Part shown: positions 1 through 44,901 of the stretch, piece after piece
Position numbering within the stretch: the first letter of the stretch is position 1
Layout of the letters: every line of letters starts with the position of its first letter
DNA from: Acidobacteriota bacterium
GTDB taxonomy: Bacteria > Acidobacteriota > Terriglobia > Versatilivoradales > Versatilivoraceae
Assembly (NCBI GenBank): GCA_028875575.1
Contig: JAPPDF010000016.1
Location: 1 to 44,901, forward strand
Direction: 5' to 3'
Length of the DNA: 44,901 nucleotides
Made by a program: the position numbers and the translations under genes
The notes under the pieces: model-generated
What the model was told of the DNA's origin: nothing
The model's database searches: none
Seen by the model: only the letters and a program-made list of their open reading frames with translations

Positions 1-30
1 GAGCGTTGTTGCAGGCCTCAAGAATCACTC

Positions 31-89
31 CCCCCTTGAGGGGGAGTCGCAGAAGCCGAGCCGCAGGCGAAGGCTGATGCGGAGGGGGG
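31..89 (+). repeat. Terminal dispersed repeat, left copy
   Basis: This 59-bp stretch begins with a C5-TTGA-G5 hairpin and continues through a GC-rich segment. The same sequence lies in inverted orientation at 44843-44901, with one mismatch near its inner end. A degenerate fragment (about 16 of 17 bases) is at 32503-32519. The rest of 1-142 holds no gene. It behaves like a dispersed, REP-like extragenic element. I infer that the window ends where assembly met this repeat. Confidence 0.85.
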
Positions 90-142
90 CAGACGCGGGC
101 CTCCAGAATGCGGCGCGCGGCAACGCCGGTTTCCCGACCCCC

Positions 143-1630
143 CTACACCGGGTAGGTCAAATCTTCCTCCAGGGGATAGAGGGAACGCCGCACGTTTCGG
201 TAGCTGAAGTGGGCGGGGTTGGCGCTGGTGGACCCGGCTGTGTCCACCAGGATGGTTCGGTAGGCAATGGGTTCGTAGGCTGCCCTGGGCGCGACCACTC
301 CCTTGACCACCAGGATCTTCTTCTTTTCGGGCCTGAGCCCCAGGGTCCAGAGTTGCTCGAGGCTTCGGGGGGCCATTCGAATACTGGTCAGCACCAGGGT
401 GTTTTGGCGCGGTGTTTCCAGCACCGCCGTCACTCCCTGATCGAAGACCCCCTGGCCGCCGTGGCGCGGACGGCTTTCGGTGGAGCGCCCGTCGGCGATG
501 GACCGGATGCGGCCTTGGACCCGCAGGGGACGGCCGTGTAGGGCGTCGCTCCCGGCGCCCACCGTCAACTCGATCGACTGCCGCACCCCCATCTGCACGC
601 AGGCGGACACGGCCTGGGGATCGTACAGCGACACCAGGGCCTCCGAGGCCTGCTGGCTCAGGATTTCCTCCAGCAGGATGGTGGAGTCGCCCGGACTGCC
701 GCCGCCGACGTTGTCCCCCACATCCATCAGCACAATCGGGCCGCCTGCTTCCCGGGCAGCGTTGCGGACGGCCTCGGCCGGACCGGGAAGGTCGCTGAGG
801 AATTCCCTGCGGCGCTGCCAGCCTCTCTCCGCCAGCCAGCGGGCTGCTTTGCGCGCCAGTTCCTGGTCTCCGTCGGCGATGGCCAGAAAGGAGGCTCCCA
901 TCTCTTCCACGTCGGAATAGTAGAACCCCATGGCCGTGCTGGCCGAGAGAATCCCCGGCCATTCCAGCACCGACTCGACGTCCCGGTAGAGCTCCCTGGC
1001 GGGCGCTTCCTCCGTGTATTGACGGGTGATGTTGAGCAGCAGGGGGGGCTGCTCCAGGGCCTGGACCGGGGCAATTTCACCCCGCAGGGTCCGCGCCATC
1101 AGGTCGGCCGCCTCCAGGCCGCGCTCTCTCTGGTCCAGGTGGGGGTTGGACCGGTAGACCACGATGCCGTTGGTGTTGCGGGCCATCTTGTCGGAGACGT
1201 TGGCATGCAGGTCGATCACGATCAGGATGGGAATCCGGGGCCCCAGGACCTGGCGAAAGCGGGCGGCCAGCTCTCCGTCGGCGTCGGGGTAGCTCTCGGA
1301 CACGGCCGCCCCGTGCAAGGCGACCAGCAACCCGTCCAGTGGCAGGGCCGCGCGCAGGGCTCCGGTCAGATCGGCAGCCAGCTCTTCGAAGGAGTCGCCG
1401 GGAATAGGGGCTGAGGGGATGCCGTAGGCGGCCATCAGCGGAACCGGCTCGAACTTGAATTCCCGGGCGCCCTCCAGGAATCCACCCAGTTGGTGGTGGG
1501 TACCCTCCCAGCGCTCCAGCAGCGCTTTCCCGCGAGTCAGGTCGGTGTCCTTGAAGTGCTGGTAGGGGGTGGGGATGGGGGAAAAGCTGTTGGACTCGTG
1601 CAGAAATCCGGCGATGCCGACGCGTTTCAT
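143..1630 (-). CDS. M81 family metallopeptidase (MlrC-like)
   Basis: The 495-aa product matches the M81/MlrC family, putative zinc peptidases named after the microcystin-linearising MlrC enzyme; most members probably act on other small amide or peptide substrates. Visible family signatures are HESNSF at residues 11-16, LHGAAVSE at 105-112, DLHANVS at 140-146, NPHLD at 162-166, and the glycine/aspartate-rich DVGDNVGGGSPGDST segment around 303-317 that starts the C-terminal MlrC domain. The length is normal for the family. The ATG is preceded by AAGGAG at good spacing. No signal peptide is seen, so it is probably cytoplasmic. It lies 27 bp downstream of the amidohydrolase/aminotransferase fusion on the same strand, so the two are probably co-transcribed. 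The substrate cannot be read from sequence. Confidence 0.9.
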   Translation of the reverse strand: MKRVGIAGFLHESNSFSPIPTPYQHFKDTDLTRGKALLERWEGTHHQLGGFLEGAREFKFEPVPLMAAYGIPSAPIPGDSFEELAADLTGALRAALPLDGLLVALHGAAVSESYPDADGELAARFRQVLGPRIPILIVIDLHANVSDKMARNTNGIVVYRSNPHLDQRERGLEAADLMARTLRGEIAPVQALEQPPLLLNITRQYTEEAPARELYRDVESVLEWPGILSASTAMGFYYSDVEEMGASFLAIADGDQELARKAARWLAERGWQRRREFLSDLPGPAEAVRNAAREAGGPIVLMDVGDNVGGGSPGDSTILLEEILSQQASEALVSLYDPQAVSACVQMGVRQSIELTVGAGSDALHGRPLRVQGRIRSIADGRSTESRPRHGGQGVFDQGVTAVLETPRQNTLVLTSIRMAPRSLEQLWTLGLRPEKKKILVVKGVVAPRAAYEPIAYRTILVDTAGSTSANPAHFSYRNVRRSLYPLEEDLTYPV

Positions 1631-1657
1631 GCAATCTCCTTGGGACGGCCCGGGGGG

Positions 1658-4015
<2,358 letters not shown>

Positions 4016-4339
4016 GTCGATTGGCTCCTGGAGAAATGGCAACGATACCCTGGAATTCAGACCCGCGGATCCCGCCTCGGATCGGTTGCGAGGGCGGTGG
4101 GGAGGGGGGCGGCTGAACCAGGGGACCCCATACTACTGGATTGCGCACCTGAGGCCAACCGGGATTGTCCTGTTCGGACTCAGGATAGCTCCAACCACCA
4201 GATAACCCCCCGGAGGGGGCGGGGCTGTGATAGATTCTGCACTGACCGCAGGGTGGCGCTCGACATTATCCAACGGTCGGGGCGGCCCGGTTGTGGTCAA
4301 TGAATTGAGCCAGAAAGCGATCATGGAGGAGCGTTTCAG
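4016..4339. other. Divergent intergenic region
   Basis: This 324-bp gap separates the minus-strand fusion gene from the plus-strand RidA lipoprotein gene and must hold both promoters. I could not find a convincing -35/-10 pair. Several open frames cross it, but they lack ribosome sites and family resemblance. Confidence 0.5.
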
Positions 4340-5527
4340 ATGACCAAGAGAGATTTGCTCGGGCTGACGGTCTTGTGTGCTTTCGGAGTCTTGTGCCTGG
4401 CTGCCTGTCAACAGGCGCCGGTGGAAGAGCCGGCGCCGGCGGGGCCGCCCTTCAGCTCTGCCATCGAAGTCGATGACACTCTCTACCTGTCCGGCCAGGT
4501 CGGTCTGGATCCGGAGACCCGGGAGATGGCCTCGGGAATCGAGGCGGAGACCAAGGTCACCATGGAGAACCTGAAGCGGGAACTGGAGGCCAAGGGATAC
4601 GGCTTCTCCGACGTGGTGGCCACCCACGTGTGGCTGACCGATATGAGTGACATCGGCCCGATGAGCCAGGTCTATCGCTCCTTCCTCGAGCAGGACAAGC
4701 TTCCCAGCCGCACCACCGTCGCGGTTTCGGAGCTGGCGCTGGGAGCCAGCGTGGAAATCGCCATGGTCGCCGTGCAGGGAGAGAAACAGTACGTCTATCC
4801 CGAAGGAACCGAGCCCGGCAAGGCGCCTTACAGTCCCGGCGTGCTGGCGGGCGACCGCCTCTTTGTGTCGGGTCAGGCCGGAGTCATTCCGGGAACGGCA
4901 CCACCCAAACTGGTCGAAGGCGACGTCAAGGCGCACGTGACCCAGACCCTCAAGAACATAGAGACGGTGCTGAAGGCGGCCGACATGGATTTCTCGAACG
5001 TGGTCTCGACCGAGGTCTTCATGACCAGCGGCGACCATTTCGGACCCATGAGCGAGACCTACGTTTCCATGGTGCCCGATCCCAAGCCGGCCCGGGTGCC
5101 CATTCTGGTCTCGGCCATTCCCCTCAATTCACCCGTCGAAATCACCATGATCGCCAGCCGGGAGGAAAAAACGCCGGTGCTGCCTGAAGGCATGGGGCCG
5201 AGCAGCGCTTACAGCCGCGGTCTCAAGGTGGGCAACACCATGTACATCGCCGGGGTGTTCAGTGCCAAGGAGACGGTGGAAGAGCGGGTGAACGATTGCC
5301 TGGACCGGGTGAAGCAGATCTACGAGGCCGGCGGGTTCGCCATGAGCGACGTGGTCGAGGCCAGGGTCTACCTCAAGGACTGGGAAGACTATGGCGGCAT
5401 GAATGCCGCCTATCGGCGCTATTTCCCTGAGAATCCACCGACCCGGGCCACCATGGAGGTTCCCGATTCACCCGGAACCACCAGGATCGGGATGGCCTTC
5501 GTGGCCGCCAAGCCCGCGGCCGAATAG
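4340..5527 (+). CDS. Exported lipoprotein with three RidA domains
   Basis: The 395-aa product starts with a lipoprotein signal peptide: basic residues, a hydrophobic core, then lipobox LAAC with Cys23 as the lipidation site. Three RidA/YjgF/UK114 domains follow in tandem, at about 36-147, 163-275 and 286-392. RidA enzymes hydrolyse reactive enamine/imine products of PLP enzymes in the cytoplasm and usually act as homotrimers of about 130 aa; here one chain carries three units. The arginine that binds the substrate carboxylate is kept in each unit (Arg124, Arg252, Arg369). The segment after it is VEIAM, VEITM and RIGMA, so the usual acidic residue (VEIE) is absent and the third unit diverges most. 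GGAGGA precedes the ATG by 9 bases. The divergent neighbour is a PLP-enzyme fusion, which fits RidA chemistry, but an exported location does not fit a cytoplasmic partner. Confidence 0.9.
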   Translation: MTKRDLLGLTVLCAFGVLCLAACQQAPVEEPAPAGPPFSSAIEVDDTLYLSGQVGLDPETREMASGIEAETKVTMENLKRELEAKGYGFSDVVATHVWLTDMSDIGPMSQVYRSFLEQDKLPSRTTVAVSELALGASVEIAMVAVQGEKQYVYPEGTEPGKAPYSPGVLAGDRLFVSGQAGVIPGTAPPKLVEGDVKAHVTQTLKNIETVLKAADMDFSNVVSTEVFMTSGDHFGPMSETYVSMVPDPKPARVPILVSAIPLNSPVEITMIASREEKTPVLPEGMGPSSAYSRGLKVGNTMYIAGVFSAKETVEERVNDCLDRVKQIYEAGGFAMSDVVEARVYLKDWEDYGGMNAAYRRYFPENPPTRATMEVPDSPGTTRIGMAFVAAKPAAE

Positions 5528-5559
5528 CCGTGCCCCCCACGACGGGGCGGGCCCGTGGC

Positions 5560-5636
5560 TAAGTGGAGAGTGGAGAGCGAAGAGTGGTTAGCCCTGCCTC
5601 CGCCCTGCCACACGGATCATTCGGGGCGAAATTGGC
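5560..5636 (+). repeat. Dispersed repeat with AGTGG-rich head and GCCCTGCC core
   Basis: The head is a run of AGTGG/GAGAGTGG units. Then come a TTAGCCCTGCC core and a CGGATCATTCGGGG tail. A close relative is at 25151-25226, and partial copies are at 35222-35265 and 44769-44815. All follow shortly after a plus-strand stop codon. The weaker match at about 15750-15785 does not. Confidence 0.6.
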
Positions 5637-5673
5637 TTATTCCAGTCAAGCTTGAGGGCGCGGGCGCCTTTGT

Positions 5674-6072
5674 CTAAGGGCGCTGGACATCGGGCAGGTT
5701 AGCCATCTGTCTGTCGCGCGTCAGAATCTGCAGGCCGGCGCGATGGTACTCGTCAGCGATGAGGCGGTCAAAAAGGCCGGCGCCGCCGGATGCTTCCAGG
5801 GCGACGATGACCGAACGCCCATTCAGCGGTGCGATCAGACCGCTGGTAAGGATGCTCAGTAGACCCAATCGAGCGTCAGCGCCATCAAACCCATAATGGT
5901 GCTGAACGGCCACAAATGCCTCCCCAATCACCTGGTTCGAAGCGAAGACCTCGGCACCATCGCGTTCTACCAGGGCAATCATCTCTCGTTCGCAGCGCTC
6001 GTATTCGCTCGCCGGCAAACCTGTCAACAGCCGCACCAGCACGGAAGTATCAATCCCGTAACGACGGGTCAT
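5674..6072 (-). CDS. PIN-domain toxin, VapC-like
   Basis: The 132-aa product is a PIN-domain ribonuclease of the kind used as VapC toxins. The four acidic residues expected around the Mg2+/Mn2+ site are visible: Asp8 (YGIDTS), Glu51 (GEAF), Asp102 (FDRLIA) and Asp120 (TRDRQM). Length is normal. A longer in-frame ORF runs up to 6216, but its first 48 codons overlap the antitoxin gene in another frame; the start at 6072 gives a standard PIN N-terminus. It overlaps the upstream AbrB-type gene by 23 bp, the usual arrangement for co-translated toxin-antitoxin pairs. The RNA target cannot be told from sequence. Confidence 0.88.
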   Translation of the reverse strand: MTRRYGIDTSVLVRLLTGLPASEYERCEREMIALVERDGAEVFASNQVIGEAFVAVQHHYGFDGADARLGLLSILTSGLIAPLNGRSVIVALEASGGAGLFDRLIADEYHRAGLQILTRDRQMANLPDVQRP

Positions 6073-6292
6073 AGGGCTCACTTCGGAACTTCTCGATGTC
6101 GAACGGGGGATGTCCGGGTGGAATTTTGTCTCTGAGCGGCGCCAGTTTCGAATAGTCGATCCGCCGCGGCCGCAATATGAAGCCTTCGGGGCTTTCCTGC
6201 AGTTCGAGTCGGTCACCAGGGCCCACGCCCAGCGCAGCCAGCACCCGAGCCGGGAAGGTGACCTGTCGCTTGGATGTAATCTTGACGATCAT
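6050..6292 (-). CDS. AbrB/MazE-fold antitoxin, VapB-like
   Basis: The 80-aa protein opens with a SpoVT-AbrB swapped-hairpin DNA-binding domain (residues about 3-45; KITSKRQVTFPARV followed by GVGPGDRLEL). A charged C-terminal tail follows, which in this family wraps the PIN toxin and blocks it. A start site with AAGGAG upstream of ATG is clear. Its 3' end overlaps the toxin gene by 23 bp. Antitoxins of this type normally repress their own promoter with the toxin as co-repressor; the palindrome at 6300-6330 is the obvious candidate operator. Confidence 0.88.
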   Translation of the reverse strand: MIVKITSKRQVTFPARVLAALGVGPGDRLELQESPEGFILRPRRIDYSKLAPLRDKIPPGHPPFDIEKFRSEPYDPSLRD

Positions 6293-6299
6293 GGCGACT

Positions 6300-6330
6300 C
6301 TCCTTACAAATATCTTTTCTCAGTAAGGAG
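6300..6330 (-). promoter_or_regulatory. Palindrome over the antitoxin ribosome site
   Basis: CTCCTTAC and GTAAGGAG form a perfect 8-bp inverted repeat separated by 15 AT-rich bases. The arm nearest the antitoxin gene contains its AAGGAG ribosome site. As DNA it could be the autoregulatory operator of the toxin-antitoxin pair. As RNA it could fold and hide the ribosome site. Which applies is inference. Confidence 0.55.
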
Positions 6331-6410
6331 CGGAATTCAAGCATTGCAGCGCGCCCCCGAGGACGATTGAGGCGTTCGAAAAATAGGCAGCGGGGTCGCT
6401 GCCGGGAATG

Positions 6411-6498
6411 GCCACAAAAGGCACGAAATCACAAAAACTACAAAAAGAGCAGAACGGAATCAGACAATTCGTTTTGTGACTCTTGTGCTTTTTGTGGT
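6411..6498. repeat. Inverted CACAAAA-type repeat
   Basis: The left arm (6411-6436) and right arm (6472-6498) are imperfect reverse complements, with about 21 of 26 bases pairing. The units resemble GCACGAAATCACAAAA. Similar CACGAA/CACAAA repeats occur at 15818-15900, 24198-24295 and 30868-30890. The wider gap 6293-6756 is AT-rich at 6510-6690 and contains no gene that I can support. Confidence 0.6.
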
Positions 6499-6657
6499 TG
6501 ACCCGCATTGCTCACCGGGTCGCACCCGATATTGAGAATGGCAGAACATCACGTTCGCCGGCAGATTGACTTGGCTCGCTGGGAACTCCGAAAAAATCGC
6601 GATTCTTAAAATATTTCAAAATTAACCAAAAACGCCGACAAAATAGGCCAACAAAAT

Positions 6658-6686
6658 TTGACTGGTGACACCGCCAGGTATAAAAT
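6658..6686 (+). promoter_or_regulatory. Sigma70-type promoter for the DUF1549/DUF1553 gene
   Basis: TTGACT at 6658-6663 and TAAAAT at 6681-6686 are 17 bp apart and lie in an AT-rich stretch. The predicted transcript would begin near 6693, about 60 bases before the chosen ATG at 6757. This argues against an upstream ATG at 6658, which lies inside the promoter. Confidence 0.6.
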
Positions 6687-6756
6687 GCGAATGCATTTAA
6701 AAGTAGATTTCGCAAATTTTCTGGACGCTTGCCGCGGCAAGTGGTTTGGGGGTTGT

Positions 6757-9600
6757 ATGAGCTACCTGGCGGTTCTCGTCGCTATTGCCGTTCACCTCGT
6801 GGCTGTCTCTCTTCATGGGGAGGAACAGAAGCCCAGCTTCGAAGCAGACATTCAGCCCATCATCGAGGCTCGTTGCATCGCCTGTCACCAGGGTGCATCC
6901 GCTCAGAGCGGGCTGGTCATGGAAACGGTTGAGGCGCTGCTGGTCGGCGGCGAAAAGGAAGGACCGTCGATTATACCCGGCAACAGCGCCGAGAGTTCGC
7001 TTCTGCTCTATCTGAGGGGCGAGCGCCAGCCCCAGATGCCCATCGGCGGCGATCCGCTGTCGGCGGAGCAGATCGATCTGATCGCCCGCTGGGTCGACCA
7101 GCTTTCCCACGGGCCCGATGAGTCGAACCAGGCGGAGGTTGAGACGGCCGGCGCTGCCGCTTCCGCCCATCAGTTCGAGACAACCGTCAAGCCCCTCCTG
7201 GAGCAGCACTGCTTTACCTGCCATTCCATCCAGAACCACCAGAGCGGGTTGGTGCTGGAAACCATGGCCTCCCTTTTGAAGGGAGGGTCCCTGGGCGGTC
7301 CGGGAGTCATTCCGGGAGATAGCGCTTCCAGCCCGCTCATCCAGCGGCTGCGCGGCGAGAAAGCTCCCCAAATGCCCCTGAATGGGGAACCCCTGTCGGA
7401 AGAGCAGGTCGAGTTGATTGCCGGCTGGATCGAAGAATTGGAAGTGGCGCCCGTTCAGGAAACGGCGGAGGCCGGAAAGCCTGCCTGGCCGTGGATCCCG
7501 TTGGAAAAGCCGGTCGTTCCCGAGGTCAAGCAGAAGAGTTGGGTCAAGAACCCCATCGATGCCTTTGTGTTGGCAAAGCTGGAGGAACAGGGCCTGCAGC
7601 CGGCGCCTGCCGTTAGCAAACGGCAGTTGCTCCGAAGGCTCTATTTCGGTCTGATCGGGTTGCCCCCCACTCCGCAAGAGATGAAGGCCTTTCTACAGGA
7701 CGACTCACCCGACGCCTACCACAACGCCGTGGAAAAGCTGCTGGCCGACTCCCGCTACGGCGAGCGCTGGGCCCGGCACTGGATGGACGTGGTGCGTTAC
7801 GGCGATTCGGTGGGAGGCGGGCTGGACTATCCCTTGGCCCACATGTGGCGCTACCGGGACTACATCATCCGGGCTTTCAACCAGGACAAGCCTTACGACC
7901 GCTTCATCAAGGAGCAGATAGCGGGGGACTCCTTCAGATTTTACGGGGCGGAGGGGCAAATCGCCACCGCTTTCATGAACCTGCAGGTTCAGGTGGAGGG
8001 ATCGGGCGATCAGCGGCGCGATTTCCTGACGGACGTGGTGAATACCACCGGGTCGGTGTTTCTGGGCGTCACGCTGGGATGCGCCCGCTGCCATGACCAC
8101 AAGTACGATCCCATTACCCACAAGGACTACTACCGCATCGAGGCCTTTTTCGCCCCCATGCCCAAGCCGCAGCCCCAGGCGGTGGCGTTCACCCAGTACG
8201 AGCTCCCCAGGCAGAATCCCGAGCTCTGGGAGCGCAAGGCCAAGGAATGGGAGGATCGGCTCAAGAAACGCAAGGAGTGGGCGGACGGGCTGCGCAAGCA
8301 GGTCAAGGAGATTACCGATCCGCATCGGGTTCTCATGTCGCCGCTGGACCTCAAGGACTGGGTGGTGGCCGACTTGAGGCGGGTGCCTTTTTCCACCAGC
8401 GAGCTGGTGCCCAAGGAGATCAGCAAGCAGTTCTCCCTGATCGGGCGGCAGAACGCCCGCTTCGCCAACCCCAACGATCCCAACCGATACAAGGCCATGG
8501 CCTACGTGCCCGCGGAGCCGCTGGGCAGCGTCGGATATGCACCGACCACCTTCCTGCTCAAGGGAGGCGACCCCGAGCTCAAGCAGGAAGTGGTGGAGCC
8601 CGGGTTTGTGGTGGCGGCCAGCGGGGATCCCGAGCCGGTGGATCTGAAGGGCTGGAGCGGGAGCCGGCGCAAGAAGCTGGCCAGTTGGCTGGCGAGTCCG
8701 GAGAATCCTCTGACGCCTCGCGTCATGGTCAACCGGATCTGGCAACACCACTTCGGAAAAGGGTTGGTGAAGACACCCAGCGACATGGGCAGGAACGGCG
8801 GGGGAACGGTTCATCCGGAGTTGATCGACTGGCTGGCGGCCGAGTTCATCGAGAAGAGCTGGAGCATCAAGGACATGCACCGCCTGATGCTGCATTCCAA
8901 CCTCTACCGCCAATCCCTGAACAATCCTCGCGCCACCGAATACGAGGCCATCGACAGCGCCAACCGCTACCTGTGGCGGATGCCCCCCATTCGCCTGGAA
9001 GCCGAGGTCATTCGCGACAGCATTCTGGCGGTGAGCGGCGACCTGAACCTGCTGGCCGGGGGGCCCAGCTTCTTCCCCGACCTGGAAGACGACATGATGA
9101 AGCGCGCCCGGACCTGGTGGGAGCCCGATCCCCAGGAGGAGCGCAACCGCCGCAGCGTCTACATGCTGCAACAGCGGGTGCTGGTGTCACCCTTGATCTC
9201 GGTTTTCGACGGTCCCAACATCAGCGAGAGCTGCGATGTCCGGGAGGTCACCACCGTAACGCCTCAGGTGTTTGCCCTGTTCAACAGCAAGTTTGCCCAC
9301 CAGAAAAGCCATGCCATGGCGGAGCGGATTCTGCGGGAGGTGGGGACGGACCCGGGCCGGCAGGTGGAGCGCGCCTTCCAGTTGGCCTTGCAGCGGCAGC
9401 CGACCGAAGTGGAAAAAATCCGGGGCATGCAGTTCCTGGGAGTTCAAACGGATGTGCCGGGGACCGAGCTGAGTCTCACGCAGGCGGCCTATTCCCCGGA
9501 GAGCGCCGAGAGCCTGCCGTCCAAGGGCAAGACCGGCAGGTCGCTGTCGGACTTTTGTCTGGCCATGTTCAATCTCAACGAGTTTATTTTCCTGCAGTAG
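6757..9600 (+). CDS. Planctomycete-type cytochrome c / DUF1549 / DUF1553 protein
   Basis: The 947-aa exported protein begins with a signal peptide (hydrophobic residues about 3-18). Two PSCyt1 haem domains follow: CIACH at about 40-44 and CFTCH at about 152-156, each with a following SGLV-ET motif. DUF1549 spans about 260-470 and carries a third haem motif, CARCH, at about 442-446 followed by DHKYDPI. DUF1553 fills roughly 620-900 (NRIWQHHFGKGLV and similar). This architecture is common in Planctomycetes and Acidobacteria and is almost always paired with DUF1501, as here. The role is not established; a redox function in breakdown of complex polysaccharides or sulfated glycans has been suggested from gene context. 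The start was chosen for the signal peptide and the promoter position; an ATG 99 bases upstream would add a non-secretory leader. Confidence 0.9.
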   Translation: MSYLAVLVAIAVHLVAVSLHGEEQKPSFEADIQPIIEARCIACHQGASAQSGLVMETVEALLVGGEKEGPSIIPGNSAESSLLLYLRGERQPQMPIGGDPLSAEQIDLIARWVDQLSHGPDESNQAEVETAGAAASAHQFETTVKPLLEQHCFTCHSIQNHQSGLVLETMASLLKGGSLGGPGVIPGDSASSPLIQRLRGEKAPQMPLNGEPLSEEQVELIAGWIEELEVAPVQETAEAGKPAWPWIPLEKPVVPEVKQKSWVKNPIDAFVLAKLEEQGLQPAPAVSKRQLLRRLYFGLIGLPPTPQEMKAFLQDDSPDAYHNAVEKLLADSRYGERWARHWMDVVRYGDSVGGGLDYPLAHMWRYRDYIIRAFNQDKPYDRFIKEQIAGDSFRFYGAEGQIATAFMNLQVQVEGSGDQRRDFLTDVVNTTGSVFLGVTLGCARCHDHKYDPITHKDYYRIEAFFAPMPKPQPQAVAFTQYELPRQNPELWERKAKEWEDRLKKRKEWADGLRKQVKEITDPHRVLMSPLDLKDWVVADLRRVPFSTSELVPKEISKQFSLIGRQNARFANPNDPNRYKAMAYVPAEPLGSVGYAPTTFLLKGGDPELKQEVVEPGFVVAASGDPEPVDLKGWSGSRRKKLASWLASPENPLTPRVMVNRIWQHHFGKGLVKTPSDMGRNGGGTVHPELIDWLAAEFIEKSWSIKDMHRLMLHSNLYRQSLNNPRATEYEAIDSANRYLWRMPPIRLEAEVIRDSILAVSGDLNLLAGGPSFFPDLEDDMMKRARTWWEPDPQEERNRRSVYMLQQRVLVSPLISVFDGPNISESCDVREVTTVTPQVFALFNSKFAHQKSHAMAERILREVGTDPGRQVERAFQLALQRQPTEVEKIRGMQFLGVQTDVPGTELSLTQAAYSPESAESLPSKGKTGRSLSDFCLAMFNLNEFIFLQ

Positions 9601-9618
9601 GCGAAGGAGTTCCTTCGC
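9601..9618 (+). other. Intercistronic hairpin
   Basis: GCGAAGGAGTTCCTTCGC is a perfect inverted repeat (7-bp stem, 4-base loop) directly after the DUF1553 stop codon and 25 bases before the DUF1501 start. No T-run follows, so it is not a typical terminator. It could set relative expression or mRNA stability within the pair. Confidence 0.5.
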
Positions 9619-9642
9619 AGCCTGCGAAAGAGTGGGGCACTG

Positions 9643-11097
9643 ATGCTGATCAAACCGCAATTCGATCAATGTGGAAACGTCGAGGTGCAGGATCCCAGGT
9701 CAGGGGAACTGGGGCGCAGGGACTTCCTGTTCCGCATGGGCCGGGGCATCGGGGGGACGGCCCTGTCCTATATGTTGGCCCGGGACGGCCTGCTGGCCAA
9801 GGGGACCTCTGCCGGCAACCCTCTGGCCCCCAAAGCTCCCCATTTCGCTCCCAAGGCCAAGGCCTGCATCTTCCTCTTCATGGGCGGTGCTCCCAGCCAG
9901 ATGGATACCTTCGACCCCAAGCCGATTCTGGCCAAGTACCACGGCACGCCCATCACCCGCATTTATGGAAGCCTGGAAAAGCGGATCTACGTGGGCAGCC
10001 CCTTCAAGTTCGCCAAGCACGGGCAATGCGGGATGGAAGTCTCGGAGATATTCCCTCACCTTTCCACCTGCGTGGATGACATTGCCGTGGTGCGTTCCCT
10101 GCACACCAACTCCAACAGCCATCCCACCGGGTTCATTCTGATGAACACCGGCGTGCAGGAGCCCGGCGCCTCTCCTTCCATGGGATCCTGGCTGGTTTAC
10201 GGCCTCGGAACAGAGAACCAGAACATGCCGGGGTTCGTGGTCCTGCCCGACGGGGGAATCCAGGGCGGGATCGCCAACTACTCCAACTCCTATCTGCCCA
10301 CGGCCTATCAGGGCACGCTGATCAACCCCCAGGGGGTTCCCATCGTGGATCTGAAGCCCCCCGGCGGCGTCACCGTGAAGCAGCAGAGCGAGACGCTGGG
10401 GTTGATCAACGACTACAACCGCAACTATATCGACTCGGATCCCGGCAACGGCGCTCTGCTGGGCCGGATGAAGAGTTACGAGTTGGCCTTCCGCATGCAG
10501 ATGGCCGTCCCCGAAGCCCTGGACGTCGATCAGGAACCCGAGAGGATCAAGGAGCTGTACGGGTTGAACGACAAGATTGCCGAACCCATGGCCCGCCGCT
10601 GCCTGATGGCGCGGCGCATGGTTGAAAGAGGCGTGCGGTTCGTGCAGGTCTATTGCGGAGGCTGGGACTCCCACTCCGATATCGACGGGGGGCACCGGCG
10701 CTGCGGCCTTCGCAGCGACCAGCCGGTTGCGGGTCTGTTAAAGGACCTGAAGCAGAGGGGCCTGCTGGACGAGACCCTGGTGGTTTGGGGCGGTGAGTTC
10801 GGGCGGACCGCCGACAATCACATGTCCTTCTTCAGGGCCCACCCAGGGCGTGACCACAATGAAAAGGCCATGGTGACCTGGTTTGCCGGGGGCGGGATCA
10901 AGGGAGGAACGGTGGTGGGCAACACCGACGAGATGGGGATCGAGGCAGCCGAGAACGTCTACCACCTGCATGATCTCCACGCCACCATCCTGCACCTGAT
11001 GGGGTTGGACGACATGCGGCTCACCTACTACCACGCGGGCCGCTTCAAGCGCCTCACCGACCTGGGCGGCCGGGTCATGAAGGAGATCCTGGCTTAG
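9643..11097 (+). CDS. DUF1501 family protein, Tat-exported
   Basis: The 484-aa product belongs to DUF1501, a sulfatase/alkaline-phosphatase-fold family that accompanies DUF1549/DUF1553 cytochromes. A twin-arginine signal is seen at residues 25-38 (GRRDFLFRMG). The family hallmark FMGGAPSQMDTFDPKP follows at about 80-95, and the C-terminal half has WDSHSD and WGGEFGRT segments typical of the family. It begins 42 bp after the upstream gene, so the two form one unit. Expected location is periplasmic, exported folded. The reaction is unknown. The start ATG has only a weak purine-rich site upstream (AAAGAGTGGGG). Confidence 0.92.
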   Translation: MLIKPQFDQCGNVEVQDPRSGELGRRDFLFRMGRGIGGTALSYMLARDGLLAKGTSAGNPLAPKAPHFAPKAKACIFLFMGGAPSQMDTFDPKPILAKYHGTPITRIYGSLEKRIYVGSPFKFAKHGQCGMEVSEIFPHLSTCVDDIAVVRSLHTNSNSHPTGFILMNTGVQEPGASPSMGSWLVYGLGTENQNMPGFVVLPDGGIQGGIANYSNSYLPTAYQGTLINPQGVPIVDLKPPGGVTVKQQSETLGLINDYNRNYIDSDPGNGALLGRMKSYELAFRMQMAVPEALDVDQEPERIKELYGLNDKIAEPMARRCLMARRMVERGVRFVQVYCGGWDSHSDIDGGHRRCGLRSDQPVAGLLKDLKQRGLLDETLVVWGGEFGRTADNHMSFFRAHPGRDHNEKAMVTWFAGGGIKGGTVVGNTDEMGIEAAENVYHLHDLHATILHLMGLDDMRLTYYHAGRFKRLTDLGGRVMKEILA

Positions 11098-11141
11098 CCT
11101 TTCACTCTACCAACCAATCACTCCCTCCAAGGGAGAACCTC

Positions 11142-11429
11142 ATGACCACCGCCGTCTTCGACACTCTGAAGGCCAGCGATACCCTCAAGGCCGCCGGCAT
11201 TGAAGCCAAGCAGGCCGAAGCCATCGTTCACACCATGGCCGGAGCCTTCGAGGATACGGTCGCCACCAAAGCAGACCTCATCGAAGTCAAGGCCGAACTC
11301 AAGCAGGATATCGTTTCCACCAGGGCTGAAGTCGCCATCGTCAAGGGCGATATCAGGTTGCTGAAGTGGATGAACGGAGTTGTCATGGCTTGTGTCGCCT
11401 TTCCCATTCTCAAATCCTTCCTGCTGTAG
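11142..11429 (+). CDS. Small coiled-coil membrane protein, DUF1640-like
   Basis: The 95-aa protein has an N-terminal helical region with QAEAIV, then a coiled coil rich in ATKADL-EVKAEL repeats (about 42-72), and a single C-terminal membrane helix (about 75-95). This is the pattern of DUF1640/CCDC90-type proteins, which are found widely and have no firm bacterial function. AGGGAG lies upstream of the ATG. It follows DUF1501 by 44 bp, so it may be the last gene of that operon, although the family is not usually tied to DUF1501. Confidence 0.8.
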   Translation: MTTAVFDTLKASDTLKAAGIEAKQAEAIVHTMAGAFEDTVATKADLIEVKAELKQDIVSTRAEVAIVKGDIRLLKWMNGVVMACVAFPILKSFLL

Positions 11430-11566
11430 ACTTTTTGTTCCTTTTGTGGCTGTCGAGCTTCGGACGGCAAACCGGTTCACTCTCACCTGATCCTTGGCGG
11501 ACTCGGGAGGAACAACGCTCGATCCGAATAAGGGCCTTCCGACGCTGATTTTGCAAAAGGCTCACC

Positions 11567-13054
11567 CTATTGAGTCGTTCCTGCCCTAGGCTGCACCACC
11601 TGCTGGGCCTGGGTCCCCTTGGGAGTCGCCTTCTCGGCCCTGCTCAGTTGCTGAAAGATGCGGATCTGCTCTCTGGCCTCCTCGATCTTTCCCAGCCTCC
11701 TCAACACCTTGGCCAGTTGGATGTAGGCCTGCTTCCTCTTGGGCTCCCGCGCCACCACTTGCCTGAGCAGCTTCAGGGCCTTCTCGAATTCTCCGGCCTT
11801 CAAATAGATATCGCTTAAATCCGCCAATGCGGGAACCCCACCCTGGTTGAGGCGGATCGCTTCCTCGAACAGGGCAGTCGACTCCACCGTCTTCTTCTGA
11901 TGGGCCAGGACCCTTGCCAGCCCCAGCCTGGCCCCGGCCATCAGTTCCGGGTCGCCCTGGATCATGGGGAGGAGTTTTCTGAGATGGGTCTCGGCTTCCT
12001 GGAATCGGCCCATGATCTCCAGGTCCAGGCCGCCGTTGTACAGGACCAGGGGGTAGTCGGGAAACCGCTCCAGCAGGTCAAGCGAGGTTTCAAACGCCTT
12101 CTGGTAGTTCTCGTCCTTCCGATAGGCGCTGAGCAGGAGCAGATGCACGTCCGGATCTTCCGGGAACCGGTCGATCAATGCCTTGAGGCTCCGTATGGCC
12201 TCCGCGTACTCGCCGCCGTCAATCATCACCTTGCTAAGAAGAAAGACGGCCTTGGGCTCCTTCGGTTGCAGCTCCAGGACCTTGCCGAGGGACTGCTTGG
12301 CTTCGGAGAGCTTCTTCGCTTCCAACTGGCCCATGGCCTGAAGCAGCAGGGCCGGGACAAAGTTCGGCTGGAGCAGGAGGGCTTTGTCCAGCAGTGGCCC
12401 CACGCGGTCGATCCGACCGGTTCGGGACAGGGCCAGGGCAAGCAGGTAGTGGGCCTCGCCGGATTGGGGAAGGCGTTCCACGCTCCGGGTCAGCAGCGGC
12501 ACCGATTCCCGATAGAGACCTCTCTCTGTCAGAAGTCGGCAAACAGACAACAGGGCTTCCGGGTCGGATCGGGTCGCCTGTTCCATTTTGGCGGCGACCT
12601 GCAGGGCACGGGAGGATTGACCGGTTTCGAGCAGGGCCTGGCACAGGTAGAAAAGCGCCTCCGGAATGGCATCGATCCGGGGGTGGAGTTGCTGCAGCCA
12701 ATCTACGCATTGAGTGTATTTCTTGTCCTTGCAGAAAACGATGCCCAGCCTGATCCTGGAGAACTCGAGCCCGGGGTTGAGCTTCAGCGATTCCCGGTAG
12801 GCCTGCTCGGCCTGGTCCAGCTTGCCCTGGTTCTCGCAGATAAAACCCAGGAGGCGATAGCCGTCTGGGGAGGGATGATCGGAGAGCAGCGACCGGACCG
12901 ATGCTTCCGCCTCGGCAATCCTTCCCGCCTGGGCCTGCTCCACCGCCCTGCGGAAACGTGGGTCCATGCCTTGAGCAGCTTGGGAAGGCTGCACCAGCAA
13001 GAATCCGCACAGGCAAGAGAGCCCAATGGCAATTTTTGCGTGGAGGGAATTCAC
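11567..13054 (-). CDS. Exported TPR protein
   Basis: The 495-aa product starts with a signal peptide (hydrophobic residues about 8-25, then PSQAAQG as a likely cleavage area). The rest is nearly all tetratricopeptide repeats, from about 30 to 470, with units such as GYRLLGFICENQGKLDQAEQ and LADLSDIYLKAGEFEKALK. TPR arrays are protein-binding scaffolds; no catalytic motif is seen. The tail after about 470 is low-complexity and glutamine-rich. It lies downstream of the octahaem cytochrome and membrane protein on the same strand, but a 205-bp gap separates it from them, so it may have its own promoter. Confidence 0.88.
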   Translation of the reverse strand: MNSLHAKIAIGLSCLCGFLLVQPSQAAQGMDPRFRRAVEQAQAGRIAEAEASVRSLLSDHPSPDGYRLLGFICENQGKLDQAEQAYRESLKLNPGLEFSRIRLGIVFCKDKKYTQCVDWLQQLHPRIDAIPEALFYLCQALLETGQSSRALQVAAKMEQATRSDPEALLSVCRLLTERGLYRESVPLLTRSVERLPQSGEAHYLLALALSRTGRIDRVGPLLDKALLLQPNFVPALLLQAMGQLEAKKLSEAKQSLGKVLELQPKEPKAVFLLSKVMIDGGEYAEAIRSLKALIDRFPEDPDVHLLLLSAYRKDENYQKAFETSLDLLERFPDYPLVLYNGGLDLEIMGRFQEAETHLRKLLPMIQGDPELMAGARLGLARVLAHQKKTVESTALFEEAIRLNQGGVPALADLSDIYLKAGEFEKALKLLRQVVAREPKRKQAYIQLAKVLRRLGKIEEAREQIRIFQQLSRAEKATPKGTQAQQVVQPRAGTTQ

Positions 13055-13147
13055 GGAAGTCGAGTCAGAGTGTGAGTCCTGAGTTCATTGAATTGCCTTC
13101 AAATTTTACCATGGGCATAGGCAAACCGGTGCCGGGTCTTGTACGGC

Positions 13148-13168
13148 CGGGACGCCTGCGCTCCCGGG
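13148..13168. repeat. Single copy of the CGGGACGCCCGCGCTCCCGGG repeat end
   Basis: This 21-bp sequence matches the end of the 26-bp inverted repeats at 35325-35350 and 35504-35529 with one mismatch. It lies in the gap between the TPR gene and the small membrane protein gene. Confidence 0.55.
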
Positions 13169-13259
13169 GGGCTTCCTCCCACGGTATCGGGTGCAAACCG
13201 GGGACATGGATTACACTCGGCCACGGTGTTGGGTAAATAGGATCGGCCCGACAGCCGGC

Positions 13260-13796
13260 TCAGCGTCTTCGACGCCGGCCTTCCCGTTTACGCGGGCCGG
13301 AGGGGGTTGCTTCCGACCCTGGGGGAGACGCCGGTTTCTTCAACGCCGTGGCCCGACGGGCGGTAAGAAGGACGGCGATAAAGAGGAGCAGCGCTCCGAC
13401 GGGGACCAGCAGGATTCCTAGTCCGGGGTCGCCGCCATGGATCACCACCCCGCCCAGCAAAAATCCTCCCGGCAGGCAAAGGGTGGCGCCCATCAGGCAG
13501 GGCGAAGCCAGACGAGCCAGGCGCAAGGTATCTGCAGCCAAATGAGGCAGGGTCACCGCAAAGGCCATGTTGACCAGCGACAGCAAGACCCCGTGAGCGT
13601 GGGCCAGGGTCCACATGAACCGCCGGGTTTCGTTGGCCACGTCCAGGTACCAACCCACCTTGAATCCATGCAGGGATTCCAGCACGATTCCCAGGGTCAG
13701 GAAGCAGAGCAGCGACCACCACCCGAAGCGCAAGTGGCGGCGGAGGTAGGTGGCGGTAGCGGTTTCAGCGCCTGTAGGAGTTGATTCCGTTTCCAC
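13260..13796 (-). CDS. Four-helix membrane protein of unknown function
   Basis: The 178-aa product has four predicted membrane helices at about 25-44, 61-84, 95-119 and 124-146, then a basic, arginine-rich tail. Histidines sit at helix ends or inside helices: His43 (SLHGFKVGWYLD), His66 and His68 (LAHAHG), His85 and His120. This pattern could suit b-haem or metal binding, but I do not recognise a named family. The gene starts 41 bp after the octahaem cytochrome stop codon on the same strand, so they are likely co-transcribed. By context it could be a membrane partner that passes electrons to or from that cytochrome; this is inference. Confidence 0.75.
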   Translation of the reverse strand: METESTPTGAETATATYLRRHLRFGWWSLLCFLTLGIVLESLHGFKVGWYLDVANETRRFMWTLAHAHGVLLSLVNMAFAVTLPHLAADTLRLARLASPCLMGATLCLPGGFLLGGVVIHGGDPGLGILLVPVGALLLFIAVLLTARRATALKKPASPPGSEATPSGPRKREGRRRRR

Positions 13797-13837
13797 TGCT
13801 CAATGTCTCCCGTGCCGTTTTCTCGGAACGAGGCGCG

Positions 13838-15727
13838 TTATTCGGCCAGGCTGACGACCCGGTCGTCGCGCTGTCGCAGCAAGCGTTCCTGCAGATTCCG
13901 GCGCACGGCGCCCTCGGCGTCGATGAGGACTTCCGGTCTGTTCGCCTCATGACGAAGCCCCCGCCAGCGTTCCAGGACCTCTTGATGGGCCGCTTCCCTC
14001 ACCTGAGTGGGGCCGAAGAATTCGTAGTTCCAGTCGGCGAAGGGCTCCGACCGCCTCAGGGAGCGTGCGGCAATGAAGCGCACGGCATCGTAGGGGTCCT
14101 CCAGGAGCTGTCCCAGGAAAGGCGGCATCCAGTCGGTTCCCGAAACCCGGCGGGCCGAATCCCATCCCAGACTCCAGGCCATCAGAGCCCTCTGACCGGC
14201 ATCGCCGCGCAACAGCCACAACAGCGAGGCCGCCACCGAGCGTTCCTCCCGGGAGAGCTTGGGCTTGGGGACATCGTACCACTCCTTCAGGTGAGAAGCC
14301 GCCCAGTCCAGGGTCTTGTCGAGGTGACACTGATTGCAGGCGTTGGGGCGTCCGGTTTGCAGACTGGCCTGCACCGTGGGCGTATCGATCTGGTGGCTGC
14401 GGATGGCCTTGAGGATTCCGTAGGTGGTGTAGGGCATGTGGCAGTTGTAGCACCGGCTGCCGCTGGAGGTCGGCGCATGCCGGGTATGAGCCGGAGTGTC
14501 TAAGCCGGCCGACTCGTGACACTGCAGGCAGGCCTGGTCGCCCTCCATGCCGGGCTTGAGCTGGTCGATGGCCCAGAGGCTCAGGGGCCGGGGGTCCTCC
14601 GGCGACTTGTGCATGGCGTGACAGGAAAGGCAGGACAGCTCTCCCCGCTGAAAGCAGGGGGTTTCGATCAGGCCGTTGTACTCCCTTCCCGAAACCCGAA
14701 CCATGCCGTCCGACCAGAACTTCTCTTCCCAGTAGGTGGGCTTGCGTCTTGCCAGTTGTCGCTGCCGCGGCTTCTCCCTGTCCTGGAACCGGACCACCAG
14801 CTTGGTTTCAGAAAGCACCTGGCCGGGCCGGTAGGGATAGCCCTGGTCCATCCATTGTTGGAAGTCGTCTTTCTCGTAAAATTCCAGGATTCCATGACAC
14901 TGGCCGCAGACCTGGGAGGAAAGGTCGTGAGAGAGGCGGGCCGGTTGCACGATGGAGGGGTCCGGAGCCCCATTCAGGTGAAAGCCGTAGCGGCGCAGCG
15001 GATTGCGGTTGAGCAGGACGTGATCCTCACCGGGTCCGTGGCAGGCCTCGCAGGCGATGCCGAACTCGGCTACCCGGGTATCGAAACTCAAATCGGTCAA
15101 GTCCACCTCGGAGCGTCCCCACTCGGGTGAACGCGTTTTCCCCTGGGTGGTGTGGCACTTGATGCAGGCCATGTTCCAGGCGCCGGGCCGAGCGGAATTA
15201 ATCTCGGGCTTGGGCGGGGTCAGGAAAGTGGCGTTGCGCGGAATCCACTGCTGCTCCTCGACCAGGTAGATGAAGGGGACCTGACCCAACTTGCGGCTGT
15301 GCCCGGTGGCGTACCAGTAGACCTGCATGTGGTGGGATCCGGTGATCATGGCCAGCCGCAGACGGCGGGGACGGCCGGCCGAGCCGGCGTTGTCCATCTG
15401 GAACCACACGTCGCGGCCGCGCCGCTGCAGGCGATAGGTTTTTCCCAGAAATGAGAAGGGCTGCTCAATGGGTCCCGCCACCGTATCGGCGTCAGCCACC
15501 TGGGTCATGGTTCGATGAAACGAACCGTACCAGGTGCTGTAGTTGTGGGGGTGGCAGGACTGACAGGCTTGAGAGGAGGTGTAACCGTCTTCCCGGACCT
15601 GGATGGGCCGATTCCGCGGGGCCCAGTCATGGGCCGCACGACGATAGTCGGAGAGGTTGCAGGCAGCCAGGAGGCAGACCAACAGCAACGTGGCGGCCTG
15701 GAAAATTCGGCTGAGCCGGTAACTCAA
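13838..15727 (-). CDS. Octahaem c-type cytochrome lipoprotein
   Basis: The 629-aa product has a lipobox LLAAC with Cys23 as lipid anchor. Eight CxxCH motifs follow: CQSCH 55, CIKCH 188, CEACH 226, CGQCH 274, CLSCH 366, CLQCH 400, CYNCH 426 and CNQCH 464. A beta-rich segment without haem (about 85-185) lies between the first and second motifs. The C-terminal 140 residues look like HEAT-type helical repeats (DPYDAVRFIAARSLRR). The haem spacing and CHGPG/CHMP contexts recall the cytochrome c554/octahaem superfamily, and the same order of first haem, beta insert and paired haems occurs in the heptahaem-TPR proteins of this window. No catalytic Cys-x-x-Cys-Lys haem site is seen, so an electron carrier is more likely than a nitrite reductase. 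Confidence 0.9.
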   Translation of the reverse strand: MSYRLSRIFQAATLLLVCLLAACNLSDYRRAAHDWAPRNRPIQVREDGYTSSQACQSCHPHNYSTWYGSFHRTMTQVADADTVAGPIEQPFSFLGKTYRLQRRGRDVWFQMDNAGSAGRPRRLRLAMITGSHHMQVYWYATGHSRKLGQVPFIYLVEEQQWIPRNATFLTPPKPEINSARPGAWNMACIKCHTTQGKTRSPEWGRSEVDLTDLSFDTRVAEFGIACEACHGPGEDHVLLNRNPLRRYGFHLNGAPDPSIVQPARLSHDLSSQVCGQCHGILEFYEKDDFQQWMDQGYPYRPGQVLSETKLVVRFQDREKPRQRQLARRKPTYWEEKFWSDGMVRVSGREYNGLIETPCFQRGELSCLSCHAMHKSPEDPRPLSLWAIDQLKPGMEGDQACLQCHESAGLDTPAHTRHAPTSSGSRCYNCHMPYTTYGILKAIRSHQIDTPTVQASLQTGRPNACNQCHLDKTLDWAASHLKEWYDVPKPKLSREERSVAASLLWLLRGDAGQRALMAWSLGWDSARRVSGTDWMPPFLGQLLEDPYDAVRFIAARSLRRSEPFADWNYEFFGPTQVREAAHQEVLERWRGLRHEANRPEVLIDAEGAVRRNLQERLLRQRDDRVVSLAE

Positions 15728-15817
15728 CTTTGCGCCCCCTCTGTTTTAGACAAGTCCGCCGCCGCCGTGCCGGGCGGATCATTCAAGGAAGAAACTGCCG
15801 ATCGAATTAGAAGACGA

Positions 15818-15900
15818 ACCACAAATGGACACGAATAGGGATGAACCTCTTTCAGTTTTTCTTGGTGGCCCTTCGTCGTCCTTCGTGTGCCTTCGTGGAT
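15818..15900. repeat. Inverted CACGAA-type repeat
   Basis: The left part has CCACAAATGGACACGAAT and the right part CCTTCGTGTGCCTTCGTGG, which are related units in opposite orientation. The same unit appears in direct orientation at 24198-24295. The element sits between the TonB receptor terminator and the octahaem cytochrome start. Confidence 0.55.
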
Positions 15901-15954
15901 TACTCTTTTCGGACGTCCTCCATCCACTCTCTCGCTCGATGACGAGCGGCAGCC

Positions 15955-15987
15955 AAAAAAAAGCCCCGGCTCGTTGAGAGCCGGGGC
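15955..15987 (-). terminator. Rho-independent terminator of the TonB receptor gene
   Basis: On the minus strand a perfect 10-bp GC-rich stem (GCCCCGGCTC paired with GAGCCGGGGC, 5-base loop) is followed by eight T residues. It begins 22 bases after the receptor stop codon. It is the clearest terminator in the window. Confidence 0.92.
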
Positions 15988-16009
15988 CGTTGGAGAAGCC
16001 AGCCTTCGA

Positions 16010-19000
16010 TCAAAACTCGAATGCGAGGTTGAAGCGCGCCGATCGCATGCCCGCTCGCAACCCGGGCAGCCGGGTGGCGGTGGGGGAGTTGATGTTGAAG
16101 GTCGGTTGGTTGGGAGAGTATCCCCAACTGGCGTAGTTGAAGGGGTTGTTGATCTGCGAGGAGAAGAGGATGTTCATGTTCTCCCCGATGGGGAAGTTCT
16201 TGAAGAGTCCCAGCGCCATCGAGAACACGTTGGGGGCCCGCAGGATGTTTCTTCCCGCGTTGCCGAAGCGTCCGATGTTGTTGCCGGGTACGGCGAAGGC
16301 GCCGGCGTTGTACCAGTCGTCGTCATTGCCGTCCGGCTTCTCCCAGCTCTTCCAGGTTCCCACCAGATCGGGACGGCCCCCCTGTTTCCCCAGCCCGGAG
16401 GGGTCGGGGCCGGTGAAACGAGTGCTGACGCCCTGGCCGGAGAGCAAGTCGGTCTGGGTCGACAATTCCCAGCCTCCCAGGATCTGGTTCATGATTCCGG
16501 AAATCCCGGAGCCGAACCGCTGGCCTCTCCCGTAGGGGACTTCCCAGTGGACGTAGTTCACCGTGCGGAAGGGAGACACGGCGCTGCTTTCGGCCCGGTC
16601 GCAACGGCGGCAGTGGGGATTCTCGTTGGCGTTGCCGCGGTTGCTGTTGAACCGCACCTCCACCACGTCGGTCATCTGCTTGGACCAGGCCATGCCGATC
16701 TCCCCGGTGAAGCCGAAAAGGTTGCGAGGATAGATGACGGCCTCGAAGGCGTGGTAGGTGGCCCCGCCCCCGTTGTGGGTCTCGGTGATGGAGTTGTAGT
16801 TGCGAACCAGGCGGCGGTCGTCGCTCCAGGGCACCCCCGCCACAGGCGTGGGCAGGTTGATGTCCCTCCGGTAGAACATCTGGGTCTCCTTGCTCCAGAT
16901 GTAAGAGACCCGGGCCCGCTGCCCCCCTAACTCACTCTCGATGCTGATGTTCGCCTGCTGGGTGTAGGGCCAGACGGAGTCAGGGTTCACGAAGCTGAGG
17001 TTGGGGATGGGAGGGGCGCCCAGAGCCGCAGCATCCGGAAGTCCCACCGGCCAGGTGAAGTTGGGCTGAGCCCTGCCGCTGCTGTTGTCCACGTTGTTGT
17101 AGGTGTAGGAGAGGGCGAAGGGCCCTCCGGTTTCGACAAAATCCAGCCGGGTCAGCCGCTGCATGATGGTGTACATGCCGTATCCTGCCCGGATGACCAG
17201 CTTGTCGTCGAAGTTGGGCCGCCAGGCCAGACCGAATCGGGGCTGGACGTTGTCCTTGTCGGTGCGCCACAGGCCCTTGGGCAGCCCGGCCTGATCGGCG
17301 GTGATGACGGGATTGCGGTCCAGCACCCACAGCGGATCGATGAAGCCCATGGCGAAATCGTCCGGAACCACAATGGCGTTTCGTTCCGGACTGTAGGTGT
17401 AGTGGAGCCCCAGCTCATCCGTGGTGGGCGAAGACACGTCGTAGCGCACTCCGTAGGACAAGGTCAGGTTAGGCAGCACTCTGTAGGTGTCGGTGATGAA
17501 CAATCCTATTGAATGAGCCTGTTTCACGATGATGGGCCGGAGGTTGCCCTTGGCCATGGTCGCGGGCATGCCCAGCAGAAAGTCGGCGTAGGGATTGCCG
17601 GTAAAGACGCCGGTAAACCGTTGAGTCCCCCAGTTGGTGCTCCAGACCCTGTTGGACTCGTCGGTGGGGCGCCGGATCTCGAACCCCATCTGGACGCTGT
17701 GCTTGCCCTTGTACCAGGAGAGCGAATCGCTCACCGTCCACTGGTAGGTTCGGGTGAGGTTGGTCCCCCAGCCGTTGAAGGGAGTGAACCCGCTGATCTG
17801 GAAATTGGGTCCCGAACTGGCCTCACTGGAGGGAGGCGCCTCGATGCCGGTCAGACCCAGGTCCTTGAGCCTGGCTTCCGCCCAGGCGACGGTTTCCGAA
17901 GGACTGCCTCCCCGCGGGTAATTCCGGTAGACGTTGCAGGAAGCGCAGTTGTAGAAGCCGATGCGGAACTCGTTGACCAGGGTGGGCGAGAGGGTGTTGG
18001 TGGTGCCCAGGGCGAAGGTCTTGGCGCAGCAGCTCTGGTGGAAGGGCCCGGCCCAGTCGTACACGGAGCGATCGTTGAAGCCTCCGGCGCCATCCCACTG
18101 TTGAGAGTGCTCGGCGTAAGAGGTCAGAACCTCGAAGGTCTCGGTCACCTTGTGATCGAAGCGGTAGTTGATTCTGCGGCCCCCCGCGGCCAGGTAGGTC
18201 CAGATTCCCGGCACCCGGTTGGTTCCGGGGATGGGATCCCGCAGATAGGTGTTGAGCTTGACGGCGATGGGGTGAATGCGATCGGCGGGAATGATGTTTC
18301 CCGGAAAATCCATCCCGGTCACCGGGTCGGTGATCTGGCTGCCGAAAGAGGACAGGTCGCCGGTGCGCCAGGCCGCCTCGGGGTGCAACTGACTCACCTG
18401 GCGGTCGCCGGCATTGTTCTTGAAGGTGATATAGGTGAGCATCCAGTAGGAACTGTTGCGGCCGTCATAGATCTTGGGGATCCAGGCCGGACCGTTGAGC
18501 ACAAAGCCGGCTTCCCATGTTCCCGTACCCACAGGGCGGGTGTGGTTGCGCGGGTTGTTGGCGTTCAGGACATTGTTCCTCATCATCCCCTCGATACGCC
18601 CGTGAAAATCGTTGGTGCCGCGCTTGCTCACGATCTGGATGTTGACCGGCGTCTGAAAGTTGGCCGGGGCCACCGTGTGGGTGACCTTGACTTCATCCAC
18701 CGCGTAGGAAGACAGATATTGACGATAGGCGTCCAGTTCCGCTCCGTCCATGGACATGTGGGCCGCGCCTTCGCGGGTACCGTGGTAGCCGAAGTAGCCG
18801 CCGGCCCGAGAGACGGTGGGCTGCCCGAAGGTGACCCCCGTATTCTGGGCGCTGGGATTCCGGGTCCAGTACTTGCCGGCCCGGACCGAGGACACGTCGG
18901 CGGTCTCGGTGACGATCACGGCCGCCTCGGCGGTGACGCTGATCTCGGTGGCCACGTCCCCCACCTCGAGCTGCACGTCCACGCGGACCGTGCGTCCCGC

Positions 19001-19303
19001 GCCCACAACCACGCCGGTATTCACGTAACGGTTGAAGCCCGCCATCTCGACTTCGACCGTGTAGCTGGCCGGAGGAATGGTGGAGAACAGGTAGTTCCCG
19101 TCGCTCTGGGTGGTGAGGGTCCGCTCGACCGCGGTCAGCTCGGAGCGGAGAACGACGGCGGCTCCCACCACCACGGCGCCATCGGGGTCGGTCACGTTGC
19201 CGATGATGTTGCCGTTGAGGATCTGTCCGTGAAGACTGCCGCTCATGGAAAGAGCAGCCAGCAGAGAAGCCAGAACGAAACCCTTGAAGCTCTTGCTTAG
19301 CAT
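16010..19303 (-). CDS. Oar-like TonB-dependent receptor with carboxypeptidase-regulatory domain
   Basis: The 1097-aa product (start at 19303) has a signal peptide ending near LHGQ, then a carboxypeptidase-regulatory-like beta domain (about 26-110: GNVTDPDGAVVVGA, YLFSTIPPASYTVEVEM). A plug-like region follows (EISVTAEAA onward), then a long outer-membrane barrel ending in Phe (FNLAFEF). This is the large Oar/SusC-like receptor type that is greatly expanded in Acidobacteriota and thought to import polymers or their fragments using TonB energy. AGGAGG lies just upstream of the ATG at 19303; a longer frame to 19354 lacks such a site and adds residues before the signal peptide. A strong terminator follows. 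No TonB box can be assigned with certainty, and the substrate is unknown. Confidence 0.92.
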   Translation of the reverse strand: MLSKSFKGFVLASLLAALSMSGSLHGQILNGNIIGNVTDPDGAVVVGAAVVLRSELTAVERTLTTQSDGNYLFSTIPPASYTVEVEMAGFNRYVNTGVVVGAGRTVRVDVQLEVGDVATEISVTAEAAVIVTETADVSSVRAGKYWTRNPSAQNTGVTFGQPTVSRAGGYFGYHGTREGAAHMSMDGAELDAYRQYLSSYAVDEVKVTHTVAPANFQTPVNIQIVSKRGTNDFHGRIEGMMRNNVLNANNPRNHTRPVGTGTWEAGFVLNGPAWIPKIYDGRNSSYWMLTYITFKNNAGDRQVSQLHPEAAWRTGDLSSFGSQITDPVTGMDFPGNIIPADRIHPIAVKLNTYLRDPIPGTNRVPGIWTYLAAGGRRINYRFDHKVTETFEVLTSYAEHSQQWDGAGGFNDRSVYDWAGPFHQSCCAKTFALGTTNTLSPTLVNEFRIGFYNCASCNVYRNYPRGGSPSETVAWAEARLKDLGLTGIEAPPSSEASSGPNFQISGFTPFNGWGTNLTRTYQWTVSDSLSWYKGKHSVQMGFEIRRPTDESNRVWSTNWGTQRFTGVFTGNPYADFLLGMPATMAKGNLRPIIVKQAHSIGLFITDTYRVLPNLTLSYGVRYDVSSPTTDELGLHYTYSPERNAIVVPDDFAMGFIDPLWVLDRNPVITADQAGLPKGLWRTDKDNVQPRFGLAWRPNFDDKLVIRAGYGMYTIMQRLTRLDFVETGGPFALSYTYNNVDNSSGRAQPNFTWPVGLPDAAALGAPPIPNLSFVNPDSVWPYTQQANISIESELGGQRARVSYIWSKETQMFYRRDINLPTPVAGVPWSDDRRLVRNYNSITETHNGGGATYHAFEAVIYPRNLFGFTGEIGMAWSKQMTDVVEVRFNSNRGNANENPHCRRCDRAESSAVSPFRTVNYVHWEVPYGRGQRFGSGISGIMNQILGGWELSTQTDLLSGQGVSTRFTGPDPSGLGKQGGRPDLVGTWKSWEKPDGNDDDWYNAGAFAVPGNNIGRFGNAGRNILRAPNVFSMALGLFKNFPIGENMNILFSSQINNPFNYASWGYSPNQPTFNINSPTATRLPGLRAGMRSARFNLAFEF

Positions 19304-19688
19304 GGTGCCTCCTGAAACTCTATGGGTCTGGAATGGACCTCGAATCTGTCTCATTCGGGTGTTGCATACACCTTAAAGATCTTTTACTCGCGTATTAAGC
19401 TGCAATTTGATTGCCAAAGCTCCAAGGAGGGCAAGAAAAGTGTAAGATATTCATTTTAAGTCGTTTATGGTCGACTTTGACTTCGGTGCCCGTACTCGTG
19501 TCCGGATTCAATCTACGAGATTTTGAAGTGGCGTCCTGCCTCTTTGGCAAATCGTTGTCGAAATAAGCAACAAGTCTCATGAAATGAGTCACTTAATTTC
19601 CAATAGGCCCGAATACGAAAATACGGATCAAAATACCGGCCACTTCGGGATTGTGAACTGTTTCGGAGGATGAACCAACCCATCCTTA

Positions 19689-19850
19689 TTAACATCGATG
19701 CACAGGATGCACAGGATTAAGAGGACGAGAGTCTTGTGCACCAAAAGCCGGCTTGGGCGATGATTCGGTGCGGGCTTGCGGATGCCCAGGATGATGGGCC
19801 GCGGGACTCCTGAAACCCAATCCTGTGTATCCTGTTCATCTGTGGATGGT
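19689..19850. repeat. MITE-like element with TTAACATCGATGCACAGGAT ends, copy A
   Basis: The left end begins TTAACATCGATGCACAGGAT. The right end carries a degenerate inverse of it (ATCCTGTGTATCCTGTTCAT). The interior shares stretches such as GGTGCGG-TTGCGGA and CTTGGGCGATGA with copy B at 32569-32717. There is no open frame, so this would be a non-autonomous element. Confidence 0.7.
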
Positions 19851-19960
19851 CCCTGAATTGCTTCAGCCGGCGCTCCTTGCGGCTCCGAATCGCCCCCGAC
19901 CTTGACGCCATCTGGTGATTCTTTCCATAATTTGAACTCGATACATACGCGCATCCTGCA

Positions 19961-19974
19961 GGAGGAGTTCCTCC
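19961..19974 (+). promoter_or_regulatory. Ribosome-site hairpin before a GTG start
   Basis: GGAGG and CCTCC can pair around a 4-base AGTT loop. The first arm is the ribosome-binding site of the CRTAC1 gene, whose GTG start is at 19976. Pairing would hide the site. Confidence 0.45.
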
Positions 19975-19975
19975 G

Positions 19976-22381
19976 GTGAGACTACCGAAGTCGGCCCTCA
20001 GACGGCGGTTGCAATTGGAACCGGTTGTCGGTCGGGCGCGGCGGCCCGGCCCTCTGCCGATTGCCGCCGGTGCGGTTTTGGCGCTGCTGATGGCTCTTTC
20101 GGCAATCCTTCAAGGTCTCGGGACTGAACCCGGTGGCGAGGAGGCCCGGTCCAGCCACCAGAAAATGCTGCAGGCGTTGCAGGCACTCAGGGATCGCGTT
20201 CCCGATCGCGACCCGGTGCTGGGTGACTTTAGGGCGCGCCACCTGCGGGCGGAACTTGAAGAGCTGGAGGGCGGCCGCAAAAAGGCCGGATTCTTTCCAC
20301 AAGTGACGCGCTGGCGGCTCCATTTCGACTTGGGCCGAGAGGAACTGCAACTGGGCAACGAGCAACGCTCCCTGGAGCATTCCGGCGCCGCTTTCAGCCT
20401 GTTGCCTCAAGTCGAGAACCTGTTGCGGGCGGATCTGCCCATCCGGCTGCGCTTCCAGCTCGGGGTGTCTCACCTGCGGGTCGGAGAGACTCAGAACTGC
20501 TGCCTGCGGGCCAATCCCGACAGTTGCATCCTGCCCATCAGGGAAGGTGGCATCCATACCGAGCCGGAGGGGTCCCGGCAGGCCATCCGCTTTTTCACTC
20601 AGGTGCTGGAACGGTCGGCATCGGACTCCATTGCCTACCTGGAGTCCCGCTGGCTGCTGAACATTGCCCATATGACTCTGGGCACCTATCCCGAGGGCGT
20701 GCCCCGGGCCTATCTCATCCCGACCAAGACGTTCCAGTCCGATGCACCCTTCCCCAGGTTCCGCAACATCGCGGCCGATCTCGGGCTCGACACCTTCAAT
20801 CTGGCTGGCGGCGCCTGCGCCGACGACTTCAACAACGACGGCTACCTGGACCTGGTCGTATCCACCTGGGACCCGGCCGAGCAGATGCGCTTCTTCGTCA
20901 ACAAGGGGGACGGTTCCTTTGCGGACCGGACCCGGGAAGCCGGACTGAGCGGGCTGTTGGGGGGCATCAATCTGCTGCAGGCCGACTACGACAACGACGG
21001 GTACGTGGATCTGCTGGTCCTGCGCGGGGGATGGCTGGGGGACAGCGACCGGCATCCCAATTCGCTCCTCAGAAACAACGGCGACGGGACCTTTACCGAC
21101 GTGACCTTTCTGGCGGGACTGGGAGAGGTGCACTTCCCGACCCAGACGGCCTCCTGGGCTGATTTCGACAACGACGGCGACCTGGATCTCTATATCGGCA
21201 ATGAATCCACCCGCAAGGGTATTTTTTTGCCTCAGCCGCTGGGGGAGGTCGAAGACGACCGGCTGCCCTTCCCCTGCCAACTCTTCCGCAACAACGGCGA
21301 CGGCTCCTTCTCGGACGTGGCCCGGCAGGCTGGTGTCACCAACAACCGCTGGACCAAGGGGGTGGTCTGGGCGGATTACGACGGCGACCGCTACCCCGAC
21401 CTCTACGTCTCCAATTTCTGGGAGCCCAATCGACTCTACCGCAACAACCGGGACGGAACCTTCACCGACGTGGCCGGCAAGCTGGACGTCACCGGCCCCA
21501 TGGCCAGCTTTCCGGCCTGGTTTTGGGACTACGACAACGACGGGATTCAGGATCTCTACGTCTCGGCCTACATGACGGAAGTGGCCGACCTGGCCTCCGC
21601 CAGTCTGGGCCTCTCCTTTGATACCGAGCTGCCCCGGCTCTATCGCGGCGACGGGGCCGGGGGGTTTGAAGAGGTGAGCCGGAAGCTGCACCTCGACCGC
21701 CCTTCCGCACCCATGGGGTCCAACTTCGGAGATCTGGACAACGACGGCTATCTCGATTTCTATCTGGGTACGGGCACCCCCGACTACCACGATCTGATGC
21801 CCAATCTGATGTACCGCAGTCTGGAAGGGAAGCGGTTCGCCGACGTTTCCATCGCCGGTGGATTTGCCCACCTTCAGAAAGGACACGGGGTAGTTTTCGC
21901 CGACTTCGACCACGACGGGGATCAGGACATCTTCGAGCAGATGGGCGGTTCCTACGCCGGCGACAAGTACGCCGACGCCCTCTATGAGAACCCGGGATTC
22001 GGCAACCACTGGATCGCCGTCCAACTCGTGGGCACGCGCTCCAACCGGTCCGCCATCGGCGCCCGCATACGTCTCGAGGTGGAGGAAGAGGGCAAGGCCC
22101 GAACCATCTTCAAGACCGTCAACAGCGGCGGCACCTTCGGCGCCAATCCCTTGCGCCAGACCATCGGATTGGGCCGGGCGTCGAAAATCGCGCGTCTGGA
22201 GGTTTTCTGGCCCACCAGCGGCGAAACTCAGGTTTTCCAGGATGTGCCCGTGGATCGGTTCATTCGCATCGTGGAGGGCGAAGGACGGTACCGCCGGCTC
22301 TCGCTGCCGAAATTTGACCTGGGCGGTAGGGGCAAGAGTAAGCAGCAGGCAGGCTTGCCGCGGGAGCAAGCGGCAAGATAG
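19976..22381 (+). CDS. CRTAC1-like protein with VCBS/FG-GAP repeats and ASPIC/UnbV domain
   Basis: The 801-aa product starts at GTG, with GGAGGAG upstream. A membrane anchor or signal segment lies at about 28-48, then a helical region to about 270. Seven or more FG-GAP/VCBS repeats follow, each with a Ca2+-binding aspartate-rich loop: FNNDGYLDL near 285, YDNDGYVDL, FDNDGDLDL, YDGDRYPDL, YDNDGIQDL, LDNDGYLDF and FDHDGDQDI near 643. An ASPIC/UnbV domain is at about 690-770 (VNSGGTFGANPLRQTIGLG). Such proteins form beta-propellers outside the cell and probably bind other proteins or glycans. A sister gene starts 15 bp after its stop. The N-terminal helical part is an addition compared with the sister. 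Confidence 0.92.
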   Translation: MRLPKSALRRRLQLEPVVGRARRPGPLPIAAGAVLALLMALSAILQGLGTEPGGEEARSSHQKMLQALQALRDRVPDRDPVLGDFRARHLRAELEELEGGRKKAGFFPQVTRWRLHFDLGREELQLGNEQRSLEHSGAAFSLLPQVENLLRADLPIRLRFQLGVSHLRVGETQNCCLRANPDSCILPIREGGIHTEPEGSRQAIRFFTQVLERSASDSIAYLESRWLLNIAHMTLGTYPEGVPRAYLIPTKTFQSDAPFPRFRNIAADLGLDTFNLAGGACADDFNNDGYLDLVVSTWDPAEQMRFFVNKGDGSFADRTREAGLSGLLGGINLLQADYDNDGYVDLLVLRGGWLGDSDRHPNSLLRNNGDGTFTDVTFLAGLGEVHFPTQTASWADFDNDGDLDLYIGNESTRKGIFLPQPLGEVEDDRLPFPCQLFRNNGDGSFSDVARQAGVTNNRWTKGVVWADYDGDRYPDLYVSNFWEPNRLYRNNRDGTFTDVAGKLDVTGPMASFPAWFWDYDNDGIQDLYVSAYMTEVADLASASLGLSFDTELPRLYRGDGAGGFEEVSRKLHLDRPSAPMGSNFGDLDNDGYLDFYLGTGTPDYHDLMPNLMYRSLEGKRFADVSIAGGFAHLQKGHGVVFADFDHDGDQDIFEQMGGSYAGDKYADALYENPGFGNHWIAVQLVGTRSNRSAIGARIRLEVEEEGKARTIFKTVNSGGTFGANPLRQTIGLGRASKIARLEVFWPTSGETQVFQDVPVDRFIRIVEGEGRYRRLSLPKFDLGGRGKSKQQAGLPREQAAR

Positions 22382-22396
22382 GGAATCAAGGGTTGT

Positions 22397-24160
22397 ATGG
22401 GGAAGCGTCCACCAATGGATCGGTTGCCGAATTTCACCCGTGGACACAGGTGGCGGGGCACGCTGGCTGCCGTCGCGGCGGTTGTCCTCGCTCTCGTGTG
22501 GGGAGGGGCTGAATTACCGGCCTGGCCCGACCCGCCATCTCCCTTTCACGACAACCGGGCCGCCGCCGGCATTGATTTCCGGCACCAGCGGGGCGCTTCC
22601 GACCAGAAGCACCTGGTGGAGACGGTCGGCTCGGGATGCGCCCTGTTCGACTACGACAGCGACGGGTGGTTGGATATTCTGCTGATCAACGGAGGCCTTA
22701 CGCCCGAGTCCACCGCCGCCGGGCCGGTTCGCCACGCGCTCTATCGCAACCTGGCTAACGGTCGTTTCCAGGACGTGACCGCCAAGGCGGGGTTGGAGGG
22801 AAACGGCGCCTTTGGCATGGGCGTTGCCGTGGGCGACTACGACAACGACGGGGACCGCGACGTCTATATCACCAACTTCGGACCCAATGGGCTCTATCGC
22901 AACAACGGAGACGGGACCTTCAGCGACGTCACGGCCAAGGCCGGCGTCGATTGTTCCGACTGGAGCACCAGCGCCGCCTTCTTCGACATGGACAATGACG
23001 GCGACCTGGACCTCTACGTGACCAATTACCTGGAGACCAGCTTTGAGACCAATCCCCTCTGCGAGTTGAAGAACATCCGGACCTACTGTTATCCGGGCCA
23101 CTACGACGGTGTCGGCGACAGGCTCTACCAAAACCTGGGCGGCGGCCGTTTCCGGGACGTGTCGGAAGCCAGCGGGATCCTCAACCCGGAGGGCAAGGGT
23201 CTGGGGGTGGTGGCGGCCGATTTCGACGATGACGGCTGGATTGACCTCTATGTCGCCAACGACACCGTCAGAAATTTCCACTACCAGAACAACCGGCAGG
23301 GCGGATTCGAAGATATGACCCTGCTTTCAGGCACCGGCTACAACGAGGAGGCCAACGCTGAAGCGGGAATGGGCACCGACGCGGCCGACTATGACGGGGA
23401 TGGCCTGATGGATATCGTGGTGACCAATTACGACATGGAGACCAACGCCCTCTACCGCAACCACCAGGACTGGCTGTTCACCGATGAACGGGCCTCCTCC
23501 GGGGTCACCCGGGGAGATCGGTTCCTGCTGGGGTTCGGCACCGGTTTTTTCGATTTTGACAACGACGCGGATCAGGATCTTCTGGTGGTCAACGGGCACG
23601 TCCTCGACAACGTCGAGCAAGTCCAGTTCGGCTTTCGCTACGCTCAGCCCGACATGCTGCTGGAGAACCGGCAGGGCATATTCCAGGAACACGCGGACTT
23701 CTCCCGGCAGGCGGGACTGGAGCCGCGGGTCGGCCGCGGTTCCTGTTTCGGAGATCTGGACAACGACGGTGACCTGGATATCCTGGTCAACAACTGCGGA
23801 GGTCTGCCTCATCTCCTTGTGAACCAGGTGGGGAGCCGCAAGAACTGGATCCTGCTGAACCTGATCGGTTCCCGCAGCAATCGGGACGGCGTGGGAACCA
23901 GGATCGAGGTGACGACCGCCGCCGGCCGGCAGATCGACCAGGTGATGGGAGGCGGAGGGTATCTGGGAGCCAGTGACCTGCGGGCTCACTTCGGTCTGGG
24001 TGCCGCCGACCGGATCCAATCGCTGCGGATCCGTTGGCCCGGGGGAACCGAAGAGGTGTATCGGGATCTTGAGGTCAACCGCATTCTCACCATCAGGGAA
24101 GGAGCTGGGAAGGTAGAGGTCATGCGGGCATCACGGCCGGCCGGGACGGTCGAGCCATAG
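22397..24160 (+). CDS. CRTAC1-like protein with VCBS/FG-GAP repeats and ASPIC/UnbV domain
   Basis: The 587-aa product has a signal or anchor segment at about 20-42 and FG-GAP/VCBS repeats from about 75 to 470 (YDSDGWLDI, YDNDGDRDV, MDNDGDLDL, FDDDGWIDL, YDGDGLMDI, FDNDADQDL, LDNDGDLDI). An ASPIC/UnbV domain is at about 495-570 (SRSNRDGVGTRIEV, GGGGYLGASDLRAHFGLG). It is the compact form of the family, with no N-terminal helical domain. It follows the larger paralogue by 15 bp and is very likely co-transcribed with it. Role: extracellular calcium-stabilised propeller, probably adhesive or assembly-related. Confidence 0.92.
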   Translation: MGKRPPMDRLPNFTRGHRWRGTLAAVAAVVLALVWGGAELPAWPDPPSPFHDNRAAAGIDFRHQRGASDQKHLVETVGSGCALFDYDSDGWLDILLINGGLTPESTAAGPVRHALYRNLANGRFQDVTAKAGLEGNGAFGMGVAVGDYDNDGDRDVYITNFGPNGLYRNNGDGTFSDVTAKAGVDCSDWSTSAAFFDMDNDGDLDLYVTNYLETSFETNPLCELKNIRTYCYPGHYDGVGDRLYQNLGGGRFRDVSEASGILNPEGKGLGVVAADFDDDGWIDLYVANDTVRNFHYQNNRQGGFEDMTLLSGTGYNEEANAEAGMGTDAADYDGDGLMDIVVTNYDMETNALYRNHQDWLFTDERASSGVTRGDRFLLGFGTGFFDFDNDADQDLLVVNGHVLDNVEQVQFGFRYAQPDMLLENRQGIFQEHADFSRQAGLEPRVGRGSCFGDLDNDGDLDILVNNCGGLPHLLVNQVGSRKNWILLNLIGSRSNRDGVGTRIEVTTAAGRQIDQVMGGGGYLGASDLRAHFGLGAADRIQSLRIRWPGGTEEVYRDLEVNRILTIREGAGKVEVMRASRPAGTVEP

Positions 24161-24197
24161 CCTGGCGTTGCCGTGGGTCGACAAGCAAAATAAAGAT

Positions 24198-24295
24198 ATC
24201 CACGAAGGAACACCAAGGAACACGAAGGGATTTGTGAAGGCTCAAGGGGGCAATCCAAGAAGGGCAACGACGAACCACGAATGGACACGAATGAA
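24198..24295. repeat. CACGAAGG-type direct repeat
   Basis: Units such as CCACGAAGGAACACCAAGG and CCACGAATGGACACGAATG occur here in direct order, upstream of the next gene. A translated frame runs through it to 24168, but the residues are repeat-derived. Related units are at 6411-6498, 15818-15900 and 30868-30890. Confidence 0.55.
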
Positions 24296-24314
24296 CATCA
24301 ATAAGAGGTGGCCC

Positions 24315-25148
24315 ATGTGGGTTCTGAAAAAAGGTCGTGCCGTAGTTGCAGGGCCCGTGGCCCTCATGGTCCTGGGAGTGTGGCTGGTCCTGCCGGCAGG
24401 CGGTCAATGGCAGAGGAAGCCCTTTCAGGAATGGACTCGTGAGGAGGCTCGAAAGGTCTTGAGAAAGTCTCCTTGGGGGAAGTCCCACCTCTTTGTCATC
24501 CCCTCGGGGGACGGCTACGAGAGAGATCTGAGAAGTGAACGAGCGGCTTGGCCCGGCCTGGACCCCCAAGGTCCTCCCGACCCGACCCGATCCGGTGATG
24601 TGGATCAGCGCCTCGCCTCACGGTCCGATAATCCCCTGGACGATCCGCGCAACTCCGTCAGTCAGGGGGAATCTCGCGGCAGCGGGGAAAGCGGCGGCCT
24701 CAGGCGGGCGGCTGAACGCTACCGAGTCTTCTGGTACTCCTCCCTCAGGGCTCGTCAAGCCATCGGCCGGCTTCGCCAACTCCGGGGGTTGGACCTGAAG
24801 GAACAGATGCAGGCGCTTCACGGGCAATCCCGCCGTCATCACATTATTGCCGTGACCGGCTCGGTCTCCAGATTCTACCGCCGCGCCACCCTGGAGGAGG
24901 TTCGAGGGAAGACCTTTCTCCTGTCGGGAAAACGCAAGCCCAAAAAGATCGACCCGGTGCAGTTCGTGGGTCCGGAGACCCTTCGGTTTCCCATGGCTCT
25001 CTTTCTTTTTCCGCGGGTCACGGAGGCGGGCCGGTCTGTGGTTCTGAGGGACGGGGAAGCCCGATTCATCAGCCAACAGGGTCCTCTGAAGGTGAAGACT
25101 TCCTTCAAGTTGAAGAAAATGATGACCGACGGGAAGCTGGACCTTTAA
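24315..25148 (+). CDS. Conserved membrane-anchored protein with SPW motif, unknown function
   Basis: The 277-aa product has an N-terminal hydrophobic anchor (about 10-28) and then the pattern PFQEWTREEARKVLRKSPWGKS, a signature I associate with uncharacterised exported acidobacterial proteins. The middle is rich in Asp, Ser and Gly and looks disordered. The C-terminal half is probably folded (about 140-277: YRVFWYSSLRARQAIGRL; SGKRKPKKIDPVQFVGPE). No catalytic motif is seen. I start it at 24315 (AAGAGGTG upstream); the ATG at 24291 and the longer frame from 24168 read through a dispersed repeat. It lies between the CRTAC1 pair and the heptahaem-TPR genes, which suggests a shared envelope role. 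Confidence 0.75.
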   Translation: MWVLKKGRAVVAGPVALMVLGVWLVLPAGGQWQRKPFQEWTREEARKVLRKSPWGKSHLFVIPSGDGYERDLRSERAAWPGLDPQGPPDPTRSGDVDQRLASRSDNPLDDPRNSVSQGESRGSGESGGLRRAAERYRVFWYSSLRARQAIGRLRQLRGLDLKEQMQALHGQSRRHHIIAVTGSVSRFYRRATLEEVRGKTFLLSGKRKPKKIDPVQFVGPETLRFPMALFLFPRVTEAGRSVVLRDGEARFISQQGPLKVKTSFKLKKMMTDGKLDL

Positions 25149-25150
25149 CG

Positions 25151-25290
25151 GCAGTGGATAGTGATCAGTGGATAGTGGCTAGCCCTGCCTCGGCCCTGCC
25201 GGGCGGATCATAAGGGGTGAAACAGGGTGTTTTGGGATGCCTAACGTGTCGATCAAGATACTCTCCACTAACCACTCTCCACTCTCCACT
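25151..25290. repeat. Inverted-end element overlapping a gene start
   Basis: The left end is a GTGGATAGTG-type head followed by the GCCCTGCC/CGGATCAT core shared with 5560-5636. The right end (25259-25290) has CTCTCCACTAACCACTCTCC-type units, which are the inverse of the head. The element starts 3 bases after a stop codon. It runs through the ATG at 25237 and about 18 codons of the next gene. Confidence 0.6.
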
Positions 25291-27657
25291 CTTCTTGGGA
25301 TTGCCGCGCTGTTGGCTGCCTGCGTCGTCCTGATCGAGCAGGGTGCCGGTTTCCAGGCCTCGGAGACGGATGCGGCTCCCGGGTACGTCGACCCGCAAAC
25401 CTGCCAGCCCTGCCACGCCGAGATCTTTCTAAACTACCAAAAGGTGGCCATGGGCCGCTCCTTTTACAAGCCCACCACCGAGAACGCCGTCGAAGACTAT
25501 ACGACCGACAACCATCTCTTTCACGCACCTTCCAATCGCCACTACCGGATGGTGCAGCGCAATGGCAAGTTCTTCCAGAGACGCTACCAACTGGACGATC
25601 AGGGCAGGGAAAAGAACGTCTTCGAACTGGAAGTCACCCACATCATGGGTTCCGGCAACCATGCCCGGACCTATCTGAACCTGGCCGAGAATGGTGTGCT
25701 GCGGCAACTGCCGGTGAGCTGGTATTCCCAGGGCAAGGGCTGGGGGATGAGTCCGGGGTACGACCATGCCCGCCACGACGATTTCCGCCGGCGGGTCGGT
25801 CACTCCTGCATGTTCTGCCACAACGGCTATCCGCGGCTTCCCGAGCCCAGCGACCGCTACGGGCAGCAGAGCCGTTTCCCCGGGAATCTGCCCTCGGGCA
25901 TCGACTGTCAGCGCTGCCACGGTCCCGGTTCGCGGCATGTGAATCTGTTGTCGAGCGGAGAGGCGGCTATGGAGGCGGTTCGCGCGGCCATCCTCAATCC
26001 GGCCCGTTTGAGTCCGGAACTCCAGATGGACGTCTGTATGCAGTGTCACGTGCAGTCCTCGCTGGGCAACCGGGGAGACCGGGTCCGACGGGCCGGGCGT
26101 TCGGTCTATTCCTTTCGTCCCGGAGAGTCGCTGGATGACTACATCGTGCACTTCGACCTGGTGGGACCCGATCCCGGCAGGTCTACGGACCGGTTCGAGA
26201 TCGACAGCACTGCCTATCGGTTGCTCCAGTCAAGCTGTTTCCTGGAGAGCCGGGGAGCCATGACCTGCAGCACCTGCCACGATCCCCATCGGACTCCCCG
26301 GGGGCCGGAAGCCGTTCGACATTTCCGCGACCGCTGCATGAGCTGCCATCCCAGCCTTTCAGGCGAGGTCCATCCTCGACCGGCTCAAAGCGATTGCGTG
26401 CCTTGCCACATGCCCAGGCGGCGGACCGAGGACGCGGTCCATGTGGTGATGACCGACCACTGGATTCAGAGCCGTCCGCCCCAGCGGGACCTGCTGGCCC
26501 CGCTTAAGGAAGACCATAGGCCGCATGAAGGGGCGGTGGTTCTGAACGATCCGGAGGCACTCCCGGCATCGGACAGGGAGATCTATTGGGGGTTGGCCCA
26601 GATCCAGTCGCCTTCCCACCTCGGGCAGGGACTGACCAAGCTCAAGGCCCGCTTGAGCCCGGAGACCTCCTCTCACCCGGAATTCTTTGCCGAATGGGGC
26701 AAAGCTCTGCTGGAGGCCGGCCAACGTGACGCGGCCGAGGTTCGGTTGCGCCAGGCCCTGCAGATGGATTCCAGCATGGTCACTGCCCGCACCAGGCTGG
26801 CGGACATGCTGAGAGAGCAGGAGAAGTGGAACCAGGCCATCCGCCACTACCGGCTGGCCCTGGCAGCCGATTCCACCTATGGAGAAGCCGAAATCGGTTT
26901 GGGACTCATCGCGAAGGGACAGGGACAGATTGAATCTGCCATCGCCCACTTTCGCCGGGCAGTGCAGCACAACCCCTTTCTGGCCGAGGGCTTTGCCAAC
27001 CTGGGGACGGCCTATATTCAGCAGGGGGAGTGGAACCGGGCCGTTCAAGAGCTTGAGAAAGCCTTGAGCATCGAACCGGCCAGCGCCGAGGCCTACCTCA
27101 ATTTGGGGACGGCCCTGTCCAGGTTGGGCCGGCAACCGCAGGCCCTGGGGGCCTTCGCCGAGGCGATTCGCCTCAACCCGGACCTCTCCAAGGCTCACTA
27201 CAGTCTGGGCCTGGCGCGGGCACGGTCCGGACAACCGACACAGGCGATCGAGGCATTCCGCCAGGCCATCCAACTCAACCCCGCGGACGCCGACTATCAT
27301 TACAACCTGGGGGTGGCCCACAACGAGCTGGGACAATTGGAAGAGGCCCTGTCGGCGTTTCGGGAAGCCGTCCGGCTGAGGCCGGAAGATGCCGAGGGTC
27401 ATTCCAGTCTCGGCCTGGCCTATGCTCAACTGGGTCGGCTGCCCGAGGCCCTCGAGGCCTTTCAAAAGACGGCCTCCATCCGGCCCAACGATCCCGAAGT
27501 CCGGTTCTTTTTGGGAATGGCCCATCTCACGCTGGGGAACAGGAAAGAGGCCCTGCAGGAGCACGAGATCCTGAAGCGCCTGGGCGCACACCGGAGGGCG
27601 GGAATGCTGAAGGACCAGCTCGACCGGCAGAACCCCGGCGATTCGCCTCAGGATTAG
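25237..27657 (+). CDS. Heptahaem cytochrome c–TPR fusion protein, copy 1
   Basis: The 806-aa exported protein carries seven CxxCH motifs: CQPCH 56, CMFCH 191, CQRCH 224, CMQCH 267, CSTCH 344, CMSCH 367 and CVPCH 387. A beta-rich insert lies between the first two (QRRYQLD, GSGNHARTYLNL, LPVSWYSQGKGWGMSPGYD). About nine TPR units fill 480-790 (AEAYLNLGTALSRLGRQPQALGAF). The N-terminal half resembles cytochrome c554-type multihaem domains; the TPR half should bind partner proteins, so it could hold a haem wire within a larger envelope complex. The hydrophobic segment 18-40 is the signal or anchor. The ATG at 25237 has no strong ribosome site and lies inside a dispersed repeat, yet no better start exists before the signal segment. 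Confidence 0.9.
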   Translation: MPNVSIKILSTNHSPLSTLLGIAALLAACVVLIEQGAGFQASETDAAPGYVDPQTCQPCHAEIFLNYQKVAMGRSFYKPTTENAVEDYTTDNHLFHAPSNRHYRMVQRNGKFFQRRYQLDDQGREKNVFELEVTHIMGSGNHARTYLNLAENGVLRQLPVSWYSQGKGWGMSPGYDHARHDDFRRRVGHSCMFCHNGYPRLPEPSDRYGQQSRFPGNLPSGIDCQRCHGPGSRHVNLLSSGEAAMEAVRAAILNPARLSPELQMDVCMQCHVQSSLGNRGDRVRRAGRSVYSFRPGESLDDYIVHFDLVGPDPGRSTDRFEIDSTAYRLLQSSCFLESRGAMTCSTCHDPHRTPRGPEAVRHFRDRCMSCHPSLSGEVHPRPAQSDCVPCHMPRRRTEDAVHVVMTDHWIQSRPPQRDLLAPLKEDHRPHEGAVVLNDPEALPASDREIYWGLAQIQSPSHLGQGLTKLKARLSPETSSHPEFFAEWGKALLEAGQRDAAEVRLRQALQMDSSMVTARTRLADMLREQEKWNQAIRHYRLALAADSTYGEAEIGLGLIAKGQGQIESAIAHFRRAVQHNPFLAEGFANLGTAYIQQGEWNRAVQELEKALSIEPASAEAYLNLGTALSRLGRQPQALGAFAEAIRLNPDLSKAHYSLGLARARSGQPTQAIEAFRQAIQLNPADADYHYNLGVAHNELGQLEEALSAFREAVRLRPEDAEGHSSLGLAYAQLGRLPEALEAFQKTASIRPNDPEVRFFLGMAHLTLGNRKEALQEHEILKRLGAHRRAGMLKDQLDRQNPGDSPQD

Positions 27658-27719
27658 GTCGGATTACTTACACTGGCGGACACTCGGAAGTGGGGATAGA
27701 ACACGGAGATGATGCAGGG

Positions 27720-27932
27720 GAATTTTCTATCCCCGGGCAGTGTTGTGGGTTAGGAGAGAGCTGCGAAGCTGCGGTAGGAGTGGGTAGGTCGAGCAAACGC
27801 CTACTACGAGCCTTCCTTATAGAGCAGCGTAGCTGCGGCTCAGGGTAGCCCCGGGCGGGAGCCCGGGGTCGTTGGATTCCGGCAACCCTGCAGCCGCGAA
27901 GCGGCGGATCAGTGGCGTCCGTCGGGAACGCA
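27720..27932. repeat. About 213-bp direct repeat, copy 1
   Basis: Shared with 39410-39624 in the same orientation at clearly high identity. Common blocks are GAGAGCTGCGAAGCTGCG, GAGCAGCGTAGCTGCGGCTC and AGGGTAGCCCCGGG. It contains a strong CCCCGGG/CCCGGGG hairpin. Both copies lie just after a heptahaem-TPR gene. This 311-bp gap holds no gene. Confidence 0.8.
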
Positions 27933-27969
27933 CCGCTTCTCCAAAGAAACGTTAAACACGTATCAAGGT

Positions 27970-30822
27970 GTGAGTGTATTGGGCGGCCCTGCGCCACTCT
28001 TGAGGAACGTTGGTTTGAGAAAAGCCGATCTTCAGAGGCACCGCAGTTCGTGGCGGTATCCATCCGCCGGATTGCTCTGGACTCTCGCCACGGTAGTGGC
28101 CTGGGCTGTCCTGGCAGGGCAACAGACCGTCTTCAAGGCTTCGAAGCCGGACGCCCCCGCCGAGTATGTCGACCCGCAACTCTGCCAGCCCTGTCACTCC
28201 GACATTTCTGACAGCTACCAAAAAGTCGCCATGGGCCGCTCATTCTATCTCCCCTCGGCGGAGAACGTCATCGAGGACTACAAGGTCAACAACCACTACT
28301 ACCATGAGCTCTCCAACCGCCACTATCGGATGCTTCAGCGCGACGGGCGCTTTTACCAGAGGCGCTACCAACTGGATGCCCAGGGGCGGGAGCACAACGT
28401 CTTCGAGATGGAGGCCACCCACATCATCGGCTCGGGAAACCACGCCCGCAGCTATCTCAATCTGGACGCCGGCGGCGTGCTGAGGGAACTGCCGGTGAGC
28501 TGGTATACCCAGGAGCAGCGCTGGGCCATGAGTCCGGGCTACGACAGGCCCGACCATGAGGATTTCAGCCGGCAGGTGACTCATGCCTGCATGTTCTGCC
28601 ATAACGCCTATCCGCCCCTTCCGGAACCGTCGGATCGTCTTGGGCTCGACAGCCGTTTCCCCCGGGAACTGCCGTCGGGGATCGACTGCCAGCGCTGCCA
28701 CGGCCCCGGAAGCCGTCACCTGGAGATGGTTTCCAGCGGCAGGGCGGATGCGGCCGACATCCGCCGGACCGTTGTGAATCCGGTCCGTCTGGGACCCGAA
28801 CGGGAAATGGAGGTCTGCATGCAGTGCCACCTGCCGGTGGCCACGGCCGGCCCGCATATCCAGCGCTTCGGTCGTTCGATCTACTCCTACAGGCCGGGCG
28901 AGCCCCTGGCGAATTACTCTGTCCGGTTCGACCTGGTCGATCCCAAGACAGGGGAGTTGAGCGAGCGGTTCGAGGTGGACAGCAGCAGCTATCGCTTGCG
29001 CCGGTCGCCCTGCTTCATCCAGAGCCGGGGAAAGATGACCTGCACCACCTGCCACGATCCCCATCACGCTCCCCGCGGGGAGAAAGCGGTGCGGCACTAT
29101 CGGGAACGTTGTATGGACTGTCACGCCGAGGTGTCGCCCGAGGCCCATCCACAGCCCGGAGAGAGCGATTGCGCGAGCTGCCATATGCCCCAGCGCCGCA
29201 CCCAGGACGCGGTTCACGTGGTGATGACCGATCACTTCATCCAGCGCCACCCTCCCCAAGAGGACCTGCTGGCGCCCCTCAAGGAAGACCACTCCCCCAA
29301 GCCCGACGGGGTGGTGTTGCACCAGCCGGATGCGTTGCCCGATTCGGAACGGGAAATTTACCGGGGATTGGGACAGATTCGGTCCCCGGCCCATTCTGCC
29401 CGGGGGGTGGACCGGCTCAAGCTGGCCCTTCCACGATGGCAGGGGACCAGTCCTGAACCCTATCTTCAGTTGGCCCTGGTGCAGGTGGAGTCGGGGGACC
29501 TGGATCAAGCCGGAATCCATCTGAGAAAAGCCCTGGAGGCCGATCCGGAGCTGGCGCCCGCCCGCTTTCAACTGGGGGAGGTGCTGAGGCGGCAGGGCCG
29601 TCCGGACGAGGCGGCCGAGCAATACCGGCACGCCCTTCGCCTCAAACCCGGCCACGCCGCCGCCCACAACGGCCTGGGACTGATCCTGAAGGAGCGACAA
29701 CAGATCGAGGGGGCGCTGGAACACTTTCGACTGGCTGTGCGCAGCGATTTTCTTTCGGCGGAAGCGCATGCCAATTCAGGAACCGTTTTTCTGCAGCAGG
29801 GTCAGGTTGAAGAAGCCACCCGGGAGTTTCATCGCGCTTTGCAGATCGAACCCAATAACCCCGGGGTATACCGCTCGCTGGGGGTGGCTCGGGCGGGGGT
29901 GGGCCGACACCGGCAAGCGGTCAGCGCTTTCCGGCAGGCCATCTCCCTCAAGCCGGATGACGCCGAAGCCCACTACAACCTGGGTCTGTCCCAGAACGAG
30001 CTGGGGCGGCGGGAGGAAGCCATCCAGGCCTTCGAAAAAGCCATCGACCTCAGGCCGGACTATGCCGAAGCCCATTCCAGCTTGGGAGTAGCCTATGGCC
30101 AAACAGGGCGCTTGCCGGAGGCGGTGGAAGCCTTTCGGCAGGCGGTCAGGATCGAACCCGACTACGGCGAGGCCTATTCCAACCTGGGTCTGGTTCTGGG
30201 CCAATTGGGGCGATGGCGGGAGGCTGCAGAGGCCCTGGCTCAAGTGGTCCGCATCGATCCGGAGGACGTCCAAACCCGTCTGAAACTGGGTCTGGCTTAC
30301 GGCCAGGCGAGGCAATTCCCGCAGGCGGTGGAGTCCTTCCAGAAGGCCATCGAGGTCAAGCCCGACTTTGCCGAAGCCTACTCCAACCTGGGGGCGGCCC
30401 TCGGCCAACTGGATCGGCACCAGGAAGCCAGTGAAGCCTTCAAGGAAGTCGTGCGCCTGCAGCCCGATTCATTGCAGGCTCACCTTCGTCTTGGAACGGC
30501 CTACGTGCAAACGGGGCGATTGCCGGACGCCATCCAGGCTTTTCAAGGAGCCACACGCATCAAGCCCGACCTGGTGCAACTGCACCAGTTCATTGGGGAA
30601 GCCCATGCCCAGTTGGGACAGCCGCGCCAGGCCATCCCCGCCTTCAGGCAGGTTCTTCGTCTTCAGCCCGGCAACGCCGAGGCCCGCCTTTATCTCGGGC
30701 TGGCCCATCTGGCGGTAGGGGACAGGGCCTTGGCCCTGGAGCAGTACGGCAAACTGAGAGATCTGGATGAAGCCAAGGCGGCAGAGTTGATGGAGCAGAT
30801 CAACCGGCAACCGGCTCCCTGA
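27970..30822 (+). CDS. Heptahaem cytochrome c–TPR fusion protein, copy 2
   Basis: At 950 aa this is the longest of the three paralogues. A hydrophobic segment at about 33-50 is the signal or anchor. Seven CxxCH motifs have the same spacing as copy 1: CQPCH 72, then CMFCH, CQRCH, CMQCH, CTTCH, CMDCH and CASCH, each about 16 residues later than its counterpart. The beta insert (QRRYQLD, GSGNHARSYLNL, WAMSPGYD) is conserved. The TPR array runs from about 490 to 940 with roughly 13 units, at least three more than in copies 1 and 3; several are near-identical (YAEAHSSLGVAYGQTGRLPE), so the array probably grew by unit duplication. The GTG start at 27970 is uncertain. It lies 312 bp after copy 1 in the same direction. 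Confidence 0.9.
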   Translation: MSVLGGPAPLLRNVGLRKADLQRHRSSWRYPSAGLLWTLATVVAWAVLAGQQTVFKASKPDAPAEYVDPQLCQPCHSDISDSYQKVAMGRSFYLPSAENVIEDYKVNNHYYHELSNRHYRMLQRDGRFYQRRYQLDAQGREHNVFEMEATHIIGSGNHARSYLNLDAGGVLRELPVSWYTQEQRWAMSPGYDRPDHEDFSRQVTHACMFCHNAYPPLPEPSDRLGLDSRFPRELPSGIDCQRCHGPGSRHLEMVSSGRADAADIRRTVVNPVRLGPEREMEVCMQCHLPVATAGPHIQRFGRSIYSYRPGEPLANYSVRFDLVDPKTGELSERFEVDSSSYRLRRSPCFIQSRGKMTCTTCHDPHHAPRGEKAVRHYRERCMDCHAEVSPEAHPQPGESDCASCHMPQRRTQDAVHVVMTDHFIQRHPPQEDLLAPLKEDHSPKPDGVVLHQPDALPDSEREIYRGLGQIRSPAHSARGVDRLKLALPRWQGTSPEPYLQLALVQVESGDLDQAGIHLRKALEADPELAPARFQLGEVLRRQGRPDEAAEQYRHALRLKPGHAAAHNGLGLILKERQQIEGALEHFRLAVRSDFLSAEAHANSGTVFLQQGQVEEATREFHRALQIEPNNPGVYRSLGVARAGVGRHRQAVSAFRQAISLKPDDAEAHYNLGLSQNELGRREEAIQAFEKAIDLRPDYAEAHSSLGVAYGQTGRLPEAVEAFRQAVRIEPDYGEAYSNLGLVLGQLGRWREAAEALAQVVRIDPEDVQTRLKLGLAYGQARQFPQAVESFQKAIEVKPDFAEAYSNLGAALGQLDRHQEASEAFKEVVRLQPDSLQAHLRLGTAYVQTGRLPDAIQAFQGATRIKPDLVQLHQFIGEAHAQLGQPRQAIPAFRQVLRLQPGNAEARLYLGLAHLAVGDRALALEQYGKLRDLDEAKAAELMEQINRQPAP

Positions 30823-30867
30823 GGCTTTCCCCGGAAGTCCGACCCCGCCTGAAACAACCTGAAAAAG

Positions 30868-30890
30868 TTATCCACGAAGGGGAACGAAGC
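30868..30890. repeat. Partial CCACGAAGG repeat
   Basis: TTATCCACGAAGGGGAACGA matches the start of the repeat at 24198-24295. It sits in the convergent gap 30823-31005, which also holds a short GCCGCC/GGCGGC stem but no T-run. Confidence 0.4.
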
Positions 30891-31005
30891 GGGGCGGTTC
30901 CGCCGCATCGGCAGGACTGCCGCCCGACAAGGCGGCGCCCCCCTCGAGGAGCAAGAGTGATGGGTGGCCTTCATCCCGTGACGTCGTGACACCAAGGGGA
31001 CAAGA

Positions 31006-32403
31006 TCAATGCACCAGGCGGGAATTGGGGAACTGGTTGTGCCAGCCGAACCAGAAAGCCCGATGGGCGGGAAGCCGCAAGCGTTTCTCTCCGGCTTTGT
31101 TGGTAAGGGCCTCCTCGCTGACCGACCAGGATTGCCTGCGGCTGTCGGTCAGCCTGGCCTTGCGGTTCCAGCGGGTGAAGGTCACTCCGGTGGCGTCGTA
31201 GACCCGGTTGGCTCCCGACCGGTCGGTCAGGATGACGAGCGCCCTTTTGCCCACCCGGTCCTGATAGAGCGGGTTCTCTCCCAGGAAGTCGGTGTCATAA
31301 GCCACTGCCTCTCCCTCCAGCAGCAGGGCCACTACCTCCTGTTTGTTGCTTAGCCTGCTGTCCCGATAGCGGACTGGAAACATGAGTTCTTGAGTCGCGA
31401 AATAGGCGCGGTAGGCCACGCCCTCGCCATAATCCCGCCGGTGGCCGGTTTCCAGGGAGAGCACGCGGGTTCGGGGGTGGCTCTTTCTCCAGGCGTTCCA
31501 GGTGGTGGTCACGATGGGAAGCCGTTTCAGCTTCAGTTCGGACTCCACCAGCTTGCCGGTGACGGGAACCCCTTCCAGGGCCGACCAGAGCGAGCGGGTC
31601 TGGCGATCCCACATCAATTTGTTGGAGCGGAAGAGAAAGCCGCTGGTCCCGAAATCGAACTGCCGCTTGCCGATCCGCTGGTCGTAGAGAACGGCTGACC
31701 CGCACAGGGTACAGTAGGCGCAGGTGACGTCCATGCCGCCCACGGTGTCATTGAACAGCTCGTGCCAGGCCAGGATGCGCTTGGGATAGGCTTTGGCTTC
31801 CCCGTTGAGGTATACCCCGAAAATCACGTCGGTCCCGTCCAGATAGGCTGCCTCGCCGGCTTCGATGAACCGGGGATGCTCCAGAGGGGGGATGCCGTCC
31901 ACCTTCACCCCGCCCCACACGATCTCGTCCAGGCGGATCGTATGCTTCATGCCCGGATAGAACCACCAATGAAACCGCTCGTCGATGGGGGCGTGGATTT
32001 CTGCCTTGAAGGCCGGATAGAAGGGATGCATTTCGAAATCCTGTTCCCACACCCACTCCATCATGGGGTATAGATCCCGATCCACATCCTGGCCGGTCTT
32101 TCTCTCCAGCAGGTCCCACAACTTGCCTGCCGGGGTCTCGTCGTCGAACAGAATTTCCTGGCGCGGGGCGAAAAAACGCAGCGTTTCCACCACCATGGGA
32201 GCCAGGCTCATCTCCCATTCGGCCTCGAAGGCTTCCAGAGCCCCTTCCTTCTGGTCCAGGAAGTCGAACAGGTACTGCACCACCTGCTTTTGACGCTCGG
32301 TTCCCTGGGGAGTTTCTCCCCCGGGCGGGGTCGCGGAGGCCCCGGCCAGGTGCAGACTCAGCAGGACAGCCAACAGTGCCAAAGTGAGGGTTTTTGCCGA
32401 CAT
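31006..32403 (-). CDS. DUF3179 domain-containing exported protein
   Basis: The 465-aa product has a signal peptide (about 5-23) and a DUF3179 domain over roughly the C-terminal two thirds. Family marks are the cysteine cluster CAYCTLCGS (Cys228, Cys231, Cys234 in this numbering) followed by FGTSGFLFRSNKLMWDRQT and LWSALEGVPVTG. DUF3179 is a widespread extracytoplasmic family without an assigned function; the cysteine cluster suggests metal or haem binding, but that is inference. The ATG at 32403 follows GGAG by 5 bases; the longer frame to 32466 lacks a site. It converges on the end of heptahaem copy 2. Confidence 0.9.
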   Translation of the reverse strand: MSAKTLTLALLAVLLSLHLAGASATPPGGETPQGTERQKQVVQYLFDFLDQKEGALEAFEAEWEMSLAPMVVETLRFFAPRQEILFDDETPAGKLWDLLERKTGQDVDRDLYPMMEWVWEQDFEMHPFYPAFKAEIHAPIDERFHWWFYPGMKHTIRLDEIVWGGVKVDGIPPLEHPRFIEAGEAAYLDGTDVIFGVYLNGEAKAYPKRILAWHELFNDTVGGMDVTCAYCTLCGSAVLYDQRIGKRQFDFGTSGFLFRSNKLMWDRQTRSLWSALEGVPVTGKLVESELKLKRLPIVTTTWNAWRKSHPRTRVLSLETGHRRDYGEGVAYRAYFATQELMFPVRYRDSRLSNKQEVVALLLEGEAVAYDTDFLGENPLYQDRVGKRALVILTDRSGANRVYDATGVTFTRWNRKARLTDSRRQSWSVSEEALTNKAGEKRLRLPAHRAFWFGWHNQFPNSRLVH

Positions 32404-32788
32404 GCCTGCTCCGGAGCGATGGGATATTCTCATATTGCACATTTCGAGATTGAAAGCCAGTCCCAAGTAGGGGCGGCCTGGCGGGTTGCATTGCTTCCGG
32501 AAGGCGAGGGCTGATGCGGTTGAGGGATTGTAGGCTGCCAGGCAGTGGAATCGATATCTATTTCATATTTAACATCGATGCACAGGATTAACAGGATGTG
32601 AGGGTGCTGCACCCGAAGCCGACTCGGGCGATGAACCGGTGCGGATTTGCGGACGTTCAGGATTTCAAGCTGGCCGTTTCCTGAAAAAATCCTGTGCATC
32701 CCGTGCATCGATGTTAATTGTTCATTCGAAAAAATTCGACCATCCGATGGTGTAAAATAGAAAACGATATTATTCCTTTTCTTCAGTC
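32404..32788. other. Divergent intergenic region
   Basis: The 385-bp gap lies between DUF3179 (minus) and the VWFA gene (plus). It contains a fragment of the window-end repeat (32503-32519) and a complete MITE-like element (32569-32717). Then comes an AT-rich stretch with TAAAAT at 32753-32758 and a CCATCCGATGG palindrome, which may belong to the VWFA promoter. No matching -35 box is clear. Confidence 0.55.
32569..32717. repeat. MITE-like element with TTAACATCGATGCACAGGAT ends, copy B
   Basis: This 149-bp element begins TTAACATCGATGCACAGGAT and ends ATCGATGTTAA. Its ends form an inverted repeat of about 28 bp with only a few mismatches. The interior is related to copy A at 19689-19850. It has no coding capacity. 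The inverted repeat is better preserved here than in copy A. Confidence 0.75.
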
Positions 32789-35191
32789 ATGGGTCGAATG
32801 AAGATGCATCTACGGACTTGGCTTCGGCTCTGTGCCCTTTTGCCAGCCATCGGGCTGACAGTGGCCTTGTGGGCGCCCATTCCAGTGTCGGCTGCTCCTG
32901 ACGAACAGGAGCCGAATTCCGACAACTCATCTTCAGCTTTCACCTTCAGGGTCCCGGTGAACGTGGTGCTGGTGAACGTCACCGTTACCGACAGGGCCGG
33001 GAGGCCGGTCAAGGACCTGACCGTTGAGGACTTCAAGCTCTTTGAGGACGGCAAGCGCCAACGGATTCAAAGCTTCGAAGTGGAATCCAGTCAACTGGAG
33101 TCCCGGACGGATCCGACCGGGGAGGGAACGGCCCCGCCCACTCCCGGCGCGCGGGTTGCAACTCAAGAGGCAGAAGACCGCACCCGGCTGATCAGCTACT
33201 TCATCGACGACCTGACCGCCCGTTCCCCCAGGTACTTTTTCTGGGTCGTATCCGCATTGCAGAAGTTCATTGCCGAGGAGATGGGGCCTGAGGACCAGGT
33301 GGGCGTCTTTTCAGCTTCAGGACGCGTCCGAATGCCCTTCACCAGCGACCGCAAGCTGCTCCGGGAGCGGATCGAGGCCCTCCACGTCGGGAAGTTCTAC
33401 CTGTCCCGCCCCTACCGCAGCCGCTGCCCGGTCATGACCGACGTGCAGGTGATCCGGATCGTGGACGGTCACCGGGGAATCGATTTCACCCGGGCCTTCA
33501 GGGAGGCCAGCAGGTGCGCTGAAGTGAGGGATCTGGACCCGGGCGACATCGAACAGCACGTTCGCGCCGAAGCCTTTCACCAGTACTCGGGAGCCCAGGG
33601 GGCTATTCAGAGGCTGGTGGCCGCACTGCGCCATCATGTCCAGACCCTGCAGCATTTTACGGCGAGCAAATCCCTGGTTCTCTTTTCCGACGGATTCGTC
33701 CCGACGCGTTCCATGCGCTGGAGGCTGGACCGGGTCGTGGGTCGCGCCCTGCGCTCCCGGGTCGCCGTCAACGTGGTGGACATTCGCGGACTCCATACCG
33801 TCGGCTTCGAGGCCGCCAACAACGACCAGGTCAGAAACCTGACCGGCGAGCCAATCAGCCAGGAGGACTTCAACGCGGGCTTGACCATGGGTAGGGAATT
33901 CTCCGATCTCTACCGCGACCAGACCTATCAGCGCCGCCCCCTGGAGAAACTGGCCGAGGAAACCGGCGGCGTCCTGTTCACCGACAACAACGACCTGGTG
34001 TCGGGCCTCAGCCAGATCAGCAATACCCAGTCCTATTACTATGTGCTCTCTTACGCTTCCCCCGATCAGAAGGCCGACGGAAGATACCACAAGATCCGGG
34101 TGGAAGTGGACCGGCCCACCGTGGAGCTCAGCTACCGCCGGGGATACTTTGCGCCCCGGAAAACACTCTCCCTGGAGGATCGCAAGAACGAAGATATTCA
34201 ACTGGCCCTGACCGCCCCGGGAAATTTCGACCAGATTCCGCTGCAACTGGACTACCGTTCTTCCCCGACCCGGGACGACCGCCACCGCCTGAAAGTCTTC
34301 ACCAACGTCAGTATCGCGGGGATGCCCTTTCGGCAGGAGGGAGAACGGCGCCAGAATCTCCTCCACCTGGTGCTGATGGTCTACGACCGGGACGGCCAGC
34401 AGGTGGAAGGGTCTCAAAAGACCATCGAGCTGAGTCTGGGCGAATCCAGCTACCGCTCCATGCTCCAGCGCGGCTTCACCACCCGGACGGAGTGGGAGGT
34501 TCCCGCGGGCGAATACAATGTCAAGGCGGTGGTCAGAGAAAGCCACCGGACCCGGATGGGGTCCCTCGACGAGACGGTCACGCTGCCCATTCCCCAGAGT
34601 GCCCGGGTTGCCCCGCAATCTCCAGCTGACCTCGGGGTTGCAGAAGCGGATGAACCCACCCTTCCCGAGGAGTTCGTACGCTCGGAATCGGTGGAACCGA
34701 CGCCGGCGGACGAAGACCCGGATCCATCCCTGCCCGCGGGTGGTCTGGAGAGCAGCCAGTTGGTGCTGACCCAGCAGCTCACGCCGCTGGCCGATCTGAG
34801 CGCCGAGCTGCAGGCCAGTTTGCTGGAGGGCGGGGAGGCCGTGATCTTCGGGGACGTCCAGATTCATCTTCCGCTGGACGACCGGATCGACCGCCAATAC
34901 CCGGTCACCTTTTTCTATACCCTCTTCAACCTGATGTATCCCCAGGAGAGCCAGGGGATGACAGCCAAGATTCAACTGACCGACCGCTGGGGCAAGGTCA
35001 GCCGGTTTCCGCTGATCACCTTGAGCGAAGGTCAAGTTGAACCCCTGGAAGAAGGCGCCGTGAATGTAGCCTTCAACCTGTCTTTCAAGAACGTTGAGCC
35101 CGGCCAGTACAAGCTGACGCTGATGACCCGGGCGCCGGGAGCCAGCGGCCAGTCGGTCGGCGCCCGGACCACGGTGACGGTTCTCCAATAG
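32789..35191 (+). CDS. VWFA-related exported protein, acidobacterial type
   Basis: The 800-aa product has a signal peptide (about 10-36) and then the opening typical of the acidobacterial VWFA-related family: VNVVLVNVTVTDRAGRPVKDLTVEDFKLFEDGKRQ split over residues 57-92. The VWA core spans about 130-430 (RLISYFIDDL, ASKSLVLFSDGF, VAVNVVDIRGLH), followed by YYYVLSYASPD and SYRRGYFAPRK, the family's usual close. The MIDAS motif is not the standard DxSxS (FIDDLTARS). The C-terminal 340 residues are a family-variable, probably beta-rich region. Members are secreted or envelope-bound and thought to bind proteins. This family is a good taxonomic marker for Acidobacteriota. Confidence 0.92.
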   Translation: MGRMKMHLRTWLRLCALLPAIGLTVALWAPIPVSAAPDEQEPNSDNSSSAFTFRVPVNVVLVNVTVTDRAGRPVKDLTVEDFKLFEDGKRQRIQSFEVESSQLESRTDPTGEGTAPPTPGARVATQEAEDRTRLISYFIDDLTARSPRYFFWVVSALQKFIAEEMGPEDQVGVFSASGRVRMPFTSDRKLLRERIEALHVGKFYLSRPYRSRCPVMTDVQVIRIVDGHRGIDFTRAFREASRCAEVRDLDPGDIEQHVRAEAFHQYSGAQGAIQRLVAALRHHVQTLQHFTASKSLVLFSDGFVPTRSMRWRLDRVVGRALRSRVAVNVVDIRGLHTVGFEAANNDQVRNLTGEPISQEDFNAGLTMGREFSDLYRDQTYQRRPLEKLAEETGGVLFTDNNDLVSGLSQISNTQSYYYVLSYASPDQKADGRYHKIRVEVDRPTVELSYRRGYFAPRKTLSLEDRKNEDIQLALTAPGNFDQIPLQLDYRSSPTRDDRHRLKVFTNVSIAGMPFRQEGERRQNLLHLVLMVYDRDGQQVEGSQKTIELSLGESSYRSMLQRGFTTRTEWEVPAGEYNVKAVVRESHRTRMGSLDETVTLPIPQSARVAPQSPADLGVAEADEPTLPEEFVRSESVEPTPADEDPDPSLPAGGLESSQLVLTQQLTPLADLSAELQASLLEGGEAVIFGDVQIHLPLDDRIDRQYPVTFFYTLFNLMYPQESQGMTAKIQLTDRWGKVSRFPLITLSEGQVEPLEEGAVNVAFNLSFKNVEPGQYKLTLMTRAPGASGQSVGARTTVTVLQ

Positions 35192-35821
35192 CAGGTTTCC
35201 CGGACCATATTCACAAACAAGTCAAGCCCCCGCCCTGCCGGACGGATCATTCGAGAGTGGAACAATGGACCCCTTTGGCCCTATGAAAAGGAAGAGAAGC
35301 CGGTGCGCAGCAAGCGGATGCCCACCCGGGAGCGCGGGCGTCCCGCCCGCACCACACTGGCAAGGACTCGCCCATCTCCTCCACCCGGCTCGACCGGCAA
35401 CGGCGTCAGGACTCTGCCTCGGCCGAGCCCATGCCATTCCCGCCGGCAGAGTGGCCGGGTGCTGCATCGCAGGGAAACTGAGCGGCACGCAACGGGATAG
35501 CATGCGGGCGGGACGCCCGCGCTCCCGGGAAAAGGCCGATCAGGCGCCTTTGCTCCGCGATCCAATATGCGATCCAATATTCCCTAAAGCGGCACAGGGT
35601 GCTATGATTGCAAAGCGAAGATATCAACGAAAATGGCAGCGGTCGGAGGGACCTTCCTTTCAGATTGGGATTCCTGAGGCAGGGTGGCAGCAGGATCCGG
35701 GAGCCCAAGGTTAAAAGCGGAGCCGTCACTAGGTAGGTGCTCATTGTCGTCGTCGCCGCCGACCCCGATAGTGCCATCAAGATCTCCGGATGCCTAAGGC
35801 ATGCCGGGAACAGGAGGTCAC
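35192..35821. other. Long repeat-rich intergenic region
   Basis: At 630 bp this is one of the two longest gene-free gaps, together with 19304-19975. It holds a partial GCCCTGCC/CGGATCAT repeat (35222-35265) and an element with 26-bp inverted ends (35325-35529). A frame of 149 codons crosses it from 35265, but it reads through both repeats, has biased composition and matches nothing, so I do not call it. Confidence 0.65.
35325..35529. repeat. Element with perfect 26-bp terminal inverted repeats
   Basis: The left end (35325-35350) begins CCCGGGAGCGCGGGCGTCCC; the right end (35504-35529) is its exact reverse complement over 26 bp. The 153-bp interior has no convincing ORF. A single related end is at 13148-13168. 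This looks like a small non-coding mobile or structural element. Confidence 0.8.
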
Positions 35822-36940
35822 ATGTCACGACTGGTCAAGTCTTCAGGGTTGCCGCTACTGGCGGTGGCGCTCTTCGGCCTGGTCGCCCCCGAGGTTTGCG
35901 AGGCTCAGAGGGCGCAGGTTATGGGACAGGTCAAGGGGGTCGACGGCAAGCCTCTGAAAGGCGCCGTGATTCACATTGACGACACCCAGACCGTGCGTAA
36001 GTTCACGGTCAAGACCAACAAGAAGGGGCGCTACTTTCACGGAGCCATCCCTCTGGGTTACTACCGGGTCAGCGTGCAGGTGAACGGCACGGAGATGCAC
36101 GCCGTGCCCAACGTGAGGATCTACCGAACCAAGCGGCCCGGCGACACCTTTGCCTATGACGCCGAGCCGGTCAAGGTGGACTTCGATCTCCAGGCGGTCG
36201 CCAAGTTGAAAAAGAAGCGTCAGGAGGCCCTGGCCAAGCGCTCGGCCGCCGAAATCGCCGCCGACCGCGCCAAGGAGGAAGAGCGCAAGTTCGGCCACAT
36301 GAACGACGAGTTCAGGAAGGGCCGGGAACATTTCCATGCCAGGCGCTACCGGCAGGCTCTGCAGGCCTATGTCCGGGCGGCCGAGATGGACCCGCGGCAG
36401 CACATCATATTTGCCGAGATGGGGGAGGCGAATCGGGCCTTGCGGAAATACGACGATGCCATCAATAGCTACCAGAAGGCTCTGACGGTTCTGGCTCAGA
36501 ACCCCGACTCCAAGGTGGGAGCCAAGTATCAGATGAATCTGGGCCTTTTGTACGGCCTGATGGACCAGACCGATCAAGCTCTTGCGGCCATCAACAAAGC
36601 CCTGGAATTAAACCCCGGAAACGCGGACCTGGCCTATTTCAACCTGGGAGCAACCCTGGTGAACAGCGGGCGAAACGAGGGGGCCATCGCCGCCTTCAGG
36701 AAGGCCATCGAGGCCAATCCCGACCACGCCAATTCCCAGTATCAGTTGGGGGTCTGCCTGCTGGGAATGGCCACGGTGGACGAACAGGGAAGGTCCATTC
36801 CGCCTCCGGGAACCCTGGAGGCCTTCAAGAAATACGTGGAGTTGGAACCTTCGGGTCCCTATGCCGCCGAAGCCAACAACATGATCCTGGCGCTGGCGGC
36901 TCAGGTGAAGACCACCTTCGACGCCAAGAAGGACAAGTAG
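35822..36940 (+). CDS. Exported carboxypeptidase-regulatory-domain / TPR protein
   Basis: The 372-aa product (ATG with AGGAGG upstream) has a signal peptide (about 9-29). A carboxypeptidase-regulatory-like beta domain spans about 33-115 (VMGQVKGVDGKPLKGAVIHI, KKGRYFHGAIPLGYYRVSVQV). A charged helical linker follows at about 125-165 (KLKKKRQEALAKRSAAEI), then TPR repeats at about 170-300. The combination of a regulatory domain and TPRs is common in exported acidobacterial proteins and suggests a scaffold. It is 67 bp upstream of heptahaem-TPR copy 3 on the same strand, so the two may form a unit. Confidence 0.88.
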   Translation: MSRLVKSSGLPLLAVALFGLVAPEVCEAQRAQVMGQVKGVDGKPLKGAVIHIDDTQTVRKFTVKTNKKGRYFHGAIPLGYYRVSVQVNGTEMHAVPNVRIYRTKRPGDTFAYDAEPVKVDFDLQAVAKLKKKRQEALAKRSAAEIAADRAKEEERKFGHMNDEFRKGREHFHARRYRQALQAYVRAAEMDPRQHIIFAEMGEANRALRKYDDAINSYQKALTVLAQNPDSKVGAKYQMNLGLLYGLMDQTDQALAAINKALELNPGNADLAYFNLGATLVNSGRNEGAIAAFRKAIEANPDHANSQYQLGVCLLGMATVDEQGRSIPPPGTLEAFKKYVELEPSGPYAAEANNMILALAAQVKTTFDAKKDK

Positions 36941-37007
36941 ATAGGCCGGTCAGCTGTATCCGCCTGCCTCTGCCGCGACTGATGGCGTTCGCCCGGGGTG
37001 GTCCCTA

Positions 37008-39392
37008 GTGCCCTTCCTGGAAATGACGCTTCCGGAACTTGCCCGCCGAATGGGTTGGGTGGGACTGGGTATGGTCTGCCTGGTCTGGCTCTGGCCCTGG
37101 GCCGGCCACTCCCGATCCGGCCAAAACACCACCGACTCCCCTCTCTCCTCCCAGGTCTGCCAGTCCTGCCATGCAGAGATCTACCGGAGCTACGCCGAAG
37201 TGGCCATGGCCCGGTCCTTCTACCGTCCTTCTCCGGACAACGTGATCGAGGACTACACCCGGGAGAACCACTTCCACCATGCGCCCTCCAATCGGCATTA
37301 CCGGATGGTGCAACGGGAAGGGCGCTTCTACCAGAGGCGATACCAGTTGGACTCCGACGGAAACGAGAATAACATCCTGGAACGGGAGGTGGCCTGGATC
37401 ATCGGTTCGGGCGAGCATGCCCGCAGCTATCTGAGCCTGGATGAAGGAGGGGTGCTGCGGCAGTTGCCGGTGACCTGGTATCCGCAGATACAGCGCTGGG
37501 GGATGAGCCCCGGCTACGACCGTCCGGACCACGAGGACTTCGGCCGCCAGGTCACTCACTCCTGCCTGTTCTGTCACAACGGCTATCCCCAGCTCCCCGA
37601 AACCTCGGACCGCTACGGCCAACGGAACGTTTTCAGGAGCGAGCTGCCCTCCGGCATCGGTTGCCACCGTTGTCACGGCCCGGGCGCCGATCACGTGAAG
37701 CTGGCATCAAGTGAAAGGGCCGCGGTCGGACAGATTCGTCAATCCATCGTCAATCCGGCCAGGCTGAGCCCTGAAAGGCAGCTGGACGTCTGCCTGCAAT
37801 GTCATCTGGAAGCAGCAGCGGCGGCTCCGCGGTTCAGACGGTCGGGCCGGCAGGTTTTTTCCTTCAAGCCAGGCGAGTCCCTGGCGGATTACATCGTCCA
37901 CTTCGATCTTGGCGATCCTGACACGGAGGCCCCCCCCGATCGATTCGAGATCGACAGCGCCGGCTACCGGATGCGTCAGTCTGCCTGTTTCCGCCTGAGC
38001 GAGGGTGCTCTGACCTGTACCACCTGCCACGACCCCCACCGCAAGCTGCGGGGGCAAGAGGCCTTAAGGCATTACCGGGAACGCTGCCTCAGTTGCCACA
38101 ACCAACCCTCGACCGCCGTCCACGGAGAGACGCCTCCCGGCGATTGCACCGCTTGTCACATGCCCAGGCGGCGGGCTCAGGACGTGGTGCACGCGGTCAT
38201 GACCGATCACTTGATTCAGAGGGGACCTCCGAACCGGGATTTGCTGGCGCCACTCAAGGAGGACCATTCTCCCAAAAAGGAGCAGCCGCTTTTGTACTTT
38301 CCCCAGTCGCTGTCCGACTGGGAACGAAATCTCTATCTGGGGATGGCCGAGGTGCAGACTCCGGGAAATCTGAGGCAAGGCCTGGACCGGCTGACGGCAA
38401 CCCTGGAGCGAAAGAGCGCTGCTTTCGCCGAGCCCTACGTCAAGTTGGCCATGGCTCAGGCTGAGACCGGGGCCTACGATGCGGCTCGGGTCAGCCTGAA
38501 ACGAGCGCTGGACATCGATCCCGGCAGCTCCATAGCCCGTTTCAACCTGGGCGAGGTGATGAGGCGACAGGGTCAGTTCGCCCCCGCCGTCGAGCAATAT
38601 CGGAGAACTCTGGCGGTCGACCCCAACTATGCCAAGGCACATTTGGGGCTGGGGCTGGTCAACCGGCAGCAGGGCCGCCCGGCCATGGAGTCTTTCCGGC
38701 AGGCCTTGCGGTCCGATTCGCTGCTGGCAGAGGCCCACCTTGGTCTGGGGCGGGAGTCCCTGGAGCGGCGACGGGCAGCCGAAGCCGCCGGCCATTTTCT
38801 GCGTGCCCTCCAGGTCGACCCGGACAGTGCCGAAGCCCACCTGAACCTGGGGTTGGCCCAGGCGCGGCAGGGCCTTCAGCAAGAAGCCCTGGCGGCCTTT
38901 CGGCAGGCTGCCGCGCTGGATCCCGCTTCCCCCGAAGCGCACTACAACCTGGGGGTGGCTCTGGCCCGGAAGGGCCGCATCCGGGAGGCCTTGCCGTTCT
39001 TCCGGCAGGCGGTCCGCCTGAAGCCGGAGGACGCAGAAGCCCAATCCAACCTGGGAATGGCCTACAGTCAGTTGGGCCGGCTGCAGGATGCCGTTGCGGC
39101 CTTCCGCCAGGCCGTGCGCCTGCGGCCCGATTCCGCCAGGGCCTACGTCAACCTGGGCCTGACCGAGGCCCGCCTGGGCCGCACCGGGGAGGCTATCGAG
39201 GCTTTGTCCCGAAGCGCGAGCCTCTCTCCCCGCAATGCCGAAGTCCGGCTCAACCTGGGCCTGCTCTACCTGAGCGCAGGCGACAGGACCTCGGCGCTGG
39301 AGCAGTACGAGGTTCTCAAGGAATTGGACCCGGAACGAGCCAAGGTGCTGGCGGATCGCATTCGCGAACGAGATCCGGCAGGGCCACCCTAG
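37008..39392 (+). CDS. Heptahaem cytochrome c–TPR fusion protein, copy 3
   Basis: The 794-aa product (GTG start at 37008; the ATG at 37023 is an equally good start) has a signal or anchor segment at about 15-33. Seven CxxCH motifs match the order of copies 1 and 2: CQSCH 51, CLFCH, CHRCH, CLQCH, CTTCH, CLSCH and CTACH. The beta insert is kept (QRRYQLD, GSGEHARSYLSL, GMSPGYD). The TPR array occupies about 465-785. Its end (LSAGDRTSALEQYEVLKELD) is closer to copy 2 than to copy 1. It lies 6.2 kb from copy 2 and is preceded by a regulatory-domain/TPR protein. An approximately 215-bp repeat follows, as after copy 1. Confidence 0.9.
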   Translation: MPFLEMTLPELARRMGWVGLGMVCLVWLWPWAGHSRSGQNTTDSPLSSQVCQSCHAEIYRSYAEVAMARSFYRPSPDNVIEDYTRENHFHHAPSNRHYRMVQREGRFYQRRYQLDSDGNENNILEREVAWIIGSGEHARSYLSLDEGGVLRQLPVTWYPQIQRWGMSPGYDRPDHEDFGRQVTHSCLFCHNGYPQLPETSDRYGQRNVFRSELPSGIGCHRCHGPGADHVKLASSERAAVGQIRQSIVNPARLSPERQLDVCLQCHLEAAAAAPRFRRSGRQVFSFKPGESLADYIVHFDLGDPDTEAPPDRFEIDSAGYRMRQSACFRLSEGALTCTTCHDPHRKLRGQEALRHYRERCLSCHNQPSTAVHGETPPGDCTACHMPRRRAQDVVHAVMTDHLIQRGPPNRDLLAPLKEDHSPKKEQPLLYFPQSLSDWERNLYLGMAEVQTPGNLRQGLDRLTATLERKSAAFAEPYVKLAMAQAETGAYDAARVSLKRALDIDPGSSIARFNLGEVMRRQGQFAPAVEQYRRTLAVDPNYAKAHLGLGLVNRQQGRPAMESFRQALRSDSLLAEAHLGLGRESLERRRAAEAAGHFLRALQVDPDSAEAHLNLGLAQARQGLQQEALAAFRQAAALDPASPEAHYNLGVALARKGRIREALPFFRQAVRLKPEDAEAQSNLGMAYSQLGRLQDAVAAFRQAVRLRPDSARAYVNLGLTEARLGRTGEAIEALSRSASLSPRNAEVRLNLGLLYLSAGDRTSALEQYEVLKELDPERAKVLADRIRERDPAGPP

Positions 39393-39409
39393 GCAGCACA
39401 CGATTTAAT

Positions 39410-39624
39410 GGAAATATCCTATCTCCTGGCAGTGTCGTGAGTTTAGGGAGAGCTGCGAAGCTGCGATTGGCGTGGGTAGCCCGAGGAAACGCCTGTTACA
39501 AGCCATCCTTACAGAGCAGCGTAGCTGCGGCTCAGGGTAGCCCCGGGTGGAAGCCCGGGGTGGTCTGATTCCCGCGCTGCCGAAGCCGCGTAGGCGGCGA
39601 ATTAGCAGCGTTCTTCCCAAACGC
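39410..39624. repeat. About 215-bp direct repeat, copy 2
   Basis: Matches 27720-27932 in the same orientation, including the GAGCAGCGTAGCTGCGGCTC block and the CCCCGGG/CCCGGGG hairpin. It lies between the end of heptahaem copy 3 and the convergent glycosidase-like gene, with its last bases about 11 bp from that gene's stop. Confidence 0.8.
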
Positions 39625-39634
39625 AGTCCCCCCG

Positions 39635-41344
39635 CTACCCCCGATAGTTCAAGTGAATCTCCACGCTCTGCACCACCAGCGGCGGCCTTAGCCGCGCATC
39701 CCTCTTCAACAGGCGAACCTGGACCACATGGGTGCCCCGGGCGGCTTGTTCCGGACGCAGCTTCCACACCAACCAGCTGTCTTCAGCCACGTCGGAGGGG
39801 TTGTCCGGATCCTCTGCAGCCAGGTTGCGTACTTGAGGCTCGGGCAGTTGGGCGCCGTCCAGGTTGACTTCGACCTTGTCCGCTACCGAGCGGTGTTTCA
39901 GCTCCACCTGCAGTTCGGCGGTCTTGAGGTTTCCTTCGCGAGCTTCCTGGACCGTGTCGTCGTAGACCTTGACGTGGAAGCGAGGTCCTTCCTCCGTCAG
40001 CGTCCGGTAAAGGGCTACCGGGGTCTCTCCATAGAGGCGGTCGTGAAGGTCGGCACCGGCCCAGTTTCCTTCCTTGGGTTCACTGAAGGGCCAGCCGCCG
40101 ATGTAGCGGTGCAGGGCCCCGTAGACCTTGTCGGTTCCCTTGAGGGTTCCAAGCGATCCCACGGTCGTCAGCAGGGGCCGGCGGGTTCTCTCGTTGGCGT
40201 GCCAGTTGAAGCAGTAGATGCCGTCGGCCCCGCGTTTCCAGTAGCCGGTGGCGGCGGCCCGCACCATGGCCTCATGCCATTCCCGGTCGGGCTTCAGGCC
40301 CTGGTGGGGGCCCCAGAAGCCGCTGTCGAAACCGGGATAAAAGCGGATTCCGGTGCCTTTCAGAAGGTCGAGGAACGCTTCCACCTCCACGCCATAGTCG
40401 GTCAGGGCTCCACCCCCGGCCGCCATCATGTCGCAGAGGTCTTCCCGGACCCAGGTCTTCAGGTCGTAGCCGATGCGCCGGCAGGCTTCCATGGTGGTGG
40501 CCACCCGAACTGCAACGTAGAACGGCCTGCCCCTCTCCCGGCCCAGGCGGCGGGTCATGGAGCGCAGGGCCCGCTGCAGGTCGGTCAGGGTGTAGCTGAG
40601 GCGCTGGGCGTCATCCAGGGGCAGGTGGAAAGCGTGGCGCTGCCAGTCCAGCTCGACACCGTCCCAGTCGGCCAGCTTGCAGACCTCGGTGACGCTCTGC
40701 AGGCGCAGTTCCCGGATCTCGGGGATGGCGAAATTCCAGGAGGCCGCGAACCACTTGGGAGCCTGGCGGGGTCCCAGGCACCACTCCGGGTGCTGCTTGC
40801 GCAGGGGAGTCAGGCCTTCGATGCTGGCCTCGGCCATGTCCTCGAGCTGCAGGCCGTTGAAGTGGTTGTCGTTCATGCGGATGGAGGCATAGACATGCAT
40901 TCCGAGCTCGTGACCCCGCTTCACCAGGGCCGCATAGGGATTCTCGCCCTTGCGCAGCAGCTCCCGGATGCTTTCGTTGTGCCGCATGGACCACACCGTG
41001 TCGTAGAGGCGGCCCTGGGAGTCGCCCGCCATTTCCATGGTCTTGGAAGGCCACTTGGCCTCGTGCTCGCCGGTACACCAGAAGTGAGCTCCCACCTGGG
41101 TATCCTTCATGGGGGCGTAGGCCTTTTCCACGAACTGCTCCACCGATTGCGGGTACTCGGAGTAATGGTGAGGAGCCCCGTCCCAGTTGTAGATAACGGG
41201 ATAGGCCGGTGGCCTGTCCTTGGGGGACCCTTGGGAAGACATGCTTGAGGCCTTTCCCTGCAGGGGAAAATCGGCCATGGACCCTCCCCAGGCCGCCATG
41301 CCCAGGGCTCCCGTTTCCAGGAAAGTTCGTCGGTTGAATTCCAT
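39635..41344 (-). CDS. Tat-exported TIM-barrel protein, glycoside-hydrolase-like
   Basis: The 569-aa product starts with a twin-arginine signal (NRRTFLETGALGMAAWGG, residues 4-21). The body looks like the hypothetical glycosidase-like TIM-barrel group related to GHL10/DUF187: DGVELDWQR at about 223-231 places acidic residues at the end of a strand, with GIRFYPGFDSGF and GADGIYCFNWH further on. A beta-sandwich follows at about 455-569. Family placement is by pattern only, and the catalytic pair is not certain. It diverges from the alpha-glucuronidase-like gene, which supports glycan breakdown. The start has GGAG upstream (AAGGAGTCCCC). Confidence 0.7.
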   Translation of the reverse strand: MEFNRRTFLETGALGMAAWGGSMADFPLQGKASSMSSQGSPKDRPPAYPVIYNWDGAPHHYSEYPQSVEQFVEKAYAPMKDTQVGAHFWCTGEHEAKWPSKTMEMAGDSQGRLYDTVWSMRHNESIRELLRKGENPYAALVKRGHELGMHVYASIRMNDNHFNGLQLEDMAEASIEGLTPLRKQHPEWCLGPRQAPKWFAASWNFAIPEIRELRLQSVTEVCKLADWDGVELDWQRHAFHLPLDDAQRLSYTLTDLQRALRSMTRRLGRERGRPFYVAVRVATTMEACRRIGYDLKTWVREDLCDMMAAGGGALTDYGVEVEAFLDLLKGTGIRFYPGFDSGFWGPHQGLKPDREWHEAMVRAAATGYWKRGADGIYCFNWHANERTRRPLLTTVGSLGTLKGTDKVYGALHRYIGGWPFSEPKEGNWAGADLHDRLYGETPVALYRTLTEEGPRFHVKVYDDTVQEAREGNLKTAELQVELKHRSVADKVEVNLDGAQLPEPQVRNLAAEDPDNPSDVAEDSWLVWKLRPEQAARGTHVVQVRLLKRDARLRPPLVVQSVEIHLNYRG

Positions 41345-41748
41345 TTTGGGGACTCCTTCTCTTCAGTAGTGACCATTCACCGGAAGGGTGAAATCAGCCA
41401 CGGAAATTCCGTAACCAAAAATTGGGGATGCGGGCGCCCGCACACTGTAGCACCAAAAGCCCGGAGTTTGAAGAGCGGTTCATTAGCCCTGCCGGTTCAT
41501 TGGATCGCTCGTACAGGCTACATTCCATGTGCGATTGGAGGGGCGCCCCTTGTGGGCGCCCTTTGTAAGCACCCAATTCGGCTCTTGCCGGGCGAACGGG
41601 AACAACCGGGCAACCACAAGGGTGGGCAACCACAAGCGTTGCCCCTACTTGGGACGGCACTGATCATCGCCCCTTGCTCATCCTCATTGCGGACGGGGAC
41701 ATTTGTCATAGAATGGTGGCGCTATCCATTACTACTCGAGGAGCCGTC
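41345..41748. other. Divergent intergenic region with short hairpin repeats
   Basis: The 404-bp gap between the two glycosidase-like genes holds GCGGGCGCCCGC at about 41430-41441, a GGGCGCC/GGCGCCC hairpin near 41541-41560, and tandem GGGCAACCACAAG units at 41609-41636 ending in GTTGCCC, which can fold back. These look like dispersed extragenic repeats. The downstream gene's promoter is at 41687-41714. Confidence 0.6.
41687..41714 (+). promoter_or_regulatory. Possible sigma70-type promoter
   Basis: TTGCGG at 41687-41692 and TAGAAT at 41709-41714 are 16 bp apart, 34 bases before the chosen ATG at 41749. Both boxes are only moderate matches. Confidence 0.4.
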
Positions 41749-43959
41749 ATGAGCAAACCATCGGGGGTTCGTCTGTTGTGTCTTGCAGTGATGCTGGTGG
41801 CGGCGCCGGCTTGCCTGCTCAAGGAGGAACGGCCACGGGTGGACATTGTGGTGGGCAGCGAGGCCACCGAACTGGAACGCCTGGCCGGTTCGGAGCTGGC
41901 CTCCATGCTGGAGAAGCTGTTCGAGGTGTCCGCCGCTGTCGGTCCGGCTGCCGGGGAAGAGTCCCGGGCGGTGATCCTGGTCGGCCGTCCCCAAACGAAT
42001 CCGCTGCTGGCCGAGGCTGCTGGAGAGAGCTGGCCCGATCTGAGCGACCAGGGGCTGCTTCTCAGGAATGTGGGCGGTCCGGTTCCGACCTTGCTGGTGG
42101 GTGGAGGCAGTCCGGTGGCGGTGCTGTGGGCCGCGTACGACCTGGGCGAGCGTTTGGGGGTGAGATATCTTGTGAACCAGGACGTCTTTCCCGACCGGCG
42201 CCGATGGTCCGGCCTGCCCGAGCTGGACCTGGCCCTGGAGCCCAACCTGCGCATTCGCTGCTGGCGCCTGGTGAACGATTTGCCGCACGGCCCGGTTTCC
42301 TGGAGCCTGGAGGAGTACCGCCGCTTTCTGGGCCAGATCGCCAAGATGAAGTACAACCGCATCCACTGCGCCCTGTGGCCGGCCCAGCCCTTTGTGCACT
42401 ACAGCTTCCGGGGGATGGAAAAGCCTCCCGGCGTCCTCTATTTCGGCCACCGCCATCCCATCGGGCCGGAAACCATCGGCCGGGAGCGGTTCGGCTCCAT
42501 GCAGGTCTTCACCAATCCCGAGTTCGTGGGAGCGCAATCCGGAGAAGAAATGGTCCGGCGGGCCATCGGACTGGTTCGCGGCATCCTCAAGGAAGCCAAA
42601 CGGCTGGGGATGGAGACCGGACTGTCCATTCAGCCCTTCCAGTGGCCCAAGGAGTTCATGAAGGTCCTGCCGGGATCTGAAATGGAACGGCAGTTGGGCG
42701 ACCTCACGGCAGGTCCCGGACGCGGCCAGTCCATGCAGGACCGGGGGCTGCGCGACATGGTCACCACCATCTTTCGTGCCTTTGTCGAAACCTATCCCGA
42801 CATCGACCACGTCCACGTGGGCATGCCGGAGCACCGGAGCTGGGTGGGACAGGCGGCCAGGGCCTACCGGCGTTTGACGGCCCGCTATCCGGGGGCGGAC
42901 CTGGACAGCTACAACCGGCTTAGAAAACGGGCGCGCGGCCGGACCTCCTTCCCCGGAGGCGGCGAGCGGGTGGAGACCATGCTGCGGGGAGATCTGTCCA
43001 GCCTCTGGTTCTTCGATTCGCTGCTGCGGGAAAAGCAGCTGCTGAAGCGGCCCGGCGGGGGAGAGGACATCAGGATCGTCTACAACGGCGTGGTGGCGGA
43101 ACTGTTCCCGCTGGTGGCCCGCATGCTGCCGCCCGGCGGAGAGATGCTGAACTTCATCGACTACACGGCCAGCCGGCAGCTGCGCCAACCGGAGCTGCTG
43201 AGGAAGGTCCCACCCGGTGGAGTTCCTTCCACCCTCATCTTCACCCTGGCCGACGACAATGTAGGAGTGTTGCCTCAACTGGCGACCGGCTCCCTGCACC
43301 GGTTGACCCAACTGCTCCGCCAAAACGGCTGGGCGGGCTTCTACACCCGCTACTGGACCGTCGGAGACCTCGACCCGACCGTGCACTATCTGAGCCGGGC
43401 CAGTTGGGATGCCGGCATGACGCCGGAGAAGGCCTATGCCGACCAGGTCCGGCACGTGTGCGGGCCGGAGGCGGTGGAGCCGGCCCTCGAGGCCTTCGCC
43501 CTCATCGAAAAAATCACCCTGGGCCTGGATCAGCATGGCCTGGGGTTCGGGTTTCCCGTACCGGGGATGATGACCAAGCACTATGAGAGTGGAGGGCTGT
43601 CGGAGGATCTCAGACAGGATCGTCAGCTTTACACCGAGGCGCTCCGACAGATGGAAGAGGCCCAGCGGCGCAGCCGGCCCGAGGGAACGGACTACACCCG
43701 ATATTTTGTGGAGCGGCTCCGTTTTGCCGTGCGCTATCTGGAAGCCGCCGATGCCTTCGGGGCGACCGGCCGGGCACTGCGGGAGGGGCGGAAAAAGGAG
43801 GCCGGACGCCAGATTGAGTTGGCTCACCGGGCCATTCGGGAAGCCCTCGAGTCCTATGCCGGCGTGGCCAAGGATCACGGGGACCTGGGTGCGGTGGCTC
43901 TGATGAACGAGTACTGTTACCGGCCCATTCGAGAGAAACGCCTGGAACTTCAGTTTTAA
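41749..43959 (+). CDS. Alpha-glucuronidase/hexosaminidase-like exported protein
   Basis: The 736-aa product begins with a signal peptide ending near AAPACLLKE; the Cys could be a lipidation site, but the lipobox is weak. Residues about 31-155 resemble the N-terminal domain of GH67 alpha-glucuronidases and GH20-type enzymes: VDIVVGSEATELERLAGSEL, then LGERLGVRYLV and DVFPDRR. The rest (about 160-560) is probably a TIM barrel (KYNRIHCALWP, DIDHVHVGMPEHRSW), and the last 120 residues are helical. I cannot identify the catalytic acids with confidence. GAGGAG precedes the ATG at 41749; the longer frame from 41674 reads through the promoter. An SDR gene follows 16 bp downstream, so they are likely co-transcribed. 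Confidence 0.75.
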   Translation: MSKPSGVRLLCLAVMLVAAPACLLKEERPRVDIVVGSEATELERLAGSELASMLEKLFEVSAAVGPAAGEESRAVILVGRPQTNPLLAEAAGESWPDLSDQGLLLRNVGGPVPTLLVGGGSPVAVLWAAYDLGERLGVRYLVNQDVFPDRRRWSGLPELDLALEPNLRIRCWRLVNDLPHGPVSWSLEEYRRFLGQIAKMKYNRIHCALWPAQPFVHYSFRGMEKPPGVLYFGHRHPIGPETIGRERFGSMQVFTNPEFVGAQSGEEMVRRAIGLVRGILKEAKRLGMETGLSIQPFQWPKEFMKVLPGSEMERQLGDLTAGPGRGQSMQDRGLRDMVTTIFRAFVETYPDIDHVHVGMPEHRSWVGQAARAYRRLTARYPGADLDSYNRLRKRARGRTSFPGGGERVETMLRGDLSSLWFFDSLLREKQLLKRPGGGEDIRIVYNGVVAELFPLVARMLPPGGEMLNFIDYTASRQLRQPELLRKVPPGGVPSTLIFTLADDNVGVLPQLATGSLHRLTQLLRQNGWAGFYTRYWTVGDLDPTVHYLSRASWDAGMTPEKAYADQVRHVCGPEAVEPALEAFALIEKITLGLDQHGLGFGFPVPGMMTKHYESGGLSEDLRQDRQLYTEALRQMEEAQRRSRPEGTDYTRYFVERLRFAVRYLEAADAFGATGRALREGRKKEAGRQIELAHRAIREALESYAGVAKDHGDLGAVALMNEYCYRPIREKRLELQF

Positions 43960-43975
43960 GCGGAGGAGGTGGACA

Positions 43976-44767
43976 ATGGACTATGGATTGAAAGGCAAGG
44001 TCGCCCTGGTCTGCGGCGCCAGCCAGGGGTTGGGAGAAGCCAGTGCGCTGGCGCTGGCCAGGGAGCAGGCCAGCCTGGTCATCTGCGCCCGCAACCGGCA
44101 ACGGCTGCTGGAGACGGCTCGAACCATTGCCGATGAGACCGGAGCCCGGGTGCTGCCGGCGGTATGCGATCTGGCCAGCGGGGAAGATTTGGAACGGCTG
44201 GTGGACCAGGCGCTGGAACGGTTCGGGACCATCGACATCCTGGTCACCAACGTGGGCCACCCCCAAATGGGCGACTTCTTCTCGCACGACGAGGCCTCCT
44301 GGCGGGCCGGATTCGAGGGGGTGCTTCTACCGGTGGTGCGGCTGTGCCGGCGGGTGATACCGCACATGGTCCAGGGCAAGTGGGGCCGGATTGTCCATAT
44401 CACCAGCGTGGCCGTCAAGGATCCCCATCCCCCCTACTACCTCTCCTCGGTCTACCGGGCAGGGGTGGCGGCGTTGAGCAAACTGTTGTCTCAGGAATTC
44501 GGCCGGGAGGGCGTCCGGGTCAATACCGTGTGCCCGGGAGTCTTCAAGACCCCCCTGGTGGGCGACCTGTTGGCCCGGGAGGCTGAAAAGCAGGGAGAAC
44601 CCGTCGCACGGATCGAGTCCCAATGGGCGGAACAGACAGCCGTGGGTCGATTGGGCGAGGCCGCTGAGCTGGCTTCTCTGGTGGCGTTCCTGTGCAGCCA
44701 GGCTGCCGCCGACATCACCGGCCAGGTGCTGGTGGCCGACGGCGGCGCCACCGGCGGACTGTATTAG
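43976..44767 (+). CDS. SDR family oxidoreductase with atypical active site
   Basis: The 263-aa product is a classical-length short-chain dehydrogenase. GASQGLG at 14-20 is the nucleotide-binding glycine motif, and Ser144 (HITS) is the catalytic serine. NTVCPGVFKTPL at 183-194 is the usual post-active-site segment, and ITGQVLVADGG is the C-terminal signature. At the place of YxxxK it reads SSVYRAGVAAL, so Tyr is replaced by Ser157 and Lys by Arg161; the only nearby tyrosine, Tyr160, is out of register. A subgroup of 3-oxoacyl-ACP-reductase-like SDRs shows such loss, and its activity is unclear. NNAG is replaced by TNVG. GGAGGAGG gives a strong ribosome site. Probably cytoplasmic, unlike its exported neighbours. 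Confidence 0.9.
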   Translation: MDYGLKGKVALVCGASQGLGEASALALAREQASLVICARNRQRLLETARTIADETGARVLPAVCDLASGEDLERLVDQALERFGTIDILVTNVGHPQMGDFFSHDEASWRAGFEGVLLPVVRLCRRVIPHMVQGKWGRIVHITSVAVKDPHPPYYLSSVYRAGVAALSKLLSQEFGREGVRVNTVCPGVFKTPLVGDLLAREAEKQGEPVARIESQWAEQTAVGRLGEAAELASLVAFLCSQAAADITGQVLVADGGATGGLY

Positions 44768-44768
44768 G

Positions 44769-44829
44769 CAGTGGTTAGTGGTCAGTGGATGATGCTTAGC
44801 CGAGCCGCTGCCTGTCGGTGCTGCTAAGC
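44769..44829 (+). repeat. AGTGG-type repeat and GCTTAGC/GCTAAGC hairpin
   Basis: A GCAGTGGTTAGTGGTCAGTG head follows the SDR stop codon by one base and matches the head at 25151. A 7-bp stem (GCTTAGC at 44794-44800, GCTAAGC at 44823-44829) follows, without a T-run. Confidence 0.5.
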
Positions 44830-44842
44830 GGCGTCGCGATTG

Positions 44843-44901
44843 CCCCGCTCCGCATCAGCCTTCGCCTGCGGCTCGGCTTCTGCGACTCCCCCTCAAGGGG
44901 G
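44843..44901 (-). repeat. Terminal dispersed repeat, right copy
   Basis: Reverse complement of 31-89 with one mismatch over 59 bp. It ends exactly at the last base of the window, in the C5/G5 hairpin, so the repeat may continue beyond it. Confidence 0.85.

Follow-up and report, generated by a model that had tools for sequence, protein, structure and literature searches.

Heptahaem–TPR proteins of Acidobacteriota, an apparently undescribed variant among MccA/OcwA-like multihaem proteins

Cytochrome c554, OcwA (structure entry 6i5b), and MccA all have their active site at haem 2, and haems 1–4 of OcwA superpose on c554; an extra beta-sheet domain is found in MccA and OcwA only, while other NrfA-family proteins lack it (PMC6703420). 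A window of 44,901 nucleotides, the whole stretch of acidobacterial DNA that was analyzed (contig JAPPDF010000016.1), encodes three proteins in which a heptahaem core, a distant relative of characterized sulfite and metal reductases, is followed by an array of TPRs. This combination is real, conserved, and common in Acidobacteriota, and it is apparently undescribed: a literature search for heptahaem–TPR fusions found no paper describing them.

Three heptahaem–TPR proteins and their haem cores

The three genes are on the forward strand, with hep1 at 25237–27657 (806 amino acids), hep2 at 27970–30822 (950 amino acids, with the longest TPR array of the three), and hep3 at 37008–39392 (794 amino acids). 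The preliminary description had reported seven CxxCH motifs in a common order and spacing, and this was confirmed by the motif positions: residues 56, 191, 224, 267, 344, 367, and 387 in hep1; 72, 207, 240, 283, 358, 381, and 401 in hep2; and 51, 186, 219, 262, 337, 360, and 380 in hep3. Seven such motifs in ~390 residues, in register in three proteins, cannot be chance. By motif count, the haem-binding region of hep1 extends over 25402–26409 (+), within a haem half of residues ~44–440. The haem halves of hep2 and hep3 share 62–64% identity with that of hep1 (~395 columns), and dN/dS values of 0.15–0.21 for the haem halves of all three against their orthologues indicated purifying selection.

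The AlphaFold2 model of hep1 (pLDDT 89.5, pTM 0.86) included a helix at residues 15–34, which may be a signal or an anchor, and a mostly helical haem region. Between haem 1 and haem 2, the model and the alignment placed a beta insert of eight strands at residues 93–171 (25513–25749, +). The conserved insert of the preliminary description was thereby recovered, and its motifs QRRYQLD (inside the insert) and MSPGYD (at its end) occur in hep1, hep2, and hep3. About ten helix pairs were modelled as TPRs at residues 444–797 (26566–27627, +, from Pfam and AlphaFold2). In the Pfam scan, the TPR arrays of the three proteins, with their 34-residue helix pairs, scored far over the cut-offs and were unequal in length, as had been described.

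A structure-database search with a 47-row profile of haem domains matched MtrA of entry 6r2q (E 8e-21), OcwA (6i5b, E 3e-20), 6qvm (E 5e-15), MccA (4rkm, E 1e-11), and c554 (E 2e-9), followed by NrfA; we take 6r2q to be the MtrCAB entry and 6qvm to be OmhA. The matches to OcwA, MccA, c554, and NrfA (E 3e-20 to 1e-3) had their haem motifs in order. The OcwA match was colinear across haem 1, haems 2–4, and haems 5–7, that of c554 was colinear across haems 1–4, and that of MccA covered haems 1, 2–3, and 5–7. The haem half falls into the NrfA/c554/MccA/OcwA superfamily by its motif order and by sequence similarity near the motifs and distal ligands, and the predicted strands 93–171 correspond to the additional beta-sheet domain that the MccA/OcwA branch has between its first two haems. 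The order H1-beta-H2-H3-H4-H5-H6-H7 fits OcwA haems 1–4 plus 6–8, or MccA haems 1–7, and this core looks like an OcwA/MccA-type plan minus haem 8, with TPRs replacing the three-helix bundle. A whole-domain Pfam or NCBIfam model for the haem half was not found, with just weak C7, c3, and decahaem hits. When the full heptahaem model was used for a fold search, the 50 matches listed were all TPR proteins; the TPR part swamps such a search, and the connection between the haem half and OcwA and MccA therefore rests on the sequence profiles and the position of the insert.

Candidate haem ligands were counted in 47 haem-domain sequences (hep1 numbering). Among histidines outside the motifs, H234, H351, and H408 were each present in all 47 and H402 in 42. 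Position 72 (25450–25452, +) was occupied by Met in 41 sequences, His in four, and Lys in two; all three residues can bind haem iron, a pattern consistent with a position that supplies a distal ligand. The four His cases were proteins without a TPR tail, and His also occupies this position in OcwA and most octahaem proteins. Cys334 (26236–26238, +), a non-motif cysteine ten residues before haem motif 5, was invariant (47/47); it was counted as a ligand candidate, although it may serve another role. By this count, six conserved candidate distal ligands (H234, H351, H408, H402, M72, and C334) stand against seven haems, and the 47 sequences offered no conserved spare residue for the seventh distal site. 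By homology with c554, OcwA, and MccA, whose active site is an open haem 2, the likeliest open haem is again haem 2. Counterparts of OcwA's distal His-His motifs were not found in the heptahaem proteins.

Octahaem relatives, distribution, and origin

The window also encodes an octahaem relative at 13838–15727, a probable lipoprotein of 629 amino acids (LLAAC, lipobox-like) with eight CxxCH motifs and a helical C-terminus. A gene on the forward strand was ruled out by in-frame stops, which assigns it to the reverse strand, a point left unstated in the preliminary description. That description had noted a haem and insert order shared with the heptahaem proteins, and the hhalign comparison upheld this (probability 100%, E 5e-64, 348 columns), with an alignment spanning haem 1 through haem 7, beta insert included, and one extra haem in the octahaem protein after the CHMP motif. 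From this alignment, homology of the octahaem protein to the heptahaem core is regarded as certain. The "HEAT-like" end that had been attributed to it was not confirmed: no Pfam HEAT match was found in its C-terminus, and the predicted model was poor (pLDDT 60), with a fold search from this poor model giving nothing below E 0.001. Pfam did identify true HEAT repeats in another octahaem protein of the source genome (locus L114, 7304–14024, −, contig G000:C46), in which HEAT repeats and then TPRs come after the octahaem core, and which adjoins a DUF1501/PSD1 pair. Together with the long N-terminal extensions in L103 and L111, this HEAT and TPR arm suggests that repeat arms were probably grafted onto haem cores more than once.

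In a survey of the phylum with a 12-row profile (E 1e-30 or better), the heptahaem core was found in 77 of 396 sampled Acidobacteriota genomes and in 47 of 211 genera. The preliminary description had proposed a search for the architecture across Acidobacteriota, and the TPR fusion proved to occur in many families of the phylum and also in other phyla. Outside the phylum, five records, four from Bacteroidota and one from Planctomycetota, had the core with a long C-terminal part; two of them (L027 and L029) were scanned with Pfam, and TPRs were confirmed in both. Haem spacing was near-constant among relatives, at about 134, 32, 43, 74, 23, and 22. Heptahaem relatives without TPRs also exist, with 391–405 amino acids. 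Related records were Acidobacteriota metagenome bins, presumably from sponge symbionts as read from isolate names, and no relatives were found in viral contigs.

In a tree of 72 haem domains, hep1, hep2, and hep3 each grouped with their own orthologues from genomes of the genus, and the three sets together formed one clade (100/98). This pattern indicates a triplication inside this acidobacterial lineage, and on the evidence of the tree hep1–hep3 are paralogues that arose within it. The octahaem relatives formed one branch (99/96) in this tree, which was built without the HEAT/TPR-armed octahaem proteins of L114 and L035/L036. A tandem array at the DNA level from recent duplication of TPR units was not found.

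Gene neighbourhood and genome context

The genes around hep1–hep3 have a conserved order within the genus (L010, L014, and L020). An outer-membrane beta-barrel protein (OMP_b-brl_4 with CarboxypepD_reg; 16010–19354, −) is followed by a CRTAC1-type protein with FG-GAP repeats and UnbV/ASPIC (19976–22381, +), a second CRTAC1-type protein (22397–24160, +), an unknown gene, hep1, hep2, a DUF3179 protein (31006–32466, −), a VWA-domain protein (TIGR03436, acidobacterial VWFA; 32789–35191, +), a carboxypeptidase-regulatory-like and TPR protein directly upstream of hep3 (35801–36940, +), and hep3 itself. Synteny of this block was confined to the genus, and CRTAC1 and DUF3179 were kept as neighbours only there; a conserved neighbourhood beyond the genus was rejected for CRTAC1, DUF3179, and VWFA.

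The preliminary description had proposed a survey of co-occurrence with CRTAC1 and DUF3179 genes, and the comparison with other genera did not support either as a partner. TPR-type and shorter genes were separated by profile score rather than by measured TPR count. At least one of the 23 TPR-type genes from other genera had a CRTAC1 gene (UnbV/ASPIC) within 10 kb (0.6 expected); among the relatives that are shorter or lack TPRs, at least 12 of 31 did (1.2 expected; Poisson P ~8e-9, a rough value, as related genomes are non-independent). The observed counts are lower bounds from 150 of 325 CRTAC1 places, and the expected counts derive from all 325. Outside the genus, CRTAC1-linked cytochrome clusters were a property of the shorter relatives and not of the TPR type. 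The 20-kb stretches that were read agreed with these counts, with CRTAC1 near two of 37 TPR-type and seven of 11 shorter genes; DUF3179 was near none of the 37. No substrate-specific neighbour gene was conserved beside the family.

The CRTAC1 link of shorter relatives is strong at L103 and L104, where the heptahaem gene abuts or overlaps a same-strand CRTAC1 gene, close to genes for a barrel protein and a further multihaem protein. Additionally, a second cytochrome/CRTAC1 island of the source genome is located at ~60–113 kb of contig G000:C3 (L121, L122, and L113). Here, four CRTAC1 genes are clustered in 40 kb, accompanied by an octahaem gene whose product is 53% identical to its paralogue in the window, a heptahaem gene without TPRs, and a pentahaem gene. 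In other bacteria, CRTAC1 genes are located beside hydrazine-synthase-like genes, which encode different proteins (PMC12758564).

Elsewhere in the window, a planctomycete-type pair of a PSCyt1/PSCyt2/PSD1 protein and then DUF1501 (6658–11097, +) has counterparts beside several heptahaem genes of other genomes (L076, L077, and L108). In a single reverse-strand open reading frame (1658–4042), a class III aminotransferase domain comes after an amidohydrolase domain, and a 395-amino-acid protein with a lipoprotein-like start contains three RidA/L-PSP stretches (4340–5527, +).

The source genome, with an estimated completeness of 100%, contains three Cytochrom_C_asm matches, indicative of System I-type cytochrome c maturation, and no match for ResB-type maturation. 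It encodes a haem-copper oxidase. The MtrB/PioB porin (PF11854), the one porin type that was searched, had no match in the genome; an Mtr/Pio-type conduit was not recognized, and the extracellular electron transfer route suggested in the preliminary description is left unsupported. The one NapC-type gene adjoins an HAO-like octahaem gene: at L120 (G000:C35:33000-48000), 8451–10529, a NapC/NirT tetrahaem gene is directly beside that of a 478-amino-acid octahaem protein with Multi-haem_cyto (PF13447) and sub-threshold similarity to hydrazine dehydrogenase. From their domains, the pair looks like an HAO/ONR-type enzyme and its quinol dehydrogenase.

Competing explanations and the closest known systems

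The best explanation is that hep1–hep3 are exported multihaem oxidoreductases of the MccA/OcwA plan docked through their TPRs, to which we give about an even chance. Such an enzyme would consist of haem 1, the beta-sheet domain, haems 2–4 in a c554-like block, and three further haems, with haem 8 absent and a TPR superhelix where the C-terminal three-helix bundle would be. The packed haems would conduct electrons towards haem 2 or away from it; the distal side of haem 2 is probably open and could bind a small ligand or substrate. The TPR arm may attach the enzyme to a periplasmic or membrane-bound partner. More tentatively, the proteins might constitute an unnamed, widespread enzyme family of Acidobacteriota, in which the TPRs hold a heptahaem core of the MccA/OcwA type in a complex with a partner. 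This core would combine an open haem 2, Met ligation at a haem for which relatives have His, and an invariant extra Cys, and it would catalyze an undescribed redox reaction.

A non-catalytic wire for extracellular electron transfer, anchored by its TPR half to an envelope scaffold that includes the CRTAC1 propellers, is possible though rather unlikely. The nearest solved relatives include the MtrA wire as well as the surface reductases OcwA and OmhA, and two CRTAC1 genes and the outer-membrane barrel gene are adjacent in this genus, while shorter relatives cluster with CRTAC1. However, the neighbourhood argument was lost with the rarity of CRTAC1 and DUF3179 near TPR-type genes of other genera, the genome has no MtrB/PioB match, and its haem-copper oxidase means that extracellular acceptors are not required. 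As the closest structural relatives include reductases of the cell surface (OcwA and OmhA) as well as periplasmic enzymes (MccA and NrfA), a simple wire is not the preferred interpretation. It is improbable that the TPR half serves as a built-in chaperone for maturation or assembly, acting in haem attachment, as TPR proteins of cytochrome c biogenesis do, or in oligomerization, with the haem half as the sole working part. The TPR halves scored 62 and 104 bits on the CcmH/CycH TPR model (cut-off 42), and standalone heptahaem proteins indicate that the haem domain can manage without a partner-binding arm; yet TPR models cross-match freely, with dozens of TPR families, so this score is unspecific, and the array is far longer than a chaperone needs. 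Least credible, and by our estimate very improbable, is a redox or gas sensor in which the haem half responds to redox state or a ligand and signals to a partner through the TPR arm. One haem without a conserved distal ligand and a protein-binding arm would suit this role, but seven haems exceed the need of a sensor, and no recurring regulatory gene was observed beside the family in the stretches read, where most neighbours were unannotated.

Met72, Cys334, and haem 2 are concrete targets for deciding between an enzyme and a wire. The haem domain occurs in about one-fifth of the sampled Acidobacteriota genomes, yet it has no whole-domain Pfam or NCBIfam model. The architecture extends the known module swapping of the NrfA superfamily, in that a helical bundle is exchanged for a protein-binding arm.

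The heptahaem–TPR proteins are seemingly an unnamed variant of MccA/OcwA-kind multihaem proteins. OcwA, the nonahaem cell-surface reductase of Thermincola potens, was the best colinear profile match and shares haem 1, the beta-sheet domain, haems 2–4 with CHGPGxxH, and then, in matching order, the CHxxH and CHMP haems. Identity with OcwA was rejected, as OcwA has nine haems, a second open haem (haem 5, without a counterpart in the colinear alignment), a three-helix bundle, and an aligned His at Met72 of hep1, in contrast to seven haems and TPRs. The octahaem sulfite reductase MccA/SirA shares the haem order and the extra beta-sheet domain, and its haem number equals that of the window octahaem protein; the heptahaem proteins differ from it in the lack of haem 8, in counted motifs that are all plain CxxCH, and in TPRs where MccA has its helical bundle, which excluded an MccA identity. 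Cytochrome c554 of Nitrosomonas (1BVB) corresponds in the tetrahaem block 1–4 and the CHGPG motif, but it has no beta insert, later haems, or TPRs. The pentahaem nitrite reductase NrfA resembles the heptahaem proteins in the CHMP haem region and in general superfamily features; an NrfA identity was rejected, since they have seven CxxCH motifs with His at all aligned places instead of a CxxCK motif, more haems, a beta insert, and no helical bundle. Octahaem proteins with HEAT/TPR arms, from the same genome (L114) and from Colwellia/Alteromonas (L035/L036), likewise have a related core followed by a repeat arm, while they differ in having eight haems and, in L114, HEAT repeats that precede the TPRs.
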